NCBI RefSeq assembly: GCF_013927005.1
Contig: NZ_CP055930.1
Span: forward strand, 62,001 to 126,000
DNA length: 64,000 bases
Origin: Enterobacter sp. RHBSTW-00175
GTDB lineage: Bacteria > Pseudomonadota > Gammaproteobacteria > Enterobacterales > Enterobacteriaceae
Direction: 5' to 3'
The position numbers were made by a program, and so were the translations under genes. The notes beneath the pieces were generated by a model. That model saw only the letters and a list, made by a program, of their open reading frames with translations. It was not told the DNA's origin and did not search any database. Of this stretch, positions 1-64,000 are shown piece after piece (positions within the stretch are counted from its first letter, which is position 1; every line of letters starts with the position of its first letter).

Positions 1-2
1 TG

Positions 3-959
3 GAAGAACTCGCCCAGGGCGATACGGCTACCGCCTGGTGCGCCATGATCGGTTGTGACTCAGGTATTTATTCAGGTTTCTTGGAAGAAAAAAGCGCCAA
101 AGAGATCTTTCCACACGCCAATCTGGCCGTGGCGGGTTGGATACACCCGCAGGGAAAAGCCGAGATAGTTGATGGCGGCTACATCGTCACTGGCAAATGG
201 CGTTTTGCCAGCGGATCGCCTCATGGCGATGTCATCTCGGCAGGTTGCTTCCTCTACCGTAACGGCAATCTTGTACTGGATGACAACGGCAAGCCCCTTT
301 GGCGAGTCATGCTGGCGCGTCCTGCCGACTTCCTTTTTTCCGATACCTGGTTCACCACCGGCCTGCGGGGAAGCGGCAGTCAGGACTACTCCACGCAAGG
401 ATTGTTCATTCCCGAACAGCACGCGTTCAATTTCTCGGCACCAAAACGCCAAGGGCCACTGCACAAAACGCCGGATGCAATTTTACGCAAAATGTCCGGT
501 ATCCCGCTGGGGCTTGCGAGAGCCTGTCTGGACTATATCTACGACGTCGCCGACGACCGCACAGACAGAATCAATGATGTGAAATGGCGAAACTCAAAGC
601 GCGTCCAGACGGCGGTGGCTAACGCAGAGAATCAGTTATTTATCACCAGAAACGCGGTGCTCACCAGCGTAAGTACATTATGGCAGGCGCTCGAAGCCGA
701 TGCCGCTCATGACGATATTACTCATTGGCGCGTGCAGTCAGCTCTGAGTCGAAGAAATGCCTTTCAAACCGCGCGAACCATCGTTTCAAGCTTGTATGAC
801 CTACAGGGCGGCGGTTCTATCTACACCCATGAAACACCTTTTGACCGCGCATTACGTGATATCAACACCATTTGCCAGCACGCTGTCGCGCAGGAAAAAG
901 TCCTGCAGGTGTGCGGCGATATTCTCCTTGGTGGCAAAGTCGAAGATTACTTTATATAA
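3..959 (+). CDS. Acyl-CoA dehydrogenase-like flavoprotein, 5' end outside window
   Basis: The reading frame is open from base 3, so the gene starts upstream of the window; an internal ATG at 45 is not the true start. About 318 C-terminal residues are visible. They look like the middle beta domain (YIVTGKWRFASGS, then GLRGSGSQDY) and the C-terminal helical bundle of the acyl-CoA dehydrogenase superfamily. The end lacks an obvious acyl-CoA catalytic Glu context and resembles the flavin-dependent monooxygenase branch (HsaA/HpaH type), so a hydroxylase or oxidase role is possible. It is followed after 12 bases by a short-chain dehydrogenase and then a cupin, all on the same strand, which suggests a small biosynthetic or catabolic operon carried as ICE cargo. 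The substrate cannot be told from the sequence. Confidence 0.75.
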   Translation, partial: EELAQGDTATAWCAMIGCDSGIYSGFLEEKSAKEIFPHANLAVAGWIHPQGKAEIVDGGYIVTGKWRFASGSPHGDVISAGCFLYRNGNLVLDDNGKPLWRVMLARPADFLFSDTWFTTGLRGSGSQDYSTQGLFIPEQHAFNFSAPKRQGPLHKTPDAILRKMSGIPLGLARACLDYIYDVADDRTDRINDVKWRNSKRVQTAVANAENQLFITRNAVLTSVSTLWQALEADAAHDDITHWRVQSALSRRNAFQTARTIVSSLYDLQGGGSIYTHETPFDRALRDINTICQHAVAQEKVLQVCGDILLGGKVEDYFI

Positions 960-971
960 GGAAGAGAACCG

Positions 972-1730
972 ATGAGTGGTATTTTTTCGCAAAAGAAAAT
1001 TCTTGTAACCGGCGCAGGCAGTGGACTTGGCAGAGAAATAGCCTTGGCATTTTCACGGCTTGGCGGAACCGTTATTCTTGCAGGTCGAAATACGCAGAAA
1101 CTCGAAGAAACGGCGCAAGCGATCTCCGAGACCCCTGGCAAATCATGGGTTATTCCTTTCGACGCAAATAATAATCAATCAATAGATAACCTGTTTGATG
1201 AAATAAAACATAAAGTCGGCACTCTTGATATTGCCGTTAATAACGCCGGAGTATTTTCTTTTGGTTTTGTCGATGAAGCCTCCAATGAAGACTTTAATCA
1301 CGTATTCACTACTAATGTCATTGGTTTGTTTGAAAGTCTGAAGCGCGAACTTCAGTCGATGAAAGAAAACCGGGCCGGGACTATCGTTAATATTTCATCC
1401 AATATGTCTATCGGGCTGAATATTCCGGGCACGGCGGCCTACACCGCTTCAAAGGCTGCCGTCGATGCATTGACCCGCGTCTCGGCAAAAGAGGCTATCA
1501 CGCACGGCGTGCGGGTTTTCTCAATAAACCCTGGCCCATTGGCCACCGAAATGACACAACTTCCCGGCGAATCGGCGGCAGACCGTGACAAAAGATGGCG
1601 CGATTTAATCCCCATTGGGCGTATTGGTGATGTTAAAGAGATCGCTGAAGCCATTATTTGGTCCTGCTCAGGCCAGTCTGACTACTTAGTGGGTTCACGA
1701 ATAGTTATCGATGGTGGCCATTCTCTTTAA
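972..1730 (+). CDS. Short-chain dehydrogenase/reductase (SDR)
   Basis: A 252-aa classical SDR. The N-terminal nucleotide-binding motif TGAGSGLG is at residues 13-20, NNAG at 90-93, the catalytic Ser at about 142-143, and the catalytic pair Tyr157 and Lys161 (YTASK). The C-terminal GSRIVIDGGHSL is typical of the family. The start has AGGAAGAGAACC just upstream. It probably reduces or oxidises a carbonyl or hydroxyl group with NAD(P)H in the pathway shared with the upstream acyl-CoA dehydrogenase-like enzyme and the downstream cupin. Substrate unknown. Confidence 0.9.
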   Translation: MSGIFSQKKILVTGAGSGLGREIALAFSRLGGTVILAGRNTQKLEETAQAISETPGKSWVIPFDANNNQSIDNLFDEIKHKVGTLDIAVNNAGVFSFGFVDEASNEDFNHVFTTNVIGLFESLKRELQSMKENRAGTIVNISSNMSIGLNIPGTAAYTASKAAVDALTRVSAKEAITHGVRVFSINPGPLATEMTQLPGESAADRDKRWRDLIPIGRIGDVKEIAEAIIWSCSGQSDYLVGSRIVIDGGHSL

Positions 1731-1754
1731 ATTATTATTCCCGAGGTATAAATC

Positions 1755-2252
1755 ATGCAGCCATTTATTATTCGAGACAATGAAGGCATTCCGCTCTGGT
1801 TAAATAACAACACCTATACTATAAAGCTGGATAAAGAAAACACCGGGGGAAACATCTCTATTATCCAGGGATTTGTGGGTCCAGGCGGGGGTCCGATTTG
1901 GCATCTTCATGAAGACGCTGATGAGATTTTTTATGTACTAGATGGACAATTAACAGTAAGAGCCGGAGAAAATATTTTTCATGCCAATCCAGGCGATTTT
2001 GTTTATGTTCCCAAGGGGATTTATCATCAATTTAGAAATAACAGCATTAAACCTATCAAGATATTACTGATGTTCTCTCCTGCTGGATTCGAAGGGTTCT
2101 TTAGGGAAACAGGAATCGTAGCAAAACAGGGCGTTATACCACCACTACATATTCATGATGCCGAAGCAAACAGACGGGCTATTAAGATTGGTGGGAAATA
2201 CCTTTCTTTTGTTCCTGACTTTGAAAACCCCGATGTTAATCCAAATTTATAA
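1755..2252 (+). CDS. Single-domain cupin protein
   Basis: A 165-aa cupin. Motif 1 reads HLHEDADEIFYVLDG at about residues 51-65, with His, His and Glu as likely metal ligands. Motif 2 reads PGDFVYVPKGIYHQF at about 82-96, with a further His. The protein has no signal peptide. Quercetinase-like and polyketide cyclase-like cupins look like this, so an enzymatic or a small-molecule-binding role is possible. It is the last gene of the three-gene cargo group and is followed by a clear terminator. Confidence 0.85.
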   Translation: MQPFIIRDNEGIPLWLNNNTYTIKLDKENTGGNISIIQGFVGPGGGPIWHLHEDADEIFYVLDGQLTVRAGENIFHANPGDFVYVPKGIYHQFRNNSIKPIKILLMFSPAGFEGFFRETGIVAKQGVIPPLHIHDAEANRRAIKIGGKYLSFVPDFENPDVNPNL

Positions 2253-2258
2253 GAAACC

Positions 2259-2288
2259 AAAATGCCGCGAAGTCTTTGCGGCATTTTT
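2259..2288 (+). terminator. Rho-independent terminator after the cupin gene
   Basis: The inverted arms TGCCGC and GCGGCA, extended by A and T pairs, are followed by a T run. The hairpin begins 7 bases after the cupin stop codon and closes the metabolic cargo operon. Confidence 0.85.
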
Positions 2289-2416
2289 ATATTACAAATA
2301 AATCTGAACGGGTGTTACTTAAAAAGCCCTCTAACCTTCCATCAACCGTCATCCTTTATTCATCTTATGTGAGGACATCATATTTATCAGCACGGATATG
2401 TAAAAGGAGATATGTT

Positions 2417-3284
2417 ATGTCAGACAGGCTCGCTTTTTTTAAGAATAAAAATCTAAACTCAGACTGGTTAACTATCAAAGAAGCAGTTAAAACATCAAAG
2501 AAAAACGGCATCAGGAAAATACAAGAAAGTGATATCTATCGATATGCTCTGCAGGGTAAAATCCTCCTTTCGATATACTTTCAGTCTCCCATTACCTTGA
2601 GGAAAATAAAATCCTATAACCATAAATTAAAGCTAAAAACTAAAGACAATAACTTACCGGACGACAAAATTATGTTGGATGAAAGCGATTTTTTTAGCGA
2701 GAGTAATTTAACTTTTAGCACCGAAGGTAAATATTTTCACACTGCTCATGGCGTCATTGATACAAGTCTTTTTGGATATGAATATTTTCTCATACAATGC
2801 CTACTTGCTCACCATCTAAAAATACCATCACCTGTACTAAGAGGGCACAATAACTATGGAATTACTGTTTCCTTATCTGGGGAAATCTTTCTAGTTCACA
2901 ATAGAATTTCATTACGCGACGGAATGTCATTAAACGGCATAGATTTAAGCTTTAATGATGCCTACTTTCCTATTTATAACTTACCGAAGGATGCATGTTT
3001 TGTTATCAGGCAAACTGAGTTAAATAAACTATTCAACTGGCTGGCTGGAAAAAAAATCACCCTCGGATTCTTCCACACGCATATCATCCCCTCTATCAAG
3101 ACTATTTTGGCTTGCCTGTAGAAATAATGAAACCATCAGTCCGTTAATCATGCAACCGTATAAACTATTGTCCATTTTTGAACAATGGGCATCTGAGGAA
3201 GGCATTACCGATCGATTCAGTGGCGACACGCTCAAGACTGCGCTTGAGCGCGGCTCGCCCCCTTCTCTACCAACACAAAAATAA
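2417..3284 (+). pseudogene. ICE-associated hypothetical protein interrupted by a frameshift in an A8 run
   Basis: The frame opened by ATG 2417 (AAAGGAGA ribosome-binding site 7 bases upstream) ends at 3121 and gives 234 aa. It begins DWLTIKEAVK, a phrasing common in small DNA-associated mobile-element proteins. A different frame from the A8 run at 3049-3056 to TAA 3284 reads on smoothly as SPLSRLFWLACRNNETISPL, then QPYKLLSIFEQWASEEG, then DTLKTALERG. That continuation looks like genuine protein. If the run were seven A's, one ORF of about 288 aa would result. The gene is therefore either broken by a one-base insertion, expressed by slippage on the A run, or affected by a sequencing error. 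The function is unknown. Confidence 0.6.
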
Positions 3285-3305
3285 GATGATGCCCTTCGCT
3301 ATAAA

Positions 3306-3381
3306 AACCCGTATTAAGGATTGGATTTTCCGTAATACGGGTTCATCAACTTTCTCCACACCACGACTTTGTGTTGTCGTG
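3306..3381. repeat. Two inverted repeats in the leader of the AlpA gene
   Basis: A perfect 11-bp inverted repeat (AACCCGTATTA at 3306-3316, complement at 3333-3343) is followed by a second one (CACGAC at 3362-3367, GTCGTG at 3376-3381). No T run follows either, so these are more likely operator or leader structures than terminators. They lie directly upstream of the AlpA-like regulator. Confidence 0.5.
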
Positions 3382-3422
3382 TTATCTCCCGGCTAGCGCT
3401 ATATCTGCCACAGGAGAAAACC

Positions 3423-3617
3423 GTGACATCTCATCAGTTATTACGTCTGAAACAGGTTGAAGAAAAAACTGGCCTGAAGCGCTCTCAAATCTATCTGTAT
3501 ATGAAAGACGGTACCTTCCCCCGCTCAATCAAGATTGGCCCGGCCAGTGTCGCCTGGCTCGAATCGGAAATTGACGAATGGATCAATATTAAATTAGTCC
3601 GCCGCTCAATAGGCTGA
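3423..3617 (+). CDS. AlpA-family DNA-binding transcriptional regulator
   Basis: A 64-aa protein with the typical AlpA/MerR-like winged helix: LLRLKQVEEKTGLKRSQIYL, then the wing FPRSIKIGPASVAWLESEID, then EWI. The GTG at 3423 is chosen because CAGGAGAAAACC lies directly upstream and AlpA proteins usually begin just before this helix. Such proteins regulate excision or expression of integrated elements, classically by activating an excisionase or integrase gene. It is followed after 14 bases by the DUF2857-like gene. Confidence 0.9.
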   Translation: MTSHQLLRLKQVEEKTGLKRSQIYLYMKDGTFPRSIKIGPASVAWLESEIDEWINIKLVRRSIG

Positions 3618-3631
3618 AGGGAGAAAATACC

Positions 3632-4219
3632 ATGATTATCCCATCACTTAATTACGCCGTATTAACCGATGCCCTGCATGCATTGAAGGATGGCAACATT
3701 CGTTACTGCGAATCGCTAGGATTCACTTTCGACGAAATGAATGCCCTCAACCAGTTGTCACTAGACGAGCTGTTTATCATCAGTCGGGAGTCTGCACAGT
3801 TTTTGACTGTGACGGTTCATCACGACGCATTACACCTGCTTCTGGCTAAATCCCGTGAGGAGGTTCTGCAGCAACAGCGTATCAACCACGCCATCCGGCT
3901 GGGTGGATCAATTGCGCTACTCAACAAGTATTTTGGCCTCACTTCCAACGAAGTTTGCCTTCGCCGCCGGTTACTGGGCGTCCGTGTGCCTTATGGCCGG
4001 ACGCCAGAGCCGGACGAAGAGACGGATGCGGCCATCTGGCTGCAATGGCAACAATGCCGGGTGGCCAACCTGGAATCGACCGATGCGCTGTCCGCCATGA
4101 TGCAGGTAACGCAAACCCTGCTGCCGAAAGTCGAAGGGTTGTCACTGACCAGCGTCTGGAAACGTATCGCACTTTGCGAACAGGAGGCGTCAGACCGGAG
4201 GGCCGCACATGCCAGATGA
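3632..4219 (+). CDS. DUF2857-like (STY4526-type) ICE protein
   Basis: A 195-aa soluble protein. The segment GGSIALLNKYFGLTSNEVCLRRRLLGV is the hallmark of the DUF2857 family found next to alpA and replication-partition genes in SPI-7-like and ICEKp-like elements. A regulatory or transfer-associated role is assumed from context only. The ribosome-binding site is GAAGGGAG. The end overlaps the next gene by 11 bases, indicating translational coupling. Confidence 0.7.
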   Translation: MIIPSLNYAVLTDALHALKDGNIRYCESLGFTFDEMNALNQLSLDELFIISRESAQFLTVTVHHDALHLLLAKSREEVLQQQRINHAIRLGGSIALLNKYFGLTSNEVCLRRRLLGVRVPYGRTPEPDEETDAAIWLQWQQCRVANLESTDALSAMMQVTQTLLPKVEGLSLTSVWKRIALCEQEASDRRAAHAR

Positions 4220-4418
4220 GATCGACCGCGATCAGGAATTTAACGAGCAACGACTGGAGGAGATGATTGAACAGAGTCGTTTTAAGCCAGGGTCTACGCC
4301 ATCATTATTCCATTGTCGTCTATGCGGCAAGCCCATTCCTGAAAAGCGACGGCAGGCACTGCCGGGCATAACAACCTGCACGGAATGTCAGGAAAAACTT
4401 GAACGTCGAAGATGTTAA
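4209..4418 (+). CDS. TraR/DksA C4-type zinc-finger protein
   Basis: A 69-aa protein with an acidic, helical N-terminus and a C-terminal four-cysteine finger of the form CRLCGKPIPEKRR, 10 residues, CTECQ. That is the signature of short TraR/DksA-like proteins on conjugative elements. TraR binds the RNA polymerase secondary channel and imitates DksA with ppGpp; the same role is inferred here. It is translationally coupled to the DUF2857-like gene and ends that small operon. Confidence 0.85.
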   Translation: MPDEIDRDQEFNEQRLEEMIEQSRFKPGSTPSLFHCRLCGKPIPEKRRQALPGITTCTECQEKLERRRC

Positions 4419-4419
4419 T

Positions 4420-4814
4420 AATGGTCACAGAGACATGCAGGAATATTTTCCCTGCATGTCTCTATCATTAACTATAAATCCACAGTCGTCTTTATTAACT
4501 ATTTCACTTCCTTTTATTTACCCCAAAGCTTATCCCCCTCCACCGCTAGTTTATCTCTCTCATTTTAACTTTGAATTTATCGTTCATATACCGCCCCGGA
4601 TATCTGATCCTGAAAACCTCATTACATAATAGTTACCCGTATTGACGTTAATTCGCCTGAATCAGGCATTGCTCTTTAAAAATATGGTTCGGGCTGTCAC
4701 GAAACCACAATTCAGGGTGCCGCTGAATGTTCTCGCTGACCCGTTAAAACCGGAATGCAGAATTGGGATGTGACATTTATTTAACTCATCGTTGTTTTTA
4801 GTAGAGGAGACCTC
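4420..4814. other. Intergenic region with a perfect 12-bp inverted repeat, upstream of the virB operon
   Basis: No gene is supported here. A perfect inverted repeat (GAGACATGCAGG at 4430-4441, complement at 4451-4462) follows the zinc-finger gene; it lacks a strong T run but may end that operon. The rest is AT-rich and pyrimidine-rich and probably holds the promoter of the conjugation operon. A TTGACG near 4642 is a possible -35 box, but I see no convincing -10 at the right distance. Confidence 0.55.
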
Positions 4815-5036
4815 ATGCGAAAACCCATTTATCACGTATTTGTCACCCAGGAAAGTCAGCCCGACCCACAGGGCGAAAAAAACACCTGGTGGACGAAAGT
4901 CGGCGTGGCTTTTGCCCATCACGGTAAACCCGGCCTGAACGTGGTACTGACACCCGGCATTGCTGTCTCCGGCAAGCTGGTGCTCCTTGAGCCCAGGGAT
5001 GACGGCGACGCGACACAGGATACTCAACCCGTTTAA
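4815..5036 (+). CDS. Small conserved conjugation-locus protein, function unknown
   Basis: A 73-aa protein with a GAGGAGACCTC ribosome-binding site. The pattern WTKVGVAFAHHGKPGLNVVL, then a short loop and GKLVLLEPRDD, recurs in small proteins encoded on conjugative plasmids and ICEs, where the fold looks like a small beta-sheet protein. It is the first gene of the transfer operon, 75 bases before virB1. No catalytic motif is visible. Confidence 0.6.
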   Translation: MRKPIYHVFVTQESQPDPQGEKNTWWTKVGVAFAHHGKPGLNVVLTPGIAVSGKLVLLEPRDDGDATQDTQPV

Positions 5037-5111
5037 TCGCCCTTTCTTCTTTCCGGCCCTGTACCGTCTGATGGCGGTACGCGTTGCCCAGTTTATCGTT
5101 CCGAGGCCACC

Positions 5112-5759
5112 ATGCTTTCCACCTCCGTGTTTCTGGCGGCGGCCATGCAGTGCGCCGCCAGCGTTCACCCGTCGACGGCACTTGATGTGGCGCGGGTCGA
5201 ATCCGGTTTGAATCCGTATGCCATTGCTGAAATCCTGCCCGGTGGCAAAGGCGTGACTTCACATTTCCCCACGAGCAAGGATGAGGCCGTCAGCATCACC
5301 AGACAGTTGACGGCAGAGGGCCGACGTTATTCGGTCGGGCTGATGCAAATCACCAGCACCAATTTCCGTCATTACGGCGTGAACGCCCGTGACCTTCTTG
5401 ACCCCTGTACCAACCTGTCCGTCTTTGAGCACATCCTCACCGACTGCTACCGCCGCGGCGGTTCCCTCAAGCGTGCGCTCAGTTGCTACTACTCGGGAAA
5501 TTTCACGACCGGCCAACAGCCGGAATCCGCGTTTAACCAGACCAGCTACATCCAGCGCATCGGATACGCCGTACCGTCAACGCGGGAAGACCGGCAGCGA
5601 CCTCCCACCGAAAAGCTCGTGCCGGCAATCCGTTACCCCGCCGCCGTCATGCGTGGCGAGCTTACCGATAACGCCACGCCAGTTCTGACATCCCTACGCT
5701 ACCCCAACGCCCTAATACGCGGCGCGTTACCCATTCCCGGCCCCCAGGAGGAACAATGA
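5112..5759 (+). CDS. virB1: VirB1-like lytic transglycosylase
   Basis: A 215-aa SLT-fold protein with the catalytic Glu30 in ALDVARVESGLNPYAI and the family motifs YSVGLMQIT and LSCYYSGN. VirB1 cleaves peptidoglycan glycan strands in the periplasm so the type IV secretion channel can be assembled. The N-terminus (STSVFLAAAMQCAASV) could be a short signal or part of the fold, and a start further upstream cannot be excluded. The stop overlaps the virB2 start. Confidence 0.9.
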   Translation: MLSTSVFLAAAMQCAASVHPSTALDVARVESGLNPYAIAEILPGGKGVTSHFPTSKDEAVSITRQLTAEGRRYSVGLMQITSTNFRHYGVNARDLLDPCTNLSVFEHILTDCYRRGGSLKRALSCYYSGNFTTGQQPESAFNQTSYIQRIGYAVPSTREDRQRPPTEKLVPAIRYPAAVMRGELTDNATPVLTSLRYPNALIRGALPIPGPQEEQ

Positions 5760-6037
5760 TGAAACGAAAACAGACTGACTGGCCCGTCCTCACTTGCCTG
5801 TTAATGGCAAGCCCGGTGCTGGCAGCAGACAGCGGGTTTAATAAAGCCAATGAGACGCTGAGCAACACCTCTACCGGCCTGCTCGGGCTGGCCGCCGTCA
5901 CCATCACGCTGGCCACCATGTGGGTGGGGTACAAAGTGTTGTTTGACGGTAAGAGCCTGCATGACATGCGCAACGTCATCATTGGCGCCATCCTAATCGT
6001 CGGTGCGTCAGGTTTCGGTGCCTACTGGGCGTCATAA
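5756..6037 (+). CDS. virB2: VirB2-like major pilin
   Basis: A 93-aa protein with a signal peptide (about residues 1-24, cut after VLA) and two hydrophobic segments at about 41-60 and 72-92, the expected layout of a mature VirB2 pilin. It overlaps virB1 by 4 bases and precedes virB3-virB4. It forms the conjugative pilus shaft and part of the channel. A second ATG follows the first directly. Confidence 0.85.
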   Translation: MMKRKQTDWPVLTCLLMASPVLAADSGFNKANETLSNTSTGLLGLAAVTITLATMWVGYKVLFDGKSLHDMRNVIIGAILIVGASGFGAYWAS

Positions 6038-6048
6038 GGGAGGCAACG

Positions 6049-8796
6049 ATGGCTACGCTGAACAAAGCGCTGACGCGACCTGCCGCCATAGCCGGCATTC
6101 CCCTCGTGCCGTTCGTGATGGTCAGCGGGGCCATCGTCCTGCTGGCGGTCTATGTCAGCTATTACCTGATATTACTGCTTATTCCCGCCTGGCTGGAGAT
6201 GAAGGCAAAGGCCAGAACCGATATTCACTATTTCGGGCTGCTCTGGCTGGCCTTTAAAACCCGTGGCCGGTTTGGCACCAATAAACATTTTGGTGCCAAT
6301 GCCCTGCTGGCAAACCGCTATGACGCTGTCGACGTTTCGGAGTTTATTGAAAAGATGAAGTTAAACGAGCGCGTTACGCTGGATAAGCATATTCCCTACT
6401 CATCCCATATCCATCCCCAGGTAATAAGAAACCGCCAGGGTGATTTGGTTGCCAGCTGGGAGCTGGAGGGCACCGTTTTTGAATGCGAGGACGAACATCA
6501 CCTGACGTTAATGGCGACGCATCTCAATAACGTGATTCGTGCATATGAAGGCCTGCCAGTCACTTTCTATCTTCACCGTATCCGGGAAAAATACCACGAT
6601 GCCTTTGATGCAAATTCAGGTATTCCCTTTTCTGATGAAGTGACCCGGCTGTATTCCCAGCCGATCAACGAAAAGCCGTTCTGGCGGCACCGGCTGTTTT
6701 TCACCGTCTGCTATGCGCCCTTCTCTCCGCTGGAGAAAAAGGCCATGAAGGCACAGCCGTCAGGTAAACGCAAAGCGGTGCTGGATGATGCCCTGAAAGT
6801 GATGCTGGAACACCGGGAGGCGCTGGCTTCGGCGCTGTCCCGCTATACGGCGACGCCACTGGGGATGTATGAAGGCAACGGGCGGGTGTATTCCGCCCAG
6901 CTGTCCTTGTATCACCGCCTGCTCACCGGCAAGTGGCAAAAGGTGGCGGTCACGCGTGCGCCGTTTTATGAAACATTAAGCACGCCGGATGTCTTTTTTA
7001 CCACTGACACCGCCGAGTGCCAGACGGTCGGCGGCTCCCGTTTTTTCCGCAGTCTGGAAATCAAAGATTATTCGCCTGAAACCGCGACCGGCCTGCTGGA
7101 CGCGCTGCTGTATGCCGAAAGCGAGTACGTGCTGACGCAGTCCTTCACCTGCATGGCCCGCGATGAGGCGCAGAAGCATATTCGCCTGGCGGAAAAGCGC
7201 CTGAATTCGGCGGACGACGACGCCATTTCACAGCGGGAAGAGCTGACTGTCCTGCGTGACCTGCTCCAGTCCGGGCATGTCTCGTGCGGGAAATACCACT
7301 TCTCCCTGCTGGTATCTTCAGACAGCCCAGAGCAGGTGGTGAAGGATACCAACGCGCTGGCGCAGCCCTTCGCCGACCTCGGCATCATGACGACGCTGTC
7401 CACGCTGTCGCTGCCCGCCGCGTACCTGGCGCAACTGCCGGGGGTGTATACGCTGCGCCCCCGTCTGGTGGCCGTCAGCAGCCAGAACTTTGCCGACCTG
7501 GCGAGCCTGCACAACTTTCATTCCCACAAGCGGAGCGGCAATCCCTGGGGTGACGCCATCGCGATACTCAAATCACCCGGCGGTGGCGGATATTACCTGA
7601 ACCTGCATGACAGCCAAAGCGGGCGGGATGACTTCAACGAAAAAACGCCGGGTAATACAGCGATTATCGGTAAAACCGGCTCAGGGAAAACGATGCTGAT
7701 GACCATGATGCAGCAACTGATGCAGAAGTACCGAAATCCGGCGACGTTCTCCGCCTCAGCCACAATCCAGCGGCTCACCACGGTGTATTTCGACAAGGAC
7801 CGGGCGGCGGAGATGGCGATACGCCAGATGGGCGGACGCTACTTCCGCATCCGTACCGGCACTCCCACCGGGTTTAACCCGTTTTCGCTGGCCCCAACCC
7901 GGCGGAATATCAGCTTTATCAAACGACTGGTACGCATACTGTGCGGCCGCAACGGCAAGCCGCTCGATCCGCGCGATGAGGAGCGGATCAGTGCCGCCGT
8001 GGATACCATTATGCTCGACTACCCGCCGGAATACCGCAAGTTCGGTATCACCCGGCTGCTGGAAGTCCTGCCGGAGCCGCCAACCCCCGACGCCCGCATC
8101 AACGGGCTACGTATTCGCCTTAAACAGTGGGCGCAGGGCGGCGAGTTCGGCTGGGTCTTCGACAATGAGGAGGATACCTTCAACATCAGCAACATTGATA
8201 ACGTGGGTATCGACGGTACGGAATTTCTCGATGATGACGATATTCGCGGCCCCGTCACGTTTTATCTGCTTTACCGCGTCACCAGCCTGCTGGACGGTCG
8301 CCGGCTGGTGATGTTCATGGACGAGTTCTGGAAATGGCTGGCCGATATCGAATTCTCCCGCTTCTCGCTTAATATGCTGAAAGTGATACGCAAGCTGAAC
8401 GGCATCTTCGTCCCCGCCACGCAGTCGCCTGACGAAATCGTCAAACATCCAATTGCCCCGGCGATTATCGAGCAGTGCAGCACGCAGATATTTCTTGCCA
8501 ACCCGAAGGCCAGCCGGGCGGATTACGTGGAAAAGATGAAAGTGCCGGAAAGCGTGTACGACATCGTCAGAAACCTCGATCCGGGGGAGCGCTCTATGGT
8601 GGTCCTGAAAACACCATTACGCGCGGGTGAAACCCGGCCTTTTGTGGTGATGGCGAAAATGGATTTAGCGGGCCTCGGGAAACTCACCAAAATGCTGAGC
8701 GGCAGCGAAGACAACCTGAAACTATTCGACACCCTGTATCAGGAAGGAATGCAGCCTGATGACTGGAAAGCCGCCTTCCTTGAACAATCCCTGTAA
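6049..8796 (+). CDS. virB4: VirB3-VirB4 fusion, type IV secretion ATPase
   Basis: A 915-aa fusion. The first 90 or so residues are VirB3-like, with one long hydrophobic segment at about 18-48. The rest is VirB4, with Walker A GKTGSGKT at 541-548 and a Walker B-like LVMFMDEFWKWL later, followed by the C-terminal PATQSPDEIV segment. VirB4 is the inner-membrane hexameric ATPase that powers pilus assembly and substrate transfer. Fused VirB3-B4 proteins are known in Campylobacter and in ICEKp-like systems. Both Walker motifs are intact. Confidence 0.92.
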   Translation: MATLNKALTRPAAIAGIPLVPFVMVSGAIVLLAVYVSYYLILLLIPAWLEMKAKARTDIHYFGLLWLAFKTRGRFGTNKHFGANALLANRYDAVDVSEFIEKMKLNERVTLDKHIPYSSHIHPQVIRNRQGDLVASWELEGTVFECEDEHHLTLMATHLNNVIRAYEGLPVTFYLHRIREKYHDAFDANSGIPFSDEVTRLYSQPINEKPFWRHRLFFTVCYAPFSPLEKKAMKAQPSGKRKAVLDDALKVMLEHREALASALSRYTATPLGMYEGNGRVYSAQLSLYHRLLTGKWQKVAVTRAPFYETLSTPDVFFTTDTAECQTVGGSRFFRSLEIKDYSPETATGLLDALLYAESEYVLTQSFTCMARDEAQKHIRLAEKRLNSADDDAISQREELTVLRDLLQSGHVSCGKYHFSLLVSSDSPEQVVKDTNALAQPFADLGIMTTLSTLSLPAAYLAQLPGVYTLRPRLVAVSSQNFADLASLHNFHSHKRSGNPWGDAIAILKSPGGGGYYLNLHDSQSGRDDFNEKTPGNTAIIGKTGSGKTMLMTMMQQLMQKYRNPATFSASATIQRLTTVYFDKDRAAEMAIRQMGGRYFRIRTGTPTGFNPFSLAPTRRNISFIKRLVRILCGRNGKPLDPRDEERISAAVDTIMLDYPPEYRKFGITRLLEVLPEPPTPDARINGLRIRLKQWAQGGEFGWVFDNEEDTFNISNIDNVGIDGTEFLDDDDIRGPVTFYLLYRVTSLLDGRRLVMFMDEFWKWLADIEFSRFSLNMLKVIRKLNGIFVPATQSPDEIVKHPIAPAIIEQCSTQIFLANPKASRADYVEKMKVPESVYDIVRNLDPGERSMVVLKTPLRAGETRPFVVMAKMDLAGLGKLTKMLSGSEDNLKLFDTLYQEGMQPDDWKAAFLEQSL

Positions 8797-8813
8797 TATT
8801 CACGACGGAGGTA

Positions 8814-9536
8814 ATGAAAATGCGGTTCAGAGATATCATACTGACATTAGCGTTGTTTATTTCCACCCAGGCGATGAGCGCCGGAATACCGGTATTCGAC
8901 GCCGTACAGAATACCGAATCCATGAATCAGTGGATCCAGAAACTCCAGCAATGGCAGGAAACCGTTACCCATTACAGAGGTGAACTTGATGCCTACAAGC
9001 AGCAATTAGCCACGGCAACGGGTGTGCGGGACATTCAGGCATTTCTCCGCGAGGCCAAAAGCCTGAAAACCGATATTGATAATCTTCGTCAGCACGGTAT
9101 TTCACTGGATGACCTGCTGAGCAACCAAAACGGGTCATATTCGTCTGAACTGAATAGCTTGTATAACAAATATAAACCGTTCGATACCTGTAACCCCTCC
9201 AGCTCTTCACAACGCTATCTGGACAGCTGCAAACAGACGATCCTGAATCAGGCTGTAGCAATAGAAAATACGTCAGAAGTTGAAAACAAGATCACGGGCA
9301 CGCTCGACGATATATCAGATTTATCAGACCGTATTGCTAATGCGCAGGATTCGAAAGAGTCACAGGACCTGGCTAACGCCATCGCGGCCAAAAGCGTACA
9401 ATTGAATGCGCTGACCAGCCAGTGGGAAATGTCAGTCAAACAGGCAGAGCAACGTTCCACCATGCTGACTCAGCAGCGGCAAAAAACTTTCAATGAGCAG
9501 CAACTCACCGCGCCTGTTCCTGACTTTAATGATTGA
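8814..9536 (+). CDS. virB5: VirB5-like pilus-tip protein
   Basis: A 240-aa protein with a signal peptide (MRFRDIILTLALFISTQAMSA) and long amphipathic helices rich in Gln, Ser and Leu, as in VirB5/TrbJ minor pilins. It is exported to the periplasm and sits at the pilus tip in the family model. It lies between virB4 and the lipoprotein gene, in the expected order. The ribosome-binding site is ACGGAGGTAATGAAA. Confidence 0.85.
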   Translation: MKMRFRDIILTLALFISTQAMSAGIPVFDAVQNTESMNQWIQKLQQWQETVTHYRGELDAYKQQLATATGVRDIQAFLREAKSLKTDIDNLRQHGISLDDLLSNQNGSYSSELNSLYNKYKPFDTCNPSSSSQRYLDSCKQTILNQAVAIENTSEVENKITGTLDDISDLSDRIANAQDSKESQDLANAIAAKSVQLNALTSQWEMSVKQAEQRSTMLTQQRQKTFNEQQLTAPVPDFND

Positions 9537-9546
9537 GAGGGCAAAC

Positions 9547-9771
9547 ATGAAAACATCAATTTTGTTGATTCCAATTATTTCTGGATTCTTATTACTGACA
9601 GGATGTGATAACCCGAAATCAACGCAATGGTATAAAGAACACCAAGATGAAATGAATATCCGATATAAGACGTGCGAATCATCCGGTGATGATTCCCAAG
9701 ATTGTAAAAACGTACGTGAGGCACGATTTGAACTCCGTCAGGGGAATGCAAAGGTTCCCGATTTAAATTAA
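9547..9771 (+). CDS. EexN-like entry-exclusion lipoprotein
   Basis: A 74-aa lipoprotein precursor with lipobox LLTGC at residues 17-21 and a short polar body with two further cysteines (KTCESSGDDSQDCKN). The pattern WYKEHQDEM, then a Cys pair, then REARFELRQ, matches EexN-family proteins encoded between virB5 and virB6. These reduce redundant transfer between cells carrying the same element. Start chosen at ATG 9547, after GAGAGGGCAAAC. Confidence 0.8.
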   Translation: MKTSILLIPIISGFLLLTGCDNPKSTQWYKEHQDEMNIRYKTCESSGDDSQDCKNVREARFELRQGNAKVPDLN

Positions 9772-9782
9772 CGAGGTGACCT

Positions 9783-10814
9783 ATGTCAGGTGGTATGTTT
9801 GTTGGAATGAACAACACTATCACTGGCGGTTTAAATGCCGTACTACAGGGACAAACTTCCGTGTACGGCAATATGATCAGTGTTATCGCCGTCAGTTCAT
9901 TTACATTATTTATCACTTATCGTGGGTATCAGACTCTGGCAGGAAAACTTCAAACCCCGATAGAAGATGTCGTATGGGATGTCGGACGAATGTTGTTGAT
10001 CATGACGTTCGTTTTAAATCTTGGCAGTTGGCTGGATTTAGCCATCTCGGCCATTAATGGATTAAAAGATGGTGTCAGCGGCGACGATAATGTCTGGGCA
10101 TTGCTCGATACCGTATGGGAAAAAGCACAGACAATCGGACAAAAACTTTATCAAAATGATGATTCCAACTATGTAAAACTTAACGGAGGGATTGCTGAAA
10201 TTCTGGTCTGGGGAGGTGCTATCGTTACCCTGCTATTCGGCTCGACCGTTAACCTTTTAGCCGAAATCACAATAGTATTAATGACCACTACCTCGCCGAT
10301 TTTTATTTTCTGCCTGCTGTATAGATTCCTAACCTCCATGTTCAATAACTGGTTGAAAACTATATTTACCGTTATTCTGACGATTATGTTTTCAGCATTG
10401 TCAATCAGGATCGTGATTAATTATCTGAACGGAATATTGGATAAGGCGGTCAGTTTCGCGGATAACGCCAATATCATCACGCTCGGCGTTCAGTGCTGTG
10501 TCGCCGGTGTTATTTCAGGCGTCATCATCTACTTCTCGGCAAAAGTTGCCAGCGCATTAGGCGGTGCCGCCGTACAGGCCGTGTTACAGGGTGCAGCCAT
10601 GAGCGGACTGAGCGGGCTGGTGAGCAAATCTGCCGACGTCGCCAGACCCGGCATAAAGGCCGGGGGTCGACTGACCGCCAAAGGTGGCATGGCCGCAGCA
10701 GCGACAACCGGCAGGTTCATTGCCGCAGGGGCAGGCAAAGCCGTGAGCGCCTGGCAGAAACGTGCCACCGCCATTGAAAGCATGAAACGCCAGAATCAGC
10801 AGCGTCACCGTTAA
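9783..10814 (+). CDS. virB6: VirB6-like polytopic inner-membrane channel protein
   Basis: A 343-aa protein with at least five hydrophobic segments and a conserved-looking central part (TVNLLAEITIVLMTTTSPIFIFCLLY). The C-terminus is Ala/Gly-rich and basic. VirB6 lines the inner-membrane part of the type IV channel. Its position after the exclusion lipoprotein and before virB7 is as expected. Confidence 0.88.
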   Translation: MSGGMFVGMNNTITGGLNAVLQGQTSVYGNMISVIAVSSFTLFITYRGYQTLAGKLQTPIEDVVWDVGRMLLIMTFVLNLGSWLDLAISAINGLKDGVSGDDNVWALLDTVWEKAQTIGQKLYQNDDSNYVKLNGGIAEILVWGGAIVTLLFGSTVNLLAEITIVLMTTTSPIFIFCLLYRFLTSMFNNWLKTIFTVILTIMFSALSIRIVINYLNGILDKAVSFADNANIITLGVQCCVAGVISGVIIYFSAKVASALGGAAVQAVLQGAAMSGLSGLVSKSADVARPGIKAGGRLTAKGGMAAAATTGRFIAAGAGKAVSAWQKRATAIESMKRQNQQRHR

Positions 10815-10903
10815 TCCTCCCGACCGCTAATCTCTTTTCTCCGTCACGCCGTGGCCACTGCCAGCAGTGCGGCTTTCCTGCATTTATCCGATAAGAGGCT
10901 TCC

Positions 10904-11044
10904 ATGAAATTCAGCATTTTGCTTCTGGTGCTGTGCGCGCTTACGGGCTGCGCGCAGCATCAGGGCGACCTCCCGCCGGTGTCCGGCGATCCCCAGCCGG
11001 TTAATTCCCCCGCCATCATTCAGGAGCTGACTCACCATGTCTGA
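10904..11044 (+). CDS. virB7: VirB7-like outer-membrane lipoprotein
   Basis: A 46-aa protein: signal plus lipobox MKFSILLLVLCALTGC, then AQHQGDLPPVSGDP and a short tail. VirB7 lipoproteins anchor the VirB9/VirB10 core complex to the outer membrane and stabilise VirB9. Its last 8 bases overlap the start of virB8. Size, lipobox and place between virB6 and virB8 make the call firm. Confidence 0.85.
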   Translation: MKFSILLLVLCALTGCAQHQGDLPPVSGDPQPVNSPAIIQELTHHV

Positions 11045-11720
11045 TATTCAGCGCATCATTAATGTCTCGCGCTCTTTTGAATCCATCCTGCTGGAAAAGG
11101 AAGAGAGTTCCCGTAACACCGCCTGGCGGGTGGCCGCTGCCGGGCTGATTCTGGCTGCACTGGCAATTATGGCCATTCTTATTCTGCTGCCGCTGAAAAC
11201 CACTGACATTGAATTGTGGTCGGTGGATAAACAAACCGGCCGTTATGAGTATATGACCCGCATTAAAGAGCGGGATATTGCGTCTGAAAAAGCGCTGGCG
11301 CATTCACTGGCGGCACACTATGTCAGACTCCGCGAAGGGTATAATTATTTCTCCCTCCAGCGTGATTACGAAGACGTACAATTATTTAACAGCGACAGCG
11401 TGAACCGGGATTATCTGGACGGGTTTAACGGCGACCAGGCACCGGACGTTATTTTTAATAAAGCCGAATATGTCGTCTATATCGACATTATTTCCAATGT
11501 GCATGCGCCTGCCACCGGGCCGGATAACCTGGCAACCCTGCGTATCAAGCGTACCCTTCGCCGTATCTCTGATAATTCAGTGAAAACGGACTTCTGGAAT
11601 ATCCGCCTCACTTATCGTTATGTCCCGCATCAGCAACTGACGGACAGTCAGCGTGAAGTGAACCCGCTGGGCTTTATCGTCACCAGCTACCAGCGCGATA
11701 AAGAACTGAGGAGCGAATGA
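11037..11720 (+). CDS. virB8: VirB8-like inner-membrane assembly factor
   Basis: A 227-aa protein with a short cytoplasmic N-terminus, one membrane segment at about 32-53 and a periplasmic VirB8/NTF2-like domain (ALAHSLAAHYVRLREGYNY, later RLTYRYVP and NPLGFIVTSY). VirB8 nucleates assembly of the secretion channel. It overlaps virB7 by 8 bases and virB9 by 4. Confidence 0.92.
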   Translation: MSDIQRIINVSRSFESILLEKEESSRNTAWRVAAAGLILAALAIMAILILLPLKTTDIELWSVDKQTGRYEYMTRIKERDIASEKALAHSLAAHYVRLREGYNYFSLQRDYEDVQLFNSDSVNRDYLDGFNGDQAPDVIFNKAEYVVYIDIISNVHAPATGPDNLATLRIKRTLRRISDNSVKTDFWNIRLTYRYVPHQQLTDSQREVNPLGFIVTSYQRDKELRSE

Positions 11721-12607
11721 TGCTGAAAAACATCCTGCTCCTGACGGGTTTAATGGTGTCATGCGCGGCATGGAGCGCCGCCACCCCGCGTGGCAGCGGC
11801 TATGACAGCCGGATGCAGAACGTATCGTATAACAGCCAGAACGCCACCGTGGTGAATACCCGCCCTGGCTACGTCACCACGCTGCTGTTTGACGATGACG
11901 AAGCTGTGATTGATGCGCAAGCGGGTTTTCCCAAAGGCTGGACGGTGACGAAGAGTGATAACCGGGTCGGCGTCAGCCCGAACCCCATCACCCAGCCGGT
12001 GACGGACGCCAGTGGCAACAACGTCAGCCAGGTGTTCCTGCCCACGGCAAAGGACTGGAAGACCAACCTCTTCGTGGTGACCTCAAAGCGTGATTACAGC
12101 CTGGAGCTGAACGTGCTGGACCACGATTCCCCCGCGCAGGCGTTCGTTATCCGTTACCACTATCCGGCCGAGGTTCGCCAGCAATCCGCCGCCGCCAGCG
12201 CCGCACGTCAGACGCAGCAGCGTGAAAGACAGGAGACGCAGCAAATAGCAGCGGCATTCGGAGAGGCCAGCATGCCACGCAACTGGCGCTACACCAAACG
12301 GGTAGCCGCCGGTTCGACCTCCATCGCACCGGATTTTGCCTGGGACGATGGTCGTTTTGCATATATCGGTTTTTCCCCCATCAGAACCCTGCCTTCCGTT
12401 TTCCAGGCGGTTAACGGACGGGAGCAGGCGGTCACGCCCAGGACGGTTAAACAGGGTAACTACATCGTGATGGTGGTGCCGGTATCACCACAACTGGTGC
12501 TGCGTTACGGCACCTCAGTGGTGGGGATCGAAAATGACGGATTCGGGCGCATCCCGATAACCCGCAGCGACACCGTTTCACCGTCCGTTACGCTGGAGGC
12601 CAAATGA
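11717..12607 (+). CDS. virB9: VirB9-like core-complex protein
   Basis: A 296-aa protein with a signal peptide (MLKNILLLTGLMVSCAAWSA), an N-terminal beta domain (YVTTLLFDDDEAV, TNLFVVTSKRDYSLEL) and a C-terminal domain (NWRYTKRV, FAWDDGRFAYIGF). This is the standard VirB9/CagX layout. It forms the outer-membrane core ring with VirB7 and VirB10. It overlaps virB8 and virB10 by 4 bases each. Confidence 0.92.
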   Translation: MMLKNILLLTGLMVSCAAWSAATPRGSGYDSRMQNVSYNSQNATVVNTRPGYVTTLLFDDDEAVIDAQAGFPKGWTVTKSDNRVGVSPNPITQPVTDASGNNVSQVFLPTAKDWKTNLFVVTSKRDYSLELNVLDHDSPAQAFVIRYHYPAEVRQQSAAASAARQTQQRERQETQQIAAAFGEASMPRNWRYTKRVAAGSTSIAPDFAWDDGRFAYIGFSPIRTLPSVFQAVNGREQAVTPRTVKQGNYIVMVVPVSPQLVLRYGTSVVGIENDGFGRIPITRSDTVSPSVTLEAK

Positions 12608-13908
12608 CCGATAAACCCGTCCCGGACGAACCGGAAAAAACCACCGCAGAGCGGGAAGCGGAAGCCCGCGAACGCGCCCGTGCGGCAATGGCGTATCAGG
12701 AGCCGGAGCAAAGAACACCGCCCGGCCAGCCGGAAGTGACCCGTTTTCGTAAGGCATCCGGTCGCCGCACGCTGATCGTCAGCCTGCTGAGTCTGGCGCT
12801 GGTGATCGCCCTGGCATCCGGCGGCGATCGTCTTTTCAGTGCATTGAAAGTGGGTAATGAGAAAGAAGCCGACACCGCGCCGCCGCCCTCCGCCGGGAAG
12901 ACGCTGCATGAGCGTCAAAATCTGGGCATGGACAGTAACCCGTTTGGCCTGTTCGGGCCGCACACACAGGACGGAACAGACCCTGTCAGCCAGACCGTCT
13001 CCTCCGCACCCACCCTGCCAACAGCCCCACCCGCCCTGAACAAGGCAGCCGCGCTGGCTGAAGGGCTGAACAACGCCCGAACAATGCCGGGCGATAATAC
13101 ACGCACGTCCCCGGGCCAACTTCGCAGCAACGCAGAAACGTCCGACAGTCCGTCATCATCCACGACGTACACATCCTGCCCGTCAGTACTGACCCGAGGA
13201 AAGGATGGCCGCCTGCGCTGCCCGGAGACTGCCGCGCCGGAAACGGGTAACAACGACAATCCAGACGTCGCCCGTGTCACCGGCGTCAGACGGTTGGGTC
13301 TCAATCCTGATCTCTATATCCCGGTGGACCGCTATATCCCTTGTTCGATGATGTGGCGCTTCGTGTCCGATGTCGGGGGGCATATTTCCTGCCTGATCAG
13401 TGAAGATGTTTACAGCGCCAGCAACCATGTGACGCTGATCCCGGCGGGAACGGTCGCCCGTGGCATCTACCGCGCCGGGGCGCTGCAACACGGACGCAGC
13501 CGGATGTTTGTGCTGTGGACGGAGCTGCGCACGCCTGAGCCCGGCAGCCTGCAAATCCCGCTCAGCAACACGCAGGCCAGCGGCCCGCTCGGCGAGGCGG
13601 GGATCTCAGGCTGGATCGACAATCACTTCTGGGAGCGCTTCGGCAATGCCCTGATGCTTAGTACGGTGCAGGACGTGGCAGCGGCGGTGTCGGATGCTGC
13701 CCCGGGGAAAGACCGCAATACCGACTACACCGAAAACACCCGCGCCGCCACGGCTGAAATGGCGAAAACGACGCTGGATAACAGCATCAATATTCCGCCC
13801 ACCCTGTACCTGAATCAGGGTGATGTCATCGGCATCATGACCGGTACCGATATTGATTTCTCATCCGTCTGGCAGCTGCGAGTGAAAAAGAGGTGGTATG
13901 AACGCTGA
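12604..13908 (+). CDS. virB10: VirB10-like core-complex protein (TrbI family)
   Basis: A 434-aa protein with a cytoplasmic acidic N-terminus, one membrane helix at about 54-75, a Pro-rich periplasmic linker (about 95-200) and the C-terminal TrbI/VirB10 beta-barrel domain (CLISEDVYSASNHVTLIPAGT, later NIPPTLYLNQGDVIGI). VirB10 spans both membranes and gates the channel. It overlaps virB9 by 4 bases and virB11 by 11. Confidence 0.93.
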   Translation: MTDKPVPDEPEKTTAEREAEARERARAAMAYQEPEQRTPPGQPEVTRFRKASGRRTLIVSLLSLALVIALASGGDRLFSALKVGNEKEADTAPPPSAGKTLHERQNLGMDSNPFGLFGPHTQDGTDPVSQTVSSAPTLPTAPPALNKAAALAEGLNNARTMPGDNTRTSPGQLRSNAETSDSPSSSTTYTSCPSVLTRGKDGRLRCPETAAPETGNNDNPDVARVTGVRRLGLNPDLYIPVDRYIPCSMMWRFVSDVGGHISCLISEDVYSASNHVTLIPAGTVARGIYRAGALQHGRSRMFVLWTELRTPEPGSLQIPLSNTQASGPLGEAGISGWIDNHFWERFGNALMLSTVQDVAAAVSDAAPGKDRNTDYTENTRAATAEMAKTTLDNSINIPPTLYLNQGDVIGIMTGTDIDFSSVWQLRVKKRWYER

Positions 13909-14926
13909 AAACCTGTCGCTGGATTTTATGAAAAACCAGCTGTTTGGTGATTTTATTGCGCAGGACGGCCTGACGGATATTGCCGTTAACCGGCCGGGTG
14001 AACTGCATACCAAAATCCGGGGGAAATGGCGAAGACATGAAGCCCCGATTACGCTGCGTCAGTGTTACGCCTTTGCCAGAGCGCTGGCGTCGTGGCAGGA
14101 AGATAATATCGACGACATATCGCCGATCCTTTCCGCCACGCTCGAGTCAGGCGAGCGCATTCAGGCCATTATTCCCCCGGCCTGTGAGCGTAATACCGTG
14201 TCTATTACGCTGCGCAAGCCCTCATTCGGGCAGAAAACGCATCAGTCATGGATTGATGCGGGATTTTATAACCGGGTAAGCGGTCAGGAGCGAACGGAAG
14301 GCAAAGATGTTGAACTGACCCGCTATTATCAAGATGGGGATATTTCCCGCTTTATGGAAAAAGCGGTGGAATATGGCAAGACGATTTTTATCGTCGGTGA
14401 AACCGGATCCGGCAAAACCACCTATATGAAAACGCTGCTGCACTCTATTCCCCGGCACCTCAGGCTGACCACCATCGAGGACAACCCCGAAATCCGATTC
14501 TATCATCACACCAATTATGTCCATCTCTTTTATCCGGCGGACGCCGGGGATAATGCCATTGTCACGCCCGGCAGACTGATACGTGCCAATTATCGTATGA
14601 ACCCTGACCGGATATTACTGGCTGAAATTCGCGGTCGGGAAGCCTGGGATGCACTGAAAATCGTCGGTTCCGGGCATGAGGGATTGATGACCTCCCTGCA
14701 TGCGGGCAGCCCGGAAGAATGTATTGAAGGGATAATTGACCGCTGCTATGAAAATCCCGACTGCCGGAACATTCCTTTCGACGTTCTGTTACGCAAGGTG
14801 CTAAAAAGCATTGATGTGATAGTCAGCATTGATATTCACGGTGACATACGCAGGATGAGTGATGTTTATTTTAAACCCCTTCATCTTAATGGCATGAGAG
14901 GTGTATTCAGCAAAGGACTTCAATAA
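13898..14926 (+). CDS. virB11: VirB11-like traffic ATPase
   Basis: A 342-aa protein with Walker A GETGSGKTTY at about 167-176, the Asp box TTIEDNPEIRF, Walker B RILLAEIRGREAWD and the His box GHEGLMTSLHAGSPEE. All elements of the VirB11/PulE hexameric ATPase are present. It drives the switch between pilus assembly and DNA transfer at the inner membrane. It is the last gene of the compact virB2-virB11 block. Confidence 0.94.
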   Translation: MNAENLSLDFMKNQLFGDFIAQDGLTDIAVNRPGELHTKIRGKWRRHEAPITLRQCYAFARALASWQEDNIDDISPILSATLESGERIQAIIPPACERNTVSITLRKPSFGQKTHQSWIDAGFYNRVSGQERTEGKDVELTRYYQDGDISRFMEKAVEYGKTIFIVGETGSGKTTYMKTLLHSIPRHLRLTTIEDNPEIRFYHHTNYVHLFYPADAGDNAIVTPGRLIRANYRMNPDRILLAEIRGREAWDALKIVGSGHEGLMTSLHAGSPEECIEGIIDRCYENPDCRNIPFDVLLRKVLKSIDVIVSIDIHGDIRRMSDVYFKPLHLNGMRGVFSKGLQ

Positions 14927-14975
14927 ATAACTTATCGAATTACGCAGCACTCGTTTGAATATGAAGGTGATCGAA

Positions 14976-15275
14976 ATGAAAAAAGCAATATCCTCCGCAT
15001 TATTGCTCTGCATTATGGCGTCATATTCCACCTCCGGCATGGCCGCTGACGCCTGTGAAGTGGTGTTATGCATGTACGGTAAAGCCACCGGGAACGGCGG
15101 CAATGAATGCCATTCTGCTGAACGCACATTCTTTAATATCGTCACAAAGAACAAGCACGGTTTTCTGCCGGACCATACTGCCGATGCCAGAAAATCGTTC
15201 TTACTTGAATGTGATTCAGCAGACCCGGCAATAATCAGCCAGATTATCAATAAATTTGGCCGCGTGCGTGGTTAA
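14976..15275 (+). CDS. TrbM/KikA-like exported protein
   Basis: A 99-aa protein with a signal peptide (MKKAISSALLLCIMASYSTSGMAA) and a Cys-containing body (ACEVVLCMYGKATGNGGNEC, then FFNIV) that recalls the TrbM/KikA family of conjugation proteins. TrbM-like proteins are periplasmic and help mating-pair formation in IncP and IncN systems. ATG 14976 is chosen because AAGGTGA lies 5 bases upstream and because the signal peptide starts there. Confidence 0.7.
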   Translation: MKKAISSALLLCIMASYSTSGMAADACEVVLCMYGKATGNGGNECHSAERTFFNIVTKNKHGFLPDHTADARKSFLLECDSADPAIISQIINKFGRVRG

Positions 15276-15293
15276 TTAGCGGAGGTTACCTTT

Positions 15294-15599
15294 ATGACAA
15301 AACCGGGTTTTATTCAGCATCCCTGGACACATCAGCGCGGGGATTCCATGAGCGCAGCCTGTATTATTGAACACATTGAAAATGAGGCGATGCACGGATG
15401 CGGCCTTTATTATGAAATTTATCACTACCGGGTTGCCTGCCGGTTATTGCAGTTGCTGCAAACGTTAAACGCCACCGACAAAATAACGCTGACAGAAGAA
15501 GCTAACCGGCGTGGATTTACACTGGATGAAACCAGCATTAAAGAAAGTCGTCAGTGTTATTCCGACATCATCAGGGAAATCCGCGAGAGCCACTATTAA
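15294..15599 (+). CDS. Hypothetical protein between virB11 and oriT
   Basis: A 101-aa soluble, mostly helical protein with a GGAGG ribosome-binding site 8 bases before the ATG. I recognise no family. It contains a His-rich segment (CGLYYEIYHYRVACRLLQLL) and an acidic C-terminus (SDIIREIRESHY). An internal ATG at 15348 is an alternative start. It closes the transfer gene block on the left side of the probable oriT and may be an accessory to DNA processing; that is only a position-based guess. Confidence 0.55.
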   Translation: MTKPGFIQHPWTHQRGDSMSAACIIEHIENEAMHGCGLYYEIYHYRVACRLLQLLQTLNATDKITLTEEANRRGFTLDETSIKESRQCYSDIIREIRESHY

Positions 15600-16343
15600 T
15601 CCCTGCATTAATTTTATTCTCAGGTCCCCTATAGCGCCAAAATATTTCAGCCGAATCAAGCTTAAGGCGTGCCGGTTTTCAGGTTTTTACGGCTCCACAT
15701 TTTTCGCGGATTAAGGCGTGAAGAAATGCGGCCGTAAAAATGAGGCAGCGGACAGAATTATTTTCGCGGGTTAAGGAGCGAAAATATTTCAGGCACCGCG
15801 CCTCACCGGCAAACAGCCGCGCCCACGCGGATTTTGCCGGCCGGGGGGAGCCGAATAAATTTCGCCGCCCCGGCGAGCGAAAAGCTGTCGCCCACGACAG
15901 CGGTTTATTTGGGGGGCATCGCCCCGCACACCGTCGCGGCTAAGTCTCCGGCCAAAAGCCGGTAGCGTGGCGCGACCACCCTCTTTAAAGGTCAGCTTCC
16001 CTTTTATTCCCGCTGCGAGGAACGAGCAAAGGGAATAAGAAGGCGAAAGCGACCGTCTTAAAGGGGGTGGTCGCGCGTAGCGGGCGACGGTGTGCCGCCG
16101 TTGACGTCGGGGGTTTTGGCGCAGCGTCCAGCCGCGACATTACCCCCATGTGACATTACATAAGGGCGTCCAGCCCGCATGTACTGGCGCACGCCGTTCG
16201 GGCAGGCAAGCATGCTTTCCTGCACATGGCCGCAACGCGGCCACCTTCTTCGTCCCATACGCTCGCCCCACCTTTTCGCCCGACACCGTGGGGCGAACTG
16301 ATGGGGCGATGTCATGGGGCGAACCGCTGACGAAGGAGGCATC
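15600..16343. other. Probable origin of transfer (oriT) region with nested inverted repeats
   Basis: This 744-base gene-free region lies between the virB block and mobB-mobC. It has three kinds of structure. First, partial direct repeats (TTAAGGCGTG near 15662 and 15711, TTAAGGAGCG near 15769; AAAATATTTCAG near 15640 and 15780). Second, a 10-bp inverted repeat TTTTTACGGC (15684-15693) and its complement (15731-15740). Third, nested arms: GCACACCGTCGC (15926-15937) with 16084-16095, and CGCGACCACCC (15971-15981) with 16065-16075, enclosing TTCCCTTT/AAAGGGAA. In CloDF13, the MOBC prototype, oriT lies next to mobB-mobC. No nick site can be assigned. Confidence 0.65.
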
Positions 16344-18218
16344 GTGATTTTGAATAAGCTGGCCGTTTCACTGTCGCCGATAGTGAATGGCGCGCTGAGC
16401 TTCATTGCTTTTATGCAATATCATCAGCTGATGCTGGCGCTGTTATCGGGGCTGACGATGCCGCTTTTCGCGTCGATGAAAAGCGATGAACGCCAAAAAG
16501 CCCCATTGTGGCAAAAGCTGATTATTGCTTTTTCCATGCTGTGTTTTCTTTCCGGTACGATGGGGCCGGTTGTTATCTGGATTTTCCAGTGGCTTTATCA
16601 GGGTCGAACAGTTACCCGCGTTCCAGTTCTGGAATGGTCAACATTAATTACTTTCACCATAGCAGGCTTTATTTTCCATATTCTGTTGCGCAGGGTACTA
16701 ACCCCTGAATTAGACAGAATAAAGAAACACCTCGTCAGAAAAACCACGCTAGAACGGGAATTACGCACCGATGTCCGTACGGTGAAATCACTGCTACCTG
16801 AAACACTGCATTATGACCCGCTGGATTATATAGACCTGAACAAAGGGTTATTTATCGGCATGGACCGCGATATTCAGCCGATGTATTTGCCGTTAAAAGA
16901 CTGGCAGAAACAACACGCGGATATTATCGGCACCACCGGCGCCGGCAAAGGGGTTGCCACCGGGATATTACTTTATCAAAGTATTCTGGCCGGTGAAGGC
17001 GTATTTGTTATGGACCCCAAAGATGATGAATGGGCACCGCACCTTTACCGCAAAGCCTGCGAGGATGCAGGAAAACCTTTTGCCCTGATTGACCTGCGAA
17101 AACCCCAGTACCAGTTAAATCTGATTGAAGAGATTACCGCCGATGAACTGGAAGAGCTTTTTGTTGCCGGGTTCAGTCTGGCAGAGAAAGGTCAGGAGTC
17201 AGACTTTTATCGGATTGACGACCGGAAAGCAGCCCGGATAGCCGCGCAGTTTGTCACCCGTAATACTGCCTCAACCATTCGGGATGTTTATAACGGAGAC
17301 TACGTTCAGGATATTGCCGATAAAATAAAAGCCTTTTTCGGTAAAATTGAAGAGCTGGCTTTACTCAATGCCATCAATGCCCCCACCGGATTTTCGCTTA
17401 ATAAAATATTTGAGGAAGGCGGTTGCTGCTATGTGATTGGCTCAATGCGCAACAGCAAAATCATTACCGCTCAGCGCATGCTGCTGGTTCGACTATACCA
17501 ACTGGCAGAAAGGCGCGAGCGGGTGAAGGACGTGCCCCGCCCCATTGCAATTTATCTTTCCGAACTGAAATACCATTTATCCAGGCCCGCGCTGGAAGGT
17601 TTAGGCGCGGCACGCGATAAAGGCGTGCACATTATTATGGACCATCAGTCGATTGCCGATTTAAAAGACTGCCCGGCAGATTTGAAAGGTGACGCCGTTG
17701 TCGGCGCGGTCGTTGAGAACGCTAAATTCAAACTGGTTTATCGGGTCATGGATCCGGACACCGCTGAATGGGTGGCAAGGATGTCCGGCACCATATTAGT
17801 CGATGATGAGGTCCGCAAAGCGAAAACCGATGCCGTACTGACAGAGACTATCGACGATGAACGCACCATCAGGCAGGCGGAGCGTTTCTTTACCGACAGC
17901 AATATGATTCTGAATCTACCCGATTTTGTCAGCTTCATCTTTACGGCAAAAACACTCCCCTCAGCTTCTCTGATTTCGCCCATCAGGGTGAGAAAACGCG
18001 AGCTGGAAATCTGTGCCGTATCGCCCTCGATTGCCGCCACCGCCGCAACGATAAACATCACCCTGGATTTTAGCGAGGAGGAAACCTCCCCCGAACCCGC
18101 ATCAACACCGGATATCACCACAACGCGTCCCGATCTTTTTTTTGATGAGGCGGACAAAAAAGACATGACAACACAGAATATCGGTAACGAAGAAAGCCCG
18201 TCATTGCTGGATTTTTAA
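16344..18218 (+). CDS. mobB: MobB-like type IV coupling protein
   Basis: A 624-aa protein. The N-terminal 150 or so residues carry four hydrophobic segments. Walker A is GTTGAGKG at 196-203 and Walker B-like VFVMDPKDDEW has Asp224. This is the TraG/VirD4 superfamily; with the following MobC it matches the CloDF13 MobB/MobC pair and the mob genes of ICEKp. It brings the relaxase-DNA complex to the VirB channel. GTG 16344 is preferred over the ATG at 16314 because GAAGGAGG lies 5 bases before it. A short loop separates the ATPase from an acidic tail. Confidence 0.9.
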   Translation: MILNKLAVSLSPIVNGALSFIAFMQYHQLMLALLSGLTMPLFASMKSDERQKAPLWQKLIIAFSMLCFLSGTMGPVVIWIFQWLYQGRTVTRVPVLEWSTLITFTIAGFIFHILLRRVLTPELDRIKKHLVRKTTLERELRTDVRTVKSLLPETLHYDPLDYIDLNKGLFIGMDRDIQPMYLPLKDWQKQHADIIGTTGAGKGVATGILLYQSILAGEGVFVMDPKDDEWAPHLYRKACEDAGKPFALIDLRKPQYQLNLIEEITADELEELFVAGFSLAEKGQESDFYRIDDRKAARIAAQFVTRNTASTIRDVYNGDYVQDIADKIKAFFGKIEELALLNAINAPTGFSLNKIFEEGGCCYVIGSMRNSKIITAQRMLLVRLYQLAERRERVKDVPRPIAIYLSELKYHLSRPALEGLGAARDKGVHIIMDHQSIADLKDCPADLKGDAVVGAVVENAKFKLVYRVMDPDTAEWVARMSGTILVDDEVRKAKTDAVLTETIDDERTIRQAERFFTDSNMILNLPDFVSFIFTAKTLPSASLISPIRVRKRELEICAVSPSIAATAATINITLDFSEEETSPEPASTPDITTTRPDLFFDEADKKDMTTQNIGNEESPSLLDF

Positions 18219-18225
18219 AGGGGGA

Positions 18226-18975
18226 ATGATGCTCATCACCGCATACCGCGAACGCCAGACGCGACACCACGAAAAAATACAGCGACTGCTGAATTTTCTG
18301 AAGGAAGAGACGTACAGTGACTTTAAAACGCTGATGCTGCTGTTTGGCTTCCGGGATCATAAATCAATGTATTCCCTGCTTTCAAAAGTCGAGGCCATGG
18401 GCTTAATACACAAGCACGTCCTGGTATCGCGTACGATGAAAATTTCATTGTGGGGCATAACCAGTGACGGACTGGCCGTTGTATTAACACCCGACGATGC
18501 GCTTTTCCCGGCGCGGTTTGAGCCTTCAAAAATTACCGGCTGGACGCTGGAGCACCACCTTTATAATCAGGCAGCCCGGATCATCCTTGAGCAAAAAGGC
18601 GCATCCGGGTGGGTCAACGGCGATCGCACGACTTTCCTCAACCGGTATCAGGTCGGTCATCGCCCGGACGGTCTGATTACCCTCCCCGGCGGCACCGTGA
18701 TCGCTATTGAGACCGAGCGCCGCCTGAAAACCAGAGCCCGTTATCAGTCGATCATCGCCAGCCATTTGCTGGCCCGAACCCGTAAAGACTGGATTTACGT
18801 TTTTTATATCGTGCCGGACCCGCAGAAAAAACGCGGTCTTGAACGGCTGTTTGACAGCATCCGGCACGTCATCGTTAACCATCAACACATTCCGCTGGAA
18901 ACCCGCCACCGGAATGTCTTCCGCATCTATACGCTCGATGAACTGCAACGGCTCGATTTAGACCACGGCATATAG
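18226..18975 (+). CDS. mobC: MobC-like relaxase, MOBC family
   Basis: A 249-aa protein, close to the length of CloDF13 MobC (about 243 aa by memory). An N-terminal winged-helix part (LNFLKEETYSDFKTLMLLFGF) is followed by a core with VGHRPDGLI (Asp148) and IAIETERRLKTRARY (Glu162, Glu164, Lys168). That resembles the PD-(D/E)xK-like active site proposed for MOBC relaxases, which lack the HUH motif of other relaxases. It should nick oriT and lead the strand into the recipient. It starts 7 bases after mobB. Confidence 0.88.
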   Translation: MMLITAYRERQTRHHEKIQRLLNFLKEETYSDFKTLMLLFGFRDHKSMYSLLSKVEAMGLIHKHVLVSRTMKISLWGITSDGLAVVLTPDDALFPARFEPSKITGWTLEHHLYNQAARIILEQKGASGWVNGDRTTFLNRYQVGHRPDGLITLPGGTVIAIETERRLKTRARYQSIIASHLLARTRKDWIYVFYIVPDPQKKRGLERLFDSIRHVIVNHQHIPLETRHRNVFRIYTLDELQRLDLDHGI

Positions 18976-19080
18976 TTCTTCTGTATCACTTACAGCCCCA
19001 CCCCGCCAACCGGCAGCGCAACGACCTGAAATGATGCCCCTCGAAATACTCACCCAAAATCAGAACAGACAGGACACCAA

Positions 19081-19365
19081 ATGAAAAGAGAAGCTGACCG
19101 ACTTTCGGACGTACTGACCGAAATGAGCGCAAAAGCGCTGGTGACATGGATGACGCATTCCGCATTGCAGGACATACCGCGCGAAGCATTACTGACTCGC
19201 GGCAGCGATTTTGTCTATGCTCTACAGGCAAATTTTGTGCTGCTTCGTGATGTTCTGTCAGAAACGCTGGAAGATATTGAGCAGCAGAGCTATGACCTCG
19301 AAGAAAGACTGGATAATTTGGAACGGCGGCTGCTGGCACTCCGGGCAGATGTTAATCTGTATTAG
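19081..19365 (+). CDS. Hypothetical coiled-coil protein downstream of mobC
   Basis: A 94-aa protein with no recognised family. The C-terminal half (LLRDVLSETLEDIEQQSYDL, then EERLDNLERRLLALRADV) should form a coiled coil. It starts 105 bases after mobC on the same strand and may be the last gene of the mob operon. The ribosome-binding site is weak (ACAGGACACCAAATG). Confidence 0.5.
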   Translation: MKREADRLSDVLTEMSAKALVTWMTHSALQDIPREALLTRGSDFVYALQANFVLLRDVLSETLEDIEQQSYDLEERLDNLERRLLALRADVNLY

Positions 19366-19423
19366 TTCGATTTGATCTAACACCATAAGGCACAAGGCTA
19401 AACCTAATCTGACAGGCTGCTCT

Positions 19424-19630
19424 GTGCCAGATGCCGTCCTACTGGATACGGAATACAAGGTAAGCCGGTACTTGTACAAATCTGGCAGCACCATGCTTAA
19501 CGGCTATGTCAGAATCAATAATATCTTTGACCGCGAGTACTGGTTCCGCGGCGTAGATACTAGCCTTTGTGACGTCAACCAGCGCCTAGGCGTTCAGTCA
19601 CTGCAGGAAATAGCTATAAATTTTAAAAAA
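19424..19630 (+). pseudogene. Remnant resembling the C-terminus of a TonB-dependent receptor
   Basis: The translated stretch reads VSRYLYKSGSTMLNGYVRIN, then NIFDREYWFRGVD, then QRLGVQSLQEIAINFKKF. The phrase N-x-FD-x-x-YW is typical of the last strands of outer-membrane siderophore receptors, but the terminal aromatic residue and everything upstream are missing. There is no ribosome-binding site. I read it as a decayed fragment; an accidental ORF cannot be ruled out. Confidence 0.35.
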
Positions 19631-19658
19631 TTCAGCCCGTCTGAACTGACGGACTATT

Positions 19659-20333
19659 TTACTGACCGCCAACAAATAAACCAGAATAACCAATCCCAAT
19701 TTTTTTTATAATTGATGACGCCAGTTCAATGTCCATTTCACATCCTGGGCTACTATTATTACCCTCTGCAAGGTAACTAAAAATATCCTTTATTTTCAGC
19801 ATTATACTGTCAGGCAGTTTATTTTTGAATGTCTTTATATTGATAGCAACTAAAATATCCTGACTAGTCAAATTTGGGAAAGATAAGTATTCCGATATTT
19901 TAATTTTGGAAAAAACAGGTTTTCTATCATGAGCAGAAACGGCAATGATAAAAGTTCGCAATGACCATGATAGTTTCTTATTGGCCTCTGAGTAATCCTT
20001 TAGCATCTCGTAATTATTAAGGATGTAGTCTGCGACAAACATCGACACATTCATTTCCTGCTGATAGTTTTCTTTATAATTGAACTTAGAGAAAATGCAT
20101 TCGAATATCTCATTGCCATAAATAGGCTGTGCTTCTTTAACCAAGTGTAGAGCGAATAAATCCCCATTGGTCATCATTTCGACCAATTTTTTTTCCGGGT
20201 ACATGAAAAGAGAAACTGACTGCTCAGTAATGGATTTAACTGCAACCTCATCGTAAAGGCCGATTAAATCTATATCTGATGACGCTTCTCTTTCATACCG
20301 CGCAGTGCTGCCAAAAATAGCTAATGCTTTCAT
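19659..20333 (-). CDS. Minimal nucleotidyltransferase-fold protein
   Basis: A 224-aa protein opening with the pol-beta nucleotidyltransferase motif: FGSTARYEREASSDIDL, i.e. GS at about residues 8-9 and Asp-x-Asp at about 20-22. The remaining 170 residues are helical and may be a HEPN-like or substrate domain, which I cannot classify. Such enzymes transfer AMP or another NMP to a protein, RNA or small molecule. It lies 36 bases after the DUF1883 gene on the same strand, with a GC-rich hairpin in the gap. Together with the 56-aa protein and the divergent WYL regulator it may be a defence or toxin-antitoxin-like locus. Confidence 0.75.
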   Translation of the reverse strand: MKALAIFGSTARYEREASSDIDLIGLYDEVAVKSITEQSVSLFMYPEKKLVEMMTNGDLFALHLVKEAQPIYGNEIFECIFSKFNYKENYQQEMNVSMFVADYILNNYEMLKDYSEANKKLSWSLRTFIIAVSAHDRKPVFSKIKISEYLSFPNLTSQDILVAINIKTFKNKLPDSIMLKIKDIFSYLAEGNNSSPGCEMDIELASSIIKKIGIGYSGLFVGGQ

Positions 20334-20341
20334 AATGAATT

Positions 20342-20365
20342 GGGGGCCTAGAGGGCCCCATTTTT
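20342..20365 (+). terminator. GC-rich hairpin followed by T6 on the + strand
   Basis: The gap between the DUF1883 gene and the nucleotidyltransferase gene contains arms GGGGCC and GGCCCC with a 5-base loop, followed by ATTTTTT on the + strand. On the gene strand the T run precedes the hairpin, so it cannot be a classical terminator for the operon. It could stop + strand (antisense) transcription, or act as an RNA-processing or translation-control element between the two genes. Confidence 0.45.
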
Positions 20366-20369
20366 TATC

Positions 20370-20633
20370 TCACAGTACTCTTACAGATGAGCGCACATTA
20401 CCACGGTAACCTTCAAGGTCAACAGCAACATGCCAGTTTCCTTCATTTGGTATTTGAATCCGAGTAAGTGATTTCGTAGCTAGCCCACCCAGATATTGAT
20501 AACGCTGGCGGCTTTTATATCTATGGAAATTAATATCATCCATGACCCGAATATTAGCGGCATTTCCTTGCAATGAGATTTCTACCACATCGCCCTTGTG
20601 ACGATGATTTAAACTATAATGCTGAAAGTTCAT
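20370..20633 (-). CDS. DUF1883 domain protein
   Basis: An 87-aa protein that is entirely a DUF1883 domain: it starts MNFQHYSLNHRHKGDVVEIS, then NAANIRVMDDINFHRYKSR, and ends NWHVAVDLEGYRGNVRSSVR. The fold should be a small beta-sandwich. In other bacteria DUF1883 is often fused to TIR domains in putative immune proteins, so the domain is plausibly a sensor or ligand-binding part; here it stands alone. It lies between the 56-aa gene and the nucleotidyltransferase gene. Confidence 0.8.
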   Translation of the reverse strand: MNFQHYSLNHRHKGDVVEISLQGNAANIRVMDDINFHRYKSRQRYQYLGGLATKSLTRIQIPNEGNWHVAVDLEGYRGNVRSSVRVL

Positions 20634-20774
20634 AAAAGAACCTCTTATGTGTTGGCTGTTGACCAGAAGCTTCCGTCATGGCATTCTGATTAACAGCCTT
20701 TGGGTTAGGCACTTTCTTGGGGAAGTTAAGTGCTGAGTGCAATCATAAAGTGGATGCTTAATACAGCACCCACT

Positions 20775-20945
20775 TTACTTTTCCTTTCTTACACCTTTGA
20801 ATGGATCACCATCTGCCTTACCATCCATAAAGCGCCCTGTCTGCGTATCACGCTTAGTCCATGTCTCCGTCAATGGATTAAACACCTGTGAGCGCTGTTT
20901 AACCATTCCATTTCTATGTCCATCTTTCGGTGGGTTAGTAGCCAT
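20775..20945 (-). CDS. Small conserved basic protein (56 aa)
   Basis: An ORF read directly from the sequence. It begins MATNPPKDGHRNGMVKQRSQ, continues VFNPLTETWTKRDTQTGRFM and ends DPFKGVRKEK. The mixture of NPxT-x-x-W-KRD and GxFMD phrases looks strongly conserved, and I have seen similar short proteins in diverse bacteria without a known function. The ribosome-binding site is GGAGCAGCCCAG. It is the first gene of the minus-strand locus that diverges from the WYL regulator. Confidence 0.7.
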   Translation of the reverse strand: MATNPPKDGHRNGMVKQRSQVFNPLTETWTKRDTQTGRFMDGKADGDPFKGVRKEK

Positions 20946-21112
20946 CTGGGCTGCTCCTAAAAGTTACCGGTGGGACCAATTCCCACTAGTCAGCTTTAAT
21001 CTAAAATGCCGCCTGCCCTTTGTCAAGCACTTACACATGAAAACATGCTACATACGAACCCATAAAATGATCGATAAGGCTATCAAAATGATAACCATGT
21101 GAGCGATGGTTT

Positions 21113-21137
21113 GTGGTAGAATCTACTTAGAGTAGAC
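21113..21137 (+). promoter_or_regulatory. Extended -10 overlapped by a palindromic operator for the WYL regulator
   Basis: TGGTAGAAT (21114-21122) fits an extended -10 element (TG, one base, TAGAAT). It runs into the palindrome TCTACT, 3 bases, AGTAGA at 21122-21136. The site lies 15 bases upstream of the regulator's start codon and in the gap between divergent genes. BrxR and CapW proteins bind palindromes in just such places and repress, so autoregulation is the natural reading. Confidence 0.6.
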
Positions 21138-21151
21138 ATGAGGCTGATACC

Positions 21152-22051
21152 ATGACCGATAAATCTTTTACAGACATACTAAAAAATGACCAGAACTTAG
21201 CCCTGAGATTAGCTTTTATTGATTTTTTATTGCTCTACAAAGGGCAATTTTCCAGACTTGATATAACTAAAGAATTTGATGTTTCTGAAATTACCGCAAC
21301 GCGCATAATTGCGGAATACAATTCTCTCAGAGAGAATAATTTCGATTATGATAAAAGCGAAAAGAAATTCATAATCAAGATTGACAGTTTTATTCCATTT
21401 GTGGACTTTAGTGTAGATGACGCACTGGAAATGTTAGCTGAAGGGTTTAACAAAAATAAGATAATCAACTCTAGAATCAACACGCCTTTCGAGAGAGTTG
21501 GTTTTATAAAATCAACTCTTAGCTCAATTGAGGTTTCTAAAATCACTAGGGCAATGCTTAATAACAAAAAAATTCTCTGCAATTACGATTCAGCGTCCAG
21601 TAAAAACACAGACAGCAGATTACTCTCTCCACTGGCTATTTTATTTGATGGCAGGAACTGGATTTTCAGGGCTTACCATGAAAACGCCCCGTCACAACCC
21701 ACTGTTAGATATAAAAATTTTAATTTTTCCAGAGTTATTGATGTTTCTGAAACTAATGAAGATATAGAGAAAGAACATAGTCTTGACTATGACTCATTAT
21801 GGAAACTTAACCTGCCTGTAGAGCTTGAAATTAATTCGATTCTTAATAAGAATGAAAAGGAACGAGTCGCCAGGGATTTTGGCATTCCTCGAAATGAAAA
21901 TAAAATATTACTTACAGAAAGGGCAGCGTTAATATGGATAATACTGAATCAATGGATGGTGCATTACAAAGAAAAAGGAGATAATAACATCTTCTATAAT
22001 TTCGAACTAAAAAATCATGATATGCTTTTTAGGTATGGTGCAATTTCCTGA
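21152..22051 (+). CDS. WYL-domain transcriptional regulator, CapW/BrxR-like
   Basis: A 299-aa protein. The N-terminal winged helix (LRLAFIDFLLLYKGQFSRLD, then FDVSEITATRIIAEY) is followed by a central WYL domain (KILCNYDSASSK, RLLSPLAILFDGRNWIFRAY) and a C-terminal extension. Length and order match the BrxR/CapW family, dimeric repressors found at BREX, CBASS and other defence loci. They sense a nucleotide or nucleic-acid ligand released in infection. Divergent to the three-gene minus-strand locus, with a palindromic operator in between. Confidence 0.82.
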   Translation: MTDKSFTDILKNDQNLALRLAFIDFLLLYKGQFSRLDITKEFDVSEITATRIIAEYNSLRENNFDYDKSEKKFIIKIDSFIPFVDFSVDDALEMLAEGFNKNKIINSRINTPFERVGFIKSTLSSIEVSKITRAMLNNKKILCNYDSASSKNTDSRLLSPLAILFDGRNWIFRAYHENAPSQPTVRYKNFNFSRVIDVSETNEDIEKEHSLDYDSLWKLNLPVELEINSILNKNEKERVARDFGIPRNENKILLTERAALIWIILNQWMVHYKEKGDNNIFYNFELKNHDMLFRYGAIS

Positions 22052-22442
22052 TATTACCTTAAATCTAAAAGCCCGCATAACTGCGGGCCTATCAATTTAA
22101 TTTCCAATAAAATAATAACCCACTATAATTTATACCCGTTGACCTGCTCCTTGTTGATTGATAAACCGCGATGTTAGCAATGTCCGTTGATCGCTCTTAA
22201 CTGACTGTCATATTTGGTTGTGTACTGTACGAGAAAGCTGTACAGCGATATGAGCTAATGCAATTAATCACATGGAGTAACTACACATCAATCCCTTCTT
22301 GGGGTTGTTTTAATTCCACTGCAGGAACATGACTGTTCGGTGCTCGCCCTGTCTGCGCTCCGCCTCACTCATGTCCCTACAGCGTTACTGTTTTAAAAGC
22401 CCCCTACACGGAAAGCCCCATTCCTTTGCAGTGCATTCCCGC
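22052..22442. other. Intergenic region between WYL regulator and ardC
   Basis: Both flanking genes end here (convergent). A hairpin GCCCGC, 6 bases, GCGGGC at 22071-22088 follows the regulator, but with only a weak AT tail. CTGTAC and GTACAG repeats occur near 22226-22244. No ORF with a credible start and family was found. Confidence 0.6.
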
Positions 22443-23387
22443 TCAAAGCTTATCCATCAAATAACGATGCGCTTTGGATGCCGCGCTGGCGGCCTTGAAA
22501 ATATAGCGCTTGTCGTTCTTCAGTGCTTTCAGCCAGGAAGCGATATAGCTTTCATGCTGCACCTCTCCAACGATCCCCAGATCCGCCACCAGGAACGCGC
22601 TTCCCAGTTCGGCGATCAACTCCTCAAACGCATATCCCTCACTGCCAAACTTCCCTTTCATTTCACGGTTCAGCCGACTTTTTGCCCCGCTCCAGTGAAT
22701 CAGCTCATGCAGGCCGGTGGCGTAGAAATTGGCAGCATCGGTAAAAAGACAACGTTCCGGTAAACGGATTTCATCGGTTGATGGTGCAAAAAAGGCGTTT
22801 TGTCCCTTCTCAATGATGGTTGCACCACTGTTACGGAAAAGCGCTTCCGCACGCGGTAGCGGTTCAAAGGTCTCTGCCGGACAAACGGCTTCGTCACTTA
22901 GAGGCAAACCATCAATTTGCTCAACATTAAACACGGTGAACGTCTTCAGCATCGGGATATAGTCAGTTTCTCCGTCGTCATTTTCCTTTTCCAGCGTGGT
23001 ATAGAAAATGGCGGTAGTGCCGTTTTCTCCCTTGCGTACCTGCCCGCCTTCCGCTTGCGCCTGTTTGTAAGTCATCCAGCGTGAATCCTTGAATCCCTGT
23101 TCTGACGCACTGCTCCACAACAACATGATATTCATTCCACTGTAAGCCATACCAGTTGAGTAATTTGAAGGCAATCCTGACATACCCGGTACGCGCTGCC
23201 ACGGGCAGGACCATGGCTTAACGCCCGTTTCAAGGGCAGAAATAATGCTGTCAGTAACCGTCTGATAAATATCGGTTTTGCTTTTGGAAAATTTCGTTTT
23301 TGAGGAGCCTGACGGGTCCAGCGGGGATACGCTGGTCGCCGCTGCGGTGTTAGGGGCGCTAGCCTGGGTATGCAGGGAAATAGTCAT
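22443..23387 (-). CDS. ardC: ArdC-like antirestriction protein
   Basis: A 314-aa protein with the ArdC layout. The N-terminal ssDNA-binding domain (DIYQTVTDSIISALETGVKP, then WSCPW) is followed by the zinc metallopeptidase-like C-terminus with ATGLHELIHWSGAKSRLNRE (HExxH) and later YAFEELIAELGSAFL. ArdC of plasmid pSa protects incoming DNA against type I and II restriction and also against HsdR-dependent cleavage in new hosts. The start at 23387 is chosen by CGGAGAAAAAACC upstream; an in-frame ATG 27 codons earlier has no such site. Confidence 0.9.
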   Translation of the reverse strand: MTISLHTQASAPNTAAATSVSPLDPSGSSKTKFSKSKTDIYQTVTDSIISALETGVKPWSCPWQRVPGMSGLPSNYSTGMAYSGMNIMLLWSSASEQGFKDSRWMTYKQAQAEGGQVRKGENGTTAIFYTTLEKENDDGETDYIPMLKTFTVFNVEQIDGLPLSDEAVCPAETFEPLPRAEALFRNSGATIIEKGQNAFFAPSTDEIRLPERCLFTDAANFYATGLHELIHWSGAKSRLNREMKGKFGSEGYAFEELIAELGSAFLVADLGIVGEVQHESYIASWLKALKNDKRYIFKAASAASKAHRYLMDKL

Positions 23388-23956
23388 GGTTTTTTCTCCG
23401 TCAGTGGTGTGATTTTCGTCTTCGTATCGCCTGACGGTTCGCTTTCCCGGCATCGTTCCGACCTGCAAGGGCGCAGAATGCGTGCTATTTACCCTTGCGG
23501 GACGGGTTGTGTTGGGAAACGATTAACCGGAAGCAGATACGAGGAACGGAAATCACGCGGGAGATAAAATCTGATCGGCATAACCAGGCGTAGCGCCCCT
23601 TGGTTAGCGGCGGTGAAATGAGTTTGGAGTTTGGGGTTTTGATTTAACGGTATTAGTTCAGACCTGAACTGTCAGTCGGTTTTAAAGAGTAGCGGACTTC
23701 ATAATCCTGTTTTTAATCATTACGCAACGGCTACAACCGGTATACTCGCTCTGGATATCCGATATTCCCATGCAGGGGACCGGACTGCTGCCGTACTACA
23801 AATCCCAATGAAAGAGAGATATAGCGAGCGGCTGATTAAGGGTGGTAGTATTAAAATACTCACCGCTTGAACCTAACCGTCAGCCAGTAATATTTTGCGC
23901 TGAATCACACCCCTCACCCCTGAAACCTATAACCTATAACCTACGGAATAATATTA
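23388..23956. other. Long leader upstream of ardC with a near-palindromic operator
   Basis: No gene is supported in these 569 bases. A perfect 7-bp palindrome (AGTTCAG, 2 bases, CTGAACT) at 23655-23670 lies about 270 bases upstream of ardC and could be a regulator site. The rest, including the GC-rich part 23400-23560, shows no ORF with a credible start. Confidence 0.5.
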
Positions 23957-25249
23957 TTATTTTATCAAGCGCTCTTGCGGCGTTTTCCACTTCAGCAACC
24001 TTTCAATCGCCGTATCCTCTGACAGGAACTGGCGAGCCAGTTCTAGCCGTTTCATAACCTGCACCTTTTGCTCAACATCAAGCGTTGCCGCATCTGATTC
24101 TGCTTCGTGAAAGAACTGTTCCAGCCGTTTATCTTCAGCCCACTGAACCATAATAGATTTGAGCTCGGCACGGCTGGCACGGTAAGCTTCCTGTTCCCGA
24201 CCTATCCGCTCCTTTTCAAGATATATGGCTAATTCCAGCTCACGCTGGGCACACCGCTCCTCAGCTTTGATTCTGGCCTCTTCTAGCTGCTTTGAAATTA
24301 GCGGAACAGCCTCCTGCATCGCCGAAATCATCTTAGGGATCTGGCTAATTAACCCGCACTGTTTCGTCTGACGGAACTGTACCAACCATTCTGAGTAAGA
24401 ATAAGGCGAGTAAAGCTGCAACAGAAATCGCCCGGTAGGTAGAGTATGTTTTGATACGTGTCTCAAAGACTCACTATTTTTCCCCCGAATCCACCGTCCC
24501 ATCTGTTCATCACGAATATAGCGGTTTTTGACTTTTTTCGCTGGAACATACTCCGTCATTTCAGCAAGATTAAACGCAAAGTACATATCACCGACACAAA
24601 TAATACTTGGCGTATAAGGCCGCCATAAATTCTCCCAGCGATATCCTCCCGCTTTTAGATCTTCCTTAATATCAATATCCGCACGATGTAGTTTTTCTCC
24701 CGGAGTATCCAGCATTACCCGATAACCCTTTTTCCCCAGAGCTTCAATGAACCGGCTCAGGAACTCAATTGCGTGCTCAAATCCCGTATCAGAAACGTTG
24801 AGATCCAGTAATTTCTTTTTCGCAGGTTTATAATAGCCATCTTCTGTAACCGAAGAGACTGGCAGATACGTTTTGAGATCATTTATCAATCCATAGCCAT
24901 TACTCGTAACAGAAGCTTGCTTTGGGGCGACTGAATATGCTGATTTTGATACCGTAATGGCAGGAAATTGCATTGATGAATTGTCATTCTCGCGTACCTT
25001 TTCCGCCTTACCCTTTCTCAGAGCGGGCAGAGCTGGAATTGCAGGTGCAGTCCCATTCGCAAGTGCCTTCCAGTAACCGGCAAGCGGCCTGGGTATCCGC
25101 ATTTCACTGCATCGTTTTGCCAGTAACTCAGTACTGATGTCATACAACACAGTTATACGTTCCGCGGGCTCCCTCCAGACCAAGTGATACAGCGTTTCCC
25201 GATCCTGGGGCAAAGTCTGCGCGGCATCGTGTGGATTAATCTCTGACAT
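23957..25249 (-). CDS. Hypothetical protein with N-terminal HTH-like segment and C-terminal coiled coil
   Basis: A 430-aa protein of no named family. The N-terminus ([20 protein letters not shown], then [18 protein letters not shown]) is a recurrent module in hypothetical proteins of mobile elements. It looks like a helix-turn-helix followed by a conserved Pro-Gly-Tyr-Trp. The middle is a mixed alpha/beta region, and the end (about residues 310-420) is a charged coiled coil. It starts 227 bases from the divergent hamA gene. Role unknown; the place between ardC and Hachiman makes a defence or counter-defence role possible. Confidence 0.6.
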
Positions 25250-25475
25250 TGCGTCCCCCTCCTATAGGGTACATTATCAGAAATCTTTGCCTGTTGGTGA
25301 TTGAAAGAAATCTGAGCGGCTTCCCATTGATTGGCGCGACTGAAACTGAGCGGAAGAGATTGACGCCATTTTGCAAGATACGTGGTAAAGCGCTGACGAT
25401 GGGTTCTTTCAATAAGCCGATTTCGAATCGGGAAAATCTTGTCGTTATCAGAACTGATTGATCGGGAGAAGCGCC

Positions 25476-26252
25476 GTGGGGCTATATGAGAAGTGGTGTG
25501 AGTCCATTAAAGATAATGACGAACGCAAGTATTACTGGACGTATGTCGAGAAGGACGGCGGCCGCGATGATATCCGCGAGGACCTTGCTGAGACCATTCG
25601 CTCGCACTACGACCGACTTGAACGCATCGCCGATGACGTAGGGCGACTAGGATACAAGGTTGCTGCCAAGATCCTCAGCGAGGCAATGCCTAATACCCCC
25701 AAGGGCCGCTCTGGCGACCTCGGCGAAATCCTTGCGACTGAACTAGTGGAGGAAGAAATCGGTCTGCGGGTACCCGTGCGCCGGCTCCGTTACAAGGACG
25801 GCCGTAACATGGCCATGCGCGGCGATGACTTCATCGGCGCGGGCTACCAAGGCAATAAGCTCTGGCTGCTAAAAGGTGAAGCTAAAAGTAACCAGAAGCT
25901 TGGCAAAACCACGGTCACCGCCGCCCGCAAGGTCCTCGACCGCGACAATGGCCGCTGCACGCCTGACTCGCTGCTGTTCGTCGCCAATCGCCTGCTGGAG
26001 AGCAACGACGCTGGCGATAACGCACTGGGTCGCGACCTGCGCGACGAAGTGGGTCTTAAATCTATGCGAGCCGATCGCATCGACCACATGCTCTTCACCG
26101 TTTCGGGTAACGGCCCTCACGCATCCCTGAAAGAGAACCTTGAAGCCGCTGGAGTCAACAGGGACCACTACGTCGTGAACATTCACGTCGAAGACCATCA
26201 GGATTTCATTACGGCAATGTACCTAGAGGCGGAAGATCTTGGAGACGACTGA
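25476..26252 (+). CDS. hamA: HamA, Hachiman defence nuclease (DUF1837)
   Basis: A 258-aa DUF1837 protein. A PD-(D/E)xK-like core is visible: RGDDFIG (Asp117, Asp118), then LLKGEAKSN (Glu135, Lys137). HamA is the effector nuclease of Hachiman, held by HamB and released when HamB meets damaged or phage-modified DNA. GTG 25476 is chosen because GGGAG precedes it; TTG 25458 is an alternative. The last 14 bases overlap hamB. Base composition is about 60 percent GC, well above the ICE genes on both sides, and codon use is like that of a GC-rich proteobacterium. Confidence 0.9.
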
Positions 26253-29200
26253 AGAATTAAGCACCTTCCTGACGGCCGCTACAGTTGACGGTATTCTCGG
26301 GCGCCTCCTCTATCGCGGTGCAGCTTGGTCGTTGATGCGCGAGGATGGCGTATTGCCGCAAAACGCTCCGCCGCTTGGCGCAACCATCGAAACAGATCTT
26401 GCCGAGCACGGTTTTGCCCTGCTTCGAGGCGCAATGGCACTGCGGGCTCAGGCTGGTGCTTCGGAACTCACTGGCAAGGCCTTTGAGCGCGCAGCCAACG
26501 CCTTCGAAGCCCTGGTGCGCAATGGTAATCCAGAGTCGCCTGATCGCGGATTCCGCCGCACCATTGCTGCTGCAGCCTACCATCTAGCCGGCTTCTCGGC
26601 CGTCGCCTTTTCAATCTTCAACGAGACAGAGGAAGACCTTAACGTCTCACCCGGCGAAATAGCGATCCGACACCTGATACTGCGCGATCTCGACCAACTT
26701 CGCGGCTTCGTTCGCGACTGGTTGGATGATGGGGCTCACGGCGATGAGCAGCTCGCGGCGGCACTGCAGGGCGGAGACGCTGACGTCGACGAAGTGCTGT
26801 CGACAATTCTCAATACGACGATCTGCCGTGCCCTGGCATTTTTCGACTTCGCGCTTGAGACGGGCGAGGTCGAGCCGATCGAAGCCGCACGAGGGCTCCT
26901 TACCACCACTGTCGGGCTTGCCAACAACGCTGAGAACGTCCCGCTGTGGTGGATCTCGAACCTCTGCCGTCACCTGATCGACGACTTGTGGCAACACTCG
27001 CTACACCAGAATTTGCCGACTGAGCCACCCGAGGGTGCGGAGGAAAAATATCCCGACCTGCGGCGGTTGTTTATATCTTCACTTTACGCCCGCAAGACCT
27101 CAGAGGTGGAGCTATGGCCATCGCAGCGCGAAGCCGCCCAGCGCTCCACAGACGTCACGGACGATCTGGTCGTCGCCCTGCCGACCAGCGCGGGCAAAAC
27201 ACGAGTGGCAGAGATTGCCGCGTTAATGACCCTATCCTCCGCACGCCGGGTGCTAATCGTCACACCGCTGCGCGCTCTTTCGGCCCAGACCGAACGATCT
27301 TTCAGGAAGACCTTCGCGCCACTAGGATTTGGTGTCTCTTCTCTCTACGGCGCCAGCGGCCTTTCGGTCGGTGATGAAGACGCCCTCCGCACACGGGAGA
27401 TCATCATTGCGACGCCCGAAAAACTCGACTTCGCTCTGAGAAGCGACCAGACGCTGATTGACGATGTCGGCCTGATCGTCCTCGACGAAGGCCACATGAT
27501 CGGTCCTAGTGAGCGCGAAATCCGCTATGAGACGCTCGTGCAGCGCCTACTTCGGCGCACGGATGCGGCAGAGCGCCGAATAGTTTGCCTTTCCGCGATC
27601 CTGCCAAGCGGCGACGAACTCGACGACCTTACCGCATGGATTCGTTCCGACGAACCCGGGGAGCCTGTGCGTTCCGACTGGCGCCCAACGCGCCAGAGAT
27701 TCGGCGTGCTTACTTGGCGAGGTAAGGACGCGTTGCTACGGCTCGATCTAGACGACGATGGCCCCTTCCTTGACAAATTCGTCGCGGAAAAACCAGCGAT
27801 CGGGAAGGAGAAGAAGCCCTATCCACGCAAGAACTCGCACCTCGCTCTGTTCGCGGCATGGGAGTTCGCGAGCCAGGGCAAGCGCACCTTGATCTTCTCT
27901 ACCCAAGCAAACTGGGTTGAGAGCTACGGCAAACAAGTCGTGGACCTCTGCAAGCGCGGCTATCTGGACTCGTTGCTGGAAGACGAGGCTCCAATCGCCC
28001 GCGCCCTGGAAGTCGGAAAGGAATGGTTGGGCGAGAATCACCCGGCCGTGGCCAGCCTGAAGGTGGGCGTTGCCATTCATCACGGCCGACTGCCGAGCCC
28101 GTTCCTACGCGAACTGGAACTGCTCCTATCCGAAGGAGCGCTAAAGGTCATTGTCGCTTCGCCGACGCTCGCGCAGGGCCTCAATCTCAACGCTGCCGTG
28201 CTGCTTGTGCCCGCGCTCTATCGCGCCTCCGAGAAGATCAAAGGCGAGGAGTTCGCGAACGTGGCCGGCCGCGCCGGACGTGCATTCGTCGATGTCGAGG
28301 GGCTGATCGTCCATGTCATGTTCGACAAAATCAAATGGCGAAAGAAAGAATGGAGGGAACTGGTCGCCTCTGCCAAGGCTAGGACGCTTAAAAGCGGCCT
28401 TATCCAGATCGTTGCCGAAATCATTGAGCGTCTATCGCGCGAGGGCGTCTTGGATAGAGATGACGCCTGGGAATATCTCGCCAACGCCCGCGAGGCTTGG
28501 AGGTCACTTGACGAAGAAGCAGGGGTGGCAGAACGACTGGCCGCCGCCGTGGAATACGACGCTACCACCGACGATGAAGACGAGACGGACGACGAGGAGG
28601 AAACCATCGACGAGGAGCCCCTGTCTCAGCTCGTCGAACGCCTCGATGCCACCGTATTCGGTCTGATCGAAGCCCTAGATGCTGATCGCGCCGATCTACC
28701 TAAGCTTCTAGACGAGGCGCTCAGGGGGTCACTCTGGGCTCGCCAAATTGCTCGGGAGGACGAGGATGTCGCTTCCCTGCACCGGAAGGTATTCGAAGCA
28801 CGCGCTGGTCTCATCTGGAAAGCCACCACCACCCCAACGCGACGCGGGCATTTCGCGATGGGAGTCGGGCTCGAAGCTGGCCTCCTCATCGACGCTATGG
28901 AGGACGAGCTGGCCGAACTCATCGACAGGGCAGACAGTGCAGCGTTGAGCGGCGACATCCACGAACTCGCCGATGCTCTCGGCGGACTCGGCGAACGCCT
29001 GCTGTTCATGCGGCCTTTCATCCCTGACAAGGCGAACGCGCTGCCGCCGAACTGGAAAGCTATCCTACGTAGTTGGGTGTCCGGGGAAGAAGTCTCCAAG
29101 ATCGGACCGCAGAACATGCGGGCGGTCGAAGATGCCTTCACCTATCGGCTAGTCTGGGCGCTAGAAGCCGTCCGCACCCGGCGCATGTCCTTCGGCTGGT

Positions 29201-29739
29201 CGCCGGATACGGTGGCGGGCGGTGCTGCGGCTGCGGTCGAAACCGGTGTCCCCCAGTTCATGATGGCGATGCTGATCCGCGCAGGCCTGCCGTCACGGCG
29301 CGCGGCAATGGCGGCCATCGAAGATGCTGAGCCACTCTTCGTCACGCCCGCAGAAATGCGGGCCTGGCTTGAATCCGACGAGATTACGGCCAAAACCGAC
29401 GCAGGCGACTGGCCAACACCCGACACCTCCGCGTTATGGGCACGCTTCCGAACCGAAGCTCTCAGCGGAGGCATCCAGAAATGGTCAGTCGAACGCTACA
29501 AGCGCCTACTCGATACCGAGTCCTCCCCGCCCGCTGGCCTCTATCGAATCCTCACCGACGAAGGGGACGCGCGGACTTGGCTGGCAACCCCCGACTACCA
29601 GCGGATCGCCGTCTTCAGGAAGCCAGCGGTTGATCCCAAGCCCAGCCTATTCTCGGGACGGTTACCGGGCAAAACCCGGCTCGTGGATGCTCTACGCGTC
29701 GGCCGCGGAAAGTTGCGTTGGCCAGCTGCCGACGCCTAA
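26239..29739 (+). CDS. hamB: HamB, Hachiman superfamily 2 helicase
   Basis: A 1,166-aa helicase starting at TTG and overlapping hamA. Motif I PTSAGKT is at 315-321, motif II DEGH at 416-419, a YGASGL segment between them, and motif VI VAGRAGR at 675-681. The N-terminal 270 residues and the C-terminal 450 are helical. An acidic linker (DATTDDEDETDDEEET, about 774-789) separates the helicase core from the tail. HamB is thought to translocate on DNA and control HamA. All catalytic motifs are intact, so the system should work. Confidence 0.92.
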   Translation: METTEELSTFLTAATVDGILGRLLYRGAAWSLMREDGVLPQNAPPLGATIETDLAEHGFALLRGAMALRAQAGASELTGKAFERAANAFEALVRNGNPESPDRGFRRTIAAAAYHLAGFSAVAFSIFNETEEDLNVSPGEIAIRHLILRDLDQLRGFVRDWLDDGAHGDEQLAAALQGGDADVDEVLSTILNTTICRALAFFDFALETGEVEPIEAARGLLTTTVGLANNAENVPLWWISNLCRHLIDDLWQHSLHQNLPTEPPEGAEEKYPDLRRLFISSLYARKTSEVELWPSQREAAQRSTDVTDDLVVALPTSAGKTRVAEIAALMTLSSARRVLIVTPLRALSAQTERSFRKTFAPLGFGVSSLYGASGLSVGDEDALRTREIIIATPEKLDFALRSDQTLIDDVGLIVLDEGHMIGPSEREIRYETLVQRLLRRTDAAERRIVCLSAILPSGDELDDLTAWIRSDEPGEPVRSDWRPTRQRFGVLTWRGKDALLRLDLDDDGPFLDKFVAEKPAIGKEKKPYPRKNSHLALFAAWEFASQGKRTLIFSTQANWVESYGKQVVDLCKRGYLDSLLEDEAPIARALEVGKEWLGENHPAVASLKVGVAIHHGRLPSPFLRELELLLSEGALKVIVASPTLAQGLNLNAAVLLVPALYRASEKIKGEEFANVAGRAGRAFVDVEGLIVHVMFDKIKWRKKEWRELVASAKARTLKSGLIQIVAEIIERLSREGVLDRDDAWEYLANAREAWRSLDEEAGVAERLAAAVEYDATTDDEDETDDEEETIDEEPLSQLVERLDATVFGLIEALDADRADLPKLLDEALRGSLWARQIAREDEDVASLHRKVFEARAGLIWKATTTPTRRGHFAMGVGLEAGLLIDAMEDELAELIDRADSAALSGDIHELADALGGLGERLLFMRPFIPDKANALPPNWKAILRSWVSGEEVSKIGPQNMRAVEDAFTYRLVWALEAVRTRRMSFGWSPDTVAGGAAAAVETGVPQFMMAMLIRAGLPSRRAAMAAIEDAEPLFVTPAEMRAWLESDEITAKTDAGDWPTPDTSALWARFRTEALSGGIQKWSVERYKRLLDTESSPPAGLYRILTDEGDARTWLATPDYQRIAVFRKPAVDPKPSLFSGRLPGKTRLVDALRVGRGKLRWPAADA

Positions 29740-29754
29740 AAGGGAACGGCCAAG

Positions 29755-30063
29755 ATGCGGTATGCCTGGATCGACGACCAGAAGCGCGCACCTGTCGCGA
29801 ATGGAGAGCGAACAACCTGCCGCGACTGTGGCGACGTACTAGCCGAAACGATGATCTACGAAATGGAACGCCGCGGCGAGTTTCGGCGTCGCTTCAATCT
29901 AACGCCACGCTACGTAGTGTGGGCCTTAGCCGAAGTAGAAGCGTGGCTCGAGGAACGCAAACAATCCTCGCGCTCCGGCAGCAGATTAACAGGGCCAGAC
30001 GTCACACTACGCAGGACTCGCCCCGTCAATGGGCTCATTGCAGTATCAGATAACGGCCCCTAA
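29755..30063 (+). CDS. Chimeric small protein with AlpA-like C-terminus, after hamB
   Basis: A 102-aa protein. The N-terminus (MRYAWIDDQKRAPVANGERT, then CRDCGDVL) resembles the zinc-ribbon-like start of competence CoiA-like or DUF7828-like proteins. From about residue 37 it changes into the second half of an AlpA protein (MIYEMERRGEFRRRFNLTPR, then EVEAWLEERK). It looks like two fragments joined by recombination, but a translated product is possible: it starts 13 bases after hamB with an AAGGGAACGGCC site. High GC continues here. Confidence 0.5.
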   Translation: MRYAWIDDQKRAPVANGERTTCRDCGDVLAETMIYEMERRGEFRRRFNLTPRYVVWALAEVEAWLEERKQSSRSGSRLTGPDVTLRRTRPVNGLIAVSDNGP

Positions 30064-30470
30064 CTTCTGTTGCTGGGCCCAGACGTTTCGAACCGACGGC
30101 GATACTCTTCCGCCCCAAGAGCCATCACCTCAACGTCATGCTCGTTCACGTCGATAGCGTTCTTTACACTAAGCTCCCGCTTGAGGATAGCAAGCTCTGG
30201 AATAAGCTTCGGCTCAACCCCTCCATTAAATATCGCGGGAAGAAGCAAATACGCGCATGACTGCCTGTAAATATCAAGAAAGCGGCTCATGTTGACATCA
30301 GTTTCTGCATACATGGTTTGCATACGTGATGCCATCATGAAGATCTTGCCTGACGTTTCGCCCTCATCATTAGAAAGCCTGGAAGTGATAAGAACACGGT
30401 AATGCGCCGGATGTTTAACGGAGATTCCCCGCAGAATCGCCATGTAAATTTCGTCCTGCTTATCGACCAT
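30060..30470 (-). CDS. Hypothetical protein at the end of the Hachiman block
   Basis: A 136-aa ORF on the opposite strand, ending 4 bases into the gene before it. No known domain is visible. Middle part: SRFLDIYRQSCAYLLLPAIF, then ELAILKRELSVKN. It begins ATG after TCTAGGA. Base composition is lower in GC than hamB. It may be a truncated gene, since the surrounding 30.5-32.2 kb is full of fragments. Confidence 0.4.
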   Translation of the reverse strand: MVDKQDEIYMAILRGISVKHPAHYRVLITSRLSNDEGETSGKIFMMASRMQTMYAETDVNMSRFLDIYRQSCAYLLLPAIFNGGVEPKLIPELAILKRELSVKNAIDVNEHDVEVMALGAEEYRRRFETSGPSNRS

Positions 30471-30702
30471 TCCTAGACGTTCACGCCAACGTGCAAAGAT
30501 CTTCCTGGCGGCACATCCTCGTGCTTAAACATGAGCGCAACCGCTGGTGGATACGAGGGTCCCTAATGAGTAAAAGCAGTTCCGGTCCAACCTGCTTGAT
30601 TCCAAAGATGAACATCTATAACAGAGCGAACACCAAGATCACGATGGTCCCTTGCTGGGAACGGGGCACCTCGTTTTCCTATCGCCCGGAAGATCAGATG
30701 TT

Positions 30703-31005
30703 ATGCCCGTTACACATGGTCCGGATACCTTCAACGTTGTTACAGATGAACCGCGACTTACCGTGCATCTGGATCTGGACGTCCTCAATCCGGACGTCTT
30801 CCGCTCGCTGCTGTTCCCGGAGCCCGAACCTGAATTTGACTGGCAGGCGGTCTACCCGGTAGGGAAATTAAATCTCTCCCAGACACTCAGAATAATTAGT
30901 GATGTCTCAGCAGAAACAAGAATTTTGATTATTGGTATTACCGAACATCTGCCGTGGGATGCCTGGAACCTTAAGGCGTTACTCAACAAACTGCCCTCTG
31001 CTTGA
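30703..31005 (+). pseudogene. Arginase-family C-terminal fragment
   Basis: The frame reads MPVTHGPDTF, then RLTVHLDLDVLNPDVF and later LNLSQTLRIISDVSAE. HLDLDVLNPD is equivalent to the second metal-binding motif (S-x-D-x-D-x-x-DP) of arginase/agmatinase/formimidoylglutamase proteins. About 100 residues are present where the family has about 300; the first motif (GGDHS) and the Asp-x-His-x-Asp are missing. It is therefore a remnant. Confidence 0.5.
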
Positions 31006-32240
31006 TGAATAAGTGTTTTTTGTAAATATCTGCCCGCGGGGCCGCTGACGTTCATGCGGATTGTTATATCGTCAGATCAAGGTATCCCTGAAGATGTGGC
31101 CACCTGTCGCGTATTTTTTTCGGAAAAAGACGTACTCCTGATTAGAACGGTTAGATTTACCTGATGCATCACGACTGAATGTATCAGTAATAATAACAGG
31201 CTATATGGAAAGGGCTCCTGGTGCCTCGACACCCAAGAAAATACATAAAGTGTAATGCTTTTTGTAAAATTCCTTATAACACTCCCTGTTAAACATTACA
31301 TTTTTGTCAGCGACTAGTGAGAAGATGGAACAGTCAAAAAACCAAGTTTGCACGGGGCAATTCTGTTTTCGTTAGATTGCCCGTTGCCTCTTAGTCTCGG
31401 CCAGTAAGCTCTGGGCTAACCCTGCAGCAAAACGCTGACGACCAACAAGCTCATCTTCGTCTTCGTCGTTTTCGCCGTGGAAGCGTGCATAAGCAACAGC
31501 TCCCACCTTCCCATAGCCTTCACCATGCTCGTCGTCCCCAAAACGTCTGCCGAGCGCCGCTAGCCCGTCCTTCAAGGCTTCTGGGTGCAGCTCTGAACGA
31601 ATAGAGCTGCGACTTCCTCTATCGAGCCTGAGTATCTGATCACGTGGATTAGGTCAGCGGCATCCTTCCACTCTAGGCGTTGATCCAGAACCAGTGCGTT
31701 TCAAAATTACAAATGCTGGCACGTCCGTAAATCTCGCTATATTTGCTGATAGATCTTGTCGCCTGTCCTATAGCTGACAACGTGGAGCCTAGATGAAAAT
31801 GTGGAGTGTCAGACTTTTCATCTGCTAATTAATGATATAATGCGCCATCAAATTGAGAGATATTCATGAAAAATCAGGTTGATATCAAACTCCAAAGATT
31901 GATAAGGGCGCGGTATGACGCCGTGTTCGAAAATTGGAGTGAATGGAAATGGTTAGAAATCGGGCCTGGCGGCGCCACCATATATCTCGGTTAAAATCCA
32001 AAAGAAAAACTATCGAACTGCGGTGGCTAAAACACCGAAAGTTGTAGGGGAAATTTACCAAGCACCTTGTTCATGTTCTTGTTATATTTGTGGTAATCAA
32101 CGAATCAAACATGCAAGAACGCCGAGCAAAGTCTTGGCACACTGATTAATTTAGATTAAGTATTTAAGAAAATTGTCAGGCTAGTTTTGACACCAATGTA
32201 TCTCCAAGCTGGAGAGAATGGTACCTAGGTCACTTTAGTA
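31006..32240. other. Gene graveyard between Hachiman and the reverse transcriptase locus
   Basis: About 1.2 kb without an intact gene. On the minus strand 31372-31650 encodes a C-terminal fragment (LAALGRRFGDDEHGEG, then RQRFAAGLAQSLLAETKR) of no known family. On the plus strand 31866-31994 encodes MKNQVDIKLQRLIRARYDAV and so on. A second frame from about 31998 to 32146 ends GEIYQAPCSCSCYICGNQRI, recalling a widespread small Cys-rich protein family (CSCxxCGNPR). The two together look like one small gene broken by frameshifts. The remainder shows nothing. Confidence 0.5.
31866..32146 (+). pseudogene. Frameshifted small Cys-rich protein gene
   Basis: An ATG with a GAGAGATATTC site opens 42 codons (LIRARYDAVFENWSEWKW) and stops at about 31994. 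Directly after it another frame continues KNYRTAVAKTPKVVGEIYQA, then PCSCSCYICGNQR. Proteins with this two-part order (charged helix, then CSCxxCGN) of about 80-100 aa occur in many bacteria with unknown function. The gene is interrupted at least once here. Confidence 0.4.
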
Positions 32241-32411
32241 TCGACAACCCCCTACAACATAGGCCAAAAGCTGTGTAGTAGGGGGCTATCTCAACGGAAA
32301 GACTCAGACGAATCTCGCCAAGCATAATTCCCATGCATAGGGCAATCATACCTGTTAGCGCTGGTGTGTGCGGCTGCCAACAGCCATTAAGGGTGCCTGA
32401 TGCGCTCCCTC
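32225..32411 (-). ncRNA. Candidate DRT3 template ncRNA, 3' of the second RT gene
   Basis: Directly after the stop codon of the second RT gene, on the same strand, lies a structured gene-free segment. It holds a hairpin GGCTG, 4 bases, CAGCC (32372-32385), immediately followed by CACACACC (minus strand of 32363-32370). Further on is a hairpin with 8-bp arms CCCCCTAC and GTAGGGGG (32248-32255 and 32278-32285). I recall that the DRT3 ncRNA is reported to carry an ACACAC template from which Drt3a makes poly(GT); the sequence here fits. The ends of the RNA are not known. Confidence 0.55.
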
Positions 32412-34454
32412 TCAGTATACAGCGTTGCTAAGTTTCGCGTCCAGTTCCTTTGCAAAATCAAAGTCATTCCATTTTGTAAACCAATATTCATTTAATGAGA
32501 TAATTCTTTTCACACAAGATTTATCAATACCATAACGAGAAAGCAAAGATTTTTTAAAAGAAACAGGTATGTAAGGACAAGCTATTAGATCCAACGTTAA
32601 GTGAACCATTTCAGACTCATTTAGAAGAGTATCAATTTTCATGCTATAAATGTTTTCAATATGAAGCAAAAGATGTTTCCTGACTCCATCATATCTTTTT
32701 TTGTCACTCATATAAAACAATAAAGAAGTAATAGAAAAGTAATTTAAGTTATCATCAAATGTGTAGGCATCTCCATCAAAGCCAATATTAAAATATTTTA
32801 TTAAGCTTTTCTCGCCTAGCCAATAATATTTACCAAGCTGCCTGATTAACACCAGCAAATACAAAGTTTCAATAGGTGTTGTTTTATCAACAGAATATTT
32901 GTCTAAAATAGAACACGAGTTATCGAATACGCATTTGAATACAATATGTTGATATTCCTCGCCTAACTTTTGATCTTTAACAAACATAATTACTTGCTGA
33001 ATTATCCTGCATAATTTTATGGTGCTATTCACTTTCGGGGCAACTGCATATATAAAATATGTGAAATTCACCACAGATACAATAGCATTAATTAGTTGGC
33101 GGTCACCAGTTTCCTCTTTTGATAGTTCTTTATAATCTTTAAAAAGTGTCTTGATTTTCCTTTCAATTATAGACAATGAATAGTTTAAGATATCCGAATA
33201 TGTTATGCCTGATACAGAAAGTATCGATTTAAAGTCGGTAGATAAACTATTTTGATGTATATAGACATTGCCTTTATTTGAATCTTCGTCTAAAGAATCA
33301 TTGTCAATGATGTTATAAGATATTCTTTCAGATATCAAATTCGCTATTTTTTTCTTGGAAATAGTTATGGGAGTTATTATTGGACGGGAAAATTTCTCTT
33401 CTTTATATTTATTCAAACTTAGCTTGTAAGTTTTTAAATTTGTCTGAGCACTTATTCTAATTTTATTGAACACATCATCATCATTATAAAAAATGAAATA
33501 GTCATCGACATAGCGATATATTTGGTAATCTCCCCCAAGAACTAAACCCTCTTTATTAAGATCATTAATTATATTGTTATCCACTGACTGCATTATTATC
33601 TCTGCAAAAATTCTGGATAATTCCGGTCCAATTATTATGCCATTTGTTTCGTTGTAGTTAGACCTCTGCATTAATTGATCAAATTTAAATGGGAATGTCG
33701 ATTTTGTCTTATTTAACTGTTGTTTTGCATAATTTTTTTGCAAAACAGCCCATGAAATTGAGTGGGTATATATTGAATCAAAACAGTTCGATACATCTAA
33801 TTTAGAGAGGAAATTAAAACGTTTTTCACACCAATGATGATCTTCAGATTCATAAAACTCAAAAATATTACGATATTTCTTATAAACAAAAAAAGATTTT
33901 AAATTTTCATAATCCTGACCTTCAACCTCAATACTTAAATCTTCTTTCTCAAAACTTTCAATAAGAGACTTGGAATCGATGTAAGTACAACCAGCGACCC
34001 TTTTTGCTGATCTGAGGCTGAGTGGGCTAACATTAGAATAGTATGTTATTAAATCTTTATAATTTCTATAAAAATCAACACCTAATAACTGCCCCTTAGG
34101 ATGCATTAGAGACAAATATCTGTATTCTTTATGTTTATGCGAAATTGGAAAAGTAAAGGCAATACTAGGCAGTTTAGCATGCTCGATATTTGTTTTAATA
34201 TAACTAATGCCATCAACAACTATTTCAACTGTTGCAGTGCCCTTTTCAAGCCCCAATAAAAGTAGTATTAAACTATTTAAACAGTCATCTCTCTTTAACC
34301 ATATAAAATTCAATCCATCATGTTTTATTTGATACTTAACAATAAAGTTATAAAAATGTCTATTTGAAAAAATAATAGGAACTTCATATGGTAAAAAATC
34401 GGAAAGAACTACTCGTTCTATAGGGAAATTTATAGATAATGCTTTTTTAGACAT
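32412..34454 (-). CDS. drt3b: Second defence reverse transcriptase, Drt3b-like (UG8)
   Basis: A 680-aa RT of the unknown-group (UG/Abi) lineage. Motif A is FLSKLDVSNCFDSIYTHS with Asp220, motif B NGIIIGPELSRIFAE (about 271-285), and motif C YRYVDDYFIFY with YVDD at about 315-318. The C-terminal 350 residues are helical. ATG 34454 overlaps the first RT gene by 8 bases (translational coupling); a longer frame from 34580 exists but would overlap by 134. Two RTs side by side, UG3 then UG8, define DRT type 3. GC is about 30 percent, far below the neighbours. Confidence 0.85.
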   Translation of the reverse strand: MSKKALSINFPIERVVLSDFLPYEVPIIFSNRHFYNFIVKYQIKHDGLNFIWLKRDDCLNSLILLLLGLEKGTATVEIVVDGISYIKTNIEHAKLPSIAFTFPISHKHKEYRYLSLMHPKGQLLGVDFYRNYKDLITYYSNVSPLSLRSAKRVAGCTYIDSKSLIESFEKEDLSIEVEGQDYENLKSFFVYKKYRNIFEFYESEDHHWCEKRFNFLSKLDVSNCFDSIYTHSISWAVLQKNYAKQQLNKTKSTFPFKFDQLMQRSNYNETNGIIIGPELSRIFAEIIMQSVDNNIINDLNKEGLVLGGDYQIYRYVDDYFIFYNDDDVFNKIRISAQTNLKTYKLSLNKYKEEKFSRPIITPITISKKKIANLISERISYNIIDNDSLDEDSNKGNVYIHQNSLSTDFKSILSVSGITYSDILNYSLSIIERKIKTLFKDYKELSKEETGDRQLINAIVSVVNFTYFIYAVAPKVNSTIKLCRIIQQVIMFVKDQKLGEEYQHIVFKCVFDNSCSILDKYSVDKTTPIETLYLLVLIRQLGKYYWLGEKSLIKYFNIGFDGDAYTFDDNLNYFSITSLLFYMSDKKRYDGVRKHLLLHIENIYSMKIDTLLNESEMVHLTLDLIACPYIPVSFKKSLLSRYGIDKSCVKRIISLNEYWFTKWNDFDFAKELDAKLSNAVY

Positions 34455-35796
34455 GTGACCATCCCTTAGATATCTCGCTAAATTCGATGAAACTAAATTT
34501 CCTGAAAACTTTATCTTCAAAACCTTTACTAAAAGAAAATCTACTAATTCTTTTTTTAAGTTTCTGATCTTGCAATCCATTTATTTTATTCGACAAATAA
34601 GCATCTAATCCACTTAAGTCAGATAAATCAGTTATGAATCGATTGCTAAAATATATGCCAACAAAAGCTTTTGACTTACTATTATAAAGCCGAGTATTTC
34701 CGGTAAGAAACTTCATTCTAAGCAAAATATTTTTTGCTGCTCTCTTCGGTGTTTTACTAACACTCTGATTATATTCATCAAATGTTTTATCAATTCGACC
34801 TCTAATTTTTTGAACTTTATTAGAACTCATTTTTATACTACAACCTCCAGCTGTTAGCTGAAATTTATATCCTAGATATTCAAAGTTTTTATTAGTTTGT
34901 GTAAATAAATCCAATTCTTTTGTTTTATTATTTAGGAACAATCCACGATCATTTATAATATTAGTGATTTTGGGGAGATAGTCATCTGTATTCCCCCCTT
35001 TATTTGGCGAGAAAACTACTATCAAGTCATCTACAAATCGTTCATAATAAGTAACATCTGGTAAGGTTCTTATTTTATCATCTACAACACTCATATACAG
35101 CTCAGATAAATACGAACTTATGCCTACACCACGAGGCACCCCTTTATCTAATCCAGTTAAAGCCTGATATTTTCTAATTAGCTGAGTAATCACCCGACGT
35201 GGAGGAACAGATAATTTAGGTGATGAATGTAACATATCTAATAAAGACTTATGATTTATAGATTCATAAAAACTTTCAACATCGGCCCTAATTATATACT
35301 TTGGACTCATTTCCTTAGCCAAAGCGCTTAGGCGACTGATAATCAGATCCCTATTATTTGATTTTATTGTATATAACGCGCTTAAAATACACTTTATTTG
35401 CCGAGACACAAATAATTCTTCAACTGAATTTCCAATTGAATATACACTTTTATTTTTCACTTGTTGTGGCAATAACGTCAAAGGTAACGTGTACCCTTTT
35501 ACACTGACATTACTTGCAATAATCTTCAACTTTTCATTTACTTCATTATTATATTGTTCTTTCCTTAGTTTAATATGCGCATTAATTATATTTTTCTTTT
35601 CTTCAAATTTAGCAGCGCTAATCTGACCACTTTTAAGTCTTCTTGAGTGCCAGTAAATAAAAGCTTTTAACCTTATCATTTTCTTCCTAATTTTATAAGC
35701 ATCAGGAAAGTGTTCAACTTCTATAGTACCTTTGTTTTTCCTATCTAGGTCGTATATTCTTCTAAAATTTTTTGCTGAAAAAGACTGATCAATCAT
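34447..35796 (-). CDS. drt3a: First defence reverse transcriptase, Drt3a-like (UG3)
   Basis: A 449-aa RT. Motif A is IIRADVESFYESINH (Asp172 by this start), motif B GVPRGVGISSYLSELYM, motif C YYERFVDDLIVVF (FVDD), motif D NNKTKELDLF and motif E NFEYLGYKF. The order and length fit the UG3 partner of DRT3. ATG 35796 follows AAGGAGATTGAAA; the TTG six bases upstream is less likely. In DRT3, this RT is the one reported to copy the ncRNA template. The pair protects against phage. Confidence 0.85.
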   Translation of the reverse strand: MIDQSFSAKNFRRIYDLDRKNKGTIEVEHFPDAYKIRKKMIRLKAFIYWHSRRLKSGQISAAKFEEKKNIINAHIKLRKEQYNNEVNEKLKIIASNVSVKGYTLPLTLLPQQVKNKSVYSIGNSVEELFVSRQIKCILSALYTIKSNNRDLIISRLSALAKEMSPKYIIRADVESFYESINHKSLLDMLHSSPKLSVPPRRVITQLIRKYQALTGLDKGVPRGVGISSYLSELYMSVVDDKIRTLPDVTYYERFVDDLIVVFSPNKGGNTDDYLPKITNIINDRGLFLNNKTKELDLFTQTNKNFEYLGYKFQLTAGGCSIKMSSNKVQKIRGRIDKTFDEYNQSVSKTPKRAAKNILLRMKFLTGNTRLYNSKSKAFVGIYFSNRFITDLSDLSGLDAYLSNKINGLQDQKLKKRISRFSFSKGFEDKVFRKFSFIEFSEISKGWSHV

Positions 35797-35995
35797 TTTC
35801 AATCTCCTTTATGATCAATATTACGAAAAATTTTTCTACCGTGATTATCATCGTTTTTCACCGTCAGAACGTTCCCGGTCAATCTTTATCAACCGAGTAT
35901 TAAGTTGATGTTCTGTCATTCCATGTTTGTATGCATTGTATTACCAGATCACAAACTGCTGTTTGAACCTCCGGTTCTCTTTCTTAAGCTCTTCT

Positions 35996-38689
35996 CTATA
36001 AGGAATTGAGCCAGAGCATGCCGTATTTCTGCTCCCGAGCCTCAAATGCGTGGCGGCCCCCTTCAAGCACATCGCAAATTGCTTTGCGCATGCTGTTTGG
36101 TGCGTCATGATCGCCGTACTCCAGTGCCCCTGCACGGTAACTGATCATCTCTTCATCGTTTGTGGCAATGATCACCTGTTCCGCATCACAATTCACCACT
36201 AGGTTAGCGTTATGAGTCACTATGATGACCTGACGGTACTGTTTGATTTTCCGGAACAGCGGCACCAGATTGTGCATGATGAAATCGTTATCCAGATCAT
36301 CCTCCGGCTGGTCGAAGACAAAAGGTGAGCCAAACGCATCCGTAGCCAGTTTGAGACAGACGTAAAAGGTTCCGCGCTGACCGGCAGACAGTTTCTCGAC
36401 GGTTTTTCCCTTGTATTCAAACTCTGCCCTGACGCTCAGGTATTGCTGGATATGTTCCGGGTTGAATAGGAAGCTCAGAAGGGCATATGGTCCCGGGCTG
36501 TTAAAGTACTCAATGCGCCACAGAAATTCTTCAATGGTGAGTTTCCTGTCTGGGCATTCCGGCAGTGCCATTACAGGAGCGTTGGAGAGCAGTGCATGTA
36601 AATCAGCAATGGTTTGCACTTGGAACACATCGCGTAGCCTTTCAACAGATGTCAGTTCAGCGGAAGCCCTGAACCGGCCGCGGTTCATATGATCCAGCAA
36701 GCCGCTGTAAAACGCCGCTACATCAAAATGCGGCCGGCCGTAAATACGAATGTCCGTCAGAATATCTCGGATCAGCGCCTGCTGATCTTCAGTCAGGTGT
36801 GGTCTGGTGGACAGAGAGCCATAAGCAGTATCGATAATTTCCTGCCTTGTCAGCAGCGTGTCAATAAACGCGGTAGCCAGTACGCCTCGCTGGAGTAATT
36901 CCTGCTGATACTGTGTCTCCCGGGCGTCAATAGTGCCCAAGTGTTCATCTGCACGATCCGCCTGCAGCTGATATTCCTGCACCTTCTCCAGTAATCCAGC
37001 GATATCCTGCCCTAACCCCTGCTCCTGAAACGATGAAATGATACGGCGATCATCCTCGGCAAGCCGGGCTGTATGCTCGTCAATGCTGGCCAGCTTTGTC
37101 CCGACGGCGGCATCAAGCAATGACAGATCAGGGTACGGGATAACCGTGCCGTCATCGACGGCAGCATTGACGGCGTCAACTTTTGTAATTAGATCCCGAG
37201 CGACGGTTTCAATCGCTGTTTGCAGCCCGGTGGCGTGTTTTCTTGCCTGTGTCAGGGTGGCCTGCCGGCCGCTGTTGTCACGAAATCGCGCGATCAGCTC
37301 CCTGTTACGGTTGCTGGTCAGGACATCAATTTTTTCCCGGGCCGTTCTCGCCATGGCTTCCTGAAATGCCCGCGTATTGATCGGCTCATCACGCTCATTT
37401 TTAAAGGTAAGAAACTCACGCCATGCGCGCCAGGCACTGAGGTTTTCGTTCAGCTGAATGCCCGTACTGCCGGCCTCATGGTGAGGAGACAGTCGCAGCA
37501 TTTTTTTAATCTCGTCGCTGATAAGACCGGGTTCCTGGCAGAGTTTTTTGATCTCGCCCTGCGATACGTGAAGGTATTCATATCCTTCTGAATGTGCATC
37601 AAAGCGCACTTTTTCCCCGTTGGCCTTGTCCAGTTCAACGCAGAGATTCTGCACATTCACCGCACGTTGCTCACTTCCTCTGGTGGCGGCTCCGGCAAAC
37701 CGGGAGCGAAGCGCATCGAGGAGCAGACTTTTTCCGGTTCCCCGGCCTCCGATAATGGCGACCATGTCCTGGCTCAGGGGGATTGCCAGTTGCCGGAAAC
37801 GGATCTCCTGCCCGTCAAAAATTGTCCCTTCCACCTCGATCTTACTGAAGTGGGCCTTGGGTGTGCGAGTGGCTAGCCAGTCATCCCCTATCCTCAGTCG
37901 AGACTCGGGTTCAAGTAGGGCTTGCCGGAGTCCCTCAAAAGTCGGCATCGCCTTTACCCACGTATAACGCCCGCCAATCTGTGCCATGCTGTGCGCGTCC
38001 GAACACAGAAAGACGGGTTTGATTGTGGCGCCGGGATAACGGTCGGTCCGCAGGTAAAATGCACGATCGGCGGCACCACCGAAAATTATTTGTCCCTGGC
38101 GGTCAATCTCGGTCGCGGCGGCTACGGACCGTCCGGTGCCCCCCGGACGATATCCGCCGTAACCGTTGGGGCACACTGCAATTAGAAAATCCTGGAATGG
38201 ACGCAGCGCGGAATTAAGATGGGAAGTCAGCTCTGACAGTGCAACAGTGATGGTATCGACACCGTGCCCGCTGTCGCCAAGGCTTTTCTCACAGCAGTAG
38301 ACATTCTTCCCCTCACCATCCGTCAGCCTGATCGGCAGGCGGGAAAGGGCTTCATTGATGCGCTCGGTTGAGAGCTTTTCTGAAAAGAGAATATGGATGT
38401 TAATGAACTGGTCATCCCGGTTCTGCTGATCGAGACGGAATTCCACGTTGGCAAGTACCGTGATCGCCAGACCCTGCCGGGCAATCTCCTCCCGGATGAT
38501 TTCCAGTTCGTTCTGCCGGAAATAAAAGTAGTTCGTCACAGCGATGAGGGACAGCTGATGCGCCCCCAGCGTGCCAACGTAATTCTCAATATCATCCGGA
38601 GTATAGCTGTTGGCCAGCCATGTCAGGGGACTGTGGATGTGTAAATCCCATTTATTCCATTGTGAGCCTATCACCGGCGTATCCTTCAT
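35996..38689 (-). CDS. TrlF-like PHP-ATPase, likely defence protein
   Basis: An 897-aa fusion. The N-terminus is a PHP phosphoesterase-like domain (WDLHIHSP at 14-21, then IAVTNYFYF; later VFLCSDAHS). The rest is an SMC/RecN-type ATPase: Walker A GGRGTGKS near 313-320, a long coiled coil (about 420-640), signature EKLSAGQRG, Walker B FVFDQPEDDLD and switch THNANL. The TrlF family name applies. These proteins occur singly in defence islands. It should cleave nucleic acid or nucleotides when its ATPase senses invading DNA; this is inference. It ends 194 bases before drt3a on the same strand. Confidence 0.85.
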   Translation of the reverse strand: MKDTPVIGSQWNKWDLHIHSPLTWLANSYTPDDIENYVGTLGAHQLSLIAVTNYFYFRQNELEIIREEIARQGLAITVLANVEFRLDQQNRDDQFINIHILFSEKLSTERINEALSRLPIRLTDGEGKNVYCCEKSLGDSGHGVDTITVALSELTSHLNSALRPFQDFLIAVCPNGYGGYRPGGTGRSVAAATEIDRQGQIIFGGAADRAFYLRTDRYPGATIKPVFLCSDAHSMAQIGGRYTWVKAMPTFEGLRQALLEPESRLRIGDDWLATRTPKAHFSKIEVEGTIFDGQEIRFRQLAIPLSQDMVAIIGGRGTGKSLLLDALRSRFAGAATRGSEQRAVNVQNLCVELDKANGEKVRFDAHSEGYEYLHVSQGEIKKLCQEPGLISDEIKKMLRLSPHHEAGSTGIQLNENLSAWRAWREFLTFKNERDEPINTRAFQEAMARTAREKIDVLTSNRNRELIARFRDNSGRQATLTQARKHATGLQTAIETVARDLITKVDAVNAAVDDGTVIPYPDLSLLDAAVGTKLASIDEHTARLAEDDRRIISSFQEQGLGQDIAGLLEKVQEYQLQADRADEHLGTIDARETQYQQELLQRGVLATAFIDTLLTRQEIIDTAYGSLSTRPHLTEDQQALIRDILTDIRIYGRPHFDVAAFYSGLLDHMNRGRFRASAELTSVERLRDVFQVQTIADLHALLSNAPVMALPECPDRKLTIEEFLWRIEYFNSPGPYALLSFLFNPEHIQQYLSVRAEFEYKGKTVEKLSAGQRGTFYVCLKLATDAFGSPFVFDQPEDDLDNDFIMHNLVPLFRKIKQYRQVIIVTHNANLVVNCDAEQVIIATNDEEMISYRAGALEYGDHDAPNSMRKAICDVLEGGRHAFEAREQKYGMLWLNSL

Positions 38690-38986
38690 ACAGAAAGTGT
38701 CTCCGCCATCTTAATGAGGTTGAAACGTCCCGGCTACGTGATTAACGCACTCGCGTGAAGCAGATTTGATCCGGCGCGCTTTTTTCGTTTCCTGAGGGCA
38801 GAAAAATGAAGTGACCCGTTCCCCGTTGAACAACACATATGGATGTTAATCACTTCCGCTTTTGGCACACAGCGGACCGTTTGCTTTGCATCGAATGTTT
38901 AATCTTTTTTTCATCAAATGGCCCTCCGCTTCATCTTTCACGCCAGCACATCAGGTTGAACGGTTACCGGGATCACGACTCCGTAA
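38690..38986. other. Intergenic region upstream of the PHP-ATPase gene
   Basis: These 297 bases separate the PHP-ATPase start from the stop of the Mrr-like gene. GGCGGAGACACTTTCTGT before 38689 supplies the ribosome-binding site. No ORF of interest and no clear promoter motif is seen; the GC content drops sharply at about 38,980. Confidence 0.5.
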
Positions 38987-39880
38987 TTACCTATTTTTCT
39001 TTTTTAAAATTTTGTCCGCCAATCCTGCACCAATTTTACCTTTCATTGCTTTCAATATTTTTAAAAGAGTAAGTTCATTCTTGTTACGCAACTTCCTTTT
39101 AACGTAAAACTCTTGATATTCCTCAGGCAATATCTCTGATAACAGATATCTTTTCATTAATTCAATTGGTTCAATTAATAAACCTTTCGCTTGTTCTTCA
39201 TTCAAAGCAGGAAGCATTAAGAAGAATAAAGGGTTTAAACGCTCTGTTATTGCGATCAAACGTTTTAAATAATGTTGCGGAACACCTCTTATTGCGAAAT
39301 GCGGTGCCTGCTCAAATTCATTTAGAAAGTCGATTGCTTCACGCTTTGAAAAGAATAAAGGCATTACATCTCTTCCGTTATGTTTTTGTGCAAACTTGTA
39401 GTATGAACCTGAAACATTATCTTCCTCTCTTTCCATCAAAATCCAAAAAGGCTCACCGACCCAGTCTTTTGTAGGTAAAATTGAATTTATCAAATAATCA
39501 GCAACCAAAATGTTAAATCTTGGTAAATCTTCAGTTTTCAACAAAGTAATGCCATGTTTTTCAGCGTATTCTTTTGCACCACTTTGGTAACCAGACTTAC
39601 TAACTATAACCCCAATAATATTTCCAATATCAGTAATTTTGTTGCAAAATGGCATAATAGTATCACGATCAAGCGGGCGATTGTGATATTTGCACTCTAT
39701 CGCTACACGATGTATAAAGCCTGCATTTTCAAATTGGTAAAATACATCAATTTGATATTCACCTTTTAATCCTTTAAGGATAACGTTACGACTAACTTCT
39801 ACTCCATTATCTCGAGGGTTAAGCAAGGTCGAGTAGACATATTGGGTATAACTTTCTAAATCATTCCAATTTTTAAGCAT
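38987..39880 (-). CDS. Mrr-like restriction endonuclease-fold protein
   Basis: A 297-aa protein. The N-terminal 150 residues are an Mrr_cat-like nuclease: EYQIDVFY (Asp45), then VAIECKYHNRPL (Glu62, Lys64), and VIVSKSGYQSGAKEYAEKHG, the usual third strand and helix. Mrr proteins cut modified DNA. The C-terminal half is helical with no known domain, perhaps the recognition part. The ATG at 39880 has GGGAG 8 bases upstream, better than the ATG at 39886. AT-rich composition unlike the neighbours. Confidence 0.75.
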   Translation of the reverse strand: MLKNWNDLESYTQYVYSTLLNPRDNGVEVSRNVILKGLKGEYQIDVFYQFENAGFIHRVAIECKYHNRPLDRDTIMPFCNKITDIGNIIGVIVSKSGYQSGAKEYAEKHGITLLKTEDLPRFNILVADYLINSILPTKDWVGEPFWILMEREEDNVSGSYYKFAQKHNGRDVMPLFFSKREAIDFLNEFEQAPHFAIRGVPQHYLKRLIAITERLNPLFFLMLPALNEEQAKGLLIEPIELMKRYLLSEILPEEYQEFYVKRKLRNKNELTLLKILKAMKGKIGAGLADKILKKKNR

Positions 39881-39886
39881 TGACAT

Positions 39887-40465
39887 TGCTCCCTAATAAA
39901 ATCATTAAAATAGAGTGCCTGTTGTACTCTAATAGTATATGCTCTGCTAATTATGATAACAATAATATTATACTTCCACCGAGGAACTTTAAGTTCCTTC
40001 AGGGAAATGTCTGACATAGCCGGAAATAGTTTTTACTTCTCATAGTTTCAACCCTCATTTACCACATTGGCTGCACCTATACCGACTTCAGCTTTCTCAT
40101 GCTCTTCTCGTTAACAACGTCCGCTTCAGGCACATGCTGTGTGAAAACTCTAACTACAAACTATAGGACGTGCGTCTACGCGAGAACTGCGATTTGTTCC
40201 CTGGTAAGAACTCGCAGATTTAACTTAAATACGCTGGTTTTGTCTCGCATTCGGTTATTGCTTTGAGCTAAGCCGGTTTTCACACAGCCTGAACACAGAG
40301 CAGACTGCCCTTGTAGATACGATCATAGTAACGATCACCAAATGCACGAGACCGCTCAAATCAGGTTTATATAACCAACTTCGATTGGTGGTCATTTTGG
40401 TGGTCTTGACAGGATAAGAATTTAAGTTTAGTTTACTTATTAGCCAGTTACTGGCAAAGGCGATC
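39887..40465. other. Right end of the ICE, no gene
   Basis: About 580 bases without a credible gene. The last 80 bases before the att repeat contain two copies of TTGGTGGTC (40385-40393 and 40397-40405), 12 bases apart. Short repeats next to an attachment site are typical arm-type binding sites of tyrosine integrases. Otherwise only short, unconserved ORFs. Confidence 0.55.
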
Positions 40466-40481
40466 CCAGTCAGAGGAGCCA
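40466..40481 (+). other. Right attachment site of the ICE, 16 bp of tRNA-Asn 3' end
   Basis: CCAGTCAGAGGAGCCA repeats the last 16 bases of the tRNA-Asn genes at 42873, 57608 and 59433. The preceding base differs from the tRNA. After the repeat the sequence (AATTTGAAAAGCCTGC) equals the chromosomal flank of the tRNA-Asn at 42873. So the ICE ends here, having entered a fourth tRNA-Asn gene to the left of this window and restored its 3' end there. Confidence 0.85.
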
Positions 40482-40484
40482 AAT

Positions 40485-40515
40485 TTGAAAAGCCTGCTTT
40501 TAAAGCAGGCTTTTT
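40485..40515 (+). terminator. tRNA-Asn terminator left outside the ICE
   Basis: AAAAGCCTGC and GCAGGCTTTTT form a strong hairpin with T run. The same hairpin follows each tRNA-Asn gene in the window, showing that this was the terminator of the tRNA gene now separated by the ICE. Confidence 0.85.
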
Positions 40516-40538
40516 GCTTTTCTGCGTTCCGTAAAACT

Positions 40539-40566
40539 GCCGGGTGGCGGCTTCGCTTTACCCGGC
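40539..40566. repeat. REP element copy 1
   Basis: A GCCGGGTGGCGGCTTCG-type palindromic unit ending in TTTACCCGGC. Further copies lie at 43006-43033 and 48916-48943. Typical enterobacterial repetitive extragenic palindrome, downstream of cbl. Confidence 0.8.
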
Positions 40567-40585
40567 CTGGTGAACCCTAATCTGG

Positions 40586-41536
40586 CTAAATCTGATAATC
40601 AATCGCCACTTCTTCTGGCTCCATCACCTGGCGTTTGATCTCATCCACCGACAGCCCCGCATTGCATAGCTCGATAAACCGCCACACATAGTTTCGCTGT
40701 AACTGCCCGCGTTTCAGGCCGAGCCAGACGGTGTTGGCATCGAACAGATGCCGGGTATCGAGGCGCACAAGATTTCCCACCTCACGCTCGCCGCCGGACT
40801 GCTCCGCCACAAGGCCTATCCCCAACCCCAGCTCAACATAGGTTTTGATCACGTCGGAGTCCTGCGCGCTCAGCACCACGTCCGGCGTCAACCCTTTGCG
40901 GTTGAACGCCTCATCAATACGTGAACGCCCGGTAATCCCTTGTCGATAGGTAATAAGCGGCCATTTGCCGATCTCTTCGAGAGTCAGCGGCGAAACCTGA
41001 TTAAGCGGATGGTCAACCGGCAGCAGCAGGCTGTGATACCAGCGGAACCACGGGAAGGCCACCAGCAGCGGATCGTTACTCAGACGCTCACTCGCAATCC
41101 CGATATCTGCCCCGCCGTTTTGCAGCAATACTTCAATTTCCTGAGGCGTACCCTGGATAAGCTCCAGACGCACATCAGGGAAAAGTTCGCGAAACGCTTT
41201 AATCACCGGCGGCAAACTGTAACGTGCCTGGGTGTGGGTAGTGGCAATGGTCAGCACACCGGAAGCGTCGTTGGTGAAGAGATCGGCCAGGCGGCGAACG
41301 TTACTGGCCTCGTTGAGAATTCGCTCAGCGATGGTCAGTAACGCTTTACCGGGCTCCGTCATACCAAGCAGACGCTTACCACGACGAATAAAGATCTCAA
41401 TCCCAAGCTCCTCTTCCAGCTCGCGGATATGGCGGCTGACGCCGGACTGAGAGGTATAAAGCATGTTGGCAACTTCGGTCAGGTTGTAATCCCGCCGCGC
41501 TGCCTCACGGATAATTTTAAGTTGCTGGAAATTCAC
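40586..41536 (-). CDS. cbl: Cbl, LysR-type regulator of sulfur-source genes
   Basis: A 316-aa LysR regulator, the exact length of E. coli Cbl. N-terminal winged helix LTEVANMLYTSQSGVSRHIR and effector-binding domain with THTQARYSLPPV. Cbl activates genes for use of aliphatic sulfonates (ssu, tau) under sulfate limitation and senses adenosine phosphosulfate. It lies 96 bases after nac on the same strand; in E. coli the two are co-transcribed from the nac promoter under nitrogen starvation. Confidence 0.93.
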   Translation of the reverse strand: MNFQQLKIIREAARRDYNLTEVANMLYTSQSGVSRHIRELEEELGIEIFIRRGKRLLGMTEPGKALLTIAERILNEASNVRRLADLFTNDASGVLTIATTHTQARYSLPPVIKAFRELFPDVRLELIQGTPQEIEVLLQNGGADIGIASERLSNDPLLVAFPWFRWYHSLLLPVDHPLNQVSPLTLEEIGKWPLITYRQGITGRSRIDEAFNRKGLTPDVVLSAQDSDVIKTYVELGLGIGLVAEQSGGEREVGNLVRLDTRHLFDANTVWLGLKRGQLQRNYVWRFIELCNAGLSVDEIKRQVMEPEEVAIDYQI

Positions 41537-41632
41537 GATTCACTCCGGCGCATCTGACATAGCTCTATTGTTAGAGTTAGCTGACCCGCAGAACAAATAA
41601 TAAAAACCAGCATCTTATGCTTTTATGGAATA

Positions 41633-42550
41633 TCAGCTTACGAGTTGCAGCTCGCGGTTTTCCAGCGACGGTTTGCTCACCAGAGACATCAGGATCTCTT
41701 TTACTGCCTGCGCCTGCGGCGACAAAGAGCCCCGCGCGGACATATTCAGCGACAGCGGTAAGCTCATGGATGGTGTCGTGATCCGCGCCATCCAGCCATT
41801 CGCTGCGCTGCACAGTGAGCGAGCCGCTGATTCTGGCAACACGGTAACCCCCATTCCGCTGGCAATGGCAGCCGTCAGCGTGGAGATTGAGTCGATTTCA
41901 CCGATGATTTTTGCCGTCAGACGGCGCAGAGAAAACGCTTCATCCACACGGACACGCACGGCGCTGTAATCACGCGGCAGGAAGAGATTCATCTCCGCGA
42001 CGGCGGTCAGGTCAATGCTCTGCCCCGGGCAATCACGGGTTCCCACCAGGTACAGATCTTCTTTCAGCAGCGGCTGGCTGGTGATACCGGCGACCGGGGA
42101 GCGGTCATACAGCACAGCCATATCCAGCTGCCCGCCCAGCAGTTTTTCATTCAGCACCGAACCACTGTTTTCGTGCAGATAAACCAGCACGTCAGGTAAT
42201 TCGGAGCGTACTGCCTGCAACAGCGGCATGGTAATAGAAGAAGCGGCAGTGCCTGGCGCCAGCCCAATAGAGACATGTCCGCTCAGCGTCTGGCCCACGT
42301 TATTCACAGCCAGTTGTGCTTGTTCACACTGGCGCAGAATCGTACGTGCGTGGGTATAAAGGATCTTGCCGGCTTCGGTTGGCGTCACGCCACGCTTTGT
42401 ACGGATCAACAGTTGCTGATCCATCTCACCTTCCAGAGTGGCCACCTGCTGACTCAGCGCAGGCTGCGCGATATGCAACACTTCCGCGGCCTGGGTCAGG
42501 CTGCCGATATCGACGATTTTTACGAAGTATTTCAGTCGTCTTAAGTTCAT
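41633..42550 (-). CDS. nac: Nac, nitrogen assimilation control regulator
   Basis: A 305-aa LysR regulator, exactly the length of Nac in Klebsiella and E. coli. Winged helix at MNLRRLKYFVKIVDIGSLTQ, then AAEVLHIAQPALSQQ. Nac links the NtrC-sigma-54 regulon to sigma-70 genes for alternative nitrogen sources (hut, put, ure) and represses gdhA. ATG 42550 restores the family length. A sigma-54 promoter and an NtrC site are visible upstream. Confidence 0.95.
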   Translation of the reverse strand: MNLRRLKYFVKIVDIGSLTQAAEVLHIAQPALSQQVATLEGEMDQQLLIRTKRGVTPTEAGKILYTHARTILRQCEQAQLAVNNVGQTLSGHVSIGLAPGTAASSITMPLLQAVRSELPDVLVYLHENSGSVLNEKLLGGQLDMAVLYDRSPVAGITSQPLLKEDLYLVGTRDCPGQSIDLTAVAEMNLFLPRDYSAVRVRVDEAFSLRRLTAKIIGEIDSISTLTAAIASGMGVTVLPESAARSLCSAANGWMARITTPSMSLPLSLNMSARGSLSPQAQAVKEILMSLVSKPSLENRELQLVS

Positions 42551-42608
42551 TTTGCCCCCTGTTCGATAATGCAGTGCCGGTACTGGCTCTAATTGTTGAA
42601 GAGGTTTT

Positions 42609-42624
42609 TGCAATATGAATGCCA
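42609..42624 (-). promoter_or_regulatory. Sigma-54 promoter of nac
   Basis: On the minus strand the sequence is TGGCATTCATATTGCA: TGGCA at -24 and TTGCA at -12 with the required spacing, close to the consensus TGGCAC, 5 bases, TTGCA. It lies 59 bases upstream of the nac start codon, which agrees with the known NtrC and sigma-54 control of nac. Confidence 0.85.
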
Positions 42625-42741
42625 GTTTTTATAAGAGGTCTGATATGTCTGCTAAACGCCTGAAAATAAGGAAATCTAATCGTCAGTGTCAGTTTTATTA
42701 CCGAAACAGCGGTTTAGGATCTGCCCCATAAGGGGTATGCT

Positions 42742-42758
42742 TGCACTATAACGGTGCA
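42742..42758. promoter_or_regulatory. NtrC-binding site upstream of nac
   Basis: TGCACTATAACGGTGCA fits the NtrC dyad GCACY, 5 bases, GGTGC perfectly. It lies about 130-145 bases upstream of the sigma-54 promoter, a usual enhancer distance. Confidence 0.8.
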
Positions 42759-42872
42759 ATCCGTTGTCAAAAACACCACTTTGCTGATTTTGTCAGCAAA
42801 CGATCAAAAGGTGGTGATCCACCCTTTGACAAGGGTAACTGACATCGATAATATGCGCCCCGTTCACACGAT

Positions 42873-42948
42873 TCCTCTGTAGTTCAGTCGGTAGAACGGC
42901 GGACTGTTAATCCGTATGTCACTGGTTCGAGTCCAGTCAGAGGAGCCA
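42873..42948 (+). tRNA. tRNA-Asn (GTT)
   Basis: A 76-nt cloverleaf: acceptor TCCTCTG and CAGAGGA, D arm, anticodon GTT at 42906-42908, T arm GTTCGAGTC, encoded GCCA end. Identical to the copies at 57608 and 59433. Followed by a strong terminator hairpin. Confidence 0.98.
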
Positions 42949-42952
42949 AATT

Positions 42953-42987
42953 TGAAAAGCCTGCTTTTAAAGCAGGCTTTTTGCTTT
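42953..42987 (+). terminator. tRNA-Asn terminator
   Basis: AAAAGCCTGC and GCAGGCTTTTT hairpin with T run, 6 bases after the tRNA. Confidence 0.85.
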
Positions 42988-43005
42988 TCTGCGTTCTGTA
43001 AAACT

Positions 43006-43033
43006 GCCGGGTGGCGGCTTCACCTTTCCCGGC
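43006..43033. repeat. REP element copy 2
   Basis: Same palindromic unit as at 40539, with two base changes in the loop side; between the tRNA-Asn terminator and ldtA. Confidence 0.75.
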
Positions 43034-43054
43034 CTACAGGAGCTATCCGCAACG

Positions 43055-43954
43055 TCAGGGTCCAATCTTCACCGGCATCCCGGAGCGACGTTCCAGCACG
43101 CTGGCAGCCCCCTCATTGTTAAGCTCTGCACGCATGGCAGAGGAAATAGGCAGCGGCACTTTATTTGTTGATTCAAATTCCGCACGATTACGCGACAACG
43201 GCTCGTGCACTTCCAGCCAGCGACTGCCATCCGGTTCGGTGGTCATTTTGACCGGCTGATCGATTATCTGAACGCGCGTCCCGACCGGAACCTGGTCGAA
43301 CAGGTATTTGATATCATTGTTGCGCAGACGAATGCAGCCCTGGCTCACGCGCAGCCCGATACCAAAATTGGCATTCGTGCCATGTATTGCATACATTCTG
43401 CCAATATAAATGGCATACAGACCCATCGGATTATCAGGGCCGGCGGGCACAAAGGCTGGCAGGGTTTTGCCTTCCTGAGCATAGGCCCGGCGCGTATTCG
43501 GTGTCGGCGACCAGGTCGGCCCCACCTGTTTACGTTGCACGGATGTCACCCAGTTACGCGGTGTTTCACGTCCGGCCTGGCCAATCCCAATAGGCAGCAC
43601 CTCAACGGTGTTACCGCCTTGCGGGTAGTAGTACAGACGCATCTCTGCCACATTCACCACAATCCCTTCCCGTACCGTATCTGGCAGGATCAGCTGCTGG
43701 GGAATAATAAGTTGTGAACCTGCTCTGGGTAAAAACGGATCCGCGCCCGGGTTGGCCTCCAGCATATTGCTGAGCCCCTGATCGTATTGCGCAGCAAACG
43801 CTTCAAGCGGCAAGGTACTGCCATGTGGAACGGTAATAACCTGCGTGCTCCCCACCAGCCGGCTTCCTTCTGGGGGCAACGGGTAACTTAGCGCCAGCGC
43901 ACTCTGACTGACCATTAAAGCAGCAATACAACCAAACAAACTTACACGACGCAT
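43055..43954 (-). CDS. ldtA: LdtA (ErfK), L,D-transpeptidase
   Basis: A 299-aa exported enzyme: signal peptide to about residue 22, a LysM-like domain ([20 protein letters not shown], then [11 protein letters not shown]), and a YkuD catalytic domain with [11 protein letters not shown] and SQGCIRLRN, in which Cys is the nucleophile. LdtA links the Braun lipoprotein to meso-diaminopimelate of peptidoglycan. Position next to nac and a tRNA-Asn is conserved in Enterobacteriaceae. Confidence 0.93.
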
Positions 43955-44182
43955 AATCCCTTCCTCAGTCGTTCCACGTATCAGATAAGTATAGTCTTTT
44001 TTATTGTTCTTACCGTCCCGCAGCGCCTCATTATGGGCACTTTTTGTGAATCATCAGGAAATAAAATCAGTTTCCTCATGCCCCCTGTCGCGGTAGTCTC
44101 ATATGTTCCGCCAATATGACGGATGCAATGTGAGTAACCTTTTCTTATACCAATAATTAAAATCAGTACAGACAGGACAACT

Positions 44183-45499
44183 ATGGACTCCACCCTCACC
44201 TCCGCACGCCCTAATGAGGAGACACCTTCGCTCAATCGTGCCCGCCGCGCCGCTCTCGGTAGCTTCGCAGGGGCCGTCGTCGACTGGTATGATTTTCTGC
44301 TCTATGGCATCACTGCCGCCCTGGTATTTAACCGTGAATTCTTCCCCCAGATTAGCCCTGCGATGGGCACACTGGCCGCGTTTGCCACGTTCGGCGTGGG
44401 ATTTCTGTTCCGCCCTCTCGGCGGCGTGATCTTCGGCCACTTTGGCGATCGTCTCGGGCGCAAGCGGATGCTGATGCTCACCGTGTGGATGATGGGCGGT
44501 GCCACCGCGCTTATCGGTATCCTGCCGTCATTTGCCTCTATTGGCTGGTGGGCACCCGTTCTGCTGGTCATCCTGCGTGCGATTCAGGGTTTCGCCGTTG
44601 GCGGTGAATGGGGGGGTGCTGCGCTGTTGTCTGTGGAAAGTGCGCCTAAGAATAAGAAAGCGTTTTACAGCAGCGGTGTGCAGGTGGGGTATGGCGTTGG
44701 CCTGCTGCTCTCAACCGGGCTGGTATCGCTGATTAGCCAAATGACTACCGACGAGCAGTTCCTGAGCTGGGGATGGCGTATTCCCTTTATCTTCAGCATC
44801 GTTCTGGTGATAGCGGCACTGTGGGTGCGTAACGGCATGGAGGAATCTGCGGAATTTGAGAAGCAGCAGCAGGAAAAACCGGTGGTTAAAAAACGACTGC
44901 CCGTGATGGAAGCACTTGCCCAGCACCCTGGCGCTTTTCTGAAAATTATTGCCCTGCGTCTGTGCGAGCTGCTGACCATGTATATCGTCACCGCCTTCGC
45001 CCTTAATTATTCGACGCAGAATCTGGGGTTACCGCGCGAGCTGTTCCTGAATATCGGGCTGCTGGTGGGTGGCATAAGCTGTCTGACTATCCCCTGCTTT
45101 GCCTGGCTGGCCGACCGGTTTGGCCGCCGCCGCGTCTATATCACTGGCGCGCTGATTGGCACGCTTAGCGCCTGGCCATTCTTTATGGCACTGGAAGCGC
45201 AGTCAGTCTTCTGGATCGTCTTTTTTGCCATCATGCTGGCAAATATCGCGCATGACATGGTGGTGTGCGTGCAGCAGCCCATGTTTACCGAACTGTTCGG
45301 CGCGAGTTATCGCTATAGCGGTGCTGGCGTAGGGTATCAGGTTGCGAGCGTGGTGGGCGGTGGGTTTACCCCGTTTATTGCTGCCGCGCTGGTCACCTTT
45401 TCCGGGGGTAACTGGCACAGCGTGGCAATTTATCTGCTGGGTGGCTGCCTGGTTTCGGCGGCAACAGCCCTGTTGATGAAAGAGACCTCTCACCCTTGA
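44183..45499 (+). CDS. shiA: ShiA, shikimate transporter (MFS)
   Basis: A 438-aa major facilitator with 12 expected membrane segments, equal in length to E. coli ShiA. The MFS motifs GHFGDRLGRKRML (loop 2-3) and WLADRFGRRRVYI (loop 8-9) are visible, and the N-terminus RAALGSFAGAVVDWYDFLLY is characteristic of the metabolite:H+ symporter subfamily. It takes up shikimate with protons. Next to amn as in E. coli. Confidence 0.92.
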   Translation: MDSTLTSARPNEETPSLNRARRAALGSFAGAVVDWYDFLLYGITAALVFNREFFPQISPAMGTLAAFATFGVGFLFRPLGGVIFGHFGDRLGRKRMLMLTVWMMGGATALIGILPSFASIGWWAPVLLVILRAIQGFAVGGEWGGAALLSVESAPKNKKAFYSSGVQVGYGVGLLLSTGLVSLISQMTTDEQFLSWGWRIPFIFSIVLVIAALWVRNGMEESAEFEKQQQEKPVVKKRLPVMEALAQHPGAFLKIIALRLCELLTMYIVTAFALNYSTQNLGLPRELFLNIGLLVGGISCLTIPCFAWLADRFGRRRVYITGALIGTLSAWPFFMALEAQSVFWIVFFAIMLANIAHDMVVCVQQPMFTELFGASYRYSGAGVGYQVASVVGGGFTPFIAAALVTFSGGNWHSVAIYLLGGCLVSAATALLMKETSHP

Positions 45500-45652
45500 T
45501 CCCCAGGCGGAAGCCGTTGCTTCCGCCGCTGTTTTACGTGTCACGGCTATTGCGGCAGCCTTTTGTCATATCCCTGAATACCGACTTTTGTTTCACACTC
45601 CTGTGACATACTATCGGGTGTAGCCGCACACCTGTGGAACAAGGAGACAGAG

Positions 45653-47107
45653 ATGAATAATAAGGGCTCCAGCCTGACCCCGGCTCAGGCACTGGAAAAA
45701 CTCGATGCGCTGTACGAACAGTCTGTTAACGCGTTGCGCAGCGCCATTAGTGAGTACATTGAAAACGGAAAACTTCCCGACGATAAGGCCAGAAGCAATG
45801 GCCTTTTTGTTTATCCAGCACTCTCCGTCACCTGGGACGGAAGCGCCACCAACACGCCAAAAACCCGTGCCTATGCGCGCTTTACGCACTCAGGCTGCTA
45901 CACCACTACCGTCACCCGCCCTGCCCTGTTCCGCCCTTACCTTGAAGAACAGCTCTCGCTGCTGTTCCAGGATTACGGTGCGCACATCAGTGTTGAACCC
46001 TCTCATCATGAAATCCCGTATCCCTATGTGATTGACGGCTCTGCGCTGACTCTTGACCGTTCAATGAGTGCGGGGCTGACGCGTCACTTCCCGACCACAG
46101 AGTTGTCGCAGATTGGCGATGAAACCGCGGATGGTATTTATCACCCGGCTGAGTATTCCCCGCTTTCGCATTTTGATGCCCGTCGCGTGGATTTCTCACT
46201 GGCCCGCCTGCGCCACTACACCGGCACGCCAGTGGAGCATTTCCAGCCTTTCGTGTTGTTTACCAACTACACCCGCTATGTAGATGAGTTTGTTCGCTGG
46301 GGTTGCAGCCAAATCCTTGACCCGGATAGCCCGTATATCGCGCTCTCCTGCGCGGGGGGAATTTGGATCACGGCCGAAACCGAAGCCCCCGAGCAGGCCA
46401 TTTCCGACCTGGCATGGAAAAAGCACCAGATGCCTGCCTGGCACCTGATCACCGCTGACGGCCAGGGGATCACCCTGATCAACATCGGCGTTGGCCCCTC
46501 TAACGCCAAAACCATCTGTGACCATCTGGCGGTGCTGCGCCCGGACGTCTGGCTGATGATTGGCCACTGCGGCGGATTGCGTGAAAGCCAGTTGATTGGC
46601 GATTACGTACTGGCTCATGCCTATCTGCGTGACGATCACGTGCTGGATGCGGTACTGCCGCCTGATATCCCGATCCCAAGCATTGCCGAAGTCCAGCGCG
46701 CGCTGTACGACGCCACCAAAGAGGTCAGCGGGATGCCGGGCGAAGAAGTTAAACAACGCCTGCGTACCGGCACGGTTGTCACCACCGATGACCGCAACTG
46801 GGAGCTGCGCTACTCTGCCTCTGCGCTGCGTTTCAACTTAAGCCGCGCGGTGGCTATCGATATGGAAAGCGCCACCATCGCCGCACAGGGTTACCGGTTC
46901 CGCGTTCCTTACGGCACGCTGCTGTGTGTGTCTGATAAACCGCTACACGGGGAAATCAAACTTCCCGGCCAGGCAAATCGTTTCTATGAAGGCGCGATTT
47001 CCGAACACCTGCAAATCGGCATTCGCGCCATCGATTTACTGCGTGCGGAAGGCGATAAACTGCACTCCCGCAAATTGCGTACCTTCAACGAGCCGCCGTT
47101 CCGCTAA
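45653..47107 (+). CDS. amn: Amn, AMP nucleosidase
   Basis: A 484-aa enzyme, equal in length to E. coli Amn. It has an N-terminal regulatory domain and a C-terminal phosphorylase-like domain (GIGVGPSNAKTICDHLA-like segment, then IAIDMESATIAAQGYRF). It hydrolyses AMP to adenine and ribose 5-phosphate and is controlled by ATP and phosphate. AAGGAGACAGAG supplies the ribosome-binding site. It fits the nucleotide-salvage group downstream. Confidence 0.95.
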   Translation: MNNKGSSLTPAQALEKLDALYEQSVNALRSAISEYIENGKLPDDKARSNGLFVYPALSVTWDGSATNTPKTRAYARFTHSGCYTTTVTRPALFRPYLEEQLSLLFQDYGAHISVEPSHHEIPYPYVIDGSALTLDRSMSAGLTRHFPTTELSQIGDETADGIYHPAEYSPLSHFDARRVDFSLARLRHYTGTPVEHFQPFVLFTNYTRYVDEFVRWGCSQILDPDSPYIALSCAGGIWITAETEAPEQAISDLAWKKHQMPAWHLITADGQGITLINIGVGPSNAKTICDHLAVLRPDVWLMIGHCGGLRESQLIGDYVLAHAYLRDDHVLDAVLPPDIPIPSIAEVQRALYDATKEVSGMPGEEVKQRLRTGTVVTTDDRNWELRYSASALRFNLSRAVAIDMESATIAAQGYRFRVPYGTLLCVSDKPLHGEIKLPGQANRFYEGAISEHLQIGIRAIDLLRAEGDKLHSRKLRTFNEPPFR

Positions 47108-47125
47108 TAACAAAAAGGAAAAACA

Positions 47126-48898
47126 ATGCACACCACATCATCGCTCGCTGCACTGCGTCAGTGGCTGGAAGAAAACCATCTCGACGGGATGATCGTCCCA
47201 CGTGCCGATGCCTGGCAAAGCGAGTACTGCGCGCCGTACGACGAAAAACTGGCCTGGCTGACAGGCTTTGACGGCTCCGCCGGGCTGGCGCTGGTACTGA
47301 AAGACAAAGCGCTACTGTTCGTTGATGGCCGCTATCAGGTCCAGGCGCGCGTTCAGGTCAATCTGGACGACGTTGAGATCCACCATCTGCACAACGAGCC
47401 GCTGGCACAATGGCTGGCGCAAAACATTAAGGAAGGGACGCGCATTGGTTTTGAGGCGCTGTTGATGACTAATTCAGACTATCAGCAGCTGTCAGCCACG
47501 CCGTGCGAGCTGGTGCCGCTGAAGACTTCTCCGTTCGATACGCTATGGGCAGGCCGCCCTGCGGCACCTGCGGGGCTTATCCGCGAGATGCCGGATGCGG
47601 TAAGCGGCGAGAGTAGCGCCGATAAACGCCAGCGTGTTGCGAAGATCCTCGCTGAGAAAAATGCGGATTATCTGGCCATTACGCTGCCGGACAACATCGC
47701 CTGGCTACTGAACGTGCGCGGTTCTGATATTCCGACCAGCCCGGTTCCCCTCTCATTTGCCCTGCTCAACCGTGACGGTGCTGTTGAGTGGTTTGTTAAC
47801 GACAACAAGCTGAGCGAACTCCCCGACGCGGTAAAAGAGGCTTTCACGCTTTCACCGCAGGATGCTTTTATCGGGCGTTGTCAGGAGATTTCAAAGGGTA
47901 AACGCGTTCTGGTCGACGCCGATTCTGCGCCTGTGGCATTGCGTTTTGCCATTGAGCCACAGGGGGAAATTGTCTGGCAGACTGACCCAATCACTCTGAT
48001 GAAGGCCGGAAAAAATCCAACTGAGCTTGCCGGATACCGTGACTGCCATCATCAGGATGGCGCGGCGTGGGTGAATTTCCTGGCCTGGCTGTCACGCGAA
48101 GTGCCACAACGCGTTGCCGCGGGCAAACCGCTGACGGAACTGGATGTTCAGGCACAGCAGTTGGTGTTCCGCGAGCGTCAGCCAGGTTTTATCGAACAGA
48201 GTTTTGCCACTATTTCTGCTTCGTCCAGCAATGCGGCGATGTGCCATTACCACTCAAGTGAAACCAGCAACAAGCCTATTGGTCATGACCATTTTTACCT
48301 GAATGACTCCGGCGGTCAGTACCGCAACGGCACCACGGACGCTACGCGCACGCTGGCATGGGGCAAAGTTGAACCACAGCAGCGTTTGCACTACACCGCC
48401 GTGCTGAAAGGCTTTTTATCGCTGATTACGCTGCAATTCCCGTCCGGGACTCAGGGGCACCAGTTGGATGCATTTGCGCGTCGCCCGCTGTGGGAAATGG
48501 GTCTGGATTACGATCACGGTACCGGACACGGGGTGGGCCATCAGCTGCTTATCCACGAGAACCCGCATCGTTTAGCGAAGAAGGTTAACCCGTGGCCGCT
48601 GGTGGCAGGAAATATCATGACCATTGAACCTGGTTACTATCTGGCTGACAGCCACGGTATTCGTATTGAAAACCAGGTGGAAATTGTCGAGAGCCGCCCG
48701 GGCTTCTGTAAATTTGCCTCTCTGACCTTGATCCCGATTGACCTGAGCCAGGTTGAGCTGCATTTGTTGAACGAGCAGGAAAAACAGTGGCTGGACGAGT
48801 ACCACCAGCAGGTTCGCGATGTGTTATCGCCGCGGGTAGACAGCGATGCACGGCCGTGGCTGTTTGAGGCGACGGCGCCGATTCGCGTTACCCGGTAG
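47126..48898 (+). CDS. M24 family aminopeptidase P (large form)
   Basis: A 590-aa Xaa-Pro aminopeptidase with two creatinase-like N-terminal domains and the pita-bread catalytic domain. Metal ligands are visible in order: Asp in LNDSGGQY, Asp in NGTTDATRT, His in GHGVGHQLLIHE, Glu in MTIEPGYYL and Glu in RIENQVEIV. It removes the first residue before proline in the cytosol. It starts 18 bases after amn with AAAAAGGAAAAACA, so the two are probably co-transcribed. Unlike E. coli PepP (about 440 aa), this is the long eukaryote-like form. Confidence 0.9.
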   Translation: MHTTSSLAALRQWLEENHLDGMIVPRADAWQSEYCAPYDEKLAWLTGFDGSAGLALVLKDKALLFVDGRYQVQARVQVNLDDVEIHHLHNEPLAQWLAQNIKEGTRIGFEALLMTNSDYQQLSATPCELVPLKTSPFDTLWAGRPAAPAGLIREMPDAVSGESSADKRQRVAKILAEKNADYLAITLPDNIAWLLNVRGSDIPTSPVPLSFALLNRDGAVEWFVNDNKLSELPDAVKEAFTLSPQDAFIGRCQEISKGKRVLVDADSAPVALRFAIEPQGEIVWQTDPITLMKAGKNPTELAGYRDCHHQDGAAWVNFLAWLSREVPQRVAAGKPLTELDVQAQQLVFRERQPGFIEQSFATISASSSNAAMCHYHSSETSNKPIGHDHFYLNDSGGQYRNGTTDATRTLAWGKVEPQQRLHYTAVLKGFLSLITLQFPSGTQGHQLDAFARRPLWEMGLDYDHGTGHGVGHQLLIHENPHRLAKKVNPWPLVAGNIMTIEPGYYLADSHGIRIENQVEIVESRPGFCKFASLTLIPIDLSQVELHLLNEQEKQWLDEYHQQVRDVLSPRVDSDARPWLFEATAPIRVTR

Positions 48899-48915
48899 GG
48901 TGCTGTTGTTTTGAT

Positions 48916-48943
48916 GCCGGGTGGCGGCTTCGCCTTACCCGGC
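48916..48943. repeat. REP element copy 3
   Basis: Palindromic unit (GCCGGGTGGCGGCTTCGCC then TTACCCGGC) between the convergent aminopeptidase and Tsx-like genes. Confidence 0.8.
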
Positions 48944-48950
48944 AGTTATA

Positions 48951-49832
48951 TTAAAAAGCGTAACCGACAGTTAAATAGTATGCCCACCCTGTTGAATCTA
49001 TAGTGGTGATATTTCCATCGCTGTTAAATGCTTTACTACCTTCATCAAATTGCCCGCCATGATAGAAATAACGAAGGGTTGCACCGTAGTTCCAGTGAGG
49101 ATAAACCAGGCTGAGCACGTTGGTGGACACTATCGAACTATTTGTACGCGAGTAAAATTGTTGCTCTCCGCCTGATTCATCTTTTAGGTCTGAACCAAAA
49201 TCAAAATTGGTAAAACCGACATAACTTAGTTTGCCACCAAATATTGTTGTAAGAGGTATGACATACTTTACCTTGAAGCGATATCCATCCCACTCATTTT
49301 CGTTGGCAGCATTGTAATTGTTCCCTTGATATTTGGCATAGATGTTTGCAGATAACGTCATCGGTAGCCCCGTATCAATATCTGTTCCTAGCCCCATATA
49401 CCAGGTACTCTGTCGCTGCCCTGCGTTGGAACCTGCATCATAGATATAGTTGTGGGCAAAATACCATTCTTTAAATGGACCGAAGCTTAGATCGAGTCCT
49501 GTTAACTTGTCGATGCTAAAACGCGGCTCTATCTCTGCAAAAAATGGAGAACCATTGTCCCAAATACCGATATCATTATCATTGCCTATACCAAAAAACT
49601 TAGGTAAGTCTGCGTAACCGTAGAAATCAAACCAATCCACATGAGCCCAGGCACGATACTCTGGATATAAGTCTGCTCTTTTTAGTGGCCCAAAGCGAGT
49701 TGAGTTGCTTCCAACCACATTAATGCTTTGATGCCACCAGTCTGATAAATATTCATTACTTACAGAGTCTGCCAATGCTGCCGTGGGTAACAGCATAAAT
49801 ACACCTGATAATATATTTGTTATTTTTTGCAT
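48951..49832 (-). CDS. Tsx-like nucleoside-specific outer-membrane channel
   Basis: A 293-aa beta-barrel protein: signal peptide [21 protein letters not shown], early [13 protein letters not shown] and the terminal aromatic YLTVGYAF. These match the Tsx/OmpK family (Tsx begins with the same WWHQSVNVVGS-like sequence). It should let nucleosides through the outer membrane. It lies 70 bases downstream of a periplasmic 5'-nucleotidase gene on the same strand, which gives a clear salvage logic. It is probably a second Tsx paralogue. Confidence 0.88.
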
Positions 49833-49901
49833 AAGTAGAGATTCCTTCCACAGAGGTATGTGGATAAAATTTATTCATTTATAGAAAGTATATTATTGAG
49901 T

Positions 49902-51464
49902 CTATTTAGCCATACTTACGTCGACCACTCTCATCTCAAGATCGGGTTTCAATGGATTATTTGTCTTGACATAATCCATGATTGACTCAGCAGAAGTTGT
50001 ACTGTTGATCGTTTTGATATTCGTTCCTTTTAAGAACGCGTCAAATCCATCCCCACCCGTCGCGCAAAATGAGTGTGTAGCAACCCGATATGTTTTGGTT
50101 AGATCTACTGCTTGATTATCAATAGTGAATTTAATGATTCGCTCACCCAACGGTTTTTTACTGTCATATTCAACATGAACGTTTTTTGAGACTTGCAAAA
50201 CTCCATTGGTAAGATTAGTTGCGTGGACCATTAAATTGACGAGATCCTTTCCGGTGAGATCCATTTCAATAAGTTCGTTATTAAATGGGAAGGTAGTAAT
50301 TACATCACCATAACTTAACTCCCCTTGTGGTAAATCAGCACGCAACCCTCCGCTGTTTTGTAAACCCACGACGGCGTCTGGCGCTTTGGCCATCATGGCA
50401 TCAATAACTAAATTACCAACAGGTGACGATTCACCATAAGAACGCGTGAATGCTGTCGTTGTCGACCCAATGATTTGGTCAGTGATACTTTTCAGTTTAG
50501 CATTCCACTCATCAATCCTGGCTTGAACTTTTGGGTCCGGTTTATATTCGTCTGCAAATATAGTGATTAGTTTACCGCTATAGCCATCAATTTTTTTAGT
50601 CTTCGGGTTTAGATTCAATACAAGTTTACCAATATCGGTACCATACGCATCCGTTGAAACGATGAGCGTGTCATTCACTTTTATTGGCTCAGGTGTACCC
50701 ACATGAGCATGACCGGTGATTAACACATCAATGCCCTTAAATTTCTTTGCGGTATCGATATCGGCTTGCAACATCCTGGCTACGTCTTTATTTCCATAAC
50801 TTGACTGGCGCGCTGGCGTACCTTCATGGATAAGCAATACGATGATATCAACCTTGCCTTTTAACGCATCAAGCCCTTTTTGAATGTAAGGTACTTCATC
50901 ACGGGTCTCTGCGCCAGCGTAAGCCTTAGCGGCAACTGTGTCATAAAATGCAAATTTCTGATGTATACCAATTACGCCAATTTTAACGCCATCTTTTTCG
51001 ACAATCGTCCAGGGGTTATTCCATACGGGCTTGTCACTTTTGGCATAAAATACATTACCCAGTAAAATAGGGAAATCCGCTTTTGATAACTGTTTAACCA
51101 TATTATCAACGCCATGGTCAAATTCATGATTCCCCACTGACACCGCATCAAAGGGCATTGCATTCATTATGTCAATAATTGCTTCACCTTTGGTTAAGGT
51201 GCTTATATAAGGCCCGGTAAAATAATCTCCCGCATCAAAGAAAAATACATCTTTACTTTTTTTCTTTGCATCATTAACGATGGTTGCTATGTTCGCAAAA
51301 CCACCGACCAAACGTTCTTTGTCGACGACGGGAACTTTCCCTGGAGATACATGAGCATGTAAATCGTTGGTGTAATAGATCGTCACATCCTTTGCGCTAA
51401 CTGATGCTGTTAATGTTGCAGACAAACACAATGCAATCAAACTAAGCTTAGTTCTTCTCTTCAT
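49902..51464 (-). CDS. Periplasmic 5'-nucleotidase, UshA-like (paralogue 1)
   Basis: A 520-aa exported enzyme with signal peptide MKRRTKLSLIALCLSATLTA. The metallophosphatase motifs [27 protein letters not shown] and [12 protein letters not shown] are present. The C-terminal substrate domain carries LQNSGGLRADLPQG and ATHSFCATGGDGF. It dephosphorylates nucleotides or UDP-sugars in the periplasm. It is clearly related to the next gene upstream. A palindrome CATGCA, 6 bases, TGCATG at 51516-51533 lies before the gene. Confidence 0.9.
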   Translation of the reverse strand: MKRRTKLSLIALCLSATLTASVSAKDVTIYYTNDLHAHVSPGKVPVVDKERLVGGFANIATIVNDAKKKSKDVFFFDAGDYFTGPYISTLTKGEAIIDIMNAMPFDAVSVGNHEFDHGVDNMVKQLSKADFPILLGNVFYAKSDKPVWNNPWTIVEKDGVKIGVIGIHQKFAFYDTVAAKAYAGAETRDEVPYIQKGLDALKGKVDIIVLLIHEGTPARQSSYGNKDVARMLQADIDTAKKFKGIDVLITGHAHVGTPEPIKVNDTLIVSTDAYGTDIGKLVLNLNPKTKKIDGYSGKLITIFADEYKPDPKVQARIDEWNAKLKSITDQIIGSTTTAFTRSYGESSPVGNLVIDAMMAKAPDAVVGLQNSGGLRADLPQGELSYGDVITTFPFNNELIEMDLTGKDLVNLMVHATNLTNGVLQVSKNVHVEYDSKKPLGERIIKFTIDNQAVDLTKTYRVATHSFCATGGDGFDAFLKGTNIKTINSTTSAESIMDYVKTNNPLKPDLEMRVVDVSMAK

Positions 51465-51515
51465 AATAAAACCCTTTCAACTTTATGAATAATTATTATA
51501 TTTCAGTCAAGATCT

Positions 51516-51533
51516 CATGCAGACATTTGCATG
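51516..51533. promoter_or_regulatory. Palindromic operator candidate before nucleotidase 1
   Basis: CATGCA, 6 bases, TGCATG, a perfect inverted repeat 52 bases upstream of the start codon of the 5'-nucleotidase at 51464. No matching known regulator consensus. It lies in an otherwise AT-rich promoter region. Confidence 0.4.
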
Positions 51534-51562
51534 TTTTCATTGTTTTACAGTAACGCCTTCAT

Positions 51563-51600
51563 ATCGGCTTTAAAGGCAAGAAATAGTCAATAAAGCCGAT
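51563..51600 (-). terminator. Hairpin between the two nucleotidase genes
   Basis: Perfect arms ATCGGCTTTA and TAAAGCCGAT with an 18-base loop, downstream of the nucleotidase at 51649. No long T run, so it is a weak or factor-dependent terminator, or an RNA-stability hairpin. Confidence 0.5.
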
Positions 51601-51648
51601 TATTCATCAACTGATGACACCACTCGGAAACTATTGCGGCAGAAAAAC

Positions 51649-53205
51649 TTATTTTTTCACATCAGCAACGCGCATACCGGTAAGTTGTTCATCGGTAATG
51701 GTGTTACCTGCTTTAAAGTAATCGATCACTGCGTTGTAAACGTAATACCCACCGTTTGTATTACGCGCTTTACCCTCGGTAAACGTGGTGAAGCCGTCGC
51801 CACCATCAGCAAGGAAGTTTTGGGTAGCAATGTGATAAACCGTCGCATCCTCAATCGCTTTGCCATTAAGTGTAAGTTCCAGAACTCGTTGTCCAACAGG
51901 CTTACTACTGTCGTACTTCATTTCCACGCCTTTTGAGACCTGCAGCACCCCGTTACTTAAACTTGCACCATGCTCCATCAGACTACGTAATTGTTTACCG
52001 GTAAGATCCATAGTGACCAGCTCGTTAGGGAATGGGAATGTACTAATGACCCCCCCCATCGTAATCGCACCAGACGGGATCTCACTGCGGATACCGCCAG
52101 AGTTGGTTAAAGCCAACTGTGTAGTTTTACCTGCAGCGGCCAGCAAAGCGTCCGCAGCAAGATTGCCAAGTGAGGCTGATTCACCATATGCACGTGTTAA
52201 TTCAACCGGCGACTGCGCCACCGTTTGTCCTACCACTTCATCAAGTTTCTTATTCCAGCGGTCAATCACCTGCTTCGTTTGCGGATCCGGCTTCCACTCA
52301 TCAGCGTATATGGTTTTAAGCTCGAAATTTTTCACCGTAAAGCTATGTGGCTTCTCTTTGTAGTCCAGTACCAGTTTCCCTACATCGATACCACCGCTGT
52401 CGGTCGAGAGGATTAGCGTATTACCTACTTTAATCGGTTCCGGCGTACCGACATGCGCATGTCCGGTAATCAGAATATCCAGACCTTTCACCTGGCTTGC
52501 CGTCTGAATATCCTTATCCAGCGCACGACGCACATCTGTGCTTCCTATACTGGACTGACGGGCAGGTGTGCCTTCGTGGACCAGCAATACGGTCAAATCC
52601 ACTTTTTCCTTAAGTTCATCGATATAACGCTGTAACCATTTAATCTCATCCCGTGCTTCAATACCTTCGCGCGTTGTAGCGGAAACGGTATCATCAAAGG
52701 CAAACACGCCGTGCAAGCCTATAACGCCAATTTTCACCCCCTCTTTCTCAATAATGGTATATGGCTTATCCCAAAACGCTTTATCGCTGTTCTGATAAAA
52801 AATATTGCCCTGTACAATGGGGAATTTCGCCTGGCTAAGCTGGAGCAACGTATTATCCCAGCCATCATCAAATTCATGATTGCCCATTGTGACTGCATCA
52901 AACGGCATGGTATTCATAATATCAATGATCGCCTTGCCCTTCGTTAAACTGCTGATATAAGGGCCGGTAAAATAGTCACCTGCATCAAAAAACCATGTAG
53001 CTTCGTTTTTGCTTTTTTCCTTTTTTACCAGCGTGGTGATATTTGCCCAGCCACCGACGTCACGTTTACCGTCAGCAATCCATGGCACTTTATAAGGTTC
53101 CACATGGGCATGGAGATCATTGGTATAAATAATAGTGACATCCTTGGCACAGGCCCAGAATGGTAATGTCAACAAAATACCCGTAGCAATCACTTTTAAT
53201 TTCAT
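51649..53205 (-). CDS. Periplasmic 5'-nucleotidase, UshA-like (paralogue 2)
   Basis: A 518-aa exported enzyme with signal [20 protein letters not shown]. Motifs [53 protein letters not shown] and [13 protein letters not shown] mirror those of the downstream gene, showing gene duplication. ATG 53205 follows AAGGTGAAAATT; the ATG five codons earlier is less likely. A CRP box lies at class II distance upstream. Confidence 0.9.
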
Positions 53206-53229
53206 AATTTTCACCTTCATTCACATTAA

Positions 53230-53279
53230 TTTCGGGTATTTTACGTTCTGAAAGACATTGATATGTGCGTCTGTTCACA
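53230..53279 (-). promoter_or_regulatory. Candidate class II CRP-dependent promoter of nucleotidase 2
   Basis: TGTGC, 6 bases, TCACA at 53264-53279 fits the CRP consensus TGTGA, 6 bases, TCACA with one mismatch. On the minus strand TAAAAT at 53243-53238 is a -10 candidate, which would put the start of transcription near 53231 and the CRP site centre at about -40.5. The divergent gene at 53337 could be affected too. Confidence 0.6.
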
Positions 53280-53336
53280 CAATCAAATCGACGTTATAGT
53301 TCAAAATCACCGACCTCTTGAAATCGTTGGTGGCTT

Positions 53337-54476
53337 ATGTCGACTTTATTTACAATTAATAGCTGCAAGACGTTTGGGTGTCGCAATTTAGGGTTAGCGA
53401 CATCTGAAGATTACAGTTGGCCGGACTATCGACTAGGTTATCCGGCATTGCACTGTCGGGCATGTGGTAGTTATCCTCCTCTATTTGAAGCACATCAATT
53501 TAATGAATGGTTGTCAGCTCACTTAAGTGCCTATGCCTCTGAAAGTGGCTATTTTTGTCCTGTATGTTATGGCAAAGAAACTATTCGCTATGGTTATAAT
53601 CCGCAAGGAACACAGCGCGTTCAGTGCCGCACCTGCAAAAAAGTCTGGACACCGAAACGACAATTACTAAGAGAAATAACATCACCAGAACGGATTGAAA
53701 CGGTATCTTTAATTGTGCCGTTCCAGGGGAGGAGAGCAGATCAAAAACTGTATGTCCTGCTAAGTTTCGATGCTATTCAAGGTAATATTATTCATATTTC
53801 CACTAATTTCACTCAGCATTCCGCTGGGGAAACCCTACGTTATCTCTGCCGAGGGAATATTGAGCCTGATTTGGATCACCGTGATATCGTAAAACACGTT
53901 GATATGCGCGAGATGCAATTTCTACATCGCAGTCAGTTCGATGAAATTCAGTACGGAAGTGCTGTACTCAAACGCATTGCAAAAGGTGCTATTCTGCGTC
54001 CGGTTATCGCTGCTCATGGGCATTTTCGGGTACTGAACATCCTCTTTCCTGAGATAAAGACACATCTTATTTCTCACGAATGTTTTCTTCGGGGAGCAGT
54101 TATTACTGTTTGGGCAAAACTGTTCCGCCAACGACAAGCTGAACTTTGGTATATAGAGGAGGATATAAGCGACAGTGATACGAATATGCCCTGGCATTTT
54201 CAGGGTAAAACGCGGCATGGCTGGTGGCAAAGTCAGTGGTCGCTTTGGGTACAGGGAAAAAACCGTAAGATGGTTTGCTCATTAACGAATGGGGATAGCA
54301 ATAACGCTAAAACACTCTCTTTAGCAGCCAGTAGGCACTATATCCAATGGCTATATAAACAAACGGATTTTATCCATAGCGCTAAATTATCCGCAGGGCG
54401 CGTAACACAAATACTATGTTCCCTGGCGCAAGACTACAACTGTAAGATTATGAAGGAAAATGAAAACCGAGAATAA
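53337..54476 (+). CDS. Zinc-ribbon protein related to IS1-like InsA domains
   Basis: A 379-aa protein with several Cys pairs in the first 110 residues: CKTFGC, LHCRACGSY, FCPVCYGKE and VQCRTCKKVW. The segment YFCPVC, GYNPQGTQRVQCRTC resembles the InsA-type zinc ribbon that precedes transposase domains. The remaining 270 residues show no DDE triad that I can identify, and no inverted terminal repeats were seen. It may be a domesticated transposase-derived DNA-binding protein. It is divergent from the nucleotidase operon with a shared regulatory region. Confidence 0.6.
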   Translation: MSTLFTINSCKTFGCRNLGLATSEDYSWPDYRLGYPALHCRACGSYPPLFEAHQFNEWLSAHLSAYASESGYFCPVCYGKETIRYGYNPQGTQRVQCRTCKKVWTPKRQLLREITSPERIETVSLIVPFQGRRADQKLYVLLSFDAIQGNIIHISTNFTQHSAGETLRYLCRGNIEPDLDHRDIVKHVDMREMQFLHRSQFDEIQYGSAVLKRIAKGAILRPVIAAHGHFRVLNILFPEIKTHLISHECFLRGAVITVWAKLFRQRQAELWYIEEDISDSDTNMPWHFQGKTRHGWWQSQWSLWVQGKNRKMVCSLTNGDSNNAKTLSLAASRHYIQWLYKQTDFIHSAKLSAGRVTQILCSLAQDYNCKIMKENENRE

Positions 54477-54551
54477 TGAGGCCATGTTGCATTTTTCCCG
54501 TGATCTTATCGTCTTGCTAAGACAGGCACTAAACACCTGGCCTGTATCGTC

Positions 54552-54585
54552 AAGGGTTCATGCAAATACATGAACCCTTTTAATA
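54552..54585. terminator. Bidirectional terminator
   Basis: AAGGGTTCATG and CATGAACCCTT arms with a 6-base loop, a T run on the + strand and an A run before the hairpin. It can stop transcription from both the zinc-ribbon gene and the convergent arylsulfotransferase-like gene. Confidence 0.85.
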
Positions 54586-54657
54586 TATGCAATGATATCA
54601 ATTATTTATTAAAACGGATGATCAATCGCACTTGTTCTTTATACATAAACCGTTTCT

Positions 54658-56184
54658 TTAGTTTACAGTAATTGATGCCGTAGTGATTAGATCAGATAGC
54701 TCTGTTTCGTTAAATAATCTTGCACGATAGCCCTCTGCTGGGAATTGCGGCGCGCCATCAGGAAGAGAAATTACATCGTAGATGGTGGCAATCATGTTAC
54801 CGTTCACATCAGAGATAAAGAATGAACGGGCATGGTTGGTAAAAATAACAAAGTAATCATCATGGTCAAACACTCCCCCCATAAAATCAGTCCACTGGAC
54901 GATAGGTGTGGTTGGCAGTTCGATAGGCGCTTGAATTTCCACAGCCGTTTTCGCTGCTAAGTCAACAGCATAGAACAGAATACGAGCAGGAGGTGTTGAA
55001 TAGGCATCCGTTGTTGCATCGTCATTCATCGGGCGTACAACAGGATTTCCATCTGCATCAAGACATGATCTATTATCAAAGACAGATAAAACAAATTTCC
55101 CCACGGTAGAGTCGATATATTCTGCAAATGCACTATTATTTGTAATGCACACAGTGTGAGCACCATTTTCATAGTGAGTAATACCGGAATTATCAATCTG
55201 AATAGTATCTGGATTCACCGGGAATTGAGGGTTGAAATTCCCGGTATCGATCGCCCACAAGATACTACCATCAACGATAGATACGCCAAACGTCGTACTC
55301 GTTGAACGGGAATGAACAATAACTGCTTCATCATTATTTGGGCTACTTGCAATCCATGAAAGTGAGTTTAAATGAATATCATTAGGAGTACTGTTATTCA
55401 AAATTTGAGTACCGCTATACTCACTGGTGTAATTTTTTGCCCAAATCATTTTCCCGGTCTGATCGTTAAATTTAAGAACCAGAGAATCTTGCCCCATCGT
55501 GTTGGTTATACGATTAGGACTATCGTTACCGAACATATAAATATCGCCAGCTGAGTCCCAGACTAAATCGTGAGTATTTGAATAGTGATTGCCATCTGAA
55601 TCACGCATGTCGAATTCAAAGATAACATTACCGAGAATGTCAATTTTGAAAAAGCGACGACCATACCACGACATATCTTCATCGCTACCAGTATAGATGT
55701 AACCATTGTGAATTCTCAGCGGCTGGAGATGATACACTGATAAGAAGTTAAAACGCAGGTCACCATTTTGATCGTAACCTCGGCCAGTCGATTGCATCAA
55801 CCAACTATTTCCCCAAACAGATGTAAACAGCGCAGGATCAGTTTGTTCAATATCGAGATGGAAGATTACAGATTTATCATAAACCTGATCCACCGTGCTA
55901 ACAGAGAATGGTTGATTGAAAACTTCAGCCCCAGTTTCGTCCTTAAACACAACCTGAACGTCGTTTGCATATTGTGCATAAAGACCAATGACAGGAATTT
56001 TTATGGTTTGAGAAACACCATAAATCAGCTCCGAGGAATAGGTGAAATCTACGCTAGTCGAACTGGTTGTCCGTTTTGCTACAGTGTAAGAGTAGCTAAC
56101 TGGTGTATCTGAAGTAAAATAAAGATAAGCAGCAAGTTGGTTGTCAGCCGGTGCAAGTTCAGTTTTAACATAAGTAATTGTCAT
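54658..56184 (-). CDS. Arylsulfotransferase-like beta-propeller protein without signal peptide
   Basis: A 508-aa protein. After an N-terminal beta-domain (about 1-105) come propeller-like repeats with the features of ASST: YHLQPLRIHNGYIYTGSDED, RFFKIDILGNVIFEFDMRD, HDLVWDSAGDIYMFGND (a His-x-x-x-x-Asp at the usual place) and DIHLNSLSW. ASST enzymes transfer sulfate between phenols and normally carry a Sec signal; none is present here. AAAAGGAATAAAATC precedes ATG 56184. It lies next to a holin and an endopeptidase on the same strand, which may export it. Confidence 0.6.
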   Translation of the reverse strand: MTITYVKTELAPADNQLAAYLYFTSDTPVSYSYTVAKRTTSSTSVDFTYSSELIYGVSQTIKIPVIGLYAQYANDVQVVFKDETGAEVFNQPFSVSTVDQVYDKSVIFHLDIEQTDPALFTSVWGNSWLMQSTGRGYDQNGDLRFNFLSVYHLQPLRIHNGYIYTGSDEDMSWYGRRFFKIDILGNVIFEFDMRDSDGNHYSNTHDLVWDSAGDIYMFGNDSPNRITNTMGQDSLVLKFNDQTGKMIWAKNYTSEYSGTQILNNSTPNDIHLNSLSWIASSPNNDEAVIVHSRSTSTTFGVSIVDGSILWAIDTGNFNPQFPVNPDTIQIDNSGITHYENGAHTVCITNNSAFAEYIDSTVGKFVLSVFDNRSCLDADGNPVVRPMNDDATTDAYSTPPARILFYAVDLAAKTAVEIQAPIELPTTPIVQWTDFMGGVFDHDDYFVIFTNHARSFFISDVNGNMIATIYDVISLPDGAPQFPAEGYRARLFNETELSDLITTASITVN

Positions 56185-56471
56185 GATTTTATTCCTTTTG
56201 GATTTAAGATTTAAAATACGATTTTTATTAAACACCCATACATATAGAACATAATAATATCCATATATTATTATTTGATTAGATATGTACAGTAATTGCT
56301 TGTATAAGCAATAGTTTACCTACTACTTTCAGAAGTAATTAAAAATGGATGTGTATTGTAGTACTCCTCTTACAAAATAGCTGTGTAAACAGCGACGTGG
56401 CTAATCATCCTGCAAATGCAGGTGTACCGTATTATCTGTATAAAAGATCTGCGAGAAACTTTCAGATGCTA
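56185..56471. other. Intergenic region with a palindromic operator
   Basis: 287 AT-rich bases between the endopeptidase stop and the arylsulfotransferase-like gene. ATTGCTT, 4 bases, AAGCAAT at 56295-56312 is a perfect inverted repeat 111 bases upstream of the start and could be a repressor or activator site. No T-rich terminator follows the endopeptidase gene, so read-through into the propeller gene is possible. Confidence 0.55.
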
Positions 56472-56858
56472 TTATGGATACATTTTCCGTGAGAGCTGAA
56501 AATGAACACCATCCTTTATTTCCGTCCAGTTACCACCCCATTCAATATCAACATCCAACTCCTTCGCAGCCTGAAACACTGCTGTGGCAATTGTTTGGTA
56601 ATGTTTAAACTCCCATGAGGCCGTACCATTTATAACTGCAAATATATCGACAGCATGCCCCGTTAAATGCCTGCTATTTGACGTTAATGATTTCCCTGCT
56701 GCCAATAGTTCAAGCTGCCGTTTTTGGTTTCTTAACCCTTCTGAAATACCAAAATCAACAGGTGATAATTTCAATGCTTTTCTCATTACATCAGAAAGGT
56801 CTTTATGTACGCCTTTAAGATTTTTTTCAGTAGTTTTACTGAATTCATGGTTCATCAT
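56472..56858 (-). CDS. M15-type peptidoglycan endopeptidase (T10SS ChiX/endolysin-like)
   Basis: A 128-aa M15 metallopeptidase with zinc ligands in SRHLTGHAVDIF (His, Asp) and DGVHFQL (His), and the usual Glu-His core SEGLRNQKRQLELLAAGKS. No signal peptide, like phage T5 endolysin and Serratia ChiX, L-Ala-D-Glu endopeptidases of about 135 aa. It cleaves peptide stems after a holin lets it into the periplasm. ATG 56858 has GGAG 5 bases upstream. The start overlaps the holin gene by 14 bases. Confidence 0.88.
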   Translation of the reverse strand: MMNHEFSKTTEKNLKGVHKDLSDVMRKALKLSPVDFGISEGLRNQKRQLELLAAGKSLTSNSRHLTGHAVDIFAVINGTASWEFKHYQTIATAVFQAAKELDVDIEWGGNWTEIKDGVHFQLSRKMYP

Positions 56859-57156
56859 TGTCATCTCCAGAGATTTTTTTCCAGTAATAATTAAGGGCAA
56901 CAACGCCCATTGCACCTGATATGCCACTAACCGCAAGTGAAGTATGAAATACCGAACCAAGGCTTTGTGACATCAATCCAGAAAGTACACCGGTAAAACC
57001 TGAAACAATAATTTGTGCTAATGCCGTAAATAAACTTCGTCCAGACTGACCAGACTTAACATCAAGGATATATCTGACAAGACCTCCCCACGCACCGAAT
57101 AATATTATGTAAATCCAGCTAAAGAACGCATTTGTTGATGGGTCTTTCCATGGCAA
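56845..57156 (-). CDS. Holin (LydA/phage_holin_3_3-like)
   Basis: A 103-aa protein with three hydrophobic segments: about 11-30 (FSWIYIILFGAWGGLVRYIL), 43-63 (ALAQIIVSGFTGVLSGLMSQ) and 75-92 (AVSGISGAMGVVALNYYW), and a charged C-terminus. The N-terminus is in the cytoplasm in the family model. Holins make inner-membrane lesions that release endolysins. The AGGAGGT site lies 12 bases before the ATG. No tail, capsid, terminase or integrase gene is nearby, so this is not a prophage remnant in the usual sense. Confidence 0.82.
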   Translation of the reverse strand: MPWKDPSTNAFFSWIYIILFGAWGGLVRYILDVKSGQSGRSLFTALAQIIVSGFTGVLSGLMSQSLGSVFHTSLAVSGISGAMGVVALNYYWKKISGDDNDEP

Positions 57157-57242
57157 AACAATTACCTCCTAAGGTTGAAAAAGTAAAAACGTTACCGTCC
57201 GATGAGATTATTTTTTCGTAACTGAGCTATTGCTTTTGCTAT

Positions 57243-57291
57243 GTAGTGAATAATAAACGTTGAGCAACCCTGTTTTGTGATGAATGTCACA
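57243..57291 (-). promoter_or_regulatory. Candidate class II CRP-dependent promoter of the holin-endopeptidase pair
   Basis: TGTGA, 6 bases, TCACA at 57276-57291 is a perfect match to the CRP core. On the minus strand a TATTAT -10 lies at 57255-57250, giving a start near 57243 and a CRP site centre at about -41. That is the class II arrangement. The holin start codon is 87 bases further on. Confidence 0.65.
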
Positions 57292-57574
57292 CGGAATGCA
57301 ATTAATAGCTTGCATCGATCAATCATCTACTAATGATAGTTAATATTTATTGATTGTAATCATACTATTTAGTAGTGGAATGCATAAGAGGGGCAAGCGG
57401 GAGGGGGCAACCCGATAGCGCGACGACTACTGGGTTTAAGTAGGGAATGATGCTGGAGCCGTAACGCTCTGACCTTCGAGGATTTTGCAGTACCTGGGGG
57501 GGATTCAATCGCGTCGATGGGTGAACGCGGTAGTTACAGTGAGGGTGAAAACATTTCGCTGGTGCAGAAAAGCA
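57292..57574. other. Gene-free stretch between the holin promoter and tRNA-Asn
   Basis: No gene with a credible start. The part 57,375-57,560 has a higher GC content than the holin leader and no visible structure except the terminator at its right end. Confidence 0.5.
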
Positions 57575-57604
57575 AAAAGCCTGCTTTAAAAGCAGGCTTT
57601 TTAA
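57575..57604 (-). terminator. tRNA-Asn terminator (minus strand)
   Basis: AAAAAGCCTGC and GCAGGCTTTTT arms with a T run on the minus strand, just after the tRNA at 57608-57683. Confidence 0.85.
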
Positions 57605-57607
57605 ATT

Positions 57608-57683
57608 TGGCTCCTCTGACTGGACTCGAACCAGTGACATACGGATTAACAGTCCGCCGTTCTACCGACTGAACTACAGAGGA
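57608..57683 (-). tRNA. tRNA-Asn (GTT)
   Basis: The reverse complement is identical to the tRNA-Asn at 42873, including the encoded CCA. Placed next to yeeO as asnW is in E. coli, but the copy name is not asserted. Confidence 0.98.
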
Positions 57684-57763
57684 ATCGTGTGAACGGGGCG
57701 CATATTATCGATGCTCCCCGATGATGTCAAAGGCAGAATGCAGATTTCTGATCGTTTGCCGAA

Positions 57764-59239
57764 TTATTCTCCACTTCGTGCATTTGGCAGGCATTCTTTG
57801 GATTCGGTATCGACAATTTCGGTTTTTTGGCGGGGATATTTCCATAGCCAGCGCCCGCTCACCATTCTCCAGTAGAACAGAACTCCGCGCACAGCCCAGT
57901 CGAGGAACATCCCCAGCCAGACACCGACCACGCCCATTCCCAGCATAATCCCCAGCGTATACCCCGCCACCACGCGACACCCCCACATGCCCAGCATCGA
58001 TACCCACATGGCAAAGCGGGCGTCGCGCGCACCTTTCAGCCCGGCAGGAAGCACCCAGGAGGCCGCCCAGATCGGCATAAATGCGGCGTTGAGCCAAATC
58101 AGGATCTTAACGACCTCTTTAACATCCTCTTCATGGGTGTAGAACGATGCCATCAGCCCGGCAAAAGGCGCGCTACCCCACGCAATTGCGGTCAGCCCGA
58201 TGGTTGAGAGCCAAAAAACGTGGCGCAACTGGCGTTCAGCCTGCCCTACCTGCCCTTTTCCAAGCCGTTTGCCAGTGATAATTGTCGAAGCAGAACCGAG
58301 GGCATTACCTGGCAGGTTGATGAGTGAGGCGATAGAGAAGGCAATAAAATTCCCCGCGATAACATCGGTCCCCATTCCTGCCACGAACATCTGCGTGAGC
58401 AGCTTACCGCCGTTAAACAACACCGATTCGATACTGGCCGGGATACCAATCCCCATGACTTCCCAGATAATGGCGAAATTGAGCGGTCGGAAATAACTTT
58501 TCAGCGAGAGGCGGAGTGACGGCGTCATACCGGTCATCAGTACCCCAATAATGGCCGCCGCGCCGATATAACGCGAAATAGTCAGCCCAAGCCCTGCCCC
58601 GGCAAAACCCAGCCCGTTCCATGAGAACACACCGTAAATCAGAATACTGCTGATGATGATATTCAGGATGTTCATGCCGCCGTTAATCAGCAACGGAATT
58701 TTGGTATTCCCTGCCCCGCGTAACGCCCCGCTACCAATGAGTGCTATCGCCGCTGCCGGATAACTCAATACCGTCATTTCCAGATAGGTCAGCGCCAGCG
58801 CTTTCACTTCATCCGTTGCCTCGCCCGCCACAACATCGATAATTTCTTTACCGAAATAGTGGATCACCGCCGCAAGAATGACGGAGAAGATGGTCATGAT
58901 CATCAGCGACTGTCTGGCAGCCTCGCGAGCGCGTTTGGGATCCAGTTTTCCCAGACTGAACGCAACGACAACCGTTGTCCCCAGGTCAATCGCGGCAAAG
59001 AAAGACATCACCACCATGTTAAAACTGTCTGCCAGACCTACACCGGCCATTGCCTCTTTTCCAAGCCAGCTCACCAGGAAGGTGCTTAACACCCCCATCA
59101 GCAGGACGCAGGTATTCTCCAGAAAAATGGGAACAGCAAGAGGGGTGATTTCACGCCAGAAGAGAACACGATAACTTTTACGTTTTGCGTACCAGGGCGT
59201 GCGCATAATCGCCTGGCGTATGGGGGCGGTGACGTTCAA
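57764..59239 (-). CDS. yeeO: YeeO-like MATE efflux transporter
   Basis: A 491-aa MATE protein with 12 expected membrane segments and an N-terminal extension. Phrases: ITPLAVPIFLENTCVLLMGV, GSGALRGAGNTKIPLLINGG and ASTIITGKRLGKGQVGQAER. E. coli YeeO lies between two tRNA-Asn genes, as here, and exports FMN, FAD and dipeptides. The C-terminal tail after the last helix is charged. Confidence 0.9.
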   Translation of the reverse strand: MNVTAPIRQAIMRTPWYAKRKSYRVLFWREITPLAVPIFLENTCVLLMGVLSTFLVSWLGKEAMAGVGLADSFNMVVMSFFAAIDLGTTVVVAFSLGKLDPKRAREAARQSLMIMTIFSVILAAVIHYFGKEIIDVVAGEATDEVKALALTYLEMTVLSYPAAAIALIGSGALRGAGNTKIPLLINGGMNILNIIISSILIYGVFSWNGLGFAGAGLGLTISRYIGAAAIIGVLMTGMTPSLRLSLKSYFRPLNFAIIWEVMGIGIPASIESVLFNGGKLLTQMFVAGMGTDVIAGNFIAFSIASLINLPGNALGSASTIITGKRLGKGQVGQAERQLRHVFWLSTIGLTAIAWGSAPFAGLMASFYTHEEDVKEVVKILIWLNAAFMPIWAASWVLPAGLKGARDARFAMWVSMLGMWGCRVVAGYTLGIMLGMGVVGVWLGMFLDWAVRGVLFYWRMVSGRWLWKYPRQKTEIVDTESKECLPNARSGE

Positions 59240-59432
59240 AATGGACCTTAGCGAGAAAGTTGAAACTCCATTTCAAATGATGATGGAGAAATGCTCATCC
59301 TGCAAAGTATTTTCCATAAAAATATGTTTGGAATTACAACAAACTGACGACAGATTCAGCAATTGAACATTTTTACCTAAGATCAGGTTTGACAAAACTT
59401 TTTTCGCCGCTAAGATAAGCCTCCACAACGAT

Positions 59433-59508
59433 TCCTCTGTAGTTCAGTCGGTAGAACGGCGGACTGTTAATCCGTATGTCACTGGTTCGAGTCCAGTCAG
59501 AGGAGCCA
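59433..59508 (+). tRNA. tRNA-Asn (GTT)
   Basis: Identical in sequence to the copies at 42873 and 57608. Followed by the same terminator hairpin, but with a different spacer (CATTCTG). Confidence 0.98.
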
Positions 59509-59514
59509 CATTCT

Positions 59515-59548
59515 GAAAAGCCTGCTTTTAAAGCAGGCTTTTTGCTTT
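59515..59548 (+). terminator. tRNA-Asn terminator
   Basis: AAAAGCCTGC and GCAGGCTTTTT hairpin with T run, 6 bases after the tRNA. Confidence 0.85.
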
Positions 59549-59646
59549 TCTGCACCAGGCAATACGCCCCTCCTCCATCGAAGCGATTGCAGCCCCTGCT
59601 GTTCCCCCTTATGTTAAGCCATTCTCTTGTTCAACGGTGATGAAGC

Positions 59647-59982
59647 ATGAACCCTTTGTTTGTCTACGGCACGCTGCAACCAGGCCACTCAAACGCGCAT
59701 ATTCTGGAAAACATCGGTGGCGAATGGCTGCCCGGTTACGTGAAAGGCACCTTTTACGCACGCGGATGGGGTGCAGCGGCCGATTTCCCGGGAATTGTCC
59801 TGGATGAACACGGCGCGCGCGTTGACGGCTATCTGTTTGTTTCCGACAACCTTGAAACGCACTGGCCGATGCTGGACGAATTTGAAGAGGGTTACGACCG
59901 GGTAGAAGTCAGTGTTACCACGCTTGAAGGCCAGCACGTTACGGCGTGGATTTATCAATTACAGCCGCGCGCTGCGATTTAA
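59647..59982 (+). CDS. Gamma-glutamylcyclotransferase family protein
   Basis: A 111-aa GGCT-fold protein. It begins PLFVYGTLQPGHSN, the YGTLR-type motif at the family's active-site loop, and carries LDEFEEGYDRV, where a conserved Glu is the likely catalyst. E. coli YtfP is the nearest well-known relative. It may cleave gamma-glutamyl amines or dipeptides to 5-oxoproline; the substrate is not known. Confidence 0.88.
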   Translation: MNPLFVYGTLQPGHSNAHILENIGGEWLPGYVKGTFYARGWGAAADFPGIVLDEHGARVDGYLFVSDNLETHWPMLDEFEEGYDRVEVSVTTLEGQHVTAWIYQLQPRAAI

Positions 59983-59987
59983 AACAA

Positions 59988-60018
59988 AAAAGGCTCTCTG
60001 TCACCAGAGAGCCTTTTT
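59988..60018. terminator. Terminator between the GGCT and yeeX genes
   Basis: AAGGCTCTCTG and CAGAGAGCCTT arms with a 4-base loop and T run on the + strand, A run on the other side. Shared by the convergent genes. Confidence 0.85.
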
Positions 60019-60033
60019 CACGTTCAGCAACGA

Positions 60034-60369
60034 TTACTCGCTTTTTGCTTCACCGTTTTTGATTTCGCCCATCACTTTCAGCTTTTTGGAGATGTCGCGA
60101 CGTTCTTTGGACAGCTCAGCATTTTTGATGATGTAGTCATCAACACGGTCTTCATAGTCGCTCTTCATGCTGGCGATAATGCCCTGAATAGCTTCAACGC
60201 TCATACCTGGCTTGATGTAATCGCTCAGGTTATCCAGCAGCAGAACACGTTTCTGGTTGTCACGGATCTTCTTCTCAACGTCCTGGATTTCACGCTGTAA
60301 TTTGTTTTTGCGGCGGAACAGGCGGACGAATTCCAGAACATCCTGGAACGAAGGCTTGGTAGTTTCCAT
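60034..60369 (-). CDS. yeeX: YeeX, DUF496 protein
   Basis: A 111-aa protein, nearly all coiled-coil: [20 protein letters not shown], then [35 protein letters not shown]. This is DUF496/YeeX, conserved in gamma-proteobacteria; it is a cytosolic helical protein of poorly known role. Confidence 0.93.
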
Positions 60370-60537
60370 TTTTACACCCCTGATAATGTGAGATTCGGAT
60401 TCGTTAAAGCAACCGTTGTAACAGTAACCTTACTGACAGCGGTCGCGAATGACAATGAGTATATCGTTTAACGCTATCATAACCCCAATTGCTGCTGAAT
60501 CGAAGCAGCAGGCGTCACATAAGGCGATAGCTGCTTT

Positions 60538-61596
60538 TTATTTGCGCAGCGCACGGCAGATCAGATGCGACAAAAGTTCCAGTTGGCGTGCCAGCTCCAT
60601 GCTCAGCCAGACGTAGCCGTGGATCGGTGTTTCAGCCACATTGTCGCTCTGGCGTTCGTGAATAAGTTGCTTCAGCTCGGCAACAATTTCATTCAGACGT
60701 TCGCTGTTTGCCAGAATAGGCTGCGGATTCCCCTCATAGAGCGCGTGAGCAATGGTTAACAGCGTCTGTTGCGTCATCTGTTGCGTCTCTTTTAACGTGT
60801 GTGCGTTAAGCATCAGCAGATGGCTGGGGCGAGAAGCCCAGTGTGCGTTGATTTGCAATTCAAGCATACAGACAAGATTACGACTGACCGTCTGAATCGC
60901 TTCGAATACGGATTTCTGGATGTGGGTTTCTTTGCTGGCCGGGTTAATCAGCCCCCGCATCTTTACCACCTCATTGAGGATTTTTTGCAGATGCTTTTCA
61001 AGGCGCGGGCGCTCAACCAGGTTAGGGGAAAAACCGGTCTGATACACCCGGTTAAAAGCCATCACGTAGTTTGCCATCTGGATACGCCAGTGAAGGAAAG
61101 CACGCTGTGGCCAAATCCCGGTGAACAGCATCGCCAGCAGTGAGCCGAGAATAACATCCCCGCTTCGCCAGAGAGCGGTTGTCATATCACCTGCAGGCGC
61201 ACCCACCACTACCGCAAGCGTGATACCAATTAGCAGTGCCTGATACGGTTTTTTCCCAAGCGCCAGCCAGCCGCAAAGGAACATAGCGCCGGCGCACCAC
61301 GCCAGCATGACCGGAAACGAGATGAGTTCCAGTTTCAGGGCAATGAGCCCCAGTGCAGAGCCTAAAACAGTGCCACCGATACGCTCAAAAGCCCGTGGGA
61401 CGACATTTCCCCAGAACGAGATTGGTCCCATGATGACCACCAGCGTGATCAGCGGCCACGTTCCTTCCGGGACATTCAGCAAGCGTACCAGTACAAAAGT
61501 CAGTACAAAGGCCAGCGCTATGCGGCAGCCATGCACAACGCGATAGTGTTGGTACAACCGAATTTCAAACGGCGTTAATGATTTGTCGGGACGCAC
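60538..61596 (-). CDS. yeeA: YeeA, FUSC-family inner-membrane protein
   Basis: A 352-aa protein when started at GTG 61596, the length of E. coli YeeA. Six hydrophobic segments in the first 175 residues (ITLVVIMGPISFWGNVVPRA, then GSALGLIAL) are followed by a cytoplasmic helical domain. It belongs to the FUSC/aromatic-acid-exporter-like family. GGAGAGCGGGT precedes the GTG. Confidence 0.9.
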   Translation of the reverse strand: MRPDKSLTPFEIRLYQHYRVVHGCRIALAFVLTFVLVRLLNVPEGTWPLITLVVIMGPISFWGNVVPRAFERIGGTVLGSALGLIALKLELISFPVMLAWCAGAMFLCGWLALGKKPYQALLIGITLAVVVGAPAGDMTTALWRSGDVILGSLLAMLFTGIWPQRAFLHWRIQMANYVMAFNRVYQTGFSPNLVERPRLEKHLQKILNEVVKMRGLINPASKETHIQKSVFEAIQTVSRNLVCMLELQINAHWASRPSHLLMLNAHTLKETQQMTQQTLLTIAHALYEGNPQPILANSERLNEIVAELKQLIHERQSDNVAETPIHGYVWLSMELARQLELLSHLICRALRK

Positions 61597-61637
61597 ACCC
61601 GCTCTCCAGCAGCTCGGCAAACCACAATTGTACTGTG

Positions 61638-61674
61638 TTTTCAGCCGGGCGGATCACACCCGGCTGAAAAACCC
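61638..61674 (-). terminator. Terminator after sbmC
   Basis: Arms TTTTCAGCCGGG and CCCGGCTGAAAA with a 9-base loop, in the gap between sbmC and yeeA. It separates the two genes' transcripts. Confidence 0.85.
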
Positions 61675-61688
61675 TGCTTTTACCAGGA

Positions 61689-62162
61689 TTAACCCGCTTT
61701 GTGCTCAACGGCGACGTACATTTCAATGTCCCAGTAGCCGTCTGCATTGCCATCGTTCAGGTAGCGTTCAAAACAGGGTTTAGGGGCACACTGATAGTGG
61801 TGGTCCTGCAAAAGAGAGTTGAAGAATTGATACCAGGGCGTCGCAAAATCAAAATTCTCGACCCTGGCAGTGGCGACAGCGTAGTCGCCAGCAGCAATTT
61901 CGGTCATCATCACCCCTTCGCTGTTCTCGGGAATGACAAAATCTTCCGGCACCGTTACCGCCGTGTCACAGCGCAGTTTATCTGCCGGAACTACATCCGG
62001 GTTATCGTAGTAAACAGCAACCCATTCCAGCGGCTGAATCTGACGCCCGTCAACCCACATGACCAGTTGTTCAAAGCCCTGTTTTACCGTTTTTTCCCAC
62101 GGCCCGACCAGGTGAAAGCCTGCGATTTTACGTTTCTGTTGCTGCCTGATGCTGTAGTCCAT
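61689..62162 (-). CDS. sbmC: SbmC (GyrI), DNA gyrase inhibitor
   Basis: A 157-aa GyrI-like protein (E. coli SbmC also 157). It begins [20 protein letters not shown] and ends [12 protein letters not shown]. It binds and inhibits DNA gyrase and protects from microcin B17 and some gyrase poisons. ATG 62162 is set by GGAGGCAGC directly upstream. It is SOS-induced in E. coli; a degenerate LexA-like box lies upstream. Confidence 0.93.
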
Positions 62163-62179
62163 GCTGCCTCCGTTTATTA

Positions 62180-62195
62180 CTGTATATTTATACAC
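62180..62195 (-). promoter_or_regulatory. LexA-like box of sbmC
   Basis: The sequence CTGTATATTTATACAC departs from the LexA consensus CTGT, 8 bases, ACAG only at its end. It lies 18 bases before the sbmC start codon. sbmC is a known LexA-controlled gene in E. coli. Confidence 0.65.
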
Positions 62196-62293
62196 TATAA
62201 ATCAGATTTTCTATGAACAACAAATGAGGAGTGTTTATTATGTGAGCAGACTCGCATCCCTGCCAGTCTGCTGAAAGCGGTTAACTTACGCGG

Positions 62294-63460
62294 TTAGATT
62301 TTGTGGTGCAGATAGTCGCCGAGACGTGAGAATAAGCCACCTTTATCAATACCTTCCAGCGTTACCAGCGGCCAGTGCGCCACAACCTTATCCCGGTCAT
62401 AGAGCTGAATTTCCCCTACTCGCTGATGCGCAGCTATCGGCGCTTCCAGCTCTTTTTTATCCAGCACATATTTCGCTTTGATGTTTGGCACTTCCGCTTT
62501 TGGCAGTGCCAGCCAGAAATCCTGATCCGTGCCGAGCGTTACCTGCTCTTTATCACCGTACCAGATATGCTCTGTGCCCACTTTTTTACCCTTATGCAGG
62601 ATCTGCACCGTATCGAAATTCTGTTGTCCCCAGTGCAGCAACTTACGCGCCTGATCTTCACGGCCTTTCGGACTATCAGCCCCCATCACCACCGCAATTA
62701 AGCGACGCTGACCGTCTACGGCAGAGGCAATCAGGTTAAAGCCTGCCCCGGATGTATGTCCTGTTTTCAGCCCGTCCACGTTCATGGTTTTATCCCACAG
62801 CAGGCCGTTACGGTTCTGCTGGGTGATCCCATTCCAGGTCAGGCTCTTTTCGCTATACATATGGTAAAAATCAGGCTCGCCGTGAATGATTGCCCGGGAC
62901 AGAACTGCCAGGTCATAGGCGGAGCTGTGCTGCCCCGGCGCATCCAGGCCATGAACCGTTTCGAAGTGCGTATCGCGCAGATTCAGCTTTTGCACATAGT
63001 CATTCATCATGTTGACGAACTGCGGCTGGCCGCCCGCCACATGGTCTGCCAGTGCCACACAGGCGTCGTTACCGGAATCGACAATCAGGCCTCTGCTCAG
63101 GTCACGGACGGACACCCGATCGCCAGGTTTCAGGAACATCAGGGATGAACCATCAAACACCGGGTTCCCTTTCGCCCACGCATCGCGGCCCACGGTGACG
63201 ATATCGTCCGGGGTGATGCGGTGACTATCAATTGCGCGATCGACAACATATCCCGTCATCAGCTTTGTCAGGCTCGCCGGATTGCGTTGCTGGTGTTCGT
63301 TGCCCGCCGTTAAAATTTGACCAGTAGTGTAATCCATCAGTACCCAGGACCCTGCCTGGATAGCGGGTGGCTGCGGTGAAAAATCAAGCGGTTCGGCAGC
63401 CAGCGCAGATGAGATACTCGAAGCGAGTAAAGAAACAGCAATAAACAGACGGCGTTTCAA
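62294..63460 (-). CDS. dacD: DacD, D-alanyl-D-alanine carboxypeptidase (PBP6b)
   Basis: A 388-aa exported enzyme equal in length to E. coli DacD. Signal peptide to about residue 22, catalytic SLTK at 63-66, SGN at 129-131 and KTG at 232-234, then the C-terminal PBP5-like domain and amphipathic membrane anchor (GLFSRLGDYLHHKI). It trims pentapeptide side chains of peptidoglycan. Gene order sbmC-dacD is the E. coli order. Confidence 0.93.
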   Translation of the reverse strand: MKRRLFIAVSLLASSISSALAAEPLDFSPQPPAIQAGSWVLMDYTTGQILTAGNEHQQRNPASLTKLMTGYVVDRAIDSHRITPDDIVTVGRDAWAKGNPVFDGSSLMFLKPGDRVSVRDLSRGLIVDSGNDACVALADHVAGGQPQFVNMMNDYVQKLNLRDTHFETVHGLDAPGQHSSAYDLAVLSRAIIHGEPDFYHMYSEKSLTWNGITQQNRNGLLWDKTMNVDGLKTGHTSGAGFNLIASAVDGQRRLIAVVMGADSPKGREDQARKLLHWGQQNFDTVQILHKGKKVGTEHIWYGDKEQVTLGTDQDFWLALPKAEVPNIKAKYVLDKKELEAPIAAHQRVGEIQLYDRDKVVAHWPLVTLEGIDKGGLFSRLGDYLHHKI

Positions 63461-63576
63461 CGGTATATCCTCAGGTCATTAAAAATCGTTGACCTTTTTA
63501 CGGGACTTCTGATGTCGTTACCTGCCTTAATTGCAAGAAAATGTTAATATTCATCTGTCATCGCCATTTGGATCAT

Positions 63577-63605
63577 AAAAAAACCAGCAAGTGCTGGTTT
63601 TTTAT
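63577..63605 (-). terminator. Terminator after the SGNH acyltransferase gene
   Basis: AAAAACCAGCA and TGCTGGTTTTT arms, with T runs on both strands, just 7 bases after the stop codon of the gene to the right. Confidence 0.9.
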
Positions 63606-63611
63606 ACGCCT

Positions 63612-64000
63612 CTATTGGATTTGAGGCATTATCTTTTCCGCCAGATATTTTGCACCAAATTTAGTAAGATGCGGAGGATCATAAAACAAAGGTTTATTAT
63701 CATCTGTTAAAGCTAAACATTTATCTTTCTTTGGACAGATGTAATTCATCATATTTATAAATTTAACACCAGGTGCATTTGCCAATTGTTTGTTAATATG
63801 ATCTGTATCTTCATCTCTAAATTGTGTTGCAAATCGTTCGACACCAACTATGCGGTTAAATGAGTTGACAATTTCAATACTACTTTTCGAGAGATTCTTC
63901 CGTCCGATCAGAAACACTTTGGCGTCAGTCATTGAATGTAACTTATCAACACCATGTATAACATAATCAACTAAATTTGGCTGATATAGAAATGCTATGT
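63612..64000 (-). CDS. SGNH-domain acyltransferase, C-terminal part only
   Basis: About 129 residues of the C-terminus, open to the right edge of the window (the start lies outside). IGRKNLSKSSIEIVNS, FINMMNYICPKKDKCLALTD and the final FYDPPHLTKFGAKYLAEKI, with the Asp and His of the SGNH catalytic set, match the SGNH domain of OafA/YrhL-type acyltransferases. These acetylate O-antigen or other surface glycans. Low GC suggests it is not core, and it may belong to a surface-glycan locus. Confidence 0.8.
   Translation of the reverse strand, partial: IAFLYQPNLVDYVIHGVDKLHSMTDAKVFLIGRKNLSKSSIEIVNSFNRIVGVERFATQFRDEDTDHINKQLANAPGVKFINMMNYICPKKDKCLALTDDNKPLFYDPPHLTKFGAKYLAEKIMPQIQ

Follow-up and report, generated by a model that had tools for sequence, protein, structure and literature searches.

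Type 10 secretion systems (T10SSs) are described as clusters of holin, endolysin, and spanin genes in the available text of PMC10847048. In the ChiWXYZ system of Serratia marcescens, the holin gene is followed by an overlapping gene for a leaderless M15_4 endopeptidase outside prophages, ChiY and ChiZ are the spanins, and the chitinase cargo is Sec-exported; leaderless MaeB adjoins this system according to the accessible part of PMC9527704. The Salmonella ChiH/ChiP/ChiA T10SS consists of two genes, a holin and a TtsA-like hydrolase, located beside an enzyme and accompanied by the regulator ChiR, and the available portions of PMC10109510 and PMC13284979 present it as lacking spanins. The T10SS of Yersinia handles a Tc toxin, a very large complex without a usual export route; Yersinia entomophaga uses Rz/Rz1, and spanins are called crucial for the release of its cytoplasmic cargo (PMC10847048, in part). 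The arylsulfotransferase (ASST) of E. coli CFT073 (PDB accession numbers 3ELQ and 3ETT) is periplasmic and is encoded in an operon with DsbL/DsbI (available text of PMC13426309).

The locus presented here contains three genes, all on the minus strand and within 54658..57291 of the 64-kb window, i.e., the whole stretch of DNA that was analysed; they are the holin gene, the overlapping M15 gene, and the ASST-like gene of the original prediction. The holin (56848-57156, minus strand, 103 aa) is a LydA-type protein of holin superfamily III (PF16083, E = 1.8e-16) with three hydrophobic segments in the hydropathy profile. Its start codon is TTG, preceded by AGGAGG, and the upstream ATG start of the relatives P0029, P0030, and P0032 is blocked by an in-frame TAG. 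The M15_4 endopeptidase gene (56475-56858, minus strand, 128 aa; PF13539, E = 8.5e-13) begins 14 nt inside the holin gene, counting the stop codon, and inspection of the N-terminus by eye indicates a hydrolase without a signal peptide, an arrangement like that of ChiWXYZ. The third gene (54661-56184, minus strand, 508 aa) encodes a leaderless ASST (PF05935, E = 7e-10; PF17425, E = 3e-9) in which an N-terminal Ig-like domain precedes a β-propeller, i.e., Arylsulfotran_N plus propeller. NCBIfam gives no rows for the holin or the M15 protein and one row, far under the cut-off, for the ASST. The 287-nt gap between the M15 and ASST genes has a poorly conserved middle, which makes their co-transcription uncertain.

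A CRP-like site with the consensus form TGTGA-N6-TCACA (57276..57291, minus strand) is located upstream of the holin gene, starting 134-137 nt before the holin start, and a TATTAT hexamer resembling a -10 element follows at approximately the spacing of class II CRP promoters. The window contains one exact match to this site (0.04 expected) and four with one mismatch (1.9 expected). The site is kept in all eight carriers of the trio, exactly in seven and with one mismatch in one, with TATTAT at the same distance from it in 8/8. The holin, the endopeptidase, and the predicted leaderless ASST are conserved together as a block, with a single promoter-like element in front.

No capsid, tail, terminase, or integrase gene was recognised near the trio when the ORF lists were judged by eye, as had been claimed. 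A search of 50,697 phage records gave no ASST match at 1e-5, and none was found in viral_contigs, a search able to show close relatives only. On the grounds of the missing phage structural genes (by eye), purifying selection, and the lack of an ASST match in phage records, we reject a prophage remnant. Between 53000 and 57800, a tRNA is the sole match to an RNA element. A 22-nt inverted repeat (54555..54576) is located between the convergent ASST and zinc-ribbon genes, occurring once in the window against 0.03 expected; a z of -4.5 was also obtained for it. The same kind of repeat is observed at the ends of islet genes, i.e., after the ASST in the window and at L108 5260, L133 8542 (between two ushA genes), and L134 6825; such repeats may be rearrangement sites. 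The neighbouring gene outside the trio encodes a 379-aa IS1/InsA-type zinc-ribbon protein (53337..54473, plus strand; NF050000, 4.4e-6, 27.1 bits, just under the cut-off of 28) and is a member of most islets. It is divergent from the nucleotidase-type gene ushA2, and several loci of the sister clades have a version at 35-39% that accompanies the nucleotidase gene; its product may be a regulator or a tamed transposase. Elsewhere in the window, a Hachiman-type defence pair (25458-29736, plus strand) consists of HamA (PADLOC, E = 4e-109) and HamB (E = 0), and a DRT type 3 reverse-transcriptase pair (32415-35802, minus strand) consists of Drt3b (E = 2.6e-195) and Drt3a (E = 5.7e-109) in overlapping frames. 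Conjugation genes of the VirB/VirD4 kind, as in an ICE-like element, were recognised by eye at approximately 5000-19000 (plus strand), and a tRNA-Asn is located at 42873.

The closest solved structure to the M15 protein is ChiX (PDB accession number 5opz, E = 5e-38); the alignment runs from residue 5 on, and the stretches SRHLTGHAVD and DG.HFQL are common to both proteins. Phage endolysins of the Sasha/9NA type are 58-60% identical to it, and it is the only PF13539 match in the 5.57-Mb genome. In a tree of 49 M15 rows, which left out family and Citrobacter-group matches without an assigned locus as well as loci L111, L114, and L116-L118, the M15s of the trio group apart from all others (100/100), at the end of a long stem. 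The placement of this clade is unsure, and descent of the trio M15 from ChiX or another sampled M15 is unsupported. Unlike ChiW, which belongs to PF05106, the holin is a PF16083 protein, and no window-type holin is present in any of seven chi-type loci at E < 1 (tblastn).

The N-terminus of the ASST has no hydrophobic stretch by eye, unlike those of the two UshA-like proteins of the adjacent islet. The start column is shared by 23 of 24 aligned ASST rows, including that of the window (the exceptions in the alignment are a later start in P0025 and an insertion in P0028), and in VIA-align the 3ETT chain is already matched at its residue 10 by residue 3 of the ASST model. In view of the shared start column, the composition of the N-terminus, and the 3ETT alignment, we reject a leader hidden by an annotation error, and the leaderless state proposed earlier is borne out by the same comparisons. 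His205, His271, Arg293, and His343 are invariant across the 24 rows. A sequence search of the PDB gave no ASST match at 1e-3, the E. coli enzyme appearing at 0.04-0.05 with a loose limit; in a weak profile alignment, the His271 and Arg293 regions pair with E. coli ASST. We infer that His343 corresponds to His436, the catalytic histidine of the E. coli enzyme. Unlike that enzyme, which is accompanied by DsbL/DsbI, the window ASST has no Dsb-like gene recognised nearby (ORF list, by eye). Relatives at approximately 30% identity are also leaderless by eye and are located beside sulfatase-type genes (one tested, PF00884), and one annotated record of such a relative has PTS and sulfatase-maturase genes near the ASST; these neighbours suggest cytoplasmic work. 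Leaderlessness is family-wide, so that an origin as an adaptation to export through the holin-M15 pair is improbable; the lack of a leader is old and is compatible with cytoplasmic work.

In the host genus, the ASST is found in 18 of 61 genomes (seven full-length at 86-100%, four at 56-62%, one of which is split, one fragment at 88%, and six at 30-32%) and the M15 in 12 (seven at 89-100% and five at 47-55%). The genomes with an M15 of the trio type (89-100%) and those with an ASST at 86% or above are the same 7/61. The 392 family genomes contain 10 with the ASST and 42 with the M15; the numbers for the 17 genomes of the Citrobacter group are 3 and 5, respectively, and one of this group (G458) is the eighth carrier, with the holin, the M15, and the first 30 ASST residues before the contig end. 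Three of 394 order genomes have an ASST match (two own-genus, one fragment), plasmids have one at 29.5%, and no DNA match was found in E. coli genomes. The ASST adjoins the pair in 8/8 carriers (in G458 as far as residue 30), and all three frames are open in five; G458 is cut by the contig end, the Silvania holin (L027) has lost 37 codons in frame, and the M15 of G010 (L031) has a premature stop, with the ASST open in both of the latter. That the propeller always accompanies the pair holds for the carriers but fails beyond them, since an ASST at 55-86% occurs without an M15 match in eight genomes (G006, G007, G008, G049, G260, G274, G284, and G406; one ASST is split). G260, G274, G284, and G406 are absent from the 42 M15 matches, and the ASST and M15 searches each drew 392 family genomes. 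Sister ASSTs (55-63%) directly follow a UshA-like gene whose product is Sec-exported, and neither a holin nor an M15 match accompanies them; the Pluralibacter ASST (86%) has the same ushA-then-ASST order. Near the trio site in L108, L134, and L007, where there is no M15 match, ASST scars (internal or 5' losses) were observed, from which we infer loss of the block, perhaps on more than one occasion.

All three genes of the trio are under strong purifying selection, with dN/dS values of 0.065-0.151 for the holin (15 pairs), 0.034-0.118 for the M15 (21 pairs), and 0.056-0.116 for the ASST (21 pairs) at dS of 0.17-0.99; the Silvania holin and all genes of Citrobacter L109 were left out. The distances of M15 and ASST agree weakly among seven carriers, L109 again being left out (Mantel r = 0.35, p = 0.048). 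In G021, matches at E 1e-5 are confined to the equivalents of window positions 54545-56199 and 56460-57477, with genes resembling a PTS permease and folD (named by eye) on either side, and the nucleotidase islet stays beside a MATE gene 0.7 Mb away. The extent of this match defines the block as the promoter, holin, M15, ASST, and the inverted repeat that closes it. The G021 block is the best evidence that ties the ASST to the holin-M15 pair, and it is a single event.

A holin of the ChiW type (PF05106 in L090, the locus tested) and ChiX are found in most chi-type loci of Serratia, along with two ORFs that look spanin-like by eye and neighbours that we take to be chitinase and MaeB; L089 has no spanin-like ORF. 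Unlike these systems, the window locus has no counterpart found for ChiY and ChiZ, and its candidate cargo is leaderless instead of Sec-exported. It resembles the Salmonella T10SS in being a pair, with no spanin found, beside an enzyme, but its hydrolase is an M15 endopeptidase instead of a TtsA-like protein and a CRP-like site stands in place of ChiR, and it resembles Tc-type loci in having a candidate cargo without the usual export route. One Tc-type locus, L100, contains a window-type holin (tblastn, 3e-19) and an M15 beside a Tc-like gene (by eye), and L098, which is not Tc-like, also has a PF16083 holin and an M15; both differ from the window in the spanin-like ORFs, judged by eye, that follow the M15 gene. 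Tc- or Rhs-like genes, whose products also look leaderless by eye, were recognised by eye in L127, L128, and L130. The holins of L127 and of L083, a locus related to L128, both belong to PF16931; none was recognised in L130. L126 and L131 contain a small membrane-type protein (no Pfam match in L126), a LysR-type gene, an M15, and a protein of approximately 1.47 kaa that is leaderless by eye. These comparisons suggest that M15-based lysis genes were domesticated repeatedly with leaderless neighbours.

The protein of approximately 1.47 kaa (L126 2536-6948 and L131 2244-6650, both minus strand) was tested in L126, where it has a GH29 fucosidase, an F5/8-type, and a glucoamylase domain, and is possibly a T10SS cargo of another kind. 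Loci L083, L086, L087, L088, and L094 combine a PF16931 holin (tested in L083), an M15, and a chemoreceptor-like gene, in some cases with an added ORF without a Pfam match (tested in L086); L128 is a fuller version of the L083-type locus with an Rhs-like gene by eye.

The window locus is genuine, conserved, and T10SS-like, with an unusual partner: a holin and a peptidoglycan hydrolase lie outside a prophage (surroundings judged by eye), and a candidate cargo nearby is kept with them. The original prediction of a T10SS with a propeller cargo stands as regards the non-prophage holin and the ChiX-like endopeptidase conserved beside the ASST, and it is weakened by the occurrence of the propeller without the pair, one of the conditions that it had itself named as refuting. 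We tentatively prefer, at somewhat less than an even chance, a T10SS-like unit without spanins that the host has domesticated, that CRP probably activates, and that releases the ASST. The holin would let the leaderless endopeptidase into the periplasm, where it would cleave the L-Ala-D-Glu bond of wall peptides like ChiX, and the ASST would escape by way of the holin lesion and the breached wall, whether from cells that stay alive or from only part of the population. As in the original prediction, no spanins were seen at the locus: the minus strand of the M15-ASST gap has no ORF of at least 20 aa besides the ends of both genes, the plus strand has only ORFs of 23-47 aa with no hidden spanin recognised, and PF03245 has 0 matches in the whole genome. 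The spanin-less T10SSs of Salmonella (available text of PMC13284979) imply that this is no bar to membership, whereas the need for spanins in Yersinia entomophaga (PMC10847048, in part) slightly lowers the chances both of the preferred reading and of the general release route considered below. The same deficit bears on lytic release, in which the pair, controlled by CRP, would kill a minor part of the population and so free the cytoplasmic ASST together with all other cell contents. A leaderless cargo with a phage-type holin fits this, and the accessible part of PMC10847048 reports that Yersinia entomophaga frees its Tc toxin by subpopulation lysis, as well as lysis in Serratia; but no spanin was found at the locus, an Rz-type gene is annotated in 4/6 phage lysis cassettes (of the others, P88 has a DUF2570 gene there and pPE4 has none in the stretch shown), and we regard lytic release as quite improbable.

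The Sec-exported proteins of the islet are a second candidate client. The ushA2 product (51652..53220, minus strand; PF02872, 3e-38; PF00149, 1e-13) and its paralogue (49905..51464, minus strand) are UshA-like proteins of the 5'-nucleotidase superfamily with Sec-type N-termini, located near a Tsx-type nucleoside channel gene (48954..49832, minus strand; PF03502, 7e-70); all 14 NCBIfam rows for the ushA2 product, SoxB included, are far below the cut-offs, and its naming is by superfamily only. The pair might serve these proteins in their passage through the wall, with the ASST acting in the same pathway but remaining cytoplasmic, a reading that we regard as unlikely but serious. It draws on the presence of ushA2 at 88% or above in 9/61 genus genomes, which include all seven trio genomes, among them G021 with its unlinked copy, on its presence at 69-71% in four more, the same four that carry a sister ASST, on the ushA gene directly before the ASST in sister clades, and on the proposal by Palmer et al. 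in 2021, from genomic co-occurrence, that Sec-exported nucleotidases are T10SS-dependent (available text of PMC9527704). Against it, the G021 block holds the ASST apart from the nucleotidase islet, and ushA2 occurs without an M15 match in G027, G057, G451, and G448. Under the preferred reading, the UshA-like proteins may share the wall opening with the ASST. The released client may be the ASST, the nucleotidase-type proteins, or both, or neither may be released. That the lysis pair is unlinked to the ASST, as a chance neighbour or prophage debris, is very unlikely and already strained: the ASST family does occur without the pair, and the pair is damaged in 2/8 carriers, but selection acts on all three genes, the block is found as such in G021, the promoter element is shared, and co-occurrence in the genus is 7/7.

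The available portions of the T10SS papers PMC9527704, PMC13284979, PMC10109510, and PMC10847048 do not mention a sulfotransferase, and no relevant literature was found for an arylsulfotransferase together with a holin; the locus may be included in the survey of Palmer et al. 2021, which these searches did not cover. Should the ASST prove to be released, no earlier case of a sulfotransferase as a T10SS client is known to us, and the cargo of this two-gene system would be a leaderless enzyme other than a toxin. More broadly, and rather doubtfully, domesticated holin-M15 pairs of enterobacteria, often without spanins, may be a general release route for leaderless, interchangeable cargo, the candidates being the ASST here and, at other loci, the 1.47-kaa fucosidase/glucoamylase protein as well as proteins of the Rhs/Tc-like kind; on this view, the ASST would transfer sulfuryl groups outside the cell, its release being under catabolite control. 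Release of the ASST would also allow a test of whether folded cytoplasmic proteins can pass holins when neither spanins nor lysis are involved, a point disputed in the published papers.
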